DNA of 52,121 nt from the NCBI GenBank assembly GCA_937902925.1, contig CALFNN010000094.1, positions 1-52,121 of the forward strand. The letters run 5' to 3'. Positions 1 through 52,121 of this stretch are shown here, one piece after another. The DNA is from an uncultured Opitutaceae bacterium. Lineage in GTDB: Bacteria > Verrucomicrobiota > Verrucomicrobiia > Opitutales > Opitutaceae. Below the pieces are notes generated by a model. That model ran no database searches, was not told the origin of the DNA, and worked only from the letters and a program-made list of their open reading frames with translations. The stretch's first letter is position 1; every line of letters begins with the position of its first letter. A program made the position numbers and the translations under genes.

Positions 1-19
1 CGACGGCGCTCATCCGCAG

Positions 20-113
20 GGTCGTCTCTCCGAGCCGACCTGGGTTGGCCCTAGCGATTTGACACCTGATTGAAGTCGGTGCCTTAAACCCAAGCCGGCT
101 CGGAGAGCCGGCC
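20..113. repeat. REP-like inverted doublet A
   Basis: Two 27-base arms at 20-46 and 87-113 are reverse complements at 23 of 27 positions, separated by 40 bases. Each arm is itself a small palindrome around a core reading CTCTCCGAG on one strand, so each can fold alone or pair with the other. The element fills most of the space before the first gene (1-165). The architecture resembles paired REP/BIME elements. Without a genome-wide copy count this is inference from structure. Confidence 0.55.
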
Positions 114-165
114 CCACCATCAACCGTCGCCCGCACTCTCAATCGCATCCGGCCGGCTCGCACCC

Positions 166-744
166 ATGCTCCGCAAATTTTCTCCAGTCCTGTTCGCCTC
201 GCTCGCCGTCATCGTCGGACCCGCGGCCCGCGCCGCGATCGAGTTCACCGGCATTCTCGTCATGCCGCAGCAAACCGTCTTCACGTTGCTCGACGATGCC
301 ACGGGCAAGTCCGCCTGGCACAAGCTGGGCGAGAGTTTCGCTGGCTACAATCTCACCGCTTACGACGCCAGGACCGACACCATCACTCTCACCAAGGACG
401 GCGTCACCACGCTCGTCCGCCTCAAGGACGCGAAGATCAAGTCCGCCCGCGTCGAGGTGTCCGGCACGTTCACAATCGGCGTCGGCAACAGCACCGAGGT
501 CAAACGCGCCACGCTCGTGCTCGGCGAAGAAACCGCATTTCCACTGAAGGACGGCTACGTCCTCCACCTGAAGCCGGAGCAGCGGCCCGATGGAAACATT
601 CTTTATCGTTCGTCGTTCGAGCGCCCGCGCCCCGACGGCACCACGGAGCGGCTCGCCGCGCCGGCGGTGATCGCGCGACCCACGGGCACGTTCAGCGTGA
701 AGATCGGCGATTTCGGATATTCGTTCGGTGTGAACTCGCCCTGA
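166..744 (+). CDS. Exported protein of unknown function
   Basis: The 192-residue product begins with a clear signal peptide (MLRKF, then a hydrophobic stretch, with cleavage likely after the AARA segment near residue 23). The mature part is about 170 residues, apparently all beta, with a WxxLGESFAGY segment and a short TLTKDG turn near residues 55-85. That pattern loosely recalls small beta domains of secretion or pilus accessory proteins, but I do not recognise the family. There are no cysteines or obvious catalytic motifs. The ATG start is supported by the signal peptide. It lies between two REP-like elements and precedes a GH31 gene on the same strand, so it may be the first gene of the carbohydrate array or unrelated to it. 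Confidence 0.75.
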   Translation: MLRKFSPVLFASLAVIVGPAARAAIEFTGILVMPQQTVFTLLDDATGKSAWHKLGESFAGYNLTAYDARTDTITLTKDGVTTLVRLKDAKIKSARVEVSGTFTIGVGNSTEVKRATLVLGEETAFPLKDGYVLHLKPEQRPDGNILYRSSFERPRPDGTTERLAAPAVIARPTGTFSVKIGDFGYSFGVNSP

Positions 745-761
745 AGCCCGGCGCAATGCGG

Positions 762-833
762 GTAGGGCCCGACCTCCGGGCGGGCCGTCAGGATTTCCGC
801 TTACCCCACGCCCGCCCAGAGGCCGGGCTCTAC
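762..833. repeat. REP-like inverted doublet B with GTAG head
   Basis: Arms at 762-785 and 810-833 are reverse complements at 21 of 24 positions, with a 24-base spacer. Each arm begins, in its own orientation, with GTAG followed by a GC-rich hairpin (GCCCG, short loop, CGGGC). A GTAG or GGAG tetranucleotide just 5' of a hairpin is the hallmark of REP sequences handled by RAYT (Y1/TnpA-REP) transposases. It sits between the first exported protein and the GH31 gene. The rest of the 745-946 gap shows nothing I can assign. Confidence 0.65.
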
Positions 834-946
834 GATCACAATCTCTTCAACATCCGTCCATCGCGCTCGGCTGCTCCCAATCCGACCGAAAAAGTCCTCG
901 TCGCACCAGTGGAAGAAGTGCCACGCTGCGTCACATCCAACGCTTC

Positions 947-3793
947 ATGCCCCCGCGCCTTCACTGGACTGCCCTTCGTTTTCTCGCGACCGCGCTCCTG
1001 CTATCCGGCGTGATCACGCATGTGACGGCCGCGGACGCTCCACCCGCCACCGCTCTGCGAACAACCGATCGTGGCGTAATCTGTCCCGCGCCCGGCGGCA
1101 CGTTGGAACTACAGGTTTGGGCCGACAACATCATCCGCGTGACGTTCTCGGCCGCCGTGGATTTTTCGAACCATCCCAGCCTGATGATCGAACCGCGGTC
1201 GCGTCCGCCCGTTCCCTGGACCCTCGTGCAGGACGATCGCACCGCGACGCTCAAGACCGCGAAGCTCCAGGCGCGAATCGACCGCGTGACCGGCGCGATC
1301 GCATTTTTCGACGCCGCCGACCGCACCATTCTCGCCGAGCAAGCCGCCGGCCGCTCGCTCACTCCCGCCGAGGTGCAGGGCGAAAAAACCTTCCACATCC
1401 GCCAGCAATGGGATGCGCCCGCGGGCGAATCGCTCTACGGCCTCGGCCAGCAGCAACTCGGCATTCTCGACCTCAAGGGCTACGATCTCGATCTCTGGCA
1501 GCGCAACACCCACGTCGTCGTGCCGTTTCTCGTTTCGAGCGCCGGCTATGGGATACTGTGGGACAATAATTCTTTTTCCCGCTTCGGCGATCTGCGCGAC
1601 TTCATTCCGATTCCGGCCGACCGGCTGCGCGATGCGACCGGGCAACCCGGCGGTCTCACCGTCGGAACGTTCACCCCCGCGGCCGCGGACACGCTCGAGA
1701 ATTCTCACGTCACCGCCGATCTCGGCCGCCCGGCCGGCAACTCGCGCGCCAGTTATCGCTGGTCCGGTGAAATCGCGCCCGACGAATCCGGCGACTACCA
1801 GTTCCAAACCTACGCCAACGGCGGCATCAAGGTCTGGCTCGACGGGAAACTCGTCATCGACCGCTGGCGCCAGAACTGGCTCCCCGACTACGATCAGGTG
1901 AAACTCCATCTCGATGCCGGCCGTCGCTACCCGATCAAGATCGAATCCGGCGGCGACCAGACTTCGACCATGCGTCTCCGCTGGAAAACGCCTTCATCCG
2001 ATACCGGCACGTCGTTGTGGTCGGAGGTCGGCGACGGCATCGACTACTATTTCGTCTACGGCCCCTCGCTCGACGAGGTCGTCGGCGGTTATCGCAACCT
2101 CACCGGCGAAGCGTCGCTCATGCCGCGCTGGGCGTTTGGCCTCTGGCAATCGCGGCAGCGCTACGAGACCGCCCGACAATCGCTCGACGTCGTCGCCGAA
2201 TACCGTCGCCGCGGCCTGCCGTTCGACAACATCGTCCAGGATTGGATGTATTGGCGCGAAAACGCCTGGGGCTCGCACGCCTTCGATCCCACGCGCTTTC
2301 CCGATCCCGACGCGTGGATCAAGTCCATCCACGAGCAGCACGCCCACCTGATGATTTCCGTCTGGGGAAAGTTTTATTCCGGCGACTATCCCGGCAACGA
2401 GAACTTCCGCGCCATGCAGCAGGCCGGCTATCTCTACACGCCCACGCTCACCGCGGGCACGCGCGACTGGGTCGGCCGCGGCGGCTACAACTATGCGTTC
2501 TACGACGCGTTCAATGCCGGCGCGCGCAAACTCTTCTGGGACCAGCTCAGCCCGGCGCTCTTCCATCGCGGCGTCGACGCGTGGTGGATGGACGCCACGG
2601 AGCCGGACGTCGTCCAACCGTCGCCCGCCACGCTTGAGACGATGCGCCAGTTCATCGGCCAGACGGCGCTCGGCCCCGCCTCGCGGGTGATGAACGCCTA
2701 CGCGCTGGAAAACAGCCGCGCCGTCTACGAAGGCCAGCGCGCCGAAAAGCCCGACCAGCGCGTCTTCATCCTCACGCGCTCGGGCTTCGCCGGCATCCAG
2801 CGCTACGCCACCGCCACCTGGTCCGGCGACATCACATCCACGTGGACCGCGTTCGATAAACAGATTCCCGCCGCGCTCGGCTACAGTCTGTCGGGCGTGC
2901 CGTATTGGACGATGGACATCGGCGGCTACACGATGCCCTCGCGCTTCTCCGCCCGCCAGCAAACCCCCGAAGCCGCCGAGGAATGGCGCGAGCTCAACGC
3001 CCGCTGGTTCGAGTTCGGGGCGTTCTGTCCGCTCACGCGGCTCCACGGCGAACAGCAGCCGCGCGAGCCATGGGCGTTCGGTGGCGATGCCGATCCCGCC
3101 TATCAGGCCATCGCGAAATTCGACCGGCTCCGCTACCGGCTCCTGCCCTACATCTACTCGCTGGCCGACGCCGCGACGCACGACGGCGGCACGATCATGC
3201 GCCCGCTCGTGATGGACTTTCCGCGCGACCCGGGCGCGCGCAACGTCACGGACGAATATCTCTTCGGCCCGGCGTTCCTCGTCGCACCCGTCACCCGCTA
3301 CCAGGCGCGCAGCCGCCCGGTCTATCTTCCGCCCGCGACGGGCGGCTGGTTCGATTTCTGGACCGGTCGCGCCGTCGCCGGCAATCAAACCATCGACGCG
3401 CCTGCGCCGTATGACGCGATGCCACTCCACATTCGCGCCGGCTCGATCATTCCCTTTGGGCCGGAGCTCCAATACGTCGACGAAAAGCCCGCCGATCCGA
3501 TCACGCTGTTCATCTACACGGGCGCCGATGGCGCGTTCAGCCTCTATGAGGACGACGGCACGACCTACGCCTACGAGCGCGGCGAGTTTGCCCGCATCCC
3601 GATCCGCTGGGACAACGCCGCTCGCACCCTCGTCCTGGGTCACCGCACCGGATCCTTTCCCGCCATGTGGATCGAGCGCACCATCGAGGTCGTGCTTGTG
3701 AGCCCCGACCGGCCGGTGCCGTTCTCCTTCGCGCCAAAAGTCGATCGCAGGATCCGCTACGACGGCAGCCCGGCCACGATCGCTTTCCAATAA
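947..3793 (+). CDS. Exported GH31 alpha-glycosidase (alpha-xylosidase-like) with PA14 domain
   Basis: A 948-residue glycoside hydrolase family 31 enzyme. Residues 1-28 form a signal peptide ending near THVTA. An N-terminal beta-sandwich precedes a PA14-type insert at about residues 235-358, marked by GDYQFQTYANGGIKVWLDG. The TIM barrel follows. The family signature WWMDATEPD places the catalytic nucleophile at Asp549, and the WSGD motif places the acid/base at Asp628. C-terminal beta domains end the protein. PA14 inserts at this position are known in GH31 alpha-xylosidases acting on xyloglucan oligosaccharides, so alpha-xylosidase is the leading guess, but alpha-glucosidase activity cannot be excluded. 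The ATG at 947 is chosen because it opens the signal peptide. The product is probably periplasmic or surface-located. Confidence 0.93.
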   Translation: MPPRLHWTALRFLATALLLSGVITHVTAADAPPATALRTTDRGVICPAPGGTLELQVWADNIIRVTFSAAVDFSNHPSLMIEPRSRPPVPWTLVQDDRTATLKTAKLQARIDRVTGAIAFFDAADRTILAEQAAGRSLTPAEVQGEKTFHIRQQWDAPAGESLYGLGQQQLGILDLKGYDLDLWQRNTHVVVPFLVSSAGYGILWDNNSFSRFGDLRDFIPIPADRLRDATGQPGGLTVGTFTPAAADTLENSHVTADLGRPAGNSRASYRWSGEIAPDESGDYQFQTYANGGIKVWLDGKLVIDRWRQNWLPDYDQVKLHLDAGRRYPIKIESGGDQTSTMRLRWKTPSSDTGTSLWSEVGDGIDYYFVYGPSLDEVVGGYRNLTGEASLMPRWAFGLWQSRQRYETARQSLDVVAEYRRRGLPFDNIVQDWMYWRENAWGSHAFDPTRFPDPDAWIKSIHEQHAHLMISVWGKFYSGDYPGNENFRAMQQAGYLYTPTLTAGTRDWVGRGGYNYAFYDAFNAGARKLFWDQLSPALFHRGVDAWWMDATEPDVVQPSPATLETMRQFIGQTALGPASRVMNAYALENSRAVYEGQRAEKPDQRVFILTRSGFAGIQRYATATWSGDITSTWTAFDKQIPAALGYSLSGVPYWTMDIGGYTMPSRFSARQQTPEAAEEWRELNARWFEFGAFCPLTRLHGEQQPREPWAFGGDADPAYQAIAKFDRLRYRLLPYIYSLADAATHDGGTIMRPLVMDFPRDPGARNVTDEYLFGPAFLVAPVTRYQARSRPVYLPPATGGWFDFWTGRAVAGNQTIDAPAPYDAMPLHIRAGSIIPFGPELQYVDEKPADPITLFIYTGADGAFSLYEDDGTTYAYERGEFARIPIRWDNAARTLVLGHRTGSFPAMWIERTIEVVLVSPDRPVPFSFAPKVDRRIRYDGSPATIAFQ

Positions 3794-3932
3794 CAGCCTT
3801 CTCTCGTTGAACTGTCCGAAAGCGTAGGCTTTCCCTCCGGTCGCGCCGCCCGGATAGTGTCACGGCGCATCCCGCAGCTTTCGCCCGTCCCCTGCGTCAG
3901 GCTGCCGGTCGCGTCGTCCCCTCCCCACTCCC

Positions 3933-5222
3933 GTGCCCGTTCCCGGCAAATTCCTTCTCTGGTCCGCCGTCTTCCTCGCCAGCTTCGCGCCGCGCGTTCT
4001 CGGCGCCGCCGAACCGCCCACCGAGTGGATCGACCCCGACACCGGCCATCGCATCGTCCGCCTCTCGCGCGAGCCGGAAAGCGCGAGCCTTTATTTCCAC
4101 CAAAATCCCTTCACGCCCGAGGGCGACAAGATGGTCTTCGCCACGCCCTCCGGCCTGTCGATGATCGATCTCAAGACCCACGAGATCAAACTCGTCGTGC
4201 CGGGCCTGAAGTATCGCGTGCAAAGCAGCGGCGGCGTCGAGGTCGGCCACAAGACCCGCCACGTTTACTACGACAAGGACGGCGCGATCTGGTCGACCGA
4301 TCTCGATACGCTGGCCACGCACGAGCTCGCCAAACTCCCACCCAACGCCTCGATGTCCGCCATCAACGCCGACGAAACTCTCGCCGTCGGCCTGCGCTAT
4401 GAAGGCGACCGCCCGGAAGGCGCCATCGGCTGGCCCGCGCCCGGCACGGTGATGCGCGCTCCGGACGGCCATGAACTCACCTTTGCCGAGCAGCGCGAGG
4501 TTCTGCTCAACAACCGCCTCAACCAGCGCGTCCCGATGAGCCTCTTCACGGTCGATCTCCGCGACGGCAAAATCGTGACCTTCAACCACACCACCGACTG
4601 GCTCGGCCACGTGCAGTTTTCCCCGACCGATCCCGGCCTCGTCATGTTCTGCCACGAGGGCCCGTGGCACATGGTCGACCGGCTCTGGTCCATCCGCACC
4701 GACGGCACCGGCCTCACCAAGCTCCACACGCGCACCATGAACATGGAGATCGCCGGCCATGAATTTTTCGCGCCCGACGGCAAGTCGATGTGGTATGACC
4801 TGCAGACGCCGCGCGGCGTCGACTTCTGGGTCGCCGGCTACGAGTTCGCGACCGGCAAGCGCACCTGGTATCACCTCGATCGCAACGAGTGGTCCGTCCA
4901 TTTCAACATCTCCCCCGACGGCAAACTCTTCGCGGGCGATGGTGGCGATTCCGAGATGGTCGCGCATGCGCCCGACGGCAAATGGCTCTACCTCTTCCAC
5001 CCCGAGCGCGTGCCCGACGTCGCCGGCATCAGGAATCCCGACTCCGGCGGCCTGGTCGATGCCGGCGTCTTCCGCGCCGAGCGCCTCGTCAACATGGCGA
5101 AACACAACTACCAACTCGAACCCAACGTCCACTTCACGCCCGATATGAAATGGATCGTCTTCCGCTCGAACATGCACGGCCCGATGCACGTCTACGCCGT
5201 GGAAATCGCCAAAGCCCGCTGA
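3933..5222 (+). CDS. Exported oligogalacturonate lyase-like protein (PL22), copy 1
   Basis: The 429-residue product belongs to the oligogalacturonate lyase (PL22) beta-propeller family, which cleaves unsaturated or saturated digalacturonate by beta-elimination with a divalent metal. Family landmarks are TEWIDPDTGHRIVRLS near the N-terminus, FSPTDPGLVMFCHEGPWH and MEIAGHEFF in the middle, and a Gln/His-containing QLEPNVHFTPD near the C-terminus; the conserved His/Gln residues are the expected catalytic and metal ligands. It starts at a GTG immediately before a signal peptide (KFLLWSAVFLASFAPRVLGA). Characterised PL22 enzymes are largely cytoplasmic, so predicted export is unusual. A second copy with a long insert lies at 13497-14936. 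Whether this copy is active is not shown. Confidence 0.88.
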   Translation: MPVPGKFLLWSAVFLASFAPRVLGAAEPPTEWIDPDTGHRIVRLSREPESASLYFHQNPFTPEGDKMVFATPSGLSMIDLKTHEIKLVVPGLKYRVQSSGGVEVGHKTRHVYYDKDGAIWSTDLDTLATHELAKLPPNASMSAINADETLAVGLRYEGDRPEGAIGWPAPGTVMRAPDGHELTFAEQREVLLNNRLNQRVPMSLFTVDLRDGKIVTFNHTTDWLGHVQFSPTDPGLVMFCHEGPWHMVDRLWSIRTDGTGLTKLHTRTMNMEIAGHEFFAPDGKSMWYDLQTPRGVDFWVAGYEFATGKRTWYHLDRNEWSVHFNISPDGKLFAGDGGDSEMVAHAPDGKWLYLFHPERVPDVAGIRNPDSGGLVDAGVFRAERLVNMAKHNYQLEPNVHFTPDMKWIVFRSNMHGPMHVYAVEIAKAR

Positions 5223-5276
5223 CCATCGCACTTTCGCTTCGACTGCCTATCCGTTCACCCGCAACCAGAAATCCCA

Positions 5277-6044
5277 ATGAAGAAATTAATCCTCCCCTCG
5301 CTCGCCGCGGTCTTCGCCGTGGCGATTTCGCACGCCGCGCCGTCCGACGACGTTTCCGCGGCCGCCAAGAAACTCGCCGATGCCGCCAACTATACCTGGA
5401 GCCGCACGACCGAAAACGCCGGCGGTGGCGGCAGCCGTGGCGGATTCGGCGGCGGCCCGATGACCGGAATGACCGAGAAAGACGGCTATACGATCACGAC
5501 TCGCCAGGGCCAGAACGGCTCGCTGTCCACGGTGCGCAAGGGCGATTCGTTCGCCACGCAGAATTTCCAGAGTGGTGAGTGGATGTCCGCGGAAGAGATG
5601 CGCCAGCAATTCGCCGGCCGGGGAGGTGGCGGCGGTGGTGGTGGTGGCGCCGGTGGCGGTCGCGGCCGCGGTGGATTCGGCTTTGGCGGCGGCAATCAGA
5701 TGAATCCCGCCGAGGAAGTCGCCGCGCTCGTCAAGGAGGCGAAGGACCTGAAGTCCGCCGACGGCGCGATTTCGGGCGACTTGACCGACGAGGCGGTTGC
5801 CGCGCGTCTCAGCTTCGGCGGCCGCGGTGGCCAGGCTCCCGCCGCGCCGAAAAACGCCATGGGCTCGGTCAAGTTCTGGGTCAAGGACGGCATGATCGCC
5901 AAATACGAGGTGCACGTGAAAGGCACCGTCGCCGGTCGCAACGGTGAGATGGAGCGCGACACGACCACAACCACCGAGATCAAGGATGTCGGCACGACCA
6001 AGGTCGAGGTGCCGGACGGTGCGAAGAAAAAACTCGGTGCGTAA
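5277..6044 (+). CDS. Exported Gly-rich protein of unknown function
   Basis: 255 residues with a signal peptide (MKKLILPSLAAVFAVAISHA). Two glycine/arginine-rich low-complexity stretches interrupt it, a short one near residues 48-60 and a long one near residues 114-140 with runs of Gly and GRGRGG. The C-terminal part (about residues 195-255) reads like a beta sheet, with FWVKDGMIAKYEVHVKG and an EVPDGAKKK ending, a pattern resembling LolA/LppX-fold proteins; that resemblance is only by eye. It lies 54 bases after the first PL22 gene and 80 before the first esterase gene, so it probably shares their transcript. I assign no function. Confidence 0.75.
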   Translation: MKKLILPSLAAVFAVAISHAAPSDDVSAAAKKLADAANYTWSRTTENAGGGGSRGGFGGGPMTGMTEKDGYTITTRQGQNGSLSTVRKGDSFATQNFQSGEWMSAEEMRQQFAGRGGGGGGGGGAGGGRGRGGFGFGGGNQMNPAEEVAALVKEAKDLKSADGAISGDLTDEAVAARLSFGGRGGQAPAAPKNAMGSVKFWVKDGMIAKYEVHVKGTVAGRNGEMERDTTTTTEIKDVGTTKVEVPDGAKKKLGA

Positions 6045-6124
6045 GCCCGCGGTTTGTCGTTAGGTTTTTGCCGCCCGGCAGCGCATTGGTCGCGCTGCCG
6101 GCGGTCTTGCTTTCCCCGCCCCCA

Positions 6125-7030
6125 ATGAAAACTCCCGCCGTTGCCCTGCTCCTCATCGCCGTCGCGTTCGCGCGTCTGTCGGCCGCCGACTACTCGGCCG
6201 CCGCCCAAAAACTCCTCGCTGCGAATCCCGAACCTGTCGTCCCGCTCTGGCCCAACGGCGCGCCCGGCTCCGAAGCGCGCAAGGACGAGCCCGAGAAGGT
6301 CGTCGGCAACAGCGTTTCGAACATCCATTTTCCCACGCTGACGATTTTTCTTCCCGCCAAGGACACCGCCACCGGCGTCGCCGTCGTCGTGTGCCCCGGC
6401 GGCGGCCACCGGAATCTCGTCATGCAAAAGGAGGGCTACGACATCGCGAAGTGGCTCGCCAGCCATGGCATCGCCGGCTTCGTCCTGAAGAACCGCCTCG
6501 CGAACGACGACGCCACTCCGGCCGGCACCCCGCAACCCTACACGGTCGAGCGTGACGCCCTCGCCGATGCGCAGCGCGCCATCCGCCTCATCCGCAGCCG
6601 TGCCGCCGAGTGGGGCGTCAATCCCGCCAACGTCGGCATCATGGGTTTTTCCGCCGGTGGCGAAGTCACCGCCGTCGCCGCCATGCATCCCGACGCCGGC
6701 AATCCTTCCGCGCCCGATCCCATCGATCGCCTCGATGCGCGTCCCGCGTTTCAAGGTCTCATCTATCCCGGTCAGGCGCAGAAGATCAAACCCGAGAAGG
6801 GCGCGCCGCCGGCGTTTCTCGCCTGCGGCGCCGACGACCGTCCCGATATTTCCGAAGGCGTGCCACGGGCCTACCTGCTCTTCAAGCAGGCGGGCGTGCC
6901 CGTCGAGATGCACGTCTATGCCGGCGTCGGCCACGGCTTCGGCCTTCGCCCCGGTCCCGCCCATGGCTGGCCCGATCGGTTTCGCGAATGGCTCGTGAAC
7001 CAGAAATTCATCGCGGCCCCCGCGCCCTGA
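6125..7030 (+). CDS. Exported alpha/beta-hydrolase, acetyl xylan esterase-like, copy 1
   Basis: 301 residues from the ATG at 6125, preferred over an upstream in-frame start because it opens a signal peptide (MKTPAVALLLIAVAFARLSA). It is a serine alpha/beta-hydrolase of the acetyl xylan esterase/BD-FAE type. Landmarks are PLWPNGAPGSEA near the N-terminus, the oxyanion-hole segment CPGGGH, the nucleophile elbow GFSAGG (Ser176), an Asp in ACGADDRPD and a His in GVGHGFG near the C-terminus. It is the first of three tandem paralogs with 9- and 4-base gaps, and likely deacetylates plant cell-wall oligosaccharides. Substrate is inferred from context with CE12 and PL22 genes. Confidence 0.87.
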   Translation: MKTPAVALLLIAVAFARLSAADYSAAAQKLLAANPEPVVPLWPNGAPGSEARKDEPEKVVGNSVSNIHFPTLTIFLPAKDTATGVAVVVCPGGGHRNLVMQKEGYDIAKWLASHGIAGFVLKNRLANDDATPAGTPQPYTVERDALADAQRAIRLIRSRAAEWGVNPANVGIMGFSAGGEVTAVAAMHPDAGNPSAPDPIDRLDARPAFQGLIYPGQAQKIKPEKGAPPAFLACGADDRPDISEGVPRAYLLFKQAGVPVEMHVYAGVGHGFGLRPGPAHGWPDRFREWLVNQKFIAAPAP

Positions 7031-7039
7031 CTCCCCGCC

Positions 7040-7927
7040 ATGCCTCGCGTCAGATTCATTCCGGTCCTCGCCGTCGCGCTGGCATTGACGGCGAACGCGT
7101 TCGCGGCAGACGCGCATCCAGTCGTGTCGCTCTGGCCCGATGGCGCGCCGGGTTCCGCGGCCCGCCGCGCCGAAGCCGAGCACGTCGCCGCCAACGGCGC
7201 GGTCTCGAACATCCACAATCCCACGCTCACCGTTTATCTGCCTTCGCGGGAAACCGCCACCGGCGCCGCCGTCGTCATCGCGCCCGGCGGCGCGCATCGT
7301 TTTCTCACGATCGCGAGCGAGGGCTACAACGTCGGCCAGTGGCTCGCCGCCCACGGCATCGCCGGCTTCGTGCTGAAATACCGGCTCGCCCACGACGACT
7401 CCAATCCCGCCGGCACCCCGCAGCCCTACACCATCGAGGGCGACGCCCTCGCCGACGCCCAGCGCGCCATCCGTCTCATTCGCAGCCGTGCCACCGAGTG
7501 GCACGTTAATCCCGCCGCCGTTGGCATCCTCGGGTTTTCCGCGGGCGGCGAGGTGGCCGCGCTCGCCGCGATGCGTCCCGCGCCCGGCCAACCCGGCGCC
7601 ACCGATCCCATCGAGCGGGAAAACTCCCGGCCCGATTTTCAAGCGCTGGTTTATCCCGGCCAGTCCGGAAAAATTCTTCCCGCCAAGGATTCACCGCCCG
7701 CGTTCCTCGCTTGCGGCGCCAATGACCGTCCCGACATCGCCGAGGGCCTGCCAGCGGTTTACCTGCGATTCAAAGAGGCCGGTGTCCCTGTCGAAATCCA
7801 CATCTTCGCCGGCGTCGGCCATGGCTTCGGTTACCGTCCGGAGCGGCCCTCCGGATCGAGCAGCTGGCCGGAATGCTTCCGCGATTTTCTCGCCTTCCGA
7901 AAATTCCTGTCCGCCCCGACCCCCTGA
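7040..7927 (+). CDS. Exported alpha/beta-hydrolase, acetyl xylan esterase-like, copy 2
   Basis: 295 residues, closely similar to the preceding gene along its whole length. A signal peptide (RFIPVLAVALALTANAFA) is followed by SLWPDGAPGS, the oxyanion segment APGGAH, the elbow GFSAGG with Ser167, ACGANDRPD with the acid residue, and GVGHGFGYRP with the catalytic His. It begins only 9 bases after copy 1, so translational coupling is likely. The oxyanion motif differs slightly (GGAH rather than GGGH). I infer a tandem duplicate acting on a related acetylated or feruloylated substrate; specificity cannot be read from sequence. Confidence 0.87.
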   Translation: MPRVRFIPVLAVALALTANAFAADAHPVVSLWPDGAPGSAARRAEAEHVAANGAVSNIHNPTLTVYLPSRETATGAAVVIAPGGAHRFLTIASEGYNVGQWLAAHGIAGFVLKYRLAHDDSNPAGTPQPYTIEGDALADAQRAIRLIRSRATEWHVNPAAVGILGFSAGGEVAALAAMRPAPGQPGATDPIERENSRPDFQALVYPGQSGKILPAKDSPPAFLACGANDRPDIAEGLPAVYLRFKEAGVPVEIHIFAGVGHGFGYRPERPSGSSSWPECFRDFLAFRKFLSAPTP

Positions 7928-7931
7928 TCCC

Positions 7932-8933
7932 ATGCCCCCAAAATCCATCCTCGCCCGCTGCGCAATCTTCCTCACCGCGATGTCCGCCTCGAGCCTGTCG
8001 AACAACCTTCCCGCCGCCCCCGTCTTCGTGCCGGTGTTGCCGAGCAACACGGTGCCCAACGGCCCGGCGATCCCGACGACTCCCGCCACCGAGTCCGCGC
8101 ATCCGGCGTCGATTCCGCTCTGGCCCGAGGGCGCGCCCGGTTCGGAAGCCCGCAAGGACGAGCCCGAGCAAATCAGCTACCGCCAGGAAGCCGACATCGT
8201 CTTTCCGATCGTCTTCAACATCCAGAATCCGTCGATCACGCCGTTCCTCCCGGCTAAGGATAAGGCAACCGGCTGCGCCGTGATCATCGCGCCCGGCGGC
8301 GGCCACATGTTTCACACGATCGATCGCGAGGGCTACGACGTCGCCCGCTGGCTCGCGGACCGCGGCATTGCCGCCTTCGTCCTGAAATACCGGCTCGCCC
8401 GCGACGCCGCCAACATGGCCAGCGGCAAGCCGCAGCCGTATCGCACCGAAAAGGAGCCGCGCGCCGACGCGCTCCGCGCCGTCCGCCTCATCCGCAGCCG
8501 CGCCGCCGAGTGGGGCCTCAACCCCGATCACATCGGCATCCTCGGCTTCTCCGCCGGCGGCGTCCCGGCGTTCGCCGCCGCACTCCTGTTCGATGCGGGC
8601 AACCCCGCCGCCACCGACCCGGTCGAGCGCCAGAGTTCCCGCGCCGATTTTCACGCGATGATCTACGCCGAACTTCCGCGCGGCGACTACGAGGTGCCGA
8701 AGAACGCCCCGCCCGGCTTCCTCCTCGCCGCCTACGACGACTCGCCCAAGGCCGCGCCGCTCGCGAATTATCTCTTGAAACTCAAGACCGCCGGCATTCC
8801 CGCGGAGCTTCACATCTACACCCACGGCGGCCACGGGTTCGGCGTCCGCGGCGACCGGCCGAACCTGCCGATCTCGAGCTGGCCTTTCCGTTTCGAGGAA
8901 TGGCTCGGTGACATCGGCATGTTGAAAAAGTGA
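7932..8933 (+). CDS. Exported alpha/beta-hydrolase, acetyl xylan esterase-like, copy 3 (divergent)
   Basis: 333 residues from the ATG at 7932, 4 bases after copy 2; this start gives an N-terminal hydrophobic export segment and removes a long overlap with copy 2. It has a Pro/Thr/Asn-rich linker near residues 35-60 that the other copies lack, then the shared core: PLWPEGAPGSEARKDEPE, APGGGH, elbow GFSAGG (Ser207), a changed acid region (AAYDDSPK instead of ACGADDRP) and HGGHGFG. The final segment SSWPFRFEEWL matches copy 2. It is the most divergent of the three, which suggests a changed substrate pocket. The stop is 23 bases before the preferred start of the cytochrome gene. Confidence 0.85.
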   Translation: MPPKSILARCAIFLTAMSASSLSNNLPAAPVFVPVLPSNTVPNGPAIPTTPATESAHPASIPLWPEGAPGSEARKDEPEQISYRQEADIVFPIVFNIQNPSITPFLPAKDKATGCAVIIAPGGGHMFHTIDREGYDVARWLADRGIAAFVLKYRLARDAANMASGKPQPYRTEKEPRADALRAVRLIRSRAAEWGLNPDHIGILGFSAGGVPAFAAALLFDAGNPAATDPVERQSSRADFHAMIYAELPRGDYEVPKNAPPGFLLAAYDDSPKAAPLANYLLKLKTAGIPAELHIYTHGGHGFGVRGDRPNLPISSWPFRFEEWLGDIGMLKK

Positions 8934-8956
8934 TCGTGACTCGCGCGCTTCACTTC

Positions 8957-11935
8957 ATGCGACTCCGTCCCTTCCTGCTGTCCTCGCTTGGTGCCGCCGC
9001 CCTCGTGTCGCAGCCTGCGGTGGCGGCCGAGCCGGCCGCCGTCACGAAGGGTCCGTCGTTCGAGCAGGACATCGCGCCGCTGCTCCAGACCTATTGCTAC
9101 GACTGCCACGGCGATGGCGCGCACAAGGCCGACGTTGCGCTCGACGCCTACGCTAACGCCGCCGACGTCCGCGCCGGCCGCAAGACGTGGGAGCAGGTCC
9201 TCAACAACGTCACGCATTACGTGATGCCGCCCGACGACGGTGGCCCGCTCCCCACGCAGCCCGAGCGCGAGCGCATCGCCGAGTTCATCGAGCGCGAGCT
9301 CTACCAGCTCGACCCGGCGCACCCCGACCCGGGCCGCGTCACGCTCCGCCGCCTCAACCGCGCGGAATACAACAACGCCGTCCGCGATCTCGTCGGCGTC
9401 GATTTCAAGCCCGCCGCGGATTTTCCGCCCGACGATTCCGGCTATGGCTTCGACAACATCGGCGACGTTCTCTCGCTGCCGCCGGTGCTGATGGAAAAAT
9501 ACCTCGCCGCCGCGGACAAGATTCTCGACCAGGCGATCGTCACCGATCCGATCCAGAGCCGCACGCAGCGGATTCCCGCGAGCCTCACCCAGATCGGTTT
9601 CAACGCCCTCGGCGACCGCGGCGACGGCTGGGTTCATCTCATCAGCCTCGAGGAGGACGACATCGCCGCCGAACTCCCCATCGCCGCCGCCGGCGATTAC
9701 GTCGTGCGTTTCCAGGCCTACGCGACGAAAACGGGCGGGGCGCTCGTCGGCCAGGGCAGCGAGAAGCCGCTCGATTTCGATTCCGATCCGGGTCCGACCC
9801 GCGTCGCCCTTCTGCTCAACGACGCCGTCATCCAAAGCTTCGTCGTCGGCACCGACGAGGCGCATCCGCAGGTCTACGAGGCGCGCCTCGGCGTGCCGGC
9901 CGGCAAGCAGCGCTTCCGCGCCGCCGTTCTCCGCAACCGCGGCGGGGCCGACGAACTCTTCATGCTCAACGGCCGCCTCGGCAAACAGCAGCCCGGCGTC
10001 GTCTTCGTGAAATGGATCGAGGTCGAGGGGCCGCTCCCCGCCGCCACGCGGCGGTGGCCGGCCGCGTCGCTGACCGCAACCGGCGAGGCTCGCGTCCAGC
10101 CCGACGGCGCTCGCTTCTTCGAGCACAATGGCGAAGTCACCACCACGATCGACGCCGCGCACGAGGGCGAATTCATCCTGCGCGCCCAGGCCTACGCCCA
10201 GCAGGCCGGTGCCGAGGCGACACGGATGGAATTCCGCGTCGACGGCCAGCCGGTCAAATCGTTCGACGTGCTCGCGCCCGCCACGATGCAACCGGTCGAG
10301 GGCCAGCGGGTGTTCTCGCTCATGCTGCTCGTGCCCCGGCCGCAGGTTTACGAGACCCGCGTGAAGCTCGCGCCCGGCCGGCACGAATTCGCCGCCGCCT
10401 TCGTCAACGACTTCGAGGACCCGAAGAGCGAAAACCCGAACCTCCGCGACCGGAATCTCATCATCCAAAACCTCGAGGTCGCCGATCTCTCCGCTCCGGT
10501 CCTGCCTCCCGCGGTGCCGCCGGCCCTCGACGAACTCTTTGCGCGACACCAGAGCGAGGCCACCGACACGGCGGCCCGCGGCATCGTCGGCGATTTCGCC
10601 CGCCGCGCCTGGCGCCGACCGCTCGCGTCCACCGAACTCGACCGGCTGATGAAACTTTACGCGCTCGCGCGGCAGCAGGGCGATAGCTTCGCCGGCGGCG
10701 TAAAGCTCGCCCTCAAGGCCGCGCTCGTTTCCCCGCAGTTTCTCTTCATCGGCGACCTCGACTCCCCGGCCGTGGCGGCGCTCGCCAAATCCGGCGTTCG
10801 CGCCCCGCCGGTCGCCCCGCAAAACCAGCCGGCCGGATTGCGCACCGTCCCGCTGGACGATTTCGCGCTCGCCACGCGCCTCTCGTTCTTCCTGTGGAGT
10901 TCCGTCCCCGATGACGAACTGCTCAACCTCGCGGAACAACACAAACTTCGCCCGCAGCTCGCCGCCCAGGTCCGCCGGCTGCTCGCGTCGCCCAAGGCCC
11001 ACGCCCTCGTCGACAACTTCGCCGGACAGTGGCTGCAGATCCGCAGCCTCGAGACCATGCAGCCGGACAACACGCTCTTCCCCGACTACGACGCCAGCCT
11101 CCGCGCGGCGATGCAGCGCGAGACCGAGTTGTTTTTCGAGCACGTGATGCGCGAGGATTGCAGCGTGTTCGATTTCCTCACCGGCGACTACACGTTCGTC
11201 AACGAGCGCCTCGCCAGGTTCTACGGCCTGCCCGGGGTGCGCGGCGCCGACTTCCAGAAGGTCTCGCTCGCCGGGACCCCGCGACGCGGCGTGCTCACCC
11301 AAGCCAGCGTGCTCACCCTCACCTCCAATCCGACCCGCACCTCTCCCGTGAAGCGCGGCAAATGGGTTTTGGAAAACCTCCTCGGCACCCCGCCCCCGCC
11401 ACCGCCGCCGAATGTCCCCGAGCTCGACGACAAGTCGCGCCAGCTCACCGGCACGCTCCGCCAGCAGATGGAGCAGCACCGCGCGAATCCCGTTTGCGCC
11501 TCCTGCCATGAGCGGATGGACCCGATCGGCTTCGGTCTCGAAAATTTCAACGCGATCGGCGCCTGGCGCGACAAGGAGGGCGATGCACCCATCGACGCCT
11601 CGGGCAAGCTCGTCGGCGACGACGAGTTCGCCGGCGCCTCCGACCTCGCCGCCCTGCTCGCCCGCAAGCGCTCTGACGAGTTCCGCCGCTGCCTCGCCGA
11701 GAAAATGCTCACCTACGGCCTCGGGCGCGGCGTCGAGTATTACGACCGGCCGGCCGTCGACCAGATCGTCCAGCGGCTGCAGGCCGGCGGGGACAAATTC
11801 TCCGCGCTGATCCTCGCGGTCGCCGAGAGCTTTCCGTTCGGCAACCGTCGCGCGGATGATTCGCCCGCCGCGATGACTCGCGCGGAGGACACTTCCAATC
11901 CCACGCCCACAAACTCCGCCGTCGCCACGCGCTGA
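8957..11935 (+). CDS. Exported DUF1592/DUF1588/DUF1585 protein with c-type haem motifs
   Basis: 992 residues from the ATG at 8957. GTG codons at 8930 and 8936 are also in frame, but the ATG opens a signal peptide (MRLRPFLLSSLGAAALVSQPAVAA). A planctomycete-type cytochrome c domain carries the haem-binding motif CYDCH (Cys47, Cys50, His51). DUF1587 follows (LRRLNRAEYNNAVRDLVG), then a long beta-rich middle, DUF1595/DUF1592, DUF1588 (SNPTRTSPVKRGKWVLENLLGT and a proline run) and DUF1585. A second CxxCH (CASCH, Cys847-His851) lies between them. This family is abundant in Planctomycetes and Verrucomicrobia, is exported, and its reaction is not established. It is followed by its usual partner, a DUF1552 gene. 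Its position inside an esterase and lyase array suggests a redox role with carbohydrate substrates, which is inference. Confidence 0.9.
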   Translation: MRLRPFLLSSLGAAALVSQPAVAAEPAAVTKGPSFEQDIAPLLQTYCYDCHGDGAHKADVALDAYANAADVRAGRKTWEQVLNNVTHYVMPPDDGGPLPTQPERERIAEFIERELYQLDPAHPDPGRVTLRRLNRAEYNNAVRDLVGVDFKPAADFPPDDSGYGFDNIGDVLSLPPVLMEKYLAAADKILDQAIVTDPIQSRTQRIPASLTQIGFNALGDRGDGWVHLISLEEDDIAAELPIAAAGDYVVRFQAYATKTGGALVGQGSEKPLDFDSDPGPTRVALLLNDAVIQSFVVGTDEAHPQVYEARLGVPAGKQRFRAAVLRNRGGADELFMLNGRLGKQQPGVVFVKWIEVEGPLPAATRRWPAASLTATGEARVQPDGARFFEHNGEVTTTIDAAHEGEFILRAQAYAQQAGAEATRMEFRVDGQPVKSFDVLAPATMQPVEGQRVFSLMLLVPRPQVYETRVKLAPGRHEFAAAFVNDFEDPKSENPNLRDRNLIIQNLEVADLSAPVLPPAVPPALDELFARHQSEATDTAARGIVGDFARRAWRRPLASTELDRLMKLYALARQQGDSFAGGVKLALKAALVSPQFLFIGDLDSPAVAALAKSGVRAPPVAPQNQPAGLRTVPLDDFALATRLSFFLWSSVPDDELLNLAEQHKLRPQLAAQVRRLLASPKAHALVDNFAGQWLQIRSLETMQPDNTLFPDYDASLRAAMQRETELFFEHVMREDCSVFDFLTGDYTFVNERLARFYGLPGVRGADFQKVSLAGTPRRGVLTQASVLTLTSNPTRTSPVKRGKWVLENLLGTPPPPPPPNVPELDDKSRQLTGTLRQQMEQHRANPVCASCHERMDPIGFGLENFNAIGAWRDKEGDAPIDASGKLVGDDEFAGASDLAALLARKRSDEFRRCLAEKMLTYGLGRGVEYYDRPAVDQIVQRLQAGGDKFSALILAVAESFPFGNRRADDSPAAMTRAEDTSNPTPTNSAVATR

Positions 11936-12018
11936 CTGTCCGGTGCTCCGTCCGTTGTCTCTCCGGTCGCCCCTCGCACTTTGAAATCGCCCGCCCGAGT
12001 TCCCCACCCCGCTGACTC

Positions 12019-13389
12019 ATGAGTAATTCCTGGCAGATTCCCCGCCGCACCTTTTTGCGTGGACTCGGCACGGCGGTCGCGCTTCCCGTGCTCGACGCCA
12101 TGCTTCCACCCAAGGCGCTCGCGGCCGTCGGCGGCCCGGGCTCGGCGCCGGCTTTTCCGAAACGTGTCGCGTGGATCTACGTCCCGAACGGCAAGAACAT
12201 GGCCGACTGGACGCCGCAGCTCGTCGGCGAGAACTACGATCTGCCGATGATCCTCGAGCCGCTCGCGCGCCACCAGCGCGACTTGTCGCTCATCACCGGC
12301 CTCGCCATCGATCCGGCGAACGCCCATGGCGACGGCGGCGGCGACCACGCGCGTTCCGGCGGCGCTTTCCTCACCGGCTGTCATCCGCGCAAGACCGCCG
12401 GCGCCGACATCAAGGCCGGCATCTCCGTCGATCAGATCGCCGCGAAACAGATCGGCGACCAGACGCGGCTGCCCTCGCTGGAGTTGAGTTGCGACGGCGG
12501 CCAGCGCGCCGGTTCCTGCGATTCGGGCTACAGTTGCGCCTACCAGTTCAATCTTTCGTGGCGTTCCGAGACCCAGCCGATGAATCCCGAGGTCGACCCG
12601 CGCGCCGCGTTCGAGCGTCTCTTCGGCAACGGTGACGCCGCCGCCAGCCTCGAGGCCGCCGCCCGCCGCGCGCTCTACCGCAAGAGCGTCCTCGACTACA
12701 TCCTCGACGACGCGCACGGCCTCGAGCGCCAGCTCGGTGCCAACGACCGCCGCAAGCTCGACGAATACCTCACCGCTGTCCGCGAGATCGAGCGCCGCGT
12801 CGAGCGCGCGGAAAAGTTCGGCCTCGCGCAGGTGCCCGCGGGCACGACGCCGCCGGAAATGTTCGAGAACTACGAGGAACAGGTCCGGCTGATGTTCGAC
12901 ATCCTCACGCTTGCGTTCCAGACGGACAGCACGCGCATCTCGACCTTCATCGTCGCCCACGACGGCAGCAACCGCCCCTACCCGTTCATCGGCATCCGCG
13001 AGGGCCACCACGATCTCTCGCACCACCGCAACGACGAGGCCAAGAAGACCAAGCTCGCCCAGATCAACCGGTTTCACACGACCCAGTTCGCGTATTTCCT
13101 CGACCGCTTGAAATCCATCCGCGAGGGCGAAGGCACGCTGCTCGACAACTGCTCCATCCTCTACGGCAGCGCCATCAGCAACGGCAACGAGCACATTCAC
13201 GAAAACCTCCCCATCCTCGTCGCCGGTCGCGGCGGCGGCGCTGTCAACCCCGGCCGCCACGTGCGCGTCGACGACAAGACGCCGGTCACGAACCTCTACC
13301 GCTCGATGCTCGATACCGTCGGCGTGCACACCGAGAAGATCGGCGACAGCACGGGCAAGCTCGACGCCCTGTTTACGCCGGCCGTCTGA
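12019..13389 (+). CDS. DUF1552 Tat-exported protein
   Basis: 456 residues. The N-terminus carries a twin-arginine signal (PRRTFLRGLGTAVALPVLDA), so the protein is probably exported folded, perhaps with a cofactor. The remainder matches DUF1552: WIYVPNGKNMADWTP, the HARSGGAFLTG segment, DQIAAKQIG, and a C-terminal HDGSNRPYPFIGIREGHHDLSHH region with several histidines that could bind metal. Families of this type are distantly related to alkaline phosphatase or sulfatase-like DUF1501 proteins, but no activity is established. It lies 83 bases downstream of the DUF1592 cytochrome, the usual arrangement in related genomes, so the two products likely work together in the periplasm. Confidence 0.9.
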   Translation: MSNSWQIPRRTFLRGLGTAVALPVLDAMLPPKALAAVGGPGSAPAFPKRVAWIYVPNGKNMADWTPQLVGENYDLPMILEPLARHQRDLSLITGLAIDPANAHGDGGGDHARSGGAFLTGCHPRKTAGADIKAGISVDQIAAKQIGDQTRLPSLELSCDGGQRAGSCDSGYSCAYQFNLSWRSETQPMNPEVDPRAAFERLFGNGDAAASLEAAARRALYRKSVLDYILDDAHGLERQLGANDRRKLDEYLTAVREIERRVERAEKFGLAQVPAGTTPPEMFENYEEQVRLMFDILTLAFQTDSTRISTFIVAHDGSNRPYPFIGIREGHHDLSHHRNDEAKKTKLAQINRFHTTQFAYFLDRLKSIREGEGTLLDNCSILYGSAISNGNEHIHENLPILVAGRGGGAVNPGRHVRVDDKTPVTNLYRSMLDTVGVHTEKIGDSTGKLDALFTPAV

Positions 13390-13395
13390 CCGTCC

Positions 13396-13411
13396 GGCCG
13401 GATCGCCGGCC
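13396..13411. repeat. Intergenic hairpin after the DUF1552 gene
   Basis: A perfect 6-bp stem (GGCCGG / CCGGCC) with loop ATCG begins 6 bases after the DUF1552 stop codon. No T-run follows, so it is not a classical terminator. It may stabilise mRNA 3' ends or mark a weak transcription boundary before the second PL22 gene. Confidence 0.4.
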
Positions 13412-13496
13412 TTCCGCGCCCGGGTTCGCGCAACTTTCAACGCCATGGCGCGACTGTCTTGAGCACCGGCGGTTGTCCGCCGCGTCCCTTCCCCCC

Positions 13497-14936
13497 ATGC
13501 CAAATCTACCCCGTCTCCTCCTGTTCGCCCTCGCCGCACTCCCCGTCTTCGCCGCCGAGGAAGCCACGACCAAGCCGGCCACCCCGGCGCCCACCGACTG
13601 GATCGACCCCGACACCGGCCACCGCGTCATCCAGCTCGATTCCGAGCCGGGCAGCTCGACACTCTATTTTCACGACAACTCTTATACGCCCGAGGGCGAC
13701 AAGCTGATCTTCAGCTCCCCCAGCGGCGTCACGATGCTCGACATCACCAAGCTCGGCACCGAGGCGCCCAAGCCCGAGGTGATCGCGCCGAACAGCGGTG
13801 GCGGTTACGCAGCGCGCCGCACGCGCGAGATCTATTTCAGCCGCGGCGGCGGTGGTGGTGGACGCGGACCTCGCGGCGGCGCACCCGGAGCCGCCGCAGG
13901 CGCTCCGACCGCGTCCGCTCCCGGCAATGCGCCGGCGGCCGCTCCCGGCGCGGCGGCCGCCCCCGGCGGCAGGCGCGGCGGTCGCGGCGGCGGCGGGGGC
14001 TTTGGCGGCGGTGAGGTTTACGCCTACAACGTCGACACCAAGGAAATCCGCCGCGTGCCCAACGCGACCCGCACCCTCATCAACGCCGACGAGACGTTCA
14101 CCGTTGCCACCGTCAATCAGGAGGACCCCAGCGGCAAGACCCCGAAGCCGCCCGAGCGCCCGATCGTGCCGCAACTCAGCCGGATGTTTCCCGGCAAGAC
14201 GATGGAGGAACTCACGCCCGATCAGCGCTACGCCGTGCAAAAGGAGGACGGCCTCTCGCGCCGCGTCTTCAATCCCGCATCCGAGGCCTTCATCTTCACG
14301 AATCTCAAGACCGGCGAGAAAAACACCGTCGGTTACCAATACGGCTGGCTCAACCACATGCAGTTCTCGCCGACCGATCCGAACCTCATGCTCTATTGTC
14401 ACGAGGGCACGTGGCACGAGGTCGACCGCATCTGGACCATCCGGACGGACGGCAGCGAGATGACGCTACGCCACAAGCGCACGATGGACATGGAAATCGC
14501 CGGCCACGAGTTCTGGAGCTACGATGGCCGGACGATCTGGTTCGATTTGCAGACGCCGCGCAGCCAGCACATGTGGATCGGCGGGGTGAATCTCGATACC
14601 GGCAAGGAGACCCGCTACCATCTCCGCCTCAACTGGTGGTCCGTCCACTACAATGTCTCGCGCGACAACACGCTCTTCTGCGGCGACGGCGGCGACCCGA
14701 CGCAAGTCGCGTTCGCGCCCGACGGCATGTGGATCAATCTGTTTCGCGTGCAGCCCGACGGCACCGTTGCACGCGAGCAACTCGTCAACATGAAGAAGCA
14801 CAATTACGTCACCGGCCAGGGCGGCATCGAACCCAACAGCTCCATCACGCCGGATAAGAAGTGGGTCGTTTTCTCCGGCAACATGTTTAGCGAGCGTCAC
14901 GTTTACGCCGTGGAAATCGCCAAGGCCAAGTCCTGA
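13497..14936 (+). CDS. Exported oligogalacturonate lyase-like protein (PL22), copy 2, with Gly/Ala-rich insert
   Basis: 479 residues from the ATG at 13497; an in-frame TTG lies 24 bases upstream but the ATG opens the signal peptide (MPNLPRLLLFALAALPVFAA). The PL22 landmarks match copy 1: DWIDPDTGHRVIQL, FSPTDPNLMLYCHEGTWH, MEIAGHEFW, FDLQTPRSQHMW and a C-terminal SSITPDKKWVVFSGN. The Gln/His ligand segment near the C-terminus reads GGIEPNSSITPD here, so the Gln and His seen in copy 1 are altered. About 58 residues of Gly/Arg then Ala/Pro low-complexity sequence (residues about 116-174) interrupt the second blade. It lies 8 bases before a CE12 gene. Activity is doubtful given the changed residues. 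Confidence 0.86.
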   Translation: MPNLPRLLLFALAALPVFAAEEATTKPATPAPTDWIDPDTGHRVIQLDSEPGSSTLYFHDNSYTPEGDKLIFSSPSGVTMLDITKLGTEAPKPEVIAPNSGGGYAARRTREIYFSRGGGGGGRGPRGGAPGAAAGAPTASAPGNAPAAAPGAAAAPGGRRGGRGGGGGFGGGEVYAYNVDTKEIRRVPNATRTLINADETFTVATVNQEDPSGKTPKPPERPIVPQLSRMFPGKTMEELTPDQRYAVQKEDGLSRRVFNPASEAFIFTNLKTGEKNTVGYQYGWLNHMQFSPTDPNLMLYCHEGTWHEVDRIWTIRTDGSEMTLRHKRTMDMEIAGHEFWSYDGRTIWFDLQTPRSQHMWIGGVNLDTGKETRYHLRLNWWSVHYNVSRDNTLFCGDGGDPTQVAFAPDGMWINLFRVQPDGTVAREQLVNMKKHNYVTGQGGIEPNSSITPDKKWVVFSGNMFSERHVYAVEIAKAKS

Positions 14937-14944
14937 GCGCCGCC

Positions 14945-16300
14945 ATGGTCCGCCCCACGCGCCGCCTCGCTCTCCTCGGGATCGCCGCCATCGCCGCGCT
15001 GTCTCCCGTGCGCGGCGCGGATCCCGCGCCGCCGACGTCGTTCAAATTCGATTTTGGCTCCGGGGCCGTCGCACCCGGCTATACGGCGGTTACGCCCGAT
15101 CTCGCCTACAGCGATGCGCGCGGATTTGGCTTCGAGCCCGGCCCGCCCGCGACCGCCGTCGACCGCGGCGGCGATCCGCTCCGCGGCGATTTCATCACGA
15201 GCGACCGGCCGTTTCTGTTTTCCGTCAAGGTCCCCGAGGGCAACTACCGCGTGACCGTCACGCTCGGCGACTCCGGCGGCGAATCGCTCACGACGATCAA
15301 GGCTGAGTCGCGCCGCCTGATGGTGGAAAAGCTCGCGACCGCCGCGGGCCAGTTCCAGACGGCCGTCTTCACGGTCAATGTGCGCAACGCCAAGGTCCCG
15401 CCGCCCCCGCTCAACGCCCCGGGCAACGATCACGTCGAGCTCAACAACCGCGAGGACGGACCAAACGGCCTCGTCTATCACTGGGACGACAAACTCACCC
15501 TCGAGTTCAACAACACCCGTCCCTGCGTCTGCGCCGTCGAGCTCACGAAGGTCGACGATGCCATCACCGTCTTCATCGCCGGCGATTCGACCGTGACCGA
15601 TCAGCCGCGGCCGCCGGGCAACAGTTGGGGCCAGATGCTCACCCGGTTTTTCAAACCCGAAGTCGCGATCGCCAATCACGCCGAGTCCGGCGAGACACTG
15701 AAGTCGTTCATCACCGAACTGCGCCTCGACAAACTGCTCAGCCAGATGAAGCGGGGCGACTACCTCCTCGTGCAATTCGGCCACAACGACGAAAAGGCGA
15801 GCTGGCCGCAGACCTACGTCGAGGCGAACACCACCTACAAGGCTTACCTCCGCGTCTTCATCGCCGAGGCCCGCCGGCGCGGCGCGATCCCCGTGCTGTG
15901 CTCTCCCGTCCAGCGCCGGATGTTCGACGCCAACGGCAAGATTCGGAATTCCCATGGCGACTATCCGGCCGCCGTGCGCAATGTCGCGAAAGAGGAAAAC
16001 GTCGCCTTCATCGACCTTGCCGCGCTCAGCGCCCGATTCTACGAGGCGCTCGGTCCGCAGAAGTCGCCACTTGCCTTCAGCGGCGTCGGCGACCGCCGCG
16101 ACGCCACGCATCATGACAACTACGGCAGCTACGAGATCGCGAAGTGCGTTGTCCAAGGGATCAAGGACAACCATCTCGATCTCGCCAAATATATCGTCGA
16201 CGATTTTGCCGGCTTCGATCCTTCGCATCCCGACGACGTCGACACTTGGAGCATCCCTGTCAGCCTCGGCCGGATGACGCAGGCGCCCCGCGGCAATTAG
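14945..16300 (+). CDS. Exported rhamnogalacturonan acetylesterase (CE12, SGNH), copy 1
   Basis: 451 residues with a signal peptide (RRLALLGIAAIAALSPVRGA). About residues 35-200 form a galactose-binding-like beta-sandwich of the beta-agarase/YXIM-esterase type (FKFDFGSG, GNYRVTVTLGD, LTLEFNNTRPCV). The SGNH hydrolase follows with all four blocks: GDST (Ser215), the NHAESGET Gly block, QFGHND, and the DATHHDNYGSYE Asp-His block. This is the CE12 layout of rhamnogalacturonan acetylesterases, which remove acetyl groups from rhamnogalacturonan I. It starts 8 bases after the second PL22 gene, implying co-transcription. A paralog with the same two-domain layout follows. Confidence 0.92.
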   Translation: MVRPTRRLALLGIAAIAALSPVRGADPAPPTSFKFDFGSGAVAPGYTAVTPDLAYSDARGFGFEPGPPATAVDRGGDPLRGDFITSDRPFLFSVKVPEGNYRVTVTLGDSGGESLTTIKAESRRLMVEKLATAAGQFQTAVFTVNVRNAKVPPPPLNAPGNDHVELNNREDGPNGLVYHWDDKLTLEFNNTRPCVCAVELTKVDDAITVFIAGDSTVTDQPRPPGNSWGQMLTRFFKPEVAIANHAESGETLKSFITELRLDKLLSQMKRGDYLLVQFGHNDEKASWPQTYVEANTTYKAYLRVFIAEARRRGAIPVLCSPVQRRMFDANGKIRNSHGDYPAAVRNVAKEENVAFIDLAALSARFYEALGPQKSPLAFSGVGDRRDATHHDNYGSYEIAKCVVQGIKDNHLDLAKYIVDDFAGFDPSHPDDVDTWSIPVSLGRMTQAPRGN

Positions 16301-16301
16301 C

Positions 16302-16321
16302 CCGGGCGGATTTGCGCCCGG
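16302..16321. repeat. Intergenic hairpin between the two CE12 genes
   Basis: A perfect 7-bp stem (CCGGGCG / CGCCCGG) with a 6-base loop directly follows the first CE12 stop codon. No U-tract follows. It may protect the 3' end of the upstream message or partly attenuate transcription into the second CE12 gene. Confidence 0.4.
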
Positions 16322-16351
16322 CCCGTTCGCATCGTCCATTCGGTCATCATC

Positions 16352-17638
16352 ATGAAATCCATTTTAGTCGTCGCCTTCGTTGCCCTGACGCTCGCCGCGC
16401 GCGCCGCCGATTCCGCCCCACTCCGCTTTGCCTTTGGCTCCGCGCCCGCCGCCGGTTTCACCGCGGTCGCGCCGGACATGAACTACAACAAGGAGCGCGG
16501 CTTCGGGTTCGAACCCGACGCCGCCGTGGTCGCCAACCCCCACGGCATCAGCAGCGACCAGCCGTTCTACTTTTCCGCCCGCGTCCCCGCCGAGGGCAAC
16601 TATCGCGTGACTGTGACCGTCGGCGATCCGCAGTCGGAGAGCACCACCACCATCAAGGCCGAGCTTCGCCGGCTCATGGTCGAAAAAATTCACACCGGCG
16701 CCGGGAAGTTCGCGACGGTCAGCTTCATCGTGAATACCCGCACGCCGCACATCGCCGCCACCGGCGACATCAAGGCGGGCGAAGTCCGGCTGAAATCTCC
16801 TCGCGAAAGCACCATGGAGGCCTGGGCGTGGGACGACGCCCTCACGCTCGAGTTCAACAACTCCCATCCCGCCGTCTCGACTATCGAGATCGCCAGGGTC
16901 GACGTGCCCACGGTTTTTCTCATCGGCGATTCGACGGTCTGCGACCAGCCGCGCGAACCGTATTCGAGCTGGGGCCAGTCGCTCACAAGGTTTTTCAAGC
17001 CCGACATCGCGATCGCGAACCACGGCGAGTCCGGTGAAACCTATCGCGACTCCATCGGCCGCCGCCGCCTCGACAAGATGCTCAGCGTGATGAAACCGGG
17101 CGATTACATGGTCATGCAGTTCGGCCACAACGACCAGAAGGAGCGCGGCCCGGGCATGGGGCCGTTCCTCAATTACAAGGCGGAGATCAAGGTTCACGTC
17201 GACGCCGTCCGCGCGCACGGCGGCACGCCGGTCATCGTCTCGCCGATGGAGCGCCGCAATTACAACCCCGACGGGACGTTCCGGCCGACGCTGGCCGACT
17301 ATGCCGAGGCGGCGCGTCAGGCGGCACAGGAACTCGGCGTGGCGTTCATCGATCTCAACGCGATGAGCATGCGGTTCTACGGCGCTCTCGGCAAGGACCA
17401 GGCCTACCTCGCCTTCGCCGGCACCGGCCTCCAGCGCGACGCCACGCACCACGACAACTACGGCAGCTACGAACTCGCGAAGTGCATTGCGGAGGGCATC
17501 CGCGACAATCACCTCCCGCTCGCCCGCCACCTTGTCGACGATTTCACTGGCTTCGACCCCGCGCATCCGGACGATGTCGACACCTTCGCGTTGCCGCCGA
17601 GTCCCCAGTTCACAAATCAGCGTCCCCTCGGCGACTGA
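16352..17638 (+). CDS. Exported rhamnogalacturonan acetylesterase (CE12, SGNH), copy 2
   Basis: 428 residues, a tandem paralog of the preceding gene. Signal peptide MKSILVVAFVALTLAARA, then the galactose-binding-like domain (FAFGSAPAAGFTAVAPD, GNYRVTVTVGD, LTLEFNNSHPAV), then the SGNH esterase with GDST (Ser194), NHGESGET, QFGHND and DATHHDNYGSYE. The two copies differ mainly in the domain linker and the middle of the hydrolase, as expected for duplicates that split substrates or positions (O-2 versus O-3 acetyls of galacturonate is one possibility, not shown). It is followed 15 bases later by the GH43-like gene. Confidence 0.92.
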   Translation: MKSILVVAFVALTLAARAADSAPLRFAFGSAPAAGFTAVAPDMNYNKERGFGFEPDAAVVANPHGISSDQPFYFSARVPAEGNYRVTVTVGDPQSESTTTIKAELRRLMVEKIHTGAGKFATVSFIVNTRTPHIAATGDIKAGEVRLKSPRESTMEAWAWDDALTLEFNNSHPAVSTIEIARVDVPTVFLIGDSTVCDQPREPYSSWGQSLTRFFKPDIAIANHGESGETYRDSIGRRRLDKMLSVMKPGDYMVMQFGHNDQKERGPGMGPFLNYKAEIKVHVDAVRAHGGTPVIVSPMERRNYNPDGTFRPTLADYAEAARQAAQELGVAFIDLNAMSMRFYGALGKDQAYLAFAGTGLQRDATHHDNYGSYELAKCIAEGIRDNHLPLARHLVDDFTGFDPAHPDDVDTFALPPSPQFTNQRPLGD

Positions 17639-17653
17639 ATTTAGCCAACCCTG

Positions 17654-18622
17654 ATGCACCCCCTCCGTCTCGTTTGCCTCGCCGCCGGCACTGCGCTCGC
17701 CGCCCACGCCGCCGATACCGCCTATCTCTTCACCTACTTTACCAAGAACGGCGAAGACGGCCTGCACCTCGCGTGGAGCGCCGACGGCTACAAGTGGGAA
17801 AAGCTCAATGACGGCAAAAGCTTCCTCGCACCCACGGTCGGCCGCTCGAAGCTCATGCGCGACCCGTGCGTCGTCTGCGGAGCCGACGGAACGTTTCGCA
17901 TGGTGTGGACTTCCGGTTGGAACGAAAACGACATCGGCTATGCCTCGACCCGGGATTTCATCACCTGGTCCCCGGAACAGGAAATTCCCGTGATGGCGTC
18001 CGAGCCGACCGTGCGCAACTCCTGGGCGCCGGAGATTCACTACGACGAAAAACGCTCTGAGTTCATCATTTTCTGGGCCTCGACGATTCCCGGCAAATTC
18101 ACCGAAACCGCCGGCGCGTCCGAGAGCGACTACAACCACCGGATCTACTTCACGACCACGAAGGACTTCGAGACCTTCGCGCCGACGAAACTTTTCTACG
18201 ATCCCGGCTTCAGCGTGATCGACGCCACCTTCCTGCACGCCGACGGCCACCACTATCTCATCGTCAAGGACGAGACGCGCAACCCGCCGAAGAAATACCT
18301 GCAGATCGCCGAGTGCGACGACCTGCAGGGCCCGTTCGGCCGGCTGTCGCCGCCGTTCACGCCGCCGGGCCTGTGGTCCGAGGGACCGACGGCGATCAAG
18401 ATCGGCGGCGACTACCTCGTTTATTTCGACGCCTATACCGCCCACCACTACGCCGCGATGTGCTCGCGCGACCTCAAGACGTGGGAGGACGTGACGGCGA
18501 AGATGAGTTTCCCCGACGAGGGCACGCCGGTTCGCCTGCGCCATGGCACCGTGATCGCCGTGCCTGCCGCTCTCGTGGCGAAATTGCGCGACCGGCCGGC
18601 CTCCTCCGCGACGGCGCACTGA
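17654..18622 (+). CDS. Exported GH43-like five-bladed propeller glycosidase
   Basis: 322 residues with a signal peptide (RLVCLAAGTALAAHA). The sequence reads as a five-bladed beta-propeller of the GH43/GH117/GH130 type: blade repeats TYFTKNGEDGLHLAWSADG, KLMRDPCVVCGADGTFRMVW, SWAPEIHYDEKRSEFIIFW, VIDATFLHADGHHYLIVKD and EGPTAIKIGGDYLVYFDAY. The RDP Asp, the Asp of IDATF and the Glu of EGPTA are placed like the catalytic trio of GH43 arabinofuranosidases/galactosidases. No accessory module is visible. Family membership is likely; substrate (arabinan or galactan side chains of rhamnogalacturonan is the contextual guess) is inference. Confidence 0.82.
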   Translation: MHPLRLVCLAAGTALAAHAADTAYLFTYFTKNGEDGLHLAWSADGYKWEKLNDGKSFLAPTVGRSKLMRDPCVVCGADGTFRMVWTSGWNENDIGYASTRDFITWSPEQEIPVMASEPTVRNSWAPEIHYDEKRSEFIIFWASTIPGKFTETAGASESDYNHRIYFTTTKDFETFAPTKLFYDPGFSVIDATFLHADGHHYLIVKDETRNPPKKYLQIAECDDLQGPFGRLSPPFTPPGLWSEGPTAIKIGGDYLVYFDAYTAHHYAAMCSRDLKTWEDVTAKMSFPDEGTPVRLRHGTVIAVPAALVAKLRDRPASSATAH

Positions 18623-18633
18623 ACCTTCGCCCG

Positions 18634-21051
18634 ATGTCCGACCACCCCTCCGGCGCTGCGCCGGCCACGCCCCGCTTTCTTCCCTTGCTGCTGCTGCTGT
18701 TCGTCGGCAGCGGCTGCGCCGCGCTGATCTACGAGATTGTGTGGTTCCAGCTCCTGCAATTCGTCATCGGGTCTTCCGCCGTTTCGCTCGGCGTGCTGCT
18801 GGGGACGTTCATGGGCGGCATGTGCGTCGGCAGCCTCGCGCTTTCCCGGATCGTCTCCGCGGCGCGGCACCCGCTGCGCGTTTATGCGCTGCTCGAGCTC
18901 GGCATCGCGGTCGGCGCGGTCGTCGTGCTGGTCGCGATGCCGGCGGTCGGCCGCCTGTATGTGTCGATGGTCGGCCACGGGCTGTCGGGCATTTTGCTGC
19001 GCGCCATCGTCTGCGTCTGCTGTCTTCTGCCGCCCACCGTCCTGATGGGCGCGACGCTGCCCGCGGTCGCCCGCTGGATCGAGACCACGCCGCGCGGTGT
19101 TTCCTGGCTGGGATTTTTTTACGGTGGCAACACCGCCGGCGCCGTCGGCGGCTGCCTGATCGCGGGATTCTATCTGCTGCGCGTCCACGACATGGCGTTC
19201 GCGACGTATTGCGCCGTCGCAATCAACATTGCCGTCGCATCCGTCGCACTCCTTGTCGCCCGCGCCACGCCGATCCAGGACCGTCCGCCGCGGCCGGCTT
19301 CCCCGCCGGGCGGGCCGGTCGTGCGCGACTGGCCGCCACTGGTCACGATCGCGTTGTCCGGACTGTGCGCGCTCGCCGCCGAGGTGATCTGGACGCGAAT
19401 TCTCTCCCTGATGATCGGCGCCACGGTCTACACGTTCTCGATCATCCTGGCCGTCTTTCTCGTCGGTCTCGGGCTCGGCAGCAGCGTCGGCTCCGGACTG
19501 GCCCGGGGTGTGGCGCGGCCGCGGATCGCGCTCGGCGTCTGCCAACTGCTGCAGGCGGCCGCGATCGCGTGGGCCGCCTATACGATGGCCCGGTCGCTGC
19601 CCTACTGGCCGGTGGATTCGTCGCTGGCCGCGAGTCCGTGGATCAAGTTCCAGTTCGACCTCGTCCGCTGCGCGTGGGCGATCCTGCCCGCGGCCATTCT
19701 GTGGGGTGCGAGTTTTCCGCTCGCCTTGGCGAGCATCGCCGCGCCCGGACAGGACCCGGCGCAACTCGTCGGCCGGGCCTACGCCGCCAACACCGTCGGT
19801 GCGATCGTCGGCGCGCTTTCCGCCAGTCTTCTCCTGATTCCCGGTGTCGGCACCCAGCACGCCCAACAGGTTTTGATGGCCATCTCCCTCGTCGGCGCCG
19901 CCTTCGCGCTTGCCCCGCGCGCGCTGACCGGCTGGGCCGTGCTGACGGCGGCGGCGGCCGCCGCGTTTTTTCTGGGCGACCGCGTGCCGCAGATTCCGTG
20001 GCAACTCGTCGCCTACGGCCGCCAGTTCGCGACGACCGACTATGGCGCCCACGCCCTCTACTTCGGCGAGGGCATGAACGCCTCGGTGGCCGTCTCGGAG
20101 ACCTCGGACGGCGTGCGTTACTTTCACGTCAGCGGCAAGACCGAGGCCTCCAGCATGCCGAAGGACATGCGGCTGCAGCGAATGCTCGGACACATCCCCG
20201 CCCTGCTCCACTCCAACCCGAAGTCCGTGCTCATCGTCGGCTGCGGCGCGGGCGTCACGTCCGGGTCGTTTGTGCTTTATCCTTCGATCGAGCGCATCGT
20301 CATCTGCGACATCGAGCCGCTCATCCCCCGTTTCATCGCCCCGTATTTCAAGACGGAAAACTACGATGTGATCCACGACCGGCGCGTGCAGATCGTCTAC
20401 GATGACGCGCGGCACTTCGTGGCCACGACCCGCGAGAAATTCGACATCATCACCTCCGATCCGATTCACCCGTGGGTGAAAGGCTCCGCCGTGCTCTACT
20501 CGAAGGAGTATTTCGAACTCTGCCGGCAGCGGTTGAAACCCGGCGGTTTTCTCACGCAGTGGGTGCCATTCTACGAGAGCGACCGCGCGGTCGTGCAGAC
20601 CGAGATCGCCACTTTCTTCTCCGCTTTTCCCGAAGGCACGATCTGGGGCAACGACGACGAGGGCTACGGCTACGACACCGTGATGCTGGGCCAGGCCGAA
20701 CCGCTGCGGATCGATGTCGACGCCCTCCAGCGTCGCCTCGAGCAACCGGACCTCGCCGCCGTGCGGCATTCGCTCACGAATCTCGGCCTCGGCTCGGCCC
20801 AGGAACTGTTGTCCACTTACGCCGGGCGCCTCTCCGATTTGCGCTCCTGGCTCGCGCCCGCCGAGATCAACCGCGATCGCAGCCTGCGCCTGCAATACCT
20901 CGCCGGCATGCAGCTCAATTCCAGCAAGGGCTCCGCCGCCTACGGGGAGATGCTCAACTACCGCCACTACCCCGCGGACATCTTTCAGGCCTCCGAGCGC
21001 TCCGGCAATCTCCTCCGCGACGCACTCGAGAGTCCCGCGAAGAGCCCGTGA
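18634..21051 (+). CDS. Membrane protein fused to spermidine synthase-like domain
   Basis: 805 residues from the ATG at 18634, 11 bases after the GH43-like stop. The first about 470 residues hold many hydrophobic helices, an MFS-like membrane region typical of fused spermidine synthases (first helix FLPLLLLLFVGSGCAALIYEIVWF). The C-terminal part is a Rossmann methyltransferase-fold polyamine synthase-like domain with the nucleotide-binding loop VLIVGCGAGVTSG near residue 532, an acidic VICDIEPL segment and FDIITSDPIHPW. Such fusions are common in Verrucomicrobia and other phyla, and true aminopropyltransferase activity has rarely been shown. No link to polysaccharide breakdown is evident, so its place inside the array is odd. 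Confidence 0.85.
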   Translation: MSDHPSGAAPATPRFLPLLLLLFVGSGCAALIYEIVWFQLLQFVIGSSAVSLGVLLGTFMGGMCVGSLALSRIVSAARHPLRVYALLELGIAVGAVVVLVAMPAVGRLYVSMVGHGLSGILLRAIVCVCCLLPPTVLMGATLPAVARWIETTPRGVSWLGFFYGGNTAGAVGGCLIAGFYLLRVHDMAFATYCAVAINIAVASVALLVARATPIQDRPPRPASPPGGPVVRDWPPLVTIALSGLCALAAEVIWTRILSLMIGATVYTFSIILAVFLVGLGLGSSVGSGLARGVARPRIALGVCQLLQAAAIAWAAYTMARSLPYWPVDSSLAASPWIKFQFDLVRCAWAILPAAILWGASFPLALASIAAPGQDPAQLVGRAYAANTVGAIVGALSASLLLIPGVGTQHAQQVLMAISLVGAAFALAPRALTGWAVLTAAAAAAFFLGDRVPQIPWQLVAYGRQFATTDYGAHALYFGEGMNASVAVSETSDGVRYFHVSGKTEASSMPKDMRLQRMLGHIPALLHSNPKSVLIVGCGAGVTSGSFVLYPSIERIVICDIEPLIPRFIAPYFKTENYDVIHDRRVQIVYDDARHFVATTREKFDIITSDPIHPWVKGSAVLYSKEYFELCRQRLKPGGFLTQWVPFYESDRAVVQTEIATFFSAFPEGTIWGNDDEGYGYDTVMLGQAEPLRIDVDALQRRLEQPDLAAVRHSLTNLGLGSAQELLSTYAGRLSDLRSWLAPAEINRDRSLRLQYLAGMQLNSSKGSAAYGEMLNYRHYPADIFQASERSGNLLRDALESPAKSP

Positions 21052-21198
21052 CGAAACAGCCGGGCGCGCGCCGCGGATACGTCTGCGCACGATTTTAAAA
21101 AGATCGGCTCGAAGAACGGCCGCCGGCCGCCTAGAAGATTCCTCCCCGGGAATTCCGCGCCACCCGTCGCCCCACGGATTCTCCAACCTCCATCCGCC

Positions 21199-23802
21199 AT
21201 GAACCCCTCCCTCCATCCCGCCCGAGTCATCCGCATCGTCGCCGGCGTCCTGCTGGCTGGCGCGAGCCTGGCGGCCGCCCTGCCGGCGGCTGAGTCCGCC
21301 GCGTCCGTGCGGGAGCGAACGTCGTTCAATGCCGACTGGCGTTTTGCGAAGGGCGATCCCGCCGGCACCGGCGACGCACTCAGCTACGCGAACCTCAAGG
21401 ATTGGATCATGCTCACCGGCGACAATCTCCTCAACGCCGGCGCCGTCCGGCCCGCGCGTCCCCCCGGCGACCCCGGCGCCGACGTCGCGTGCACGCAGCC
21501 GGCGTTCGACGACAGCGCGTGGCGCCGGCTCGACCTGCCGCACGACTGGGCCATCGAGGGACCGTTCATCCCGCCGACGGAGCCCGGCTCCGACGGCGCG
21601 ACCGGCCGGCTGCCGTGGGCGGGCGTCGGCTGGTATCGGAAACATTTTTCGCTCGCCGCCGATGACGCCGCCCGCCGCGTCTTTCTCGATTTCGATGGCG
21701 CGATGTCCTACGCCGAGGTCTGGTGCAACGGCCAGTTCGCCGGCGGCTGGCCCTATGGCTATTCATCGTGGCGCGTCGATCTCACGCCCTATGCCAGGCC
21801 CGGCGCCGACAACGTTCTCGCCGTCCGCCTCGACAACCCGCCCCAGTCCTCCCGCTGGTATCCGGGCGCGGGAATCTACCGCAACGTCTGGCTCGTCAAG
21901 ACCTCGCCCGTGCACGTTGCGCAGTGGGGCACGTTCGTCACCACGCCGGTCGTCGGCCCCGACCTCGCCACCGCGAACATCGACGTCGTCGTGCAAAACG
22001 ACACGGCCGCCGCCGCCAACGTGCTCGTCGGCACGAGTGTTTTCGTGGCCGATGGCGAGGGCCGCCCGACGGGCGATGCGGTCGTCACGACGACACCGGT
22101 CGCGCCCCGTGGCCGCGGCATCGCTGCCGGCAAACAATCCATGGTTTCGCAAAACCTGCCGATCGCCCACCCGAAGCTGTGGAGCCTGAAAACTCCGCAG
22201 CGTTACGTCGCGGTCACCACGGTCACGCAGGACGGACACCCCGTCGACCGCTACGAGACGCCGTTCGGCATTCGCACGATTCAGTTCACGGCGGACAATG
22301 GTTTCCTGCTCAACGGCGAGCGCGTGCCGCTCAACGGCGTTTGCGACCACCACGATCTCGGCGCGCTCGGTTCCGCCGTGAACTTCCGCGCGCTCCAGCG
22401 CCAGCTCGAGATTCTCCACGCCATGGGCTGCAACGCGATTCGCACCAGCCACAACCCGCCGACCCCCGAGCTGCTCGAGCTCGCCGACCGCATGGGTTTC
22501 GTGATCATGGACGAGGCGTTCGATTGCTGGGCGCGCCAGAAGCGGCCGGGCGACTACCACCTGGTCTTCGCCGACTGGCACGAGAAGGACCTGCGCGCGC
22601 TCATCCGCCGCGACCGCAACCACCCGTCCGTCGTGCTCTGGAGCATCGGCAACGAGATCCCCGAGCAGGGCTCGCCCGAGGGCTGGAAGCTCGCCACCCA
22701 TCTGGCCGGCATCGTCCGCGAGGAGGATCGGACGCGCCCGATCACCTCCGCGTTCAACAACGCCGACTCGGGCTACAACGGCTTCCAGACCGCCGTCGAC
22801 GTCGTCGGCTTCAACTATCGCGCCTTCGAGTATGCCAATTTCCGCAAGGCCGACGCCGCGCAGCCGTTGATCGGGACCGAGACCGCCTCGTGCGTCAGCT
22901 CGCGCGGCGAGTATTTTTTCCCGGTCGTGGACGACAAGCTCCAGGGCCGCGCCAACCACCAGGTGAGCAGCTACGACCTCTACGCGCCGCGCTGGGCCTG
23001 GCCGCCCGACGTGGAATTTCGCGGGCTCGACGAGAATCCGTTCGTGGGCGGCGAGTTTGTCTGGACCGGCTTCGACTACATCGGCGAGCCGACGCCCTAC
23101 GGCACGCGCAACGATCCCGCGCGCAGCTCCTACTTCGGCATCATCGACCTCGCGGGTTTTCCGAAGGACCGCTACTACATCTACCAGGCCCGCTGGCGGC
23201 CGGACCTGCCGATGGCGCACATCCTGCCGCACTGGAACTGGCCCGATCGCGTCGGCGCGGTCACCCCGGTGCACGTCTACACGTCCGGCGACGAGGCCGA
23301 ATTGTTTCTCAACGGCCAGTCGCTCGGCCGCAAAAAGCGCGGTCCCCTCGAATACCGCCTCCGCTGGGACGACGTGAAATACACGCCCGGTGAACTGCAC
23401 GTCGTCGCCTACAAGAATGGCGCGAAATGGGCCGAGGACACCGTGCGCACCACTGGCGCCGCAGCAAAGCTCACCCTCGCCGCGGATCGAGCCACGTTGC
23501 GCGCCGACGGCAGCGATCTCTCGTTCATCACGGTGACGATCGCCGACAAGGACGGATTGCTCGTCCCGCGCTCGAGCAACCGCGTGAAGTTCGAACTCTC
23601 CGGCCCCGGCGAAATCGTCGCGACCGACAACGGCGACGCCACGAGCTTCGAGTCGTTTCAGTCGCCCGAGCGCAACGCCTACAACGGCCTTGCGCTCGTC
23701 ATCGTCCGCACCCAGGCCGGCGTCGCGGGCTCGCTCACCCTGAAGGCGAGCAGCGACGGTCTCGCCGGCGCCACCGTCACCCTGAACAGCATTGCCCCAT
23801 GA
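21199..23802 (+). CDS. Exported GH2 beta-galactosidase-like enzyme
   Basis: 867 residues. Signal peptide (RIVAGVLLAGASLAAALPA), then the GH2 sugar-binding jelly roll (TSFNADWRFAKGD, LPHDWAIEGPF, VRLDNPPQSSRWYPGAGIYRNVWL), an immunoglobulin-like domain and the TIM barrel. SIGNE gives the acid/base Glu486; IGTETAS gives the nucleophile Glu561. C-terminal beta domains of the DUF4982 and invasin/Big type follow. This layout fits exported beta-galactosidases acting on plant or algal galactans rather than lactose. Its stop overlaps the ATG of the third CE12 gene (ATGA), so the two are translated together, which points to galactosylated, acetylated rhamnogalacturonan side chains. Confidence 0.92.
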   Translation: MNPSLHPARVIRIVAGVLLAGASLAAALPAAESAASVRERTSFNADWRFAKGDPAGTGDALSYANLKDWIMLTGDNLLNAGAVRPARPPGDPGADVACTQPAFDDSAWRRLDLPHDWAIEGPFIPPTEPGSDGATGRLPWAGVGWYRKHFSLAADDAARRVFLDFDGAMSYAEVWCNGQFAGGWPYGYSSWRVDLTPYARPGADNVLAVRLDNPPQSSRWYPGAGIYRNVWLVKTSPVHVAQWGTFVTTPVVGPDLATANIDVVVQNDTAAAANVLVGTSVFVADGEGRPTGDAVVTTTPVAPRGRGIAAGKQSMVSQNLPIAHPKLWSLKTPQRYVAVTTVTQDGHPVDRYETPFGIRTIQFTADNGFLLNGERVPLNGVCDHHDLGALGSAVNFRALQRQLEILHAMGCNAIRTSHNPPTPELLELADRMGFVIMDEAFDCWARQKRPGDYHLVFADWHEKDLRALIRRDRNHPSVVLWSIGNEIPEQGSPEGWKLATHLAGIVREEDRTRPITSAFNNADSGYNGFQTAVDVVGFNYRAFEYANFRKADAAQPLIGTETASCVSSRGEYFFPVVDDKLQGRANHQVSSYDLYAPRWAWPPDVEFRGLDENPFVGGEFVWTGFDYIGEPTPYGTRNDPARSSYFGIIDLAGFPKDRYYIYQARWRPDLPMAHILPHWNWPDRVGAVTPVHVYTSGDEAELFLNGQSLGRKKRGPLEYRLRWDDVKYTPGELHVVAYKNGAKWAEDTVRTTGAAAKLTLAADRATLRADGSDLSFITVTIADKDGLLVPRSSNRVKFELSGPGEIVATDNGDATSFESFQSPERNAYNGLALVIVRTQAGVAGSLTLKASSDGLAGATVTLNSIAP

Positions 23803-24680
23803 AGTCGCGCGTCCCGTTGCTCGGCCTGTTCCTCGCGGTGGTCTCGTCGTTGTCCGCCCAGCCCGCGACTCCGCCACCGACGCGCGGGCGCGCGCCGGCA
23901 GAGGCGGCGCTGAACCCCGCGCTCCCGACGCTGTTCATCGCCGGCGATTCCACCGCGGCGCGCGCCGGCGGCAACGCGCCCAACCAGGGCTGGGGCGTGC
24001 CGTTCGCCGACTACTTCGACACGACGAAAATCAACCTCGCCAATCGCGCCCGCGGCGGCCGCAGCAGCCGCACGTTCATCACCGAGGGCTGGTGGGAACG
24101 ACTGCTCGCCGAGGTCAAACCGGGCGACTTCGTGCTCATTCAATTCGGTCACAACGACAATGGCGGCATCAACGAGGAACCGCCGGGCTCGAAATTCCCC
24201 CTCCGCGCCCGCGGCACGATTCCCGGCCTCGGCGGGGAGTCGCAGGAGATCGACAACGTCGTCACGAAGAAGCACGAGGTCGTCCACACCTTCGGCTGGT
24301 ATATGCGCCGGATGATCGCCGACGTGCAGGCGAAGCACGCCCATCCGATCGTCGTGACACTGACAGTGCGCGACGAATGGTCGGACGGAAAAATCGAGCG
24401 CGGCCCCGGCCCCTACAGCCAGTGGTCCCGCGAGATCGCGAAAGCCGCCGGCGTGCCGTTGGTCGATCTCACCAAATACGCCGCCGATTACTATGAGAAA
24501 CTCGGTCGGGAAAAGGTGGACGAGTTTTTTCCGAACCGGCTGCGCAAGGACACCACTCACTTCACCGCGGCCGCCGCCGACCTTAACGCCGCGTTCGTCG
24601 TCGCCGGCTTGAAAGAGCTGCCGGGGAATCCCTTCGCCGCCTCCCTGTCCGCGAAGGGCCGCGCCGTTTCCCAGCCCTAG
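23799..24680 (+). CDS. Exported rhamnogalacturonan acetylesterase (CE12-like, SGNH), copy 3, single domain
   Basis: 293 residues from the ATG at 23799, which overlaps the GH2 stop by 4 bases. Signal peptide MKSRVPLLGLFLAVVSSLSA, a short Pro/Arg/Ala-rich linker, then the SGNH hydrolase: GDST (Ser51), the NRARGGRSSRTF Gly block, IQFGHND and a DTTHF Asp-His block. Unlike copies 1 and 2 it lacks the N-terminal galactose-binding domain. The inserted segment GTIPGLGGESQEIDN after the Asn block is typical of this subgroup. Probably deacetylates rhamnogalacturonan oligomers. It is the last clear carbohydrate gene of the array. Confidence 0.9.
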   Translation: MKSRVPLLGLFLAVVSSLSAQPATPPPTRGRAPAEAALNPALPTLFIAGDSTAARAGGNAPNQGWGVPFADYFDTTKINLANRARGGRSSRTFITEGWWERLLAEVKPGDFVLIQFGHNDNGGINEEPPGSKFPLRARGTIPGLGGESQEIDNVVTKKHEVVHTFGWYMRRMIADVQAKHAHPIVVTLTVRDEWSDGKIERGPGPYSQWSREIAKAAGVPLVDLTKYAADYYEKLGREKVDEFFPNRLRKDTTHFTAAAADLNAAFVVAGLKELPGNPFAASLSAKGRAVSQP

Positions 24681-24746
24681 CGGACCGGACACCGCGGCGT
24701 AACCGCCAGCCCGACGAGCGATGTCGATTTTTGCGGCAAACCGGAG

Positions 24747-25859
24747 ATGAGAATTCCCTTCTTCCTTTTCACCTCGTCCTGCCTGCTCTGCGCCCTGCCT
24801 GCCGCGGAACCGGACGAGATGGAGCGCCCGCTGCCGGCCGAAAACAGCCATCCCGGCGGATTCGTATTCTCGTTGTTGCCGAAGTCGTTTCAGCGGCATC
24901 CCTCCGTCGATTTTAACGTCATCACCGAGATGACAGCCGAGGGGAAGAAATTCCCGAAGCCGACCTCCCGGCAGCCGATTTATTATGTCGAGCAACCGGG
25001 CCGGTTCACGCAGATGGGCACGGAGTCGCCCGCCAACGAGCATCCGCCGCCGATCGCGGACCTCGAACGCGCCATGCAAAAGGCCCTTGCCACCAATGGC
25101 TATCTGGCCGGCCGCGAAGCCGCCCCGGCGCCGCGCCTGCTCGTGGTTTTCAATTTCGGATCGTTCGCGCGGTTCTCGACCGGCATGGAAGAGGCGGAGC
25201 AGGAGGCCGAGGCCGAGCAGGCTTACGAGGAGGCGATTTCGCAGCAGCCTCCGCCAAACCCGCCACCCGATCCGCCCGAGGGCGCCCAACTGAGCCCCGA
25301 CACGGCCGACCAGTTGCTGCCTTACGTGATGGCGGATGTCGCCAAGCGGCGCGACGTGCTCGAACGCGCGTCGCTGGTCGCCGGCGCGAAGTTTGCCAAG
25401 GAATTCGGTGATGCCATCGAGCAGGAAATCCAATACCGGCAGTCGCACGCCGGTTTCGGGCCGCCCGAGGAAGACCCCGCCAGCCCGTTCAACCTGTTCC
25501 GCAATCGCAACGAGAAGCTCGTCTATTTCGTCGAGGAATCGTTCAGCAGTTGCTACTTCGTGATCGCCTCCGCTTACGACTACGCCGCCATGGGCCGCGG
25601 CCAGCGCGTCCTCCTGTGGCGCACCAAGATGACCGTGAACTCGCTCGGCATCTCGATGACGGAATCGCTGCCCTCGCTCATCGTGAGCGCCGGGCCGTAT
25701 CTCGGTCGTGAAATGAACGAGGCGGCCGTCATGACGCGGCGAATTTCCCGCGAGGGCCATGTCGAAATCGGCACCCCGACGGTGGTTGACGACAACGCTG
25801 CCGTTGCCGCGCCAAAGCCGGCGACCAGCGACAAATCGCCGGCGCCCGCGAAACCGTGA
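24747..25859 (+). CDS. Exported protein of unknown function
   Basis: 370 residues. The N-terminus MRIPFFLFTSSCLLCALPAA is a signal peptide, possibly of lipoprotein type given the Cys near its end, but no clean lipobox is present. About residues 140-185 are acidic and then proline-rich (EEAEQEAEAEQAYEEA followed by PPPNPPPDPPEG), which looks like a linker between two folded parts. The C-terminal part includes VEESFSSCYFVIASAYDYAAM and LLWRTKMTVNS. I do not recognise the family. It follows the third CE12 gene by 66 bases and ends 3 bases before the convergent dGTPase stop. Any link to the carbohydrate array is unproven. Confidence 0.75.
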   Translation: MRIPFFLFTSSCLLCALPAAEPDEMERPLPAENSHPGGFVFSLLPKSFQRHPSVDFNVITEMTAEGKKFPKPTSRQPIYYVEQPGRFTQMGTESPANEHPPPIADLERAMQKALATNGYLAGREAAPAPRLLVVFNFGSFARFSTGMEEAEQEAEAEQAYEEAISQQPPPNPPPDPPEGAQLSPDTADQLLPYVMADVAKRRDVLERASLVAGAKFAKEFGDAIEQEIQYRQSHAGFGPPEEDPASPFNLFRNRNEKLVYFVEESFSSCYFVIASAYDYAAMGRGQRVLLWRTKMTVNSLGISMTESLPSLIVSAGPYLGREMNEAAVMTRRISREGHVEIGTPTVVDDNAAVAAPKPATSDKSPAPAKP

Positions 25860-25862
25860 GCG

Positions 25863-27131
25863 TCAACTCAAGTCGCGGATGCTGCCGAACTGCGGGTCGA
25901 ACAACCGCTGGTAGGTCCGCACGATCATGCCGTCGGTGAGCCCGGCCAGCCAGTCGCAGATCTGGCGGGCTTTTCCCGCCTCCGTCGCCTCGGCGTCCAG
26001 CAGGCGGCCGACCCGCGGCGGCAGGATGTGGATCACGCGACCGCGCTTCGCGACGTAGTTGGTCCAGCACGAATCCCACAGCGCGAACATCACCTTGCGC
26101 GCCTTGTGCTCCATCTGTTGCAGCTGCGGGCTTTCGAAAATGATGTCGTTGGCCATTTTTTTGAAAAACAGCGCGGCCCGCTCCGCCGCCGGCGCGACGA
26201 CGAGTTCGAAACGGTAGCGGTTCGAGCGCGCCGCCATGAAATTGTCGCGCTCGCGCAGCCGGCACGCCTTGATGAACGCCCCGATCCGCTGTGAAAAAAC
26301 GCCCTCGATCCCGTCGCGGCGGATCGCGTCGATCAATTCGTCGAGCAGTTGCTGCCGCGGCGCGTCGAGCGCTTCGCCGGCCGCCCACGCCTCGATCCGC
26401 TCGATCGTCAGGAACCCGGCCTTCACGCCGTCGACGATGTCGTTGAGCGAATAGGCCGCGTCGTCCGCCCAGTCCATGATCTGGCACTCGATGCTCTTGA
26501 AGCCGTTCAGCGCGTCGCCCGCGTGCAGCTCGGCGGGAATCTTCGCGCCGCCGAAGACGAAAGCGCGCACTGCCTCCTGCGGATCGTAGAGAAAATGGTT
26601 CGTCGGCGGCGTGGGGAACTCGCGGAACAGTTTTTTATACTTCAGCACCCCGTCGAGCAGCGCGCGCGTCGGCGCCATCCCGCGGACGCCGGCCTCGGTC
26701 TGATACATCGTCGCTGTGAGCAGGTGCAGCGTCTGCGCGTTGCCCTCGAATCCGCCCCACGGCACCATCAACTCCTGCAACGTGCGCTCGCCCGAATGTC
26801 CGAACGGCGGATGCCCGAGGTCGTGCGCGAGGCAGACCGCCTCGACGAGATCGCTGTCGATGTAGAAGTCGTCGCGCATCGGTCCGCCCTCGGTGCGGAG
26901 AAAATGGCAGATCGACCGGCCGATCTGCGCCACCTCGATCGAGTGCGTGAGCCGCGTCCGGTAAAAATCGTATTCTCCCGAAAGGAAAACCTGCGTCTTC
27001 GACTGCAGTTTGCGGAAGGCGTGCGCATGGATGATCCGGTCGCGGTCGATCTGAAATGCGTTGCGGTAGTCCGTCTTGCGGGTCAGGCCGAGCGTCTCGC
27101 TGTCGAACGCGTTGTAGAACCGGTTGTGCAT
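25863..27131 (-). CDS. dgt: Deoxyguanosinetriphosphate triphosphohydrolase-like HD protein
   Basis: 422 residues starting at MHNRFYNAFDSETLG (ATG at 27131). A longer frame upstream reads into the divergent alkyltransferase gene and is rejected as the start. The HD-domain metal ligands are visible in TRLTHSIEVAQIGR, AHDLGHPPFGHSGE and a later MDWADDAAYSLNDIVDG. The family hydrolyses dNTPs to deoxynucleosides and triphosphate. The length and the SKTQVF segment fit the shorter dGTPase subtype found outside enterobacteria. It faces the O6-alkylguanine-DNA alkyltransferase gene across 52 bases, so both may share a control region. Confidence 0.92.
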   Translation of the reverse strand: MHNRFYNAFDSETLGLTRKTDYRNAFQIDRDRIIHAHAFRKLQSKTQVFLSGEYDFYRTRLTHSIEVAQIGRSICHFLRTEGGPMRDDFYIDSDLVEAVCLAHDLGHPPFGHSGERTLQELMVPWGGFEGNAQTLHLLTATMYQTEAGVRGMAPTRALLDGVLKYKKLFREFPTPPTNHFLYDPQEAVRAFVFGGAKIPAELHAGDALNGFKSIECQIMDWADDAAYSLNDIVDGVKAGFLTIERIEAWAAGEALDAPRQQLLDELIDAIRRDGIEGVFSQRIGAFIKACRLRERDNFMAARSNRYRFELVVAPAAERAALFFKKMANDIIFESPQLQQMEHKARKVMFALWDSCWTNYVAKRGRVIHILPPRVGRLLDAEATEAGKARQICDWLAGLTDGMIVRTYQRLFDPQFGSIRDLS

Positions 27132-27183
27132 GGGGAAATCGTTTCGACACGAACCGCTCGCCGCACACGATGCAATCCCGCAT

Positions 27184-27678
27184 ATGCCGCACGCCGCCTT
27201 CTCCACTCCGCTCGGCCCCTGCGCGATCGCGTGGGGCGACCACGGGCTGACGGGCTTCTCCCTGCCCGGGGGCGCGCCGCGGGCGCCTGACGCCGGCGTC
27301 GCCGAGGCACCGGCCTGGATCTGCGCGATCATCGCCCGCGTGCAACGCCACCTTGCCGGCGAGCCGCAGGATTTCTCGGACCTGCCCTACGATTTCGCCG
27401 CCGCGCCGGCTTTCAACCAACGTGTGCTGCGCGCGACGCTCACGGTGAAATCCGGCCGCACCGCGACCTACGGTGAAATCGCCGCCGCCATCGGCGAGGA
27501 ACCCGCCGCCAGTCGCGCCGTCGGCGCCGCGCTCGGCGCCAACCGCTGGCCGCTCCTCATTCCGTGCCATCGCGTCGTCGCCGCCGATGGCCGGATGACC
27601 GGTTTCTCCGGGCCCGGCGGCGTGAAGACCAAGACGCGGCTCCTTGCCCTCGAGGGCTCCCAGTTGTTGTCCGAGTAG
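27184..27678 (+). CDS. ogt: Methylated-DNA-protein cysteine methyltransferase
   Basis: 164 residues from the ATG at 27184. A TTG at 27124 is in frame but would overlap the dGTPase start on the other strand. The C-terminal DNA-binding and active-site domain is complete: FNQRVLRATLTVKSGRTATYGEIA (helix-turn-helix entry), ALGANRWPLLIPCHRVV with the alkyl-acceptor Cys128, and GFSGPGGVKTKTRLLALEG. The N-terminal ribonuclease-like part is short and poorly conserved, as in Ogt rather than Ada. It repairs O6-alkylguanine in DNA by irreversible transfer. A cytidine deaminase gene follows on the same strand after 90 bases. Confidence 0.93.
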   Translation: MPHAAFSTPLGPCAIAWGDHGLTGFSLPGGAPRAPDAGVAEAPAWICAIIARVQRHLAGEPQDFSDLPYDFAAAPAFNQRVLRATLTVKSGRTATYGEIAAAIGEEPAASRAVGAALGANRWPLLIPCHRVVAADGRMTGFSGPGGVKTKTRLLALEGSQLLSE

Positions 27679-27768
27679 CCCGCCGGGCGCCTTGCGCGGA
27701 GCGGCGCGAGGATTTGCGGTTTGCCATCCCGGGCCATCCAAAATGGACTCCGCCCCCAGTCACCGCCC

Positions 27769-28182
27769 ATGTCCTTCAAATTGACGCCCGCCACCCGTCG
27801 TCGCCTCGAAAAAGCCGCGCGTGCCGCGACCAAGGCCTGCTACGCGCCGTATTCCAAGTTCCGGGTCGGCGCCGCCGTCCTCGCCGGCTCCGGGAAAATC
27901 TACGCCGGCTGCAATGTCGAGAACGCGTCCTATGGCCTCTGCAATTGTGCCGAGCGCACTGCCATCTTCACCGCCATCGCGGCCGGTGAGCACAAGCTCA
28001 AGGCCGTCGTGGTCTACACGCCAACTCCCGTGCCCACGATGCCGTGCGGCGCCTGTCGTCAGGTGATCAACGAATTCGGCCCGCACGCCGTCGTCGCCAG
28101 CGTCTGCAACTCCGCCAAGCGAATCGACACGACCCTGCCCGCCCTGCTCGGCGAGGCGTTCGGCCCCAAGAATCTCCGATGA
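27769..28182 (+). CDS. cdd: Cytidine deaminase
   Basis: 137 residues from the ATG at 27769 (MSFKLTP), the length of the tetrameric bacterial cytidine deaminases. The substrate segment APYSKFRVGAAV and GCNVENASYG are typical. Zinc is bound by Cys of CNCAERTA (Glu is the proton shuttle) and the two Cys of MPCGACRQV. It salvages cytidine and deoxycytidine to uridine and deoxyuridine. The stop overlaps the start of the M13 peptidase gene (ATGA), which implies translational coupling although the products have no obvious link. Confidence 0.95.
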   Translation: MSFKLTPATRRRLEKAARAATKACYAPYSKFRVGAAVLAGSGKIYAGCNVENASYGLCNCAERTAIFTAIAAGEHKLKAVVVYTPTPVPTMPCGACRQVINEFGPHAVVASVCNSAKRIDTTLPALLGEAFGPKNLR

Positions 28183-30191
28183 AAATCCACCCCTGCGCCG
28201 CCCTGCTCGCCGGTCTCGTCGCCGTCGCCGCCCCTGCCGCCGAATCCGCCCGGCCGATCACCGGCGTCGACCGCGCCTACATGAATTTGTCGGCCTCGCC
28301 CTGCAAGGATTTCTACGCTTATGCCTGCGGCGCCTTCGACCAGGTCCCGATCCCCGGCGAGTATTCCGCTTATGGCGTGAACCAGGAGATCGACGAGCGA
28401 AACTTCGCGGTCCTGAAGGACATCCTCGAAACGTCCGCCAAAAACGGCGGCGTCAAGGGCTCCGTGGCCCAGCGCGTCGGCGATTTCTACGCCTCCGGCA
28501 TGGACGAGCCGACCATCGAGCGCGCGGGCCTGAAACCGCTCGCGCCATGGCTCGCCGAAATCGCCGCGATCAAGTCGCCCGCCGACATCGTTACGACCCT
28601 CGGCCACATGCAGGCCGAGGGGCTCGACGCCGGCTTCAGCTTCGGAGTGCAGATCGACGACAAGGACACGACCGCGATGATCGCCGCCTTCGCCCAGGGC
28701 GGTCTCGGTCTGCCGGAACGCGACTACTATTTCCGCACCGGTCCCGAGGCCGAGGACACCCGCCAGGCCTACGTTGCGCATGTCGCCCGCATGCTTGAAC
28801 TCGCGGGAGACCAGCCCGCCGCCGCGCAACCGGCCGCCGCGGCGGTCATGGCGCTCGAGACCAGGATTGCCAAGGTCTCGCGGACCCTCGTCGAGCGCCG
28901 CGACCCGGAAAAAAACTACAACAAGTTCGCGCGCACGGCGCTGACCAAGCTGACGGGTGATTTCGATTGGGAAAGCTTCCTCGCGCAGGTTAGTTTTCCG
29001 CCCAGCGAAAAAAATGTGCTTGTCGGCCAGCCGGAATTCTTCACCGGCTTCGGCACCCTCCTCGTTTCCGAACCCGTCGCCGCCTGGCAGTCTTATCTGC
29101 GCTGGCAACTGCTCAACCAGACGGCGAACTATCTCGGGCACGCCTTCGTCGACGAACATTTCGCGTTCTTCGGAAAAAAACTTTCGGGCGCGACCGAGCT
29201 GCGCCCACGCTGGAAGCGCGTCATGGCCGCCGCCGATCAGGCGGTCGGCGAGGACATCGGGCAGCTTTACGTCCAGCGGATGTTCAGTCCCGCCGCCAAG
29301 GCGCGCGTGCTCGAGATGGTCAAGTTCCACCTCCAGGCGGTGCACGACCGCATTGCCGCCGCGCCGTGGATGAGCGCGGAAACCAAGCAGCAGGCCTACA
29401 AGAAAATCGCGAAGATGCGCAGCAAGATCGGCTATCCCGACAAGTGGCGCGACTACAGCAAACTCGAGCTCTCCCGCCAGCCCTACGTCCTGAACGTCCT
29501 CGCGGGCGCCGCCTTTGAGGTCCGCCGCCAGTTGACCAAGCTTGGCAAGCCGGTCGACCGCGACGAGTGGTTGATGACCCCTCAGACCAACAACGCCTAC
29601 TACGAGCCGACGTTGAACGAAATGTGTTTCCCCGCCGGCATCCTCCAGCCGCCCTTCTTCGACGAGAAGGCCGATGACGCCACCAACTACGGCGCCCTCG
29701 CCTCGACCATCGGCCACGAGCTCACCCACGGCTTCGATGACTGGGGCCGGCAATATGATTGGGACGGCAACCTGAAGCCGTGGTGGAACGACGAGGATGT
29801 GAAGCGCTTTACGGAGCGCGCCGAACTGGTCGCCAAGCAATACGACGCCTACGAGCCGCTGCCCGGCCTCCACATCAACGGCCACCAAACGCTCGGCGAA
29901 AATATCGCGGACTGCGGCGGGCTCCGAGTTTCCTACGAGGCCTTCAAGCTCGCGACCAAGGGCAAGAAGCTCGAACCCGTCGACAGCTTTACGCCCGATC
30001 AGCGCTTCTTCATCGCGTTCGCCCAGGGCTGGCGCACCAACGAGCGCCCCGAGCGGATCCGCCTCCATGTGCAGAGCGACGTGCACAGCCCCGTCCGCAA
30101 GCGCGTGATCGGGCCGGTCGCCAACATGCCCGAATTCCGCACCGCCTTCGGTTGCACCGAGCCCGCCGAGATCGTGCCCCAGATTTGGTGA
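28179..30191 (+). CDS. Exported M13-family zinc metallopeptidase (neprilysin-like)
   Basis: 670 residues with a signal peptide (AALLAGLVAVAAPAAESA). The M13 layout is complete: a helical N-terminal domain starting with SPCKDFYAYACGAF, an NAYYEPTLNEMCFPAGILQPPFF substrate segment, the zinc motif HELTH (His513, Glu514, His517) in IGHELTHGFDD, the third ligand in GENIADCGGL, and a C-terminal RIRLHVQSDVHSP with the family Arg. These peptidases cleave oligopeptides of up to about 40 residues, probably in the periplasm. The 4-base overlap with cdd supports this start. Confidence 0.94.
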   Translation: MKIHPCAALLAGLVAVAAPAAESARPITGVDRAYMNLSASPCKDFYAYACGAFDQVPIPGEYSAYGVNQEIDERNFAVLKDILETSAKNGGVKGSVAQRVGDFYASGMDEPTIERAGLKPLAPWLAEIAAIKSPADIVTTLGHMQAEGLDAGFSFGVQIDDKDTTAMIAAFAQGGLGLPERDYYFRTGPEAEDTRQAYVAHVARMLELAGDQPAAAQPAAAAVMALETRIAKVSRTLVERRDPEKNYNKFARTALTKLTGDFDWESFLAQVSFPPSEKNVLVGQPEFFTGFGTLLVSEPVAAWQSYLRWQLLNQTANYLGHAFVDEHFAFFGKKLSGATELRPRWKRVMAAADQAVGEDIGQLYVQRMFSPAAKARVLEMVKFHLQAVHDRIAAAPWMSAETKQQAYKKIAKMRSKIGYPDKWRDYSKLELSRQPYVLNVLAGAAFEVRRQLTKLGKPVDRDEWLMTPQTNNAYYEPTLNEMCFPAGILQPPFFDEKADDATNYGALASTIGHELTHGFDDWGRQYDWDGNLKPWWNDEDVKRFTERAELVAKQYDAYEPLPGLHINGHQTLGENIADCGGLRVSYEAFKLATKGKKLEPVDSFTPDQRFFIAFAQGWRTNERPERIRLHVQSDVHSPVRKRVIGPVANMPEFRTAFGCTEPAEIVPQIW

Positions 30192-30263
30192 GCCTCATCG
30201 ACGGCGAACCATCGACCGGCGAATTCGATATCAGGCCAACCTCCCCTGGAAGTTGGATTTTAC

Positions 30264-30348
30264 GGAGAACGGACCTTCCGGCCCGTTCCCGAGGCTGGGT
30301 TATCGGTGCCGGAACGAAGAAACAAACGGACCGGGAGGTCCGTTCTCC
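30264..30348. repeat. REP-like inverted doublet C with GGAG head
   Basis: Arms at 30264-30288 and 30324-30348 are reverse complements at 22 of 25 positions, 35 bases apart. Each arm starts in its own orientation with GGAG followed by a hairpin; in the right arm ACGGACC pairs perfectly with GGTCCGT around GGGA. It lies between two convergent genes, the M13 peptidase and hisS, and occupies most of the 189-base gap. It could act as a bidirectional 3' end or as a passively inserted REP pair. Confidence 0.65.
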
Positions 30349-30380
30349 TTGGAGCGTCCAAATGCGAAGGAACGCCAGTA

Positions 30381-31694
30381 TCACGCTCCCGCGAGAAAAT
30401 CGCGGACCGTCGCAACCACCTGGTCGCGAGGCAGGTCGCGTTCGCTGCGCTCCGTAAGATCGCGGAACTTGACCACGCCTTTTGCGAGTTCGTCGGCACC
30501 GTAGATCAGCGCGAGTTTCGCGCCGGACTCCGCCGCCGCCTTGAACTGCTTGCCGAAGGCCAGCTCCTTCATCGGATACTCCACGCGAAATCCCGCGGCG
30601 CGGAGCGCGTGGATATCGCCGAACGCGGCGAGCCGTTCCGCCTCGCCGCCGATCACGCAATAAACATCCGGCGCCTGCACGAACTTCGGCATCAAGCCGC
30701 GCTCTTCGAGCAGCAGCGCGAAAGTCATGTCGCCGATCGCAAACCCGACCGCCGGCAGCGCCGGTCCGCCGAGCTTTTGCACGAGATCGTCGTAGCGCCC
30801 GCCGCCCGCCAGCGCGCGCAGCTCGCCCTTGCGATCAAACGCCTCGAACACGAACCCCGTGTAATACGCCAGCCCGCGCACGACGCCGAGGTCGACCTCC
30901 ACGAACCGCGTCAGCCCCATCGCGTCGAGTCCGCGGAGCAATTTTTTCCAATCGGCAAGCCGGGCGGAAAGCTTTTCACCACTGAACGCGGCCAGTTCGC
31001 GTTCGAGCGCCGCGAGCGACTTGATCTGCAGGAAAGCCAGAATCTTCGCCTTGATCGCACCGTCGATCGCCCCGAACTGTTCCGTGTAGCCCGTGAACGC
31101 GTCGTCGCCGTATTTTTCGTATTTGTCGACGGCGCCGAGCACGCCGCGAATCCGGGGCTCGTCGAGGCCGAGCGCCTCGAGGTAGTAGAACCAGAGGTTG
31201 CGGTCGCTCAGCCGCACATAGAAATCCTGCTCCGTCAGCCCGAAAGCGCACAGGCACTGGACCAGCAGCGCGACGAGCTCGATCTCCGCCTCGGGACCCG
31301 GTTCGCCGAAAATATCCGCGTTGAACTGGTTGAAGCAGCGGCCGCGGCCCTTCTGCATCCGCTCGTAGCGATAAAACTCGGCGATGCTGAACCACTTGAT
31401 CGGCCGCTTCAACGCGTTGGCCTTCGCCCCGACCAGCCGGCACACCGTCGGCGTCATTTCCGGCCGGAGCGCGACATCCCGGCCTCCTTTATCGGTGAAG
31501 CTGAAAAGCTGCGCCTCGATTTCGTCACCCGACTTCGCCTTGTAGAGTTCCAGCGGTTCCAGCACCGGCGCATCGTATTCCGCAAAGCCAAAGGCGCCGG
31601 CAGTCTGGCGCCACAACCGGAAAATATGGTTCCGGCGCGCAAAATCCTCGGGATAAAACTCGCGGAATCCGGGCAGGGTCTGAAACGTGGCCAT
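30381..31694 (-). CDS. hisS: Histidine--tRNA ligase
   Basis: 437 residues from the ATG at 31694 (MATFQTLPGFREFYP); the frame extends upstream without a better start. Class II synthetase motifs are present: motif 1 region LPGFREFYPED, motif 2 FYRYERMQKGRGRCFNQFNADIFG, the histidine-specific segments RGLAYYTGFVFE and GGGRYDDLV, and motif 3 region PAVGFAIGDMTFAL. The C-terminal anticodon-binding domain is short and ends in VATVRDFLAGA. It charges tRNA-His in the cytoplasm. The insert between motifs 2 and 3 matches the longer HisRS type seen outside gamma-proteobacteria. The HU/IHF-like gene lies upstream on the same strand, 109 bases away. Confidence 0.95.
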   Translation of the reverse strand: MATFQTLPGFREFYPEDFARRNHIFRLWRQTAGAFGFAEYDAPVLEPLELYKAKSGDEIEAQLFSFTDKGGRDVALRPEMTPTVCRLVGAKANALKRPIKWFSIAEFYRYERMQKGRGRCFNQFNADIFGEPGPEAEIELVALLVQCLCAFGLTEQDFYVRLSDRNLWFYYLEALGLDEPRIRGVLGAVDKYEKYGDDAFTGYTEQFGAIDGAIKAKILAFLQIKSLAALERELAAFSGEKLSARLADWKKLLRGLDAMGLTRFVEVDLGVVRGLAYYTGFVFEAFDRKGELRALAGGGRYDDLVQKLGGPALPAVGFAIGDMTFALLLEERGLMPKFVQAPDVYCVIGGEAERLAAFGDIHALRAAGFRVEYPMKELAFGKQFKAAAESGAKLALIYGADELAKGVVKFRDLTERSERDLPRDQVVATVRDFLAGA

Positions 31695-31803
31695 TGAGCC
31701 GGCAACGTTGCGAACCGCCCGGGCGCAGGGCGAATCCAAAATGCCAGCCCGCCGCGGCACATCCAACGCCGTCGCGAACAGGCCGACCCCGCGACTCAGG
31801 CGA

Positions 31804-32121
31804 TCAAACGCCTTCCTGCAACTTCGTGAGATCGATCTTCTTGAGCTGCTGCTTGAGAATTTTGCCCGATTTGAATTTCACCACCGCCCGCTGCGGGATG
31901 ATCACTTCGGCCTCCGGTTTGTTCGGGTTGCGGCCGATCCGCTGCTTGCGAACCTGCACCTCGAGCACCCCGAAGTTGCGCAGTTCCACATTGCGGCCGT
32001 TGGCCAAGGCACGCTGGATGATGTCGAGCGTCTGCTGCACCGTGTCGACGATTTGCTTTTGCGGGAAGCCGGTTTTCCGATAAATCTCCAGCACGATTTC
32101 GCGTTTGGTCAGGTTGGACAT
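31804..32121 (-). CDS. IHF/HU-family DNA-binding protein
   Basis: 105 residues starting MSNLTKREIVLEIYRKTGFPQKQIVDTVQQTLD. The two N-terminal helices, the beta-ribbon VELRNFGVLEVQVRKQRIGRNPNKPEA with the DNA-intercalating Pro, and the C-terminal helix match HU/IHF. The RIGRNP arm tip is IHF-like, but only one subunit gene is visible. A lysine-rich tail (KILKQQLKKIDLTKLQEG) extends beyond the usual end. It bends and compacts DNA as a dimer. A good Shine-Dalgarno (GAAAGGAT) precedes the ATG and a promoter is proposed at 32167-32194, consistent with high expression. Confidence 0.92.
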   Translation of the reverse strand: MSNLTKREIVLEIYRKTGFPQKQIVDTVQQTLDIIQRALANGRNVELRNFGVLEVQVRKQRIGRNPNKPEAEVIIPQRAVVKFKSGKILKQQLKKIDLTKLQEGV

Positions 32122-32166
32122 GAGGGGATCCTTTCGCTGAGGCCTAGGGATGGTGAACTGGCTTAA

Positions 32167-32194
32167 ACTATTTGCATGAGAGCAATTGCGTCAA
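32167..32194 (-). promoter_or_regulatory. Putative sigma70-type promoter for the IHF/HU-like gene
   Basis: On the minus strand TTGACG, a 16-base spacer and AATAGT resemble -35 and -10 boxes, about 45 bases upstream of the start codon. The surrounding DNA is unusually AT-rich for this window. The opposite strand holds the start of ubiE/menG, so the 135-base divergent gap must serve both genes. Boxes were matched by eye. Confidence 0.4.
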
Positions 32195-32256
32195 TCATTA
32201 TGACTGGTTTGTCTGTCACTCTTTTTTAACGATTTTCGACCCAGAATTCCGGCCTC

Positions 32257-32958
32257 ATGCCCGACTCCGCCGCCGTCAACTCCATGTTTGGGCGCATCGC
32301 CCGCCGCTACGACGTCGCCAACCTTATCCTCAGCCTCGGGATGGATCGATGGTGGCGGCACCGGCTGGTCACCACCGTCCGCCGGTGCTCTCCCGGCGAT
32401 GTCCTTGATCTCGCCACCGGCAGCGGCGACGTCGCCTTTGCGCTCTCCCGCGGACTCCCGCCGGCCGTGAAGATCACGGGCATGGATTTCTGCCAGCCGA
32501 TGCTCGATGAGGCGGAGGCAAAGAAGGCCGCCGCCGGCGCCGGCCGTCTGCAAAACGTCCGCTTCCTCCAAGGCGACGGGCTCGCCCTGCCCCTGCCGGA
32601 CGGCGCCTTCGATGCCGTGACGATTTCGTTCGGGCTGCGCAACCTCGCCGACCGAGACCGGGGCCTGCGCGAAATGCGCCGCGTGCTGCGCCCGGGCGGG
32701 CGGCTGTTCGTCCTCGAATTTTCGCAGCCGCAATCGTGGTTCCGACCGATTTATTATTTCTATTTGCGCAAAATCCTGCCTTTCGTCGCTGGCCTCGTGA
32801 CCGGCGACCGCGCCGCCTACGTCTACCTCAACGACACGATCGAACAATTTCCCGGACGCGTGGCGCTGGCCGAGGAGATTCGCGCCGCGGGATTCTCGGC
32901 GATCTCATCCGAGGGCATGACGCTCGGCATCGTGGCCCTGCACGAGGCGGTCCGCTGA
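32257..32958 (+). CDS. ubiE: Demethylmenaquinone methyltransferase (UbiE/MenG type)
   Basis: 233 residues. An N-terminal VNSMFGRIARRYDVANLILSLGMDRWWR segment and the SAM-binding VLDLATGSGDVAF loop, GMDFCQPML acidic segment, and the family signature FGLRNLADRDRGLREMRRVLRPGGRL identify the UbiE/MenG family. It adds the last methyl of menaquinone (or ubiquinone). Verrucomicrobia use menaquinone, so MenG is the likelier role; this is inference. It is divergent from the HU-like gene and convergent with the ErpA-like gene (29-base gap). Confidence 0.94.
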   Translation: MPDSAAVNSMFGRIARRYDVANLILSLGMDRWWRHRLVTTVRRCSPGDVLDLATGSGDVAFALSRGLPPAVKITGMDFCQPMLDEAEAKKAAAGAGRLQNVRFLQGDGLALPLPDGAFDAVTISFGLRNLADRDRGLREMRRVLRPGGRLFVLEFSQPQSWFRPIYYFYLRKILPFVAGLVTGDRAAYVYLNDTIEQFPGRVALAEEIRAAGFSAISSEGMTLGIVALHEAVR

Positions 32959-32987
32959 CCGCTGGCGGCTGCGCCGGCCGCTCCGGC

Positions 32988-33305
32988 TCAGGCGAAGGAC
33001 TTGCCGCAGCCGCACGTGCTTTGCGCGTTGGGGTTCTTGATCTCGAAACCCTTCCCATGCAGACCGTCGTCGAAGTCGATCGCCGACCCATCGAGGTAGG
33101 CCAGACTCGCCGGGTCCACGAGCAGGGGCACGCCCTCGCTCTCCATCACCGCGTCGTCCGGCTTGGACTCATCGAACGACATTCCATATTGGAAACCCGA
33201 GCAGCCGCCGGACTCAACGAAGACGCGCAGGCGTTTCGCCGGTGCATTCAAGGCGGCATGCATCGTGCGAACCTGCTGTGCGGCGCGTGGTGTGAGCGTG
33301 ATCAC
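32988..33305 (-). CDS. Iron-sulfur cluster carrier/insertion protein (ErpA/IscA family)
   Basis: 105 residues of the A-type carrier family. The three cluster-binding cysteines are in [12 protein letters not shown] and the C-terminal CGCGKSFA. The [15 protein letters not shown] and [11 protein letters not shown] segments are typical. It passes [Fe-S] clusters to apo-enzymes in the cytoplasm. It is a single gene without isc or suf neighbours, which fits ErpA better than an operon-encoded IscA, but the subfamilies cannot be separated by eye. Confidence 0.92.
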
Positions 33306-33418
33306 CCGACCACCGTAAAACCCGCCGCGGCGCTGTCAACCGGCCCCACAGCAAATTCCGCGCCGAATTTCATCTGCGCTCTTGCCAGCCATGCGCCCCC
33401 CCCCTTTCGTCAGGGCCT

Positions 33419-34393
33419 GTGGCGTCAATCAAGCACATCTTCAACGAGCTTCACTACGAGATGACGCGCAAACTGGCCGAGGGCGGCATGGGCGTCGTTT
33501 ACGAGGCCGTGCAGCTCGGGGCGGGAAATTTCCGGAAGGTCGTCGCCGTGAAACTCATCCGCGAGGAGTATTCCGCCATCGAGGAGTTCCAGAACAATTT
33601 CATTGGCGAGGCGCGTCTCGTGGCCGATCTCATCCACACCAACATCGTCCAGACCTATCACCTCGGCCAGGTCGGCGGGCAGTATTTCATGGTGATGGAA
33701 TATGTGCGGGGCGTGAACCTGGAGCAGTTGCTGGAGCAACACCGCAAGCTCGGGAAGCAACTGCCCGTGGACTTGGCGGCGTTCATCATCTCGCGCATCG
33801 CGCGGGGCCTCACCTACGCCCACATGAAGTGCGACCGGGAGGGCCGCCACCTCAACATCGTCCACCGCGACATCGGCCCGAAGAACGTCCTCGTCGCCCT
33901 CGAGGGCGATGTGAAGCTCACGGACTTCGGCATCGCGAAGGCCCTCGACCTGATGTATAACGAGGAAGGCAAGGTCATCGCGGGGAAGGACGAGTATCTT
34001 TCGCCCGAGCAGGCCACCTACGCGATCACCGACGCGCGCGCGGACCTCTTCCCGCTCGGCATCGTGCTCACCGAGTTGCTCCTCGGAAAAAACATCTTTC
34101 GTTCGAACGACCGCGCCCAGTCGCGCCGCAACATTCTCTCGATGGCCATCCCGGAGTTCTCCTCGCTGCGCTCTGACATCGAGCCGAAGCTCGAGGCCAT
34201 CATCCAGCGCGCGCTCCAGCGCGACCGCGAAAAGCGCTACCAGTCCGCCTACGACATGCTGACGGACTTGGAACTTTACCTCTACAGCGACCGCTATGGC
34301 CCCACCAACGAGAAGCTCGGCGTCTACATCAAGGAGCTTTTCGGCATCAAAGATCCGGTCGTCCCCTCGCTTTCTTCCCGCCCCCCTATCTGA
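33419..34393 (+). CDS. Serine/threonine protein kinase (Hanks type)
   Basis: 324 residues from a GTG start; the nearest alternatives would cut into the Gly loop. The kinase domain spans nearly the whole protein: Gly loop [17 protein letters not shown] with the ATP-anchoring Lys45, a hydrophobic hinge [12 protein letters not shown], catalytic loop HRDIGPKN (Asp151, Asn156), DFG (Asp169), and activation segment YLSPEQA. The Lys two residues after the catalytic Asp in most Ser/Thr kinases is Gly153 here; related bacterial kinases often have Ser at that site. There is no membrane helix or PASTA domain, so it is cytoplasmic. The rpoN gene begins 29 bases later, suggesting co-expression. Confidence 0.92.
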
Positions 34394-34422
34394 GATGAAC
34401 CCCCATTTCCTTCATCCAGCTT

Positions 34423-35946
34423 ATGAGTGGGCACGGATTTAGCCAAGACCTTCGCCAGCGGCAGACGCAGTCTCTCGTCCTCGCGCCGCAACTCCGCCAT
34501 TCCCTGAAAATCCTTCAGGTCGCGGCGCTCGATTTGCGCTCGGTCATCCAGGAGGAGCTGCAAAGCAACCCCACGCTCGAGGAACTCCCGATGGAGGGCG
34601 TCAGCCTCGACAAGACGCCGCCCGAGGACAACGCGACCGACCGCGACTCCGACGCCAACGGCGACACCAGCGGCGAGGCCGCCACCGCCGCCGCACCCGC
34701 CGACCAGTCGGATTCGAAGCGCGACGAGATGGATTTTTCCAAGGACAAGGAATTCGAGATCCTCGGCAAAATGGACGAGGACTGGCGCGACCACATGGCC
34801 AGCGTCGGCGGCGCCCAGCCCTACACTTCCGAGGACGCCGAGAAGCGCCAGCATTTCTTCGACTCCCTCGTCAGCGAGACCTCGTTGCAGGAGCATCTCA
34901 TGCAACAGGCGGAGATGACCGACCTCTCGCCGCAGGCGCTCGCCGCGATGAAACACCTCGTCGGCAGTCTCGACGATCACGGTTTTCTCACGCAGACGCC
35001 CGCCGACGTCGCGCTCCAGACCGGTCTGCCGCTCGAAGCCGTCCAGGAAGCCCTCAAGATCCTCAAGACCTTCGACCCGCCCGGCATTGGCGCCAAGGAT
35101 TTCGCCGAGTGCCTCCTCCTCCAGCTCGCCGCGAAGGGCCACGGCAGCTCGCTCGCCGCGCGCATGATCCGCGACCACTTCGAGCTCCTGAAACGCCGCC
35201 GCATCCCCGAACTCGCCCGCAAACTCTCCGCCGACGCCGACGCGGTGCAATCGGCCATCGAGGAAATCGGCAAGCTCGACCCCGCGCCCGGCCGCCGCTT
35301 CGCCGAGGACAGCAACCGCGTGGTCGTCCCGGACGTCACCGTCGAACACGACGGTAACGAGTGGAAAATCCACCTCAACAGCGACTACATCCCGCGCCTG
35401 CGCATCTCCAGCACCTATCGTGACCTCATTGCCAAGGGCACGCTTTCGAAGGAGGAGCGCGATTACCTTCGCGAGCGGATGCGCTCCGGCAAGTTTCTCA
35501 TCGACTCCATCGAGCAGCGTCAGCGCACCATCGAGCGCATCACCCGCGAGATCATCAACGCCCAGAAGGATTTCTTCGAGCACGGTGTCTCGCAGTTGAA
35601 GCCGCTGACGATGACCCAGATCGCGGATGTCGTCGGCGTTCACGAGACCACCGTCAGCCGCGCGATCGCGAACAAATACATCCGCACGCCGCACGGGGTG
35701 TTCGACTTCAAGTATTTCTTCACGCCCGGTTATCAGGCCGACAGCGGCGCTGCCGTCTCGAACACCAGCGTCAAGGAAATGATCGCCGACCTCGTCACGA
35801 CCGAGGACAAGGCCGGTCCGTTGAGCGACCAGGAGCTCGTCGCGAAACTTCAGGACAAGGGCATCAAGATCGCCCGCCGCACCGTCGCCAAATACCGCGA
35901 GGAACTCGGCATCCTCCCGAGCAATCTGCGGCGGGACTACAAATAG
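34423..35946 (+). CDS. rpoN: RNA polymerase sigma-54 factor
   Basis: 507 residues. The N-terminal Gln/Leu-rich region I (QDLRQRQTQSLVLAPQLRHSLKILQ) contacts activators and core. An acidic linker (about residues 50-130) follows, then the core-binding region and the DNA-binding domain with the helix-turn-helix near MTQIADVVGVHETTVSRAI. The RpoN box is ARRTVAKYRE close to the C-terminus. It directs transcription from -24/-12 promoters and needs AAA+ activators; none is in this window. It lies 29 bases after a Ser/Thr kinase gene and is convergent with tsaD. Confidence 0.96.
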   Translation: MSGHGFSQDLRQRQTQSLVLAPQLRHSLKILQVAALDLRSVIQEELQSNPTLEELPMEGVSLDKTPPEDNATDRDSDANGDTSGEAATAAAPADQSDSKRDEMDFSKDKEFEILGKMDEDWRDHMASVGGAQPYTSEDAEKRQHFFDSLVSETSLQEHLMQQAEMTDLSPQALAAMKHLVGSLDDHGFLTQTPADVALQTGLPLEAVQEALKILKTFDPPGIGAKDFAECLLLQLAAKGHGSSLAARMIRDHFELLKRRRIPELARKLSADADAVQSAIEEIGKLDPAPGRRFAEDSNRVVVPDVTVEHDGNEWKIHLNSDYIPRLRISSTYRDLIAKGTLSKEERDYLRERMRSGKFLIDSIEQRQRTIERITREIINAQKDFFEHGVSQLKPLTMTQIADVVGVHETTVSRAIANKYIRTPHGVFDFKYFFTPGYQADSGAAVSNTSVKEMIADLVTTEDKAGPLSDQELVAKLQDKGIKIARRTVAKYREELGILPSNLRRDYK

Positions 35947-35959
35947 CGGCGACCTCGGC

Positions 35960-35977
35960 GGCCGATATCATACGGCC
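35960..35977. repeat. Hairpin between rpoN and tsaD
   Basis: A 5-bp stem (GGCCG / CGGCC) around an 8-base AT-rich loop lies 14 bases after the rpoN stop, in the 81-base gap between convergent genes. No T-run follows on either strand, so any terminator role would be weak or Rho-assisted. Confidence 0.3.
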
Positions 35978-36027
35978 GGCCCCGAACAACTCTCGCGGAA
36001 TCGGCGGCGAGTCGCAGAGCCACCGGA

Positions 36028-37068
36028 TCAGAACGCCACCGCGAGCGGCGCGCTGGGCTCGATCCGCAAGCCGCTTCCCGCACTCCGCTCGACGCCCGTC
36101 ATGTCCGCCCACGCCGCGAACGCGATCATCCCCGCGTTGTCGCCCGTGTGCTGCGGTTCGGCCGCAAGAAATGGAACGCGCCCGCGCTTCGCCTCACGCT
36201 CCAGCGCCGCGCGCAACGTGCGGTTGTTCGCGACGCCACCGGAGAGCCCGAGGCTCTTGAATCCTCCGCGGGACAGCGCCGCGCGGGTCTTGCGCGTGAG
36301 TGCGTCCACCACCGCCTGCTGGTAGCTCGCGCAAAGATCGGGCAGCCGCGCGTGGATTTCGTCCGCAGACATCTTTTCGAGCAGATAGCGCAGGCTGGTC
36401 TTCAGGCCGGAAAACGAAAAGTCCAGCTCGTCGCGCCGGCCGATGCCGCGTGGAAAATCGAACGCGTCCATCCGCCCGCCCTCGGACAACTTCTCGATGA
36501 GCGGCCCGCCCGGATAGCCGAGCCCGAGCAGTTTCGCCCCCTTGTCGAGCGCCTCCCCGGCGGCGTCGTCCCGCGTCGAGGACAGCTCGGTGATCCGCCG
36601 CTCCGCATCGAGCATGAAGAGCAGCGTGTTGCCGCCCGACACAATCAGCCCGAGATGCGGCAGCAGCTCCCTCCGGCGGGCATCGAACTCCGCCGGCGCC
36701 TCCGCGTGCCGCGCGATGAAGGGCGACCAGACATGGCCGCGCAGGTGATTCACGCCGACGACCGGGACGCGCAACGCGAGCGCCAGCGCCTTCGCGGCAG
36801 CCCCGCCGATCGCCAGGCACGCGGCCAGACCCGGTCCGTTGGTCACGGCGATTTGGGTCACATCTTTCAACCCGACCTCCGCCTTCGTCCGCTCCAGCAG
36901 CGGCGCAAAATGCCGCAGGTGTTCGCGCGTCGCGAGATCGGGCACCACGCCGCCGTGCCGCTCGTGCAGCGCGATCTGGCTGTGCACCCACTCGCCGACA
37001 AGGCCCCGCGCCGGATCGAACACGGCGACCGCCGTCTCGTCGCACGAGCTCTCGAGCGCCAGGATCAC
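36028..37068 (-). CDS. tsaD: tRNA N6-adenosine threonylcarbamoyltransferase (TsaD/Gcp)
   Basis: 346 residues. The ASKHA fold is marked by MILALESSCDETAVAVFD at the N-terminus, the metal-binding VNHLRGHVWSPF, ISGGNT-type VSGGNTLLFML, GLGYPGGPLIEKL and a C-terminal GGVANNRTLR and DNAGMIAFAAW. With TsaB and TsaE it makes t6A at position 37 of ANN-decoding tRNAs and is near-universal. Length and motif order are normal. A perfect dyad (37101-37123) lies 33 bases upstream of the start. Confidence 0.96.
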   Translation of the reverse strand: MILALESSCDETAVAVFDPARGLVGEWVHSQIALHERHGGVVPDLATREHLRHFAPLLERTKAEVGLKDVTQIAVTNGPGLAACLAIGGAAAKALALALRVPVVGVNHLRGHVWSPFIARHAEAPAEFDARRRELLPHLGLIVSGGNTLLFMLDAERRITELSSTRDDAAGEALDKGAKLLGLGYPGGPLIEKLSEGGRMDAFDFPRGIGRRDELDFSFSGLKTSLRYLLEKMSADEIHARLPDLCASYQQAVVDALTRKTRAALSRGGFKSLGLSGGVANNRTLRAALEREAKRGRVPFLAAEPQHTGDNAGMIAFAAWADMTGVERSAGSGLRIEPSAPLAVAF

Positions 37069-37100
37069 CCGCTCCCCCCGCCCGCGATGTCGCCGCAGTA

Positions 37101-37123
37101 TTTGTCAACCAATAGTTGACAAA
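37101..37123. promoter_or_regulatory. Perfect 9-bp dyad, possible operator upstream of tsaD
   Basis: TTTGTCAAC and GTTGACAAA flank the spacer CAATA, giving a perfect 23-base dyad in the 119-base gap between the S41 protease stop and the tsaD start (both on the minus strand). TTGACA occurs on both strands but no matching -10 is seen 16-18 bases away. There is no following U-tract, so a protein-binding site is more likely than a terminator. A shorter similar dyad (52048-52062, TTAAC, 5 bases, GTTAA) lies near the right edge. Confidence 0.5.
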
Positions 37124-37187
37124 CGTTTCCGGCCCCGGCTGCGGTGCCACGCACGCCTGCTCGGGACTCCACGGCGGAGTGCATGCT

Positions 37188-38492
37188 TTACCGCGACCCG
37201 GTCGCGCCGGCGCGTTCGTCGAGCAACTGCACGCCCTTGAGCACGTCGAGCGCCGCCTGGAGCTGGCGATCCTCGATCGGCTCGAATCCGAACCGCTCCT
37301 TGAATTCCTTCGGATCCGTGATGTCGGGACGGGCGTGCTGCCGGCTGAGCTTGTCGTCCTCATCGGGGGTCATGACGACCTCCACCTGCGGCTCGATGCC
37401 TTTCTCGTGAATACTCACCCCGCCCGGCGTGTAGTAGCGCGCCGTCGTGAGGCGCATGCCCTCGCCGTTTTCCAGTGTGAACACCGACTGCACCGAGCCC
37501 TTGCCAAACGAGCGTTCGCCGACGATGACGGCGCGTCCGGTGTCCTTGAGCGCTCCCGTCACCACCTCGGCGGCGCTGGCACTGCCCGAATTGATCAGGA
37601 CGGCGATGGGCATCCGCAGCGGCTCGCCGTCGGTCTCGGCACGCAAATCCTCGCGGTCGGCCGGCTTCCGCCCCTGCGTGTAGACGATCAACTCGTTCTT
37701 CTTGAAAAACGGCTCCGCCACCTCGACGGCGGCATCGAGCAAACCGCCGGGATTGTTCCGCAGGTCGATGATCAGGCTCGTGGCACCGTCCTTCAGCAGA
37801 CGTTCAAGCGCCTTGCCAAACTGTTCGCCCGTGTGCTCCGAAAACTCCGTGAGCTGCACATAACCGATGCCGTCCTCCAATAGCTGCACCTCGCGCACGC
37901 TGTCGATCCGAATGATTTCCCGCGTGATGGTGAGATCGAGGTGCTTCTGGGTCGAAGGACGATAAATGCCCACCGCCACCTGCGTCTTCGGCCTGCCGCG
38001 CAATTCGTCGACCACCCGGTCCATCGTCGGGCTGTTTTCCACCGATTTGCCGTCGATGCTGGCGATCACGTCGCCGCGCTGGATGCCGGCGCGCGCTCCC
38101 GGCGTGCCCTCGATCGGCGCGATCACGACCGCCCGGCCGTTCCGGGTTTCGACCTGGACGCCGATGCCGCCAAACTCGCCGCTCAAATCCTCCTCGAAAT
38201 CGCGATTGTCCTTCGCCTCGAGAAACTCCGAATGCGGGTCAAGCGACTCGACCATGCCATGCATCGCCGACCGCGCCAGCTGGTCATAGGTCGAGGACTT
38301 CTCGTCCACGTAGTTCTCGTTCACCAGCTGCATCACTTTCTTCACATAACCCGAGGAGCGGTTGAGGTCGCGATTCGGCAGCCAGCTCCAGCCGGCACCG
38401 AACCGCACGGCGGTGGTCGACAATACCACGCCGAGCACCACGCCGGTGCCGAGGGTCAGAATCCGTTTGAACATCCCCGCGACTGTGTGCAT
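37188..38492 (-). CDS. S41-family C-terminal processing protease (CtpA-like)
   Basis: 434 residues from the ATG at 38492 (MHTVAGMFKRILTLGT); an ATG at 38474 is equally plausible, and the longer frame from 38615 would overlap the divergent methyltransferase gene. An N-terminal membrane/signal segment (ILTLGTGVVLGVVLSTTAV) is followed by a PDZ domain (GGIGVQVETRNGRAVVIAPIEGTPGARAGIQRGDVIASIDG) and the protease domain. The catalytic Ser is in INSGSASAAEV and the Lys in GERSFGKGSVQS. The enzyme trims or degrades exported proteins from their C-terminus in the periplasm. The C-terminal tail (KEFKERFGFEPIED) is typical of Ctp proteins. Confidence 0.93.
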   Translation of the reverse strand: MHTVAGMFKRILTLGTGVVLGVVLSTTAVRFGAGWSWLPNRDLNRSSGYVKKVMQLVNENYVDEKSSTYDQLARSAMHGMVESLDPHSEFLEAKDNRDFEEDLSGEFGGIGVQVETRNGRAVVIAPIEGTPGARAGIQRGDVIASIDGKSVENSPTMDRVVDELRGRPKTQVAVGIYRPSTQKHLDLTITREIIRIDSVREVQLLEDGIGYVQLTEFSEHTGEQFGKALERLLKDGATSLIIDLRNNPGGLLDAAVEVAEPFFKKNELIVYTQGRKPADREDLRAETDGEPLRMPIAVLINSGSASAAEVVTGALKDTGRAVIVGERSFGKGSVQSVFTLENGEGMRLTTARYYTPGGVSIHEKGIEPQVEVVMTPDEDDKLSRQHARPDITDPKEFKERFGFEPIEDRQLQAALDVLKGVQLLDERAGATGSR

Positions 38493-38508
38493 CCGCTTCG
38501 CTTTGTAA

Positions 38509-39501
38509 ATGGGTTCGTCAGCCAATTCCACGCCGCCGGCCGCCTCGCCAAGGTTTCTCGCGGTGTTTCGCGCCCGGGCCGGCGCCTCCGGCGCGATGAC
38601 CTTTGCCCGCTTCATGGCGCTGGCGCTCTACGACCCGGACGTCGGCTACTACCGGCAGCCGCGCCGTCGCATCGGCTATGCGCCGGGGACGGATTTTTTC
38701 ACCGCGAGCACGAGCGGCCCGATGTTCGGCGAGTTAATCGCTGCTGCCTGCGTCACGCTGCTCGGCGGTCGTGACCCGAGGGAGTTCACCTTTGTCGAGA
38801 TCGGGGCCGAGTCTGAAGGCGGCGTGCTGGCAGGTGTGTCTCATCCGTTTGCCGCGGTGCGCACTGTCCGCGTGGGGGAACCGCCCGTGATTTCCGGTCC
38901 GTGCGTCGTTTTTTCCAACGAACTGTTCGACGCGCAGCCGTTTCATCGCTTTGTCCGCCGCGACGGCGCATGGCGCGAACTCGGCGTGGCGCTGCGCGAT
39001 GGAGCCCTCGTCGAGGTCGAGTTGCCCGACGCCACGGCTGCTCCGCTCCCCGGGACAGCACCGGACGGTTATCTCATCGACGCTCCCCTCGCCGCCGCCG
39101 TGCTCGTCCGGCAAATCGCGGCACAACCTTGGACCGGCCTTTTTCTCGCCTGCGACTACGGCAAATCATGGCGCGAACTCATCGAGGCCACGCCCGCCGG
39201 CACCGCGCGCGCCTATCACCATCATACCCAGTCCAACGATCTTCTCGCCCGTCCGGGCGAGCAAGACGTCACCTGCCACGTCTGCTGGGATTGGCTGATC
39301 GACGCTCTTGCGGAACACGGGTTTACCGCCCCGGAAGTCGAGTCGCAGGAGGCCTTCTTCATCCATCACTCGGCCCACGTGATTGCCGAGACCAGCACGG
39401 CCGAGGCGGAGCGGTTCAGCCAGCGAAAATTGAGCCTCCTCCAGCTTCTGCACCCTGCGTACCTCGGCCAGAAGTTTCAGGTTTTGCACGCGTTACGTTA
39501 G
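38509..39501 (+). CDS. MidA/NDUFAF7-family SAM-dependent methyltransferase
   Basis: 330 residues, divergent from the protease gene with only 16 bases between starts. The segment MTFARFMALALYDPDVGYYRQPRRRIGYAPGTDFFTAS is the N-terminal signature of the MidA/NDUFAF7 family. It is followed by VEIGAESEGGVL in place of the usual glycine-rich SAM loop, VFSNELFDAQPFHRF, and LACDYGKSWRELIEATPAGTARAYHHHTQSNDLLARPGEQDVTCHV. In mitochondria NDUFAF7 methylates an arginine of complex I; the bacterial target is not established. The loop is less glycine-rich than usual, so catalytic competence should not be assumed. Confidence 0.88.
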   Translation: MGSSANSTPPAASPRFLAVFRARAGASGAMTFARFMALALYDPDVGYYRQPRRRIGYAPGTDFFTASTSGPMFGELIAAACVTLLGGRDPREFTFVEIGAESEGGVLAGVSHPFAAVRTVRVGEPPVISGPCVVFSNELFDAQPFHRFVRRDGAWRELGVALRDGALVEVELPDATAAPLPGTAPDGYLIDAPLAAAVLVRQIAAQPWTGLFLACDYGKSWRELIEATPAGTARAYHHHTQSNDLLARPGEQDVTCHVCWDWLIDALAEHGFTAPEVESQEAFFIHHSAHVIAETSTAEAERFSQRKLSLLQLLHPAYLGQKFQVLHALR

Positions 39502-39514
39502 GCCAAGTTTCCCC

Positions 39515-39544
39515 TTGCTTCGCCCCGGGGCCGACTTTTATCTG
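39515..39544 (+). promoter_or_regulatory. Weak candidate promoter for rpmB
   Basis: TTGCTT, an 18-base spacer and TATCTG lie 28 bases upstream of the rpmB ATG. The match to sigma70 boxes is partial and judged by eye. The gene needs its own promoter because the upstream methyltransferase is unlikely to be expressed at ribosomal-protein levels. Confidence 0.28.
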
Positions 39545-39571
39545 TGAACCTTTAACCAACTCGAAACCATC

Positions 39572-39802
39572 ATGGCCAGAATCTGTGCAATCACCGGTCG
39601 CCGTCCCGTCAAGGGCTCGATCATCAACCGCAAGGGTCAGTCCAAGAAGAGCGGCGGCATCGGCACGCACGTGACCAGCATCACGAAGCGCAAATTCCGC
39701 CCGAATCTCCAGCGGATCCGCGTCAAGCTGCCCAACGGCGGCACCAAACGCCTCTGGGTCTCCGTGAAGGCCATCAAGGCCGGCTTGGTCGAGAAAGCCT
39801 GA
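39572..39802 (+). CDS. rpmB: 50S ribosomal protein L28
   Basis: 76 residues, normal for L28: MARICAITGRRPVKGSIINRKGQSKK at the N-terminus, TKRKFRPNLQRIRVKLPNG in the middle and VSVKAIKAGLVEKA at the end. Only two cysteine-type positions are absent (one Cys, no CxxC pair), so it is the zinc-independent form. It is encoded alone, without rpmG, and followed by a strong terminator. Confidence 0.97.
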   Translation: MARICAITGRRPVKGSIINRKGQSKKSGGIGTHVTSITKRKFRPNLQRIRVKLPNGGTKRLWVSVKAIKAGLVEKA

Positions 39803-39832
39803 GAACCGATCGGGTTTCCGCCTTTTTCGTTC

Positions 39833-39863
39833 GACCCGCGGTTTCCGCCGCGGGTCTTTTTTT
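39833..39863 (+). terminator. Rho-independent terminator of rpmB
   Basis: A perfect 9-bp stem, GACCCGCGG with CCGCGGGTC, closes a 6-base loop and is followed by seven Ts (39857-39863). It starts 30 bases after the rpmB stop and is the clearest classical terminator in the window. Confidence 0.92.
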
Positions 39864-39928
39864 GGGCCGGACACGGCCACTCGGAATAGCCTTTAGCCGT
39901 CCGGAGCGATCACCCATCGTTCCTTTTC

Positions 39929-41731
<1,803 letters not shown>

Positions 41732-41735
41732 CCGG

Positions 41736-42986
<1,251 letters not shown>

Positions 42987-43013
42987 GGTCAGCGGGGTAA
43001 AAGCCGTGATTTC

Positions 43014-43069
43014 AGAAAACGAAAAGGCGTTCTGCCAGAATTTTCCGCGAGGGAAACAGGCAGAACGCC
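43014..43069 (-). terminator. Terminator/attenuator between acpP and fabF
   Basis: Read on the minus strand, a perfect 11-bp stem (GGCGTTCTGCC with GGCAGAACGCC, outer arms 43059-43069 and 43026-43036) contains a nested TTTCC/GGAAA stem, followed by a TTTTCGTTTTC tract. It begins 22 bases after the acpP stop. It should end part of the transcripts after acpP and so raise acpP over fabF. Confidence 0.8.
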
Positions 43070-43091
43070 AGAAATGTTACCGCGCTGTGAC

Positions 43092-43355
43092 TCAGGACGC
43101 GCCGGCCTTGGCCTTGATGTAGTCGATCACCTGGCCGACCGTTTGCAGCTTTTCGGCGTCAGACTCGGGAATCTCACCCTTGATCTCGTCCTTGAATTCT
43201 TCCTCGAAGGCCATGATCAGCTCGACGGTATCGAGGGAATCGGCGCCGAGGTCATCCAGAAAAGAGGCGGTCGGAGTGATCTGCTCTTCGTTCACGTTGA
43301 GCTGATTCACAATGATCTCTTTGACGCGTTGTTCGATGGGTTTTTGGTCAGCCAT
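43092..43355 (-). CDS. acpP: Acyl carrier protein
   Basis: 87 residues from the ATG at 43355 ([14 protein letters not shown]); the longer upstream frame is rejected because AcpP is about 78-90 residues and starts near this helix. The phosphopantetheine site is Ser40 in [23 protein letters not shown]. The protein is acidic with four expected helices. It carries growing acyl chains. It sits 40 bases after fabG and is followed by a strong hairpin. Confidence 0.97.
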
Positions 43356-43395
43356 TTTGCAGGGAAAATCGGACGGATGAGGTTCGACGGAGGGT

Positions 43396-44145
43396 TCACA
43401 TCGCCATCCCGCCGTCAACGGTAAAAACTTGTCCCGTGATGTAATTGGCCTCCTCCGAACACAGATAGGCCGTCATGTTCGCGATGTCGGCCGCTTCGCC
43501 GAAGCGTTTGAGCGGCACGGCTGCCAGAATCTGCGCCGACGCCTCGGGATTGTTGACGAATTCGGTCGTCATGTCGGTCTTGATGAACCCCGGCGCGACC
43601 GCATTCACGGTCACGCTGCGCCCGGCGAACTCGCGCGCGAGCGTCTTCGTCAGCCCGATCATGCCCGCCTTGGCCGCGGAATAATTTGCCTGGCCGGCGT
43701 TGCCCATGATGCCGCTGACCGAGGCAATGTTGACGATCCGGCCCCAGCGCGCGCGGGTCATCGGCCGCGCGATGTATTTCGACCAGTGGAAACAGCTCGA
43801 GAGGTTCGTTGCGATGACGTCGTTCCAGTCCGTCTCGCTCATCCGGAAGAGCAGGCCGTCGCGCGTGATGCCGGCATTGTTGACGAGAATGTCGATGGCC
43901 GGGAATTCCTTGAGCAGCGCCTCCGACGCCTGCGCGATCGCCGCGCCATCGGCGACGTCCACCGCGAGCGCCTTCGCCTTGCCGCCCGCCGCCGTGATCG
44001 CCGCGGCCGTGGCACCGCACGAATCGGCGGACTTCGAGACGCAGATGACGGTCACGCCGTGCTTGGCGAGCGTCTCCGCGATGGCTTTGCCGATGCCGCG
44101 GCCGGCGCCTGTCACGAGGGCGGTGCGATTGTTGAACGTGAGCAT
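43396..44145 (-). CDS. fabG: 3-oxoacyl-ACP reductase
   Basis: 249 residues of the short-chain dehydrogenase family. NADPH is bound at [16 protein letters not shown] follows at [14 protein letters not shown], and the catalytic Ser/Tyr/Lys are in NIASVSG and [11 protein letters not shown]. The C-terminal [13 protein letters not shown] is typical of FabG. It reduces 3-oxoacyl-ACP in fatty acid elongation. Gene order fabG, acpP, fabF on one strand matches the classic cluster; fabH and fabD are not in the window. Confidence 0.96.
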
Positions 44146-44247
44146 AGGAGGGAAAAGTAGCGAATACCGGTCGGTCGGTAGCGAGGAGAAAATTCGATCG
44201 TCCCATCCGCCCGCCCCGCTCCCGTCAGCCCGCCCCGTGCCTTCCGT

Positions 44248-45444
44248 TCAATATACGTCCCGCTGGTAGCGCCGCTCCTTCTTCAACTGCTTCACATACT
44301 CCGCCGCCGCCGCCGGCGTCATGCCTCCCTGGCCCGCGACGATATCGTGGAGCGCCTGGTCGACGTCGCGCGCCATTCGCTTCGCGTCGCCGCAAACGTA
44401 GAAACAAGCTCCGCCCTCGATCCACTTCCACAGGTCGGCCGCGTTTTCGCGCATCCGGTCCTGCACGTAGACCTTCAGGTGCTGGTCGCGCGAAAACGCG
44501 GTATCGAGGCGGGCGAGGTGCCCCCCGGCCATCCACGCATTCCATTCCTCCTCGTAGAGAAAGTCCGTCGCCCGGTGCTGGTCGCCGTAGAACAGCCAGT
44601 TGCGCCCCATCGCGCCGGTCGCCACCCGGTCCTGCACAAACGCCCGGAAGGGCGCGATGCCCGTGCCCGGGCCGACCATGATGCAATCGCGTGCGCCGTC
44701 CTCCGGCGGCCCGAAATGCGACGGCGAGATGAACACCGGCATCGGCGTCACGCCGACCGGCACGCGGTCCGCCATGAAGGTCGAGCAAACGCCGACGCGA
44801 TCGCGGTTGTTCGTCCGGTAGCGGACCACCGCGAGGGTGATATGCGCCTCGGTCGGATGGACCCGCGATGAGGACGCCAGCGAGTAGAGCCGCGGCATCA
44901 GTTTCCGCAGATGATCCACGAACTCCTGCGGCGTCAGCCGCGCACTCGGGAATTCCGCGAGCAAATCCACAAACTCCCGCTCGTGGAGAAACGCCGTCAG
45001 CATCTCCTTCGCCTCCGGCGCCAGCAGTCCCGCGAGCCTCGCCTTCTCCGCGGGGTCGGTCGCCTTTGCGGCCAGCGTCGCGACCATCTTCGTGATCGGC
45101 GCGGCCAGGGCGAGCCGCGCGGTGAGCGCCTCCCGGAGCGGAATCGCCACCGGCAGCTTCAACATCCCCGGCGAAACGAGCTCGTCGCCCGTGGCACCGA
45201 GCCGGCTCAGGATTTCGTCGACCTCGCTTGGACGGTTCGTCGGGAAAACCCCGATCGAGTCGCCCGCCTTGTAGTGGAAACCGCCACCGGTCAGGTCGAC
45301 GACCAAATGCCGCGTCTCCTTCGCGGAGCCGGGTTTGTTCAGCAGCCGGTTTTCGGTGACTTTCGCCAGAAACGGCCGGTCTTTCGAATAGACGGAGGCG
45401 TCGGCGGGGACGGACATGCTTGGGTCCAGCAAGATTTCCGCCAT
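44248..45444 (-). CDS. CysJ-like NADPH-flavin reductase lacking the flavodoxin domain
   Basis: 398 residues from the ATG at 45444; an ATG at 45417 (MSVPADAS) would give 389 and is a good alternative. It matches the FAD/NADPH half of sulfite reductase alpha subunits and P450 reductases: a connecting domain, the FAD-binding LYSLASS and VGVCSTFMADR segments, the NADPH-binding GPGTGIAPFRAFVQDR and FYGDQHRATDFLYEEEW, and a terminal FYVCGDAKRMARDVDQAL with ERRYQRDVY. The N-terminal FMN flavodoxin domain is missing. It probably takes electrons from NADPH to a separate FMN or iron-sulfur partner. Verrucomicrobia often call this gene sulfite reductase alpha. It is upstream of fabG by 102 bases on the same strand. 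Confidence 0.88.
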   Translation of the reverse strand: MAEILLDPSMSVPADASVYSKDRPFLAKVTENRLLNKPGSAKETRHLVVDLTGGGFHYKAGDSIGVFPTNRPSEVDEILSRLGATGDELVSPGMLKLPVAIPLREALTARLALAAPITKMVATLAAKATDPAEKARLAGLLAPEAKEMLTAFLHEREFVDLLAEFPSARLTPQEFVDHLRKLMPRLYSLASSSRVHPTEAHITLAVVRYRTNNRDRVGVCSTFMADRVPVGVTPMPVFISPSHFGPPEDGARDCIMVGPGTGIAPFRAFVQDRVATGAMGRNWLFYGDQHRATDFLYEEEWNAWMAGGHLARLDTAFSRDQHLKVYVQDRMRENAADLWKWIEGGACFYVCGDAKRMARDVDQALHDIVAGQGGMTPAAAAEYVKQLKKERRYQRDVY

Positions 45445-45520
45445 GGTCGCTGGCAAGCCGCTTTCGCGTCGCGCGCAGGCTTGCAGCGCCGCGCGATTTG
45501 CCGCCCACTCCCCTGCATTC

Positions 45521-46321
45521 ATGCCCGCCGAACCCATCCGCCTGCAAAAATACCTCGCCGACGCCGGCCTCTGCTCGCGCCGCGCCGCGGAGGTGCACAT
45601 CGCCCGCGGTGAGGTCTGGGTCAACGGCGCTGTCGCCACCCTCGGCCAGAAGGTCGTGCCTGGCGTCGACCGCATCACCACCGGCGGCAAGGCCGTCCGC
45701 GCCACCGCGCAGCCGCGCATCACCCTCGCGATGAACAAACCGCGCGGCCTCGTCTGCACGAATGACGACCCGCACAATCCCGAGACGATCTTCACGGTGC
45801 TGCCGCGCGAATTCGCGAGATTTCGTTTCTTCTGCGCCGGCCGGCTCGACAAGGACAGCGAGGGCCTCGTCATCCTGACCACCGACGGCGATCTCGCGCA
45901 GCGGCTCACGCATCCCTCCAATCTCGTCACCAAGCGCTATCACGTCATCCTGAAGATTCCCTTTCCCGCCCGGCGCCTCCCTCTGCTCGTCAAGGGCATC
46001 GTCGTCGAGGGCGAACGTCTCAAGGTCGAGCGCGCCGCGCTCATCCATCCGAATGCCGCCCAAGAGGCGACCAACCTCGACGTCCACATGCATCACGGCA
46101 AGAAGCGCGAGATCCGGTTGCTCTTCACCACGCTCGGCTACGATGTGAAACGCCTCCGCCGCTACCAGATCGGCGCCCTGCAGGTGAAGGGAATCCCGTT
46201 GCGCGCGATGAAACAACTTTCCACAAAGGAAATCGAACTTCTCTTCCATTCCCCCCGCACGCCGCACGCCGCGCTCGAGGCCTCCGCTCCCGCCTACGAT
46301 TCATCCGCCCATGAAGACTAA
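45521..46321 (+). CDS. RsuA/RluB-family pseudouridine synthase
   Basis: 266 residues from the ATG at 45521; the frame is open upstream but this ATG precedes the S4 RNA-binding domain (RLQKYLADAGLCSRRAAEVHIARGEVWVNG). The catalytic Asp is in the signature CAGRLDKDSEGLVILT. The HHGKKREIRLLFTTLGYDVKRLRRYQIG segment is the usual RsuA/RluB/E/F C-terminal motif. It isomerises uridine in rRNA; the target (RluB 2605-type is likeliest) is not clear. It is divergent from the reductase gene across 76 bases and overlaps the next start by 11 bases. Confidence 0.93.
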   Translation: MPAEPIRLQKYLADAGLCSRRAAEVHIARGEVWVNGAVATLGQKVVPGVDRITTGGKAVRATAQPRITLAMNKPRGLVCTNDDPHNPETIFTVLPREFARFRFFCAGRLDKDSEGLVILTTDGDLAQRLTHPSNLVTKRYHVILKIPFPARRLPLLVKGIVVEGERLKVERAALIHPNAAQEATNLDVHMHHGKKREIRLLFTTLGYDVKRLRRYQIGALQVKGIPLRAMKQLSTKEIELLFHSPRTPHAALEASAPAYDSSAHED

Positions 46322-47150
46322 CCCGCTCCTTCTCGCCACGCTCGTCCTGACCCTCGCCCCCGGCCTCGCCGCCGCGACGCTCACCGCGACCACCGCCGTC
46401 CACACGCAGCCCAACGAGGCGTCGCCGACGATCACCGTCCTCAAGGCCGGCTCCGATCCCGTTCCCGCCCCCGACACCGTCGCGAGCACGCCCGCCGGCT
46501 GGATGGCGGTCGAGTTGCCCGGCCCGTTCGACGGCTACGTGCACGACCGCGACCTCACCAAGAGCCTCGACATGAAGCCCGGCGCGTCGATCCGCCTCGC
46601 CCCCGAGGACAAGGCCGGCGTGCTCACGACCGCGGCGAAGGACGACAAGACCAACATCACCGGCCAGACCGGTCGCTGGCTGCAAGTCCGCCTCGAGCGA
46701 AAACTCGTCGGTTACATCCACGTCGGCGGCACGCCGGGCTATCTCCCGCCCATCGCCACCGCCACCGCCGGCGGCGCCACGGCGCCCGCATCATCCGCTC
46801 CGGCCACTCCGCTCTCGCCCGCTCCCTCGGCGCCCGCCGCCTACGGCGCCGCCGAACCCGGCCACGCCGCCCCGATGGTCAATCTCGGCGACAGCACGAG
46901 TTCGCTGGCCCGCCAGTTCGCCGGCACGTTCGCCTCCACGCGCAGCCTCTTCCGCCCGCGCCGCCCCTACGACTGGGCGCTCAACGACGACGCCGGCAAA
47001 CGCTACGCCTACCTCGACGTCAGCAAGCTGCTTCAGACCGAGCAAATCGAGAACTACGCCGGCCATGCCGTCGTCGTCTTCGGCGCCGCGAAGCCCACCG
47101 CCGACGGCAAGGACCTTGTCATCGAGGTCGAGACACTGCGGCTCAAGTGA
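46311..47150 (+). CDS. Exported SH3-like domain protein of unknown function
   Basis: 279 residues with signal peptide [22 protein letters not shown]. Two bacterial SH3-like stretches are visible: [21 protein letters not shown] with [20 protein letters not shown], then [15 protein letters not shown] with [20 protein letters not shown]. An Ala/Pro-rich linker (about residues 155-185) leads to a C-terminal [40 protein letters not shown] domain of the nucleic-acid-binding OB type perhaps. The family is not recognised. The 11-base overlap with the pseudouridine synthase suggests coupled translation. Confidence 0.82.
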
Positions 47151-47241
47151 GCCCGCACCTTCCGCGGCTGGCGCGACGGCAAGACACGAAAATCTCTTTT
47201 TCTTTTCGTGCGATTCGTGTGTTTCATGGTTGTTTTCCACC

Positions 47242-48117
47242 ATGGAATTAATCGACGGCAACCAGGTCGCCACCGCCATCATCGCTGAGCTCAAGCAGGA
47301 GGTCGCCGCTTTCGCGGGCCGCAAACCCTGCATCGCCCTCGTCCGGGTCGGAGAGGATCCCGCGTCCGTTTCCTACGTGCGGAAAAAGGAAAAGACCGCC
47401 GCCGAGATCGGCGTCACCAGCCGGATCATCCTGCCGCCGGTCACCATCACGCAGGCCGAATTATGCCGGTTGATCGACGACCTCAATGCCGACGACACCG
47501 TCGACGGCATTCTCGTCCAGTCGCCGCTGCCAAAGCCCATCAACGAGGTCGCCGTCTTCCGCCGCGTCGCGCCCGGGAAGGACGTCGACGGTTTCAACAC
47601 CATCAACCTCGGCAAGGTCGCCCAGGAGGACGACACGGGCTTCGTCTCCTGCACGCCCGCCGGCATCATGGAACTGCTCGCCCGCAGCGGCACCGACCTC
47701 AAGGGCAAGCATGTCGTCGTGCTCGGCCGCTCGCTGATCGTCGGCAAGCCCGTGGCGCTGCTCGCCCTCCAGAAACGCGCCGGCGCCAACGGCACCGTCA
47801 CCATCTGTCACTCCGCGACCGCCAATCTCCCCGCCATCACGCGCCAGGCCGATGTGCTCATCGCCGCCATCGGCCGCGCCGAGTTCGTCACCGCCGACAT
47901 GGTCAAGCCCGGCGCCGTCGTGATCGACGTCGGCATCAACCGCGTGCCGGATGCCACCAAGAAGACCGGCTACCGGCTCACCGGCGACGTTCACTTCTCC
48001 TCGGTCGCGCCGCTCTGCTCGAAAATCACGCCCGTGCCCGGCGGCGTCGGCCCGATGACGGTGGCGATGTTGATGAAAAACACCGTCAAGGCGTTTCGCC
48101 TCCGGGCTGCGCACTAG
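47242..48117 (+). CDS. folD: Bifunctional methylenetetrahydrofolate dehydrogenase/cyclohydrolase
   Basis: 291 residues from the ATG at 47242 ([13 protein letters not shown]). The catalytic Lys is in [14 protein letters not shown], the family motifs are VQSPLPKPI and [11 protein letters not shown], the NADP site is [13 protein letters not shown], and the C-terminal signature is [17 protein letters not shown]. The Cys of SCTPAG replaces PCTPAG. The enzyme interconverts methylene- and formyl-tetrahydrofolate, supplying one-carbon units. It is followed by an imperfect palindrome at about 48136-48172. Confidence 0.96.
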
Positions 48118-48135
48118 CCCATGCGACCGGGCTCA

Positions 48136-48175
48136 GGGCCCCGAGCCTCGTCGAGGGGCTTGCGCCCGGCCCTCC
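48136..48175. repeat. Imperfect GC-rich palindrome between folD and the receiver-kinase gene
   Basis: GGGCCCCGAGCCTC is followed after three bases by GAGGGGCTTGCGCCC, forming an imperfect hairpin; the minus strand reads GGAG just 5' of it, as in REP-type elements. No T-run follows. It may be a further, diverged REP copy or a 3'-end hairpin for folD. Confidence 0.35.
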
Positions 48176-48196
48176 GCCCCGCTTTCCTCCCCCGCA

Positions 48197-49327
48197 ATGG
48201 CCGCCCCCTCGATTCTGGTCGTCGATGACCAACCCATCAACGTCCAGTTGCTGAAGCGCAAACTCGAGCGCGAGGGCATCCGCGTCACCGCCGCCTACAA
48301 CGGCCTCGAGGCGCTCGACCTCACGCGGAAGGTCATGCCCGACCTCATCCTCCTCGACGTGATGATGCCCGACATGGACGGCATCGAGGTTTGCCAGCGG
48401 CTGCAGGGCGACGAGGTCACGCGCGGCATTCCGATCATTTTCATCACCGCCCGCACCACCAAGGAGAGCAAACTCGAGGGCCTCGGCGTCGGCGCGGTCG
48501 ACTACATCACCAAGCCCATCGACCTCGACGAGACGCTCGCCCGCGTGCAGACGCAGCTCCGCTTCGTCTCCATCAACCGCCAGCTCGTCGACCTCACCCG
48601 CCGCCTCGAGGAGTCGCGCCGCGCCGCCACCATCGGCGCCGTCACGCAGGGCATCGCGCACAATCTGAACAATCTCCTCGGCGTCGTCATCGGCTACCTC
48701 GACCTCGTCAAGGCCTACTACGACAAGCCCGAGCAGGTGAAAAAGAACGCGCAGCACGTCGAGGACGCCGTGCAGCGCATCGTCACGATCATCAAGCAGC
48801 TCAGCACGCTCGTCGTAAAATCGCGTCCGCCGCTTGTGAAGGCGAATCTCGAGCGGTTGCTCGAGGGGTGCGTCACCCGCTTTCACGTGGACTACAAGCT
48901 TACCGCACCCGTCACGATCGACAATCCGCTCGGCGAGCTGATGATCGACACGAATTTCGAAATTTTCGAGGAGGTCTTGGAGAAGGTCATGCTCAACGCA
49001 TGGGAATCCTACGACAACAAGCCCGCCGATCCGCGCCCGATTTCCGTTCATACCCGCGTCGTGGAAAAACCCGACGAGGGCAAATTCGTCGAGATGCTCG
49101 TCACCGATCACGGCCGCGGCATCGATCCCGAGATCCGCGACAAGATGTTCGAGCCGTTCGTCAGCTCCAAGAACACCGTCGGCGTCGGCATGGGCCTCAC
49201 CGTCGCCCGCCACGCGCTGCGCAATCTCGGCGGCGAGGTCACCATGACCGACACCCCGGGCGGCGGCGCCACCGCCGTGCTGATGCACCCGGTCGAGAAA
49301 AAGCTGCGCCGGAGCACCGATGAGTAG
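48197..49327 (+). CDS. Soluble receiver-histidine kinase fusion (REC-HisKA-like-HATPase)
   Basis: 376 residues with the receiver first, the reverse of the usual hybrid order. Receiver: ILVVDDQPINVQLLKRKL, phospho-acceptor Asp54 in LILLDVMMPDMDG, FITA and KPI. A short coiled coil (RFVSINRQLVDLTRRLEES) leads to an H box GIAHNLNNLLGVVIGYLDL (His155) and an HATPase with NAWESYDN, DHGRGIDPEI, GVGMGLTVARHALRNLGG. There is no membrane helix. Such proteins relay signals from a separate kinase or act as stand-alone sensors. The stop overlaps the proC start by 8 bases, so proC is probably translated with it. Confidence 0.9.
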   Translation: MAAPSILVVDDQPINVQLLKRKLEREGIRVTAAYNGLEALDLTRKVMPDLILLDVMMPDMDGIEVCQRLQGDEVTRGIPIIFITARTTKESKLEGLGVGAVDYITKPIDLDETLARVQTQLRFVSINRQLVDLTRRLEESRRAATIGAVTQGIAHNLNNLLGVVIGYLDLVKAYYDKPEQVKKNAQHVEDAVQRIVTIIKQLSTLVVKSRPPLVKANLERLLEGCVTRFHVDYKLTAPVTIDNPLGELMIDTNFEIFEEVLEKVMLNAWESYDNKPADPRPISVHTRVVEKPDEGKFVEMLVTDHGRGIDPEIRDKMFEPFVSSKNTVGVGMGLTVARHALRNLGGEVTMTDTPGGGATAVLMHPVEKKLRRSTDE

Positions 49328-50123
49328 GATCGCCTTCCTCGGCGCCGGCAACATGGCCGCCGCGATGGTCGACGGGCTGCTGGCGAAAAACGTCCCGGCG
49401 GTGGACCTCGCCTGCTTCAGCGCGTCAGGCAAAACCGCCGCCGGCCTCGCCACGCGCACCGGCGTCGCGCAAAAAAACTCGCTCGACGCTCTCCTCGCCG
49501 GCGCCGACACGCTCGTGGTCGCCTTCAAGCCCCAGCACCTCGCCGCCGCCGATCCGCGCCTCGCCGAACTCACCGCGGGCAAACTCGTCGTCTCGGTCCT
49601 CGCCGGGAAAAAAATCGCCTCGCTCGCGAAAACGTTTCCCCGCGCACGCAACCTCGTGCGCACGATGCCGAACACCCCCAGCCAGATCGGCGCCGGCATC
49701 ACCGGATGGTGCGTCCGTGCCCCGCTGTCGCCGCCGGACCAGGCCATCGTCGACACGCTTCTCGGCGCACTCGGCCAGGCCGTCGAAATTCCCGAGAATC
49801 AGATGGACGCCCTCACCAGCGTGAGCGGCAGCGGCCCCGCCTACGTCTTCGAGTTCGCCGCCGCGTTGCGCGATGCCGGCGTCGCCGCAGGCTTGGCTCC
49901 CGGCATCGCGCAGAAGCTTTCGGTTGAGACGCTGCTCGGCGCCGCTCGGCTCCTCGCGCGAAAAAACATCGAGCCCGAAAAGCTCCGCGACGCCGTCACC
50001 TCGCCCAACGGCACCACCTTCGCCGGCCTGCAGCGCATGGCCGCCCGCGATTTCCGCGGGCTGATCCGGGAGACGGTCCTCGCCGCCAAGGCGCGCTCGG
50101 AGGAACTTTCGCAGGACAGCTAG
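49320..50123 (+). CDS. proC: Pyrroline-5-carboxylate reductase
   Basis: 267 residues. NADPH loop IAFLGAGNMAAAM, VVAFKPQHL, VRTMPNTPSQIGAGITG, the SVSGSGPAYVFEF catalytic region and RDAVTSPNGTTFAGLQRM are all present, so the enzyme is complete. It makes proline from pyrroline-5-carboxylate. The start overlaps the receiver-kinase gene by 8 bases. A hairpin (50134-50155) follows the stop. Confidence 0.95.
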   Translation: MSRIAFLGAGNMAAAMVDGLLAKNVPAVDLACFSASGKTAAGLATRTGVAQKNSLDALLAGADTLVVAFKPQHLAAADPRLAELTAGKLVVSVLAGKKIASLAKTFPRARNLVRTMPNTPSQIGAGITGWCVRAPLSPPDQAIVDTLLGALGQAVEIPENQMDALTSVSGSGPAYVFEFAAALRDAGVAAGLAPGIAQKLSVETLLGAARLLARKNIEPEKLRDAVTSPNGTTFAGLQRMAARDFRGLIRETVLAAKARSEELSQDS

Positions 50124-50133
50124 TTCCAATGGC

Positions 50134-50155
50134 CCGGCGAGCCGCCTCGCCGGGA
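50134..50155. repeat. Perfect 9-bp hairpin after proC
   Basis: CCCGGCGAG pairs with CTCGCCGGG around a CCGC loop, beginning 10 bases after the proC stop. It is followed by AAAAT rather than a T-run, so it is not a classical terminator on the + strand. It may protect the proC message 3' end. Confidence 0.5.
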
Positions 50156-50206
50156 AAATCATTTCGTGCTTTCGCCCTTCCGCGCTTCCGCGATTAAATT
50201 CCGTCC

Positions 50207-51253
50207 ATGAGCACGCTGCACGGCCGCATTCTTGTCACCGGTGGGGCCGGTTTCATCGGCAGCGCCGTCGTCTGGGCGCTCAACCGGCGCGGGATCACCG
50301 ACATCGTCGTGGCGGACTTTCTCGAGGCCGACAAGAAATGGCACGGCATCGTGCCGCTGGGCGAGCGCGCCGACGAGAAGCGCCGCAATCTCGCGTCGCT
50401 CAAGTTCGCCGAATACGTCGAGGCCGACGTCCTCCGCGAGCGCCTCCACTCCAACGCCGCGGCCTTCGGCACCTTCTCGACGGTGTTCCACCTTGGCGCC
50501 TGCTCCTCGACGACCGAGAGCAACGAGGCCTTCCTCGAGGACAATAATTTCGCCTTCACCCGCGATCTCGCCACCTGGTCGCTCGCCCACCGGTCACGCT
50601 TCATCTATGCCTCCTCGGCTGCGACTTACGGCGACGGTTCCGCTGGCATGGACGACAAGGACGAGAACCTCGCGCGGCTTCATCCGCTCAACCTCTACGG
50701 CCACTCGAAGCAGATCTTCGACGTCTTCGCGCAGCGCGAAGGCTGGTTGCCCCGGATTGTCGGCGTGAAATATTTCAACGTCTTCGGCCCGAACGAGGAT
50801 CACAAGGGCGACATGCGCTCTCTCGTGAACAAGGCCTACCAGCAGATCCTCGCCACCGGCAAGGTGCAGCTCTTCAAGAGCCACAAGCCGGAATACAAGG
50901 ACGGCGAGCAGATGCGGGATTTCCTCTACGTGAAGGACGCCGTCGAAATGACGCTCCACTTCGCCGAGCATCCGGAAGGAAAAATCGCCGGCGGTCTCTA
51001 CAATCTCGGCAGTGGCGAGGCCAACACCTGGCTCACGCTCACGCGCGCGATCTTCGCCGCGCTCGGCCGCGAGCCACAAATCGAGTTCATCGACATGCCC
51101 GAGGTGCTCCGCGGGAAATATCAGTATTTCACCCGCGCCGACATCGGCAAACTCCGCGCCACCGGCTACGCGAACCCGATGACCCCGTTGCCCGACGCCG
51201 TCCGCGACTACGTCCAAAACTACCTCGTCCCCGCCAGGAAGCTCGGCGCCTAG
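50207..51253 (+). CDS. hldD: ADP-L-glycero-D-manno-heptose-6-epimerase
   Basis: 348 residues of the extended SDR family. The nucleotide loop is LVTGGAGFIGSAVVWAL, the active-site Tyr/Lys are in LYGHSKQIFDVFA, and HldD-specific segments are GACSSTTESNEAFLEDNN, FGPNEDHKGDMRSLVNKAY and QMRDFLYVKDAVEM. It epimerises ADP-D,D-heptose to ADP-L,D-heptose for lipopolysaccharide inner core, so the organism likely makes heptose-containing LPS. It is encoded away from other LPS genes here. The 3' end is 7 bases from the convergent O-methyltransferase stop. Confidence 0.95.
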   Translation: MSTLHGRILVTGGAGFIGSAVVWALNRRGITDIVVADFLEADKKWHGIVPLGERADEKRRNLASLKFAEYVEADVLRERLHSNAAAFGTFSTVFHLGACSSTTESNEAFLEDNNFAFTRDLATWSLAHRSRFIYASSAATYGDGSAGMDDKDENLARLHPLNLYGHSKQIFDVFAQREGWLPRIVGVKYFNVFGPNEDHKGDMRSLVNKAYQQILATGKVQLFKSHKPEYKDGEQMRDFLYVKDAVEMTLHFAEHPEGKIAGGLYNLGSGEANTWLTLTRAIFAALGREPQIEFIDMPEVLRGKYQYFTRADIGKLRATGYANPMTPLPDAVRDYVQNYLVPARKLGA

Positions 51254-51260
51254 CGCCGCC

Positions 51261-51935
51261 TCACACGTCGCCGGTCACGACCGCCAGCGCGAAGCCGTCG
51301 TAGCCCTTGCTGCCCACCGTCTGGATCGCCGTCGCGCTAACGCGCTTTTCCGCGGCGAGCACCTCGTTGAACCGGCGGATACCCTGCACGCTCGCGTCCG
51401 CACTCGCCGCGTCCGCCACCGCGCCTTTCCGCACCACGTTGTCGACGACGATCACCGAGCGTTTCCGCGCGAGCTTGAGCGCCCAGCCAAAATATTCGGC
51501 CGTGCTCGCCTTGTCGGCGTCGATGAAAATGAAATCGAACGCCCCTGCACCCTCCGCTGCGAGACGCGGCAACGTGTCGAGCGCCCGTCCGACGCGAAGA
51601 TCGATGATCCCGTCCAATCCGGCGCGGGCAAAATTCGCCCGTGCGACCTCCGCGTGCCGCGCATCGACCTCCAACGTCACGACCCGGCCGCCCGCCGGCA
51701 CCGCCCGGGCGAGCCAGATCGTGCTGTAGCCGCCGAGCGTGCCGATCTCGAGGATGCGACTCGCGCCGCACATCCGCGCCAGCAGATGCAGCAGCTTGCC
51801 TTCGTTCGGCGAGACGCTGATCGACGGCAACCCCGCTGCGGTGCTGGAGCGCGTGGCTTCCCGCAATGCGGCGTCCTCCGGCACGAGCAGGTCGGTGATG
51901 TAACGGTCGACGCTGGTCCATTGCTCCTGATTCAT
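51261..51935 (-). CDS. SAM-dependent O-methyltransferase (caffeoyl-CoA OMT-like)
   Basis: 224 residues from the ATG at 51935 (MNQEQWTSVDRY); a GTG 15 bases upstream would give 229 residues. The SAM site is ILEIGTLGGYSTIWLARAV, the acidic residue is in VVTLEVDA, the metal-binding FDFIFIDADKASTAEY and VVDNVVRKGAV segments are those of the class I catechol/caffeoyl-CoA OMT family. Substrate unknown. The region beyond (51951-52121) holds no gene I can support, only a short TTAAC/GTTAA dyad at 52048-52062. Confidence 0.9.
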   Translation of the reverse strand: MNQEQWTSVDRYITDLLVPEDAALREATRSSTAAGLPSISVSPNEGKLLHLLARMCGASRILEIGTLGGYSTIWLARAVPAGGRVVTLEVDARHAEVARANFARAGLDGIIDLRVGRALDTLPRLAAEGAGAFDFIFIDADKASTAEYFGWALKLARKRSVIVVDNVVRKGAVADAASADASVQGIRRFNEVLAAEKRVSATAIQTVGSKGYDGFALAVVTGDV

Positions 51936-52121
51936 GGATTCAATTTTCACATCGGGCGTTGCCGGTCAATCGCCACGCTTCATCGGCTTCTCGCGGGAAC
52001 GCCTCCGCGCTTGAAAAACCTTCCGTTTCGTTCGTCGATCATAACTATTAACCACGAGTTAACTCTTCGCCGCCCCGACGATATCGAACCGTGCGGCCCA
52101 ACCCCATCGCTTCAACGTGAA

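Follow-up and report, generated by a model that had tools for sequence, protein, structure and literature searches.

Within the window, by which we mean the whole stretch of 52,121 nucleotides analyzed here from an uncultured Opitutaceae bacterium, an apparently exported dihaem cytochrome of the DUF1592 family is encoded next to a DUF1552 protein with a predicted alkaline-phosphatase/sulfatase fold. We tentatively favor, with somewhat less than even confidence, the reading that the two form a cytochrome-coupled His-metal enzyme for periplasmic sugar oxidation, acting here on fragments of pectin. The pairing, the fold, the residue conservation, the haem motifs and the conservation of the gene cassette come from the tools; from these we infer the oxidation.

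The cytochrome gene lies at 8957..11935 on the + strand and encodes 992 amino acids from an ATG taken by codon-based choice; an alternative GTG start at 8930 would give the frame 8930-11935 (+) and a 1001-amino-acid form. The DUF1552 (HXXSHH) gene follows at 12019..13389 (+, 456 amino acids). The + strand frames are supported by their GC3 of 0.88 to 0.89, compared with 0.73 in a long antisense ORF (8816-12007). Upstream, also on the + strand, are a PL22-like gene of the oligogalacturonate lyase family (3933..5222) and three BD-FAE/alpha-beta-hydrolase esterase genes (6125-7030, 7040-7927, and 7932-8933). Downstream, on the same strand, come a second PL22-like gene (13497..14936), a GDSL esterase gene with an AGA-YXIM galactose-binding-like domain (14945-16300) and a second GDSL esterase gene (16352-17638). 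All of these belong to a cassette that is conserved elsewhere, the two PL22-like genes being assigned by Pfam and cassette comparison. They are followed by GH43-like (17654-18622, +) and GH2 (21199-23802, +) genes assigned by Pfam. The pair is thus co-directional with Pfam-matched esterase and PL22-like genes on either side, as an earlier note on this DNA had described.

Pfam and the predicted model together give the cytochrome the domain order PSCyt1, PSD3, two beta-sandwich domains, PSD5, PSD4, PSCyt3, and PSD2, in which PSD3, PSD5, and PSD2 are the Pfam families DUF1587, DUF1595, and DUF1585. PSD3 (residues 140 to 203 in the numbering of the 1001-amino-acid form, which puts the CxxCH motifs at 56 and 856), PSD5, PSD4 (DUF1592, E value of 1.5e-46), PSCyt3 (DUF1588, E value of 1.3e-38), and PSD2 are all above the cutoff in one chain, as in cytochromes of the PSCyt3 type. 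The N terminus was judged by eye to carry a Sec-type signal. The first haem motif, CYDCH (9095..9109, +, residues 47 to 51), is in a class I cytochrome c domain; the second, CASCH (11495..11509, +, residues 847 to 851), is within PSCyt3, about 140 residues from the C terminus, so that one motif lies toward each end, in agreement with the earlier reading. The first haem domain matches the cytochrome c subunit of cytochrome bc1 among PDB sequences (E value of 1.8e-6), and M90 (9224-9226, +), conserved in 112/112 ungapped rows, is the candidate Met ligand of its haem. In the alignment of DUF1592 proteins, 101 of the 116 rows have two CxxCH motifs and 14 have only one, some rows being partial. No Met is conserved in more than 80% of these rows in the PSCyt3 module, but R800 (116/116), Y756 (112/116), and H841 (111/116) are, and either of the latter two is a candidate axial ligand of the second haem.

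One of the beta-sandwich domains (10043..10417, +, residues 363 to 487) resembles CBM35/36/6 in the predicted model. The fold search placed it with 2dcj (Z score of 11.4, 103 residues aligned, rmsd of 2.0) and with 2w47, a CBM35 with delta-4,5-anhydrogalacturonic acid (Z score of 11.3, 111 residues, rmsd of 2.3), and the 20 best rows have Z scores of 10 to 11.4 over 102 to 111 residues. By sequence, Pfam gave CBM60 alone, which we dismissed as subthreshold (22 bits against a cutoff of 28.2), and a PDB sequence search with the protein gave no CBM match; SUMO matches in that search were dismissed as subthreshold or chance. The CBM-like part filled the Foldseek and VIA lists of the model, which therefore say little about the C-terminal haem module; no peroxidase was among the fold or sequence results listed for the PSCyt3 module.

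The DUF1552 protein matches the whole HXXSHH profile (PF07586, positions 1 to 307 of 307; E value of 3.8e-105; 352 bits against a cutoff of 30). Its N terminus, MSNSWQIPRRTFLRG, is Tat-type by eye, 110 of 143 DUF1552 sequences match a Tat-type motif, and the genome of the window has one TatC. The Tat-type start and the segment GHHDLSHH (residues 329 to 336) bear out the earlier description of a Tat-exported partner with a His-rich segment. The AlphaFold model (pLDDT of 87.2, pTM of 0.89) contains the core alpha/beta fold of the alkaline-phosphatase superfamily: residues 44 to 456 superpose on ENPP7 with a Z score of 17.9 (251 residues aligned, rmsd of 3.5), tied with the sulfatases 7stt (17.6) and 9hh3 (17.3). 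The DUF1552 profile alone gave only chance matches among PDB sequences, and sequence support for the predicted fold comes through the related family DUF1501. A joint DUF1552 and DUF1501 profile matches sulfatases with E values of 1.1e-5 in local (85 columns) and 1.2e-8 in global (372 columns) alignment.

In that joint alignment, His110 (12346..12348, +) falls on the catalytic Cys of the sulfatase motif C-x-P-S-R, with a low posterior there, and DUF1501 alone aligns in a different register at the nucleophile position. The sulfatase alignment had been picked for [CS]-x-P-[ST]-R, so that its Cys is conserved by construction. H110, D138, D226, H331, H335, and G403 are each present in 143/143 DUF1552 sequences, H331 and H335 being part of HDLSHH (residues 331 to 336; 13009..13026, +); His392 (13192..13194, +) is present in 141/143. 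The formylglycine precursor Cys/Ser of the S1 sulfatase motif C/S-x-P-x-R is absent, with His in its place throughout, subject to the same low posterior. The Asp ligand of S-D-N-G is not kept; A385 is aligned with it, in a column whose five commonest residues are Gly (97), Asn (15), Ala (13), Cys (5), and Glu (4) of 143. The LTG motif after the nucleophile position is common to DUF1552 and its sulfatase and pyrophosphatase relatives, and H331-x3-H335 resembles a phosphatase metal motif by eye only. The DUF1552 alignment A1 comprised 59 of 61 listed proteins, and the alignment A2 comprised the 53 listed for it, with five of odd length and partial ones excluded; each also included the protein from the window.

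We investigated the pairing in 18 genomes, in which 113 of 123 PSD4 genes have a DUF1552 gene on the same strand within 5 kb. Pairing is thus nearly obligate for DUF1592 in this order of bacteria. The genome of the window has five PSD4 and five HXXSHH genes on four contigs, one HXXSHH gene ending at a contig edge, and since all five are paired, the pairing in the window is not due to chance. For DUF1552, an adjacent DUF1592 gene is missing at 20 of 80 named loci, a few of which stop at a contig edge, and DUF1552 may therefore act alone or with a distant partner. The analysis covered 60 of the 104 pair regions. In Sphingobium, the pair is minimal and shares a gene row with cytochrome c' and cytochrome b561 genes; its cytochrome keeps the PSCyt3 module and lacks PSCyt1. 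Flavin monooxygenase, VOC, and Rieske genes are nearby, with no obvious carbohydrate genes, and from annotation the region looks like a non-carbohydrate catabolic one.

Most of the pectin cassette is conserved in two other genomes at 42 to 85% protein identity, with two esterase genes where the window has three. In L127, the order PL22, esterase, pair, PL22, GDSL recurs, and in L078 it is PL22, esterase, pair, esterase, pair, GDSL, with the pair doubled within the cassette. The random placement in relatives that would have spoken against a carbohydrate role is therefore not what the closest relatives have. Beyond them, the expected neighborhood of carbohydrate-active genes was found in part. 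Among the first 150 matches listed for each family from the 18 genomes, sulfatases were found within 5 kb of the pair 6 times (3.5 expected, P = 0.14) and 3-keto-glycoside hydrolases (DUF1080) also 6 times (3.4 expected, P = 0.13), and both were rejected as general links, although in Planctomyces SH-PL62 the gene after the pair is a DUF1080 gene and PF06439 is found in 2 of 84 operon neighbors. Of the 150 GDSL matches listed, 7 were near the pair (2.8 expected, P = 0.025, with no correction for the three families and the four distances), and the cassette genomes (G000 and G024) account for two of these seven. The expectations used rounded genome sizes with no contig-edge correction. A first scan of operon neighbors (84 of 96, the window's own 12 being excluded) gave sulfatase 5 times, GDSL 5 times, and SASA 4 times. 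A second (77 of 84, excluding seven from L127) had no GH family among the 25 commonest families in the named genomes; a distal control covered 84 of 116. Overall, there is hardly any enrichment of carbohydrate genes near the pair, and that of GDSL genes is marginal.

A second system in these bacteria has a similar build. DUF1552 is homologous to DUF1501 (hhalign E value of 5.8e-13; this replaced 0.0012 from a mixed-subfamily alignment), and the DUF1549/DUF1553 (PSCyt2-PSD1) cytochrome is homologous to the DUF1592 cytochrome (E values of 1.5e-11 to 1.5e-13). Judged by these profile comparisons, DUF1592 with DUF1552 and DUF1549/DUF1553 with DUF1501 are two parallel systems, homologous in both genes. 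As in the window, a CxxCH protein lies beside DUF1501 in 18 of 20 regions, which were hand-picked and not random, and DUF1501 has a His at the H110-equivalent position in 73/73 sequences. It does not have, however, the H-x3-H pair kept in DUF1552 as H331 and H335, and the DUF1549/DUF1553 cytochromes differ from the window cytochrome in the placement of their insert and in a Laminin-G type domain found in the two that were scanned. The same genomes contain a haem-free pair of DUF1800 and DUF1501 (CxxCH in 0/22 DUF1800 rows, with frames checked in part), which suggests that the haem may be dispensable in some versions. DUF1800 is at most a candidate for a third homologous partner, its pairwise E values of 0.01 to 0.04 giving no significant kinship with these cytochromes. 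Copy numbers reach 17 PSD4 and 58 DUF1501 matches per genome in the set, fragments included.

In the mechanism that we favor, the DUF1592 and DUF1552 proteins would be in contact and form one exported enzyme system. DUF1552 would be a phosphatase/sulfatase scaffold with the invariant H110 at the nucleophile position and the usual Asp ligand lost, and H110, H331, H335, and H392 may hold a single metal ion that would be inserted in the cytoplasm ahead of Tat export. The CBM35/36/6-like domain of DUF1592 would bind the sugar, likely one of the uronic acids or neutral sugars found in pectin/rhamnogalacturonan fragments, for oxidation in the periplasm, and electrons could pass from the DUF1552 metal to the second haem (PSCyt3), to the His/Met haem (PSCyt1), and on to the respiratory chain. 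The pairing, the predicted superfamily fold, the joint-profile match to sulfatases, the invariant residues, the Tat-type motifs, the haem motifs, the cytochrome c match of the first haem domain, the CBM-like fold, the conserved cassette, and the Sphingobium gene row speak for one system and make it a real possibility, if short of probable. The sister system, alike in build and homologous in both genes, also favors it, as does the growth phenotype on insoluble cellulose reported for Cbp2D, which combines X183, DUF1587, and X132 (PMC12542752). Against it are the lack of the H-x3-H pair in DUF1501, the low posterior at the sulfatase nucleophile, the solo DUF1552 loci, the DUF1592 rows with one CxxCH, the haem-free DUF1800 and DUF1501 pair, and the weak general enrichment beside carbohydrate genes. 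The periplasmic redox step on carbohydrate suggested by the earlier note thus gains from the CBM-like fold, the haems, and the Sphingobium cytochromes and loses from the non-carbohydrate look of the Sphingobium region; nothing was found to tie such a step to deacetylation, as had also been suggested.

It is unlikely, if still worth weighing, that DUF1552 remains a hydrolase or transferase, acting through metal-bound water or a covalent His intermediate at H110, with the cytochrome either sensing redox state or serving as a scaffold that binds the substrate, and the sugar undergoing no redox chemistry. Known alkaline-phosphatase superfamily members are hydrolases, transferases, and mutases, and the predicted fold, the esterases and sulfatases adjoining some copies, the haem-free DUF1800-DUF1501 pairs, and the solo DUF1552 genes would all fit. 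The invariant His at the nucleophile position and the predominance of Gly at the S-D-N-G Asp position argue against it, and the conserved partner haems and the Sphingobium cytochrome b561 gene would need another reason. The chemistry could instead take place on the second DUF1592 haem, peroxidase- or MauG-like and without a Met ligand, with DUF1552 positioning the substrate or maturing the complex. This would agree with the conservation of Y756, H841, and R800 without a Met, with the PSCyt3 module kept in the minimal Sphingobium protein, and with AhpC/redoxin-like genes in 2 of 77 operon neighbors. We consider it improbable, as the DUF1552 residues are conserved more strictly than a mere scaffold needs and no peroxidase match was listed, though the fold search hardly covered this module.

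The place of the pair in the pectin cassette might also be hitchhiking, its role being a general one such as surface electron transfer, stress, or aromatic compounds. The five copies on four contigs, the setting of the Sphingobium copy, the absence of significant sulfatase or DUF1080 enrichment among the matches listed, and the operon neighbors without a common GH family all point that way, but the cassette largely kept in two genomes, with the pair duplicated in one, and the CBM-like domain of the predicted model leave this even less probable. Finally, the pair could be the electron donor of another enzyme, for example a lytic polysaccharide monooxygenase (LPMO), as proposed for Cbp2D, whose isolated domain CjX183 slowly reduces LPMOs (PMC8981238). 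This is very improbable here: LPMO_10 (PF03067, AA10), the one LPMO family covered by the search, is found in 0/57 genomes of the group, including that of the window, and X183 domains from Teredinibacter were reported not to drive LPMOs in the conditions tested (PMC10916295).

PSCyt/PSD cytochromes and their DUF1552 or DUF1501 partners are encoded by highly copied genes in these bacteria. A predicted sulfatase fold with a His at the nucleophile position in both partner families gives them a concrete, testable active site, and a definite range of substrates is suggested by the conserved pectin cassette. Should the redox reading hold, this would be a new enzyme class that oxidizes sugars in the periplasm and passes electrons straight to respiration. 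A broader and more doubtful proposal is that DUF1552 and DUF1501 together make up a new alkaline-phosphatase superfamily branch whose chemistry has shifted from hydrolysis to oxidation. In it, a His-ligated redox metal would replace the nucleophile site, and each family would have coevolved with a dihaem, sugar-binding cytochrome of its own, these cytochromes being homologous. Such enzymes would amount to a large class of cytochrome-coupled metallo-oxidoreductases of the periplasm, occurring in at least Verrucomicrobiota, Planctomycetota, Armatimonadota, Acidobacteriota, and alphaproteobacteria.

The earlier note had called the function undescribed, which holds for the reaction; the pairing habit and CBM fusions (PMC5615132) and the growth phenotype of a relative (PMC12542752) are already in print. 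Added here are the DUF1552 fold with His110, the DUF1501 homology, the CBM-like fold, the cassette recurrence, and the pairing and enrichment counts. He et al. (2017) described planctomycete-specific cytochromes of the PSCyt3 type in freshwater Verrucomicrobia, each adjoining a fixed family and some with CBM-type domains, and suggested a carbohydrate role (PMC5615132). They resemble the window cytochrome in PSCyt/PSD domain kinds, in the fixed neighbor family, and in the CBM-type domains of some. DUF1552 and DUF1501 are probably the families named there, each mentioned three times outside the main text; the main-text passages on them call the two neighbor families unknown and give no fold, active site, or mutual link (PMC5615132). 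DUF1552 shares its predicted fold and LTG motif with S1 sulfatases and nucleotide pyrophosphatase/phosphodiesterases but differs from them in having His for the catalytic Cys/Ser and in not keeping the S-D-N-G Asp. Cellvibrio japonicus Cbp2D is described as containing, irrespective of order, CBM2, X158/YceI, FN3, X183, DUF1587, and X132 (PMC8981238, PMC12542752), and growth on insoluble cellulose suffers when it is lost (PMC12542752). The window cytochrome does not have the CBM2 and X158/YceI domains of Cbp2D (Pfam, at an E value threshold of 0.001), its likeness to X183 is weak (7b21, E value of 0.67 in the PDB sequence search), and the passages on Cbp2D treat it with Cbp2E and mention no DUF1552 partner (PMC8981238, PMC12542752). 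Like Cbp2D as described there, however, it is apparently exported and combines a cytochrome c domain, DUF1587, a second CxxCH domain, and a predicted carbohydrate-binding domain, with DUF1587 and both CxxCH cytochrome domains in a single chain.

The window is contig C94, from a draft genome of 6.0 Mb, and carries, on the plus strand, a DUF1592 cytochrome gene (8957-11935, with the ATG at 8957 as start) and, 83 bases downstream, a DUF1552 gene (12019-13389). A GC3 of 0.88-0.89 agrees with the plus-strand frames of both genes. If ATG 8957 is the start, the cytochrome gene begins 23 bases after the stop of the upstream esterase gene. Pfam results showed PSCyt1, PSD3, PSD5, PSD4, PSCyt3, and PSD2 in the cytochrome and HXXSHH (DUF1552), with the entire profile covered, in the second protein; neither protein matched NCBIfam at an E value of 0.001. 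The pair is as the earlier note had described it. Between 3600 and 19000, a scan detected no promoter-like sites; terminator-like sites numbered 13, versus 11.4 expected by chance, and the gaps flanking DUF1552 contained none of them.

The pairing is widespread. In the window's own genome, the five PSD4 and five HXXSHH genes form five pairs on four contigs. Across the family and order (57 genomes), PSD4 occurs in 18 genomes and HXXSHH in 19, and 113 of the 123 PSD4 genes (127 raw matches before merging) have a same-strand HXXSHH gene within 5 kb, with DUF1592 upstream in 89 pairs and downstream in 24. Three of the 10 unpaired genes lie close to a contig start (within 1.1 kb of base 1). Named DUF1552 loci were taken from several phyla, using the 80 best among 588 confirmed ones; DUF1592 adjoins in 60 of them and is absent next door in 20, some of which stop at a contig edge and one of which has DUF1592 about 6 kb away. 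When pairing status is mapped onto a DUF1552 tree with 88 proteins, the unpaired state requires at least five changes on well-supported branches. In Planctomyces SH-PL62 (L270:5843-9927), the annotation divides the cytochrome preceding DUF1552 into two overlapping genes (DUF1587 and DUF1592), either a split version or a frameshift. Three related loci (L128, L137, and L139) have an approximately 3.3-kb gene and then an approximately 1.2-kb gene upstream of the pair, and HEAT repeats were seen in 5 of 77 scanned operon neighbors, counted over all loci together.

The genes around the window pair encode PL22-like proteins, BD-FAE-type esterases, GDSL esterases, a GH43-like protein, and GH2, and look like a cassette for pectin or rhamnogalacturonan side chains. 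The earlier note had proposed a periplasmic redox step on carbohydrate, to be refuted by random placement in relatives. Placement is not random in the closest ones: most of the gene order is retained in an Opitutus MAG from Lake Baikal (L127; neighbors 42-85% identical, DUF1552 79%), where no counterpart of the GH43-like gene was found, and in another genus of the family (L078), where the pair is doubled with an esterase between the copies and there is a single PL22-like gene versus two in the window. The window DUF1552 groups with L127, the two L078 copies, and locus L088 (support 100/100 in the 88-protein tree). Behind the cassette, L127 and L078 also conserve a long protein (18634-21051 in the window) that bears a spermine-synthase-like domain in the C-terminal half, and in L127 a second DUF1592-DUF1552 pair (15866-18987) lies directly behind the cassette on the opposite strand.

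In the family at large, the link to carbohydrate genes is weak. Sulfatase (5), GDSL (5), and SASA (4) were found among near-operon neighbors (n = 84), and none of them was among the 25 most frequent families listed, down to single-member ones, for distal genes (n = 84). Among the matches listed, genome-wide proximity of the pair to GDSL was marginal, and that to sulfatase or 3-keto-disaccharide hydrolase was not significant. In Sphingobium herbicidovorans, DUF1592 is followed by DUF1552, cytochrome c′, and cytochrome b561 in a region holding monooxygenase and Rieske genes; in Novosphingobium KACC 22771, genes for an OprB-type carbohydrate porin and a molybdopterin oxidoreductase lie a few kilobases from the pair. 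The redox-on-carbohydrate proposal is fair, though unproven, for the window cassette and too narrow as a general claim. An ankyrin-repeat gene follows DUF1552 in Novosphingobium KACC 22771 and in one own-genome copy, both with the order DUF1592-DUF1552-ankyrin, and also in several relatives (46-73% identical). The loci with this gene are L067:11489-12874, L114, L115, L103, L117, a fragment at L095:3-395, and L267:16307-17602, and its product is possibly a third component of a subgroup.

The N-terminal domain of the cytochrome matched structurally characterized cytochrome c subunits (E value of 1.8e-6), and all 112 ungapped rows have M90; this domain is thus likely a His/Met electron carrier. 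The His of the second heme motif is present in 114 of 115 ungapped rows; no Met is conserved in >80% of rows in that module, and Y756 and H841 are candidate ligands. Two CxxCH motifs were found in 101 of 116 DUF1592 rows, one in 14, and three in 1. The insert between PSD3 and PSD5 spans 94-421 residues across 54 proteins (340 in the window protein), and residues 363-487 of the window cytochrome are modeled as a CBM35/36/6-type domain (Z of 11.4 versus 2dcj and 11.3 versus a CBM35 structure containing delta-4,5-anhydrogalacturonic acid), a predicted assignment by fold match only, without firm sequence support. The S. herbicidovorans DUF1592 protein has 536 residues, with no PSCyt1 match and no insert; from this minimal pair, the PSCyt3 module and DUF1552 seem to be the core, with the N-terminal cytochrome and the CBM as additions.

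The partner that the earlier note described as Tat-exported and His-rich is predicted to belong to the alkaline-phosphatase superfamily, based on matches of its AlphaFold model (60 aligned relatives; mean pLDDT of 87.2, pTM of 0.89). The top Foldseek match in the PDB, and the sole one below 0.001, was a carrageenan sulfatase (E value of 9.8e-4), and VIA-align gave a Z of 17.9 against ENPP7 (251 residues, 3.5 Å), tied with sulfatases at 17.6 and 17.3. Profile comparison showed DUF1552 to be homologous to DUF1501 over 355 columns (E value of 5.8e-13). Against sulfatases, DUF1501 reached 2.6e-9 (90 columns), DUF1552 alone just 4.4e-4, and the joint DUF1552+DUF1501 profile 1.1e-5 locally (85 columns) and 1.2e-8 globally (372 columns).

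The joint alignment places DUF1552 GGDHARSGGAFLTG on sulfatase CTVCAPSRSVLMTG and therefore His110 at the formylglycine cysteine position, where DUF1501 has His134 (His in 73 of 73 sequences). Comparison of DUF1552 only gave the same His110 register with low posterior, and DUF1501 alone gave a different register in the nucleophile stretch. H110, D138, D226, H331, H335, and G403 are invariant in 143 DUF1552 sequences, and H392 has two exceptions; the Asp of sulfatase S-D-N-G aligns with a mostly Gly position. H331-x3-H335 may correspond to the phosphatase D-x3-H metal motif, a match made by eye. From the invariance, the fold, and Tat export, we infer that DUF1552 would work through a His-bound metal. 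The accessible text of the few papers found on these families contained no statement of the fold link, which may be known in subscription papers or Pfam clan notes. The lasting point is the predicted fold of DUF1552, together with the histidine that takes the place of the nucleophile.

A parallel system accompanies DUF1501. In 18 of 20 hand-picked DUF1501 regions a CxxCH protein adjoins, with two motifs in 16; two scanned neighbors were PSCyt1-PSCyt2-LamG-PSD1 proteins. The DUF1501-side cytochromes aligned with the DUF1592 cytochromes at an E value of 1.5e-11, or 1.5e-13 when just the N-terminal part is compared; PSD4 versus PSCyt2 (2.5e-4) and PSD2 versus PSD1 (0.005) are single-comparison values, each weak alone. 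Judging from these alignments and the DUF1552/DUF1501 homology, both genes of the two systems are related. Operon neighbors of the pair in named genomes (n = 77) included DUF1501 (6), PSD1 (6), and PSCyt2 (4). One PSD1/PSCyt2 protein of the own genome (L289:6372-8030) adjoins DUF1501 and lacks any CxxCH.

In the accessible text of He et al. 2017 (PMC5615132), PSCyt2 and PSCyt3 genes usually adjoin two different unknown families, some of the proteins contain CBMs, the density of these genes varies inversely with glycoside hydrolase density, and the function is called unknown. The available parts of other reports describe X183, DUF1587, and X132 in Cbp2D (Branch 2021, PMC8981238), a requirement of cbp2D and cbp2E for growth on insoluble cellulose (Kakacek 2025, PMC12542752), and Teredinibacter X183 domains that, as tested, did not drive LPMOs (PMC10916295). 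DUF1800-DUF1501 looks like a putative heme-free cousin of the cytochrome pairs: such pairs occur in the same set of genomes, the own genome has three (C10:40886-43494, C59:71130-73990, and C73:10327-13201) in whose DUF1800 proteins no CxxCH was seen, and a chitin-synthase study, as far as its text is accessible, places DUF1501-DUF1800 pairs with a Tat motif next to chitin synthases (PMC5122149).
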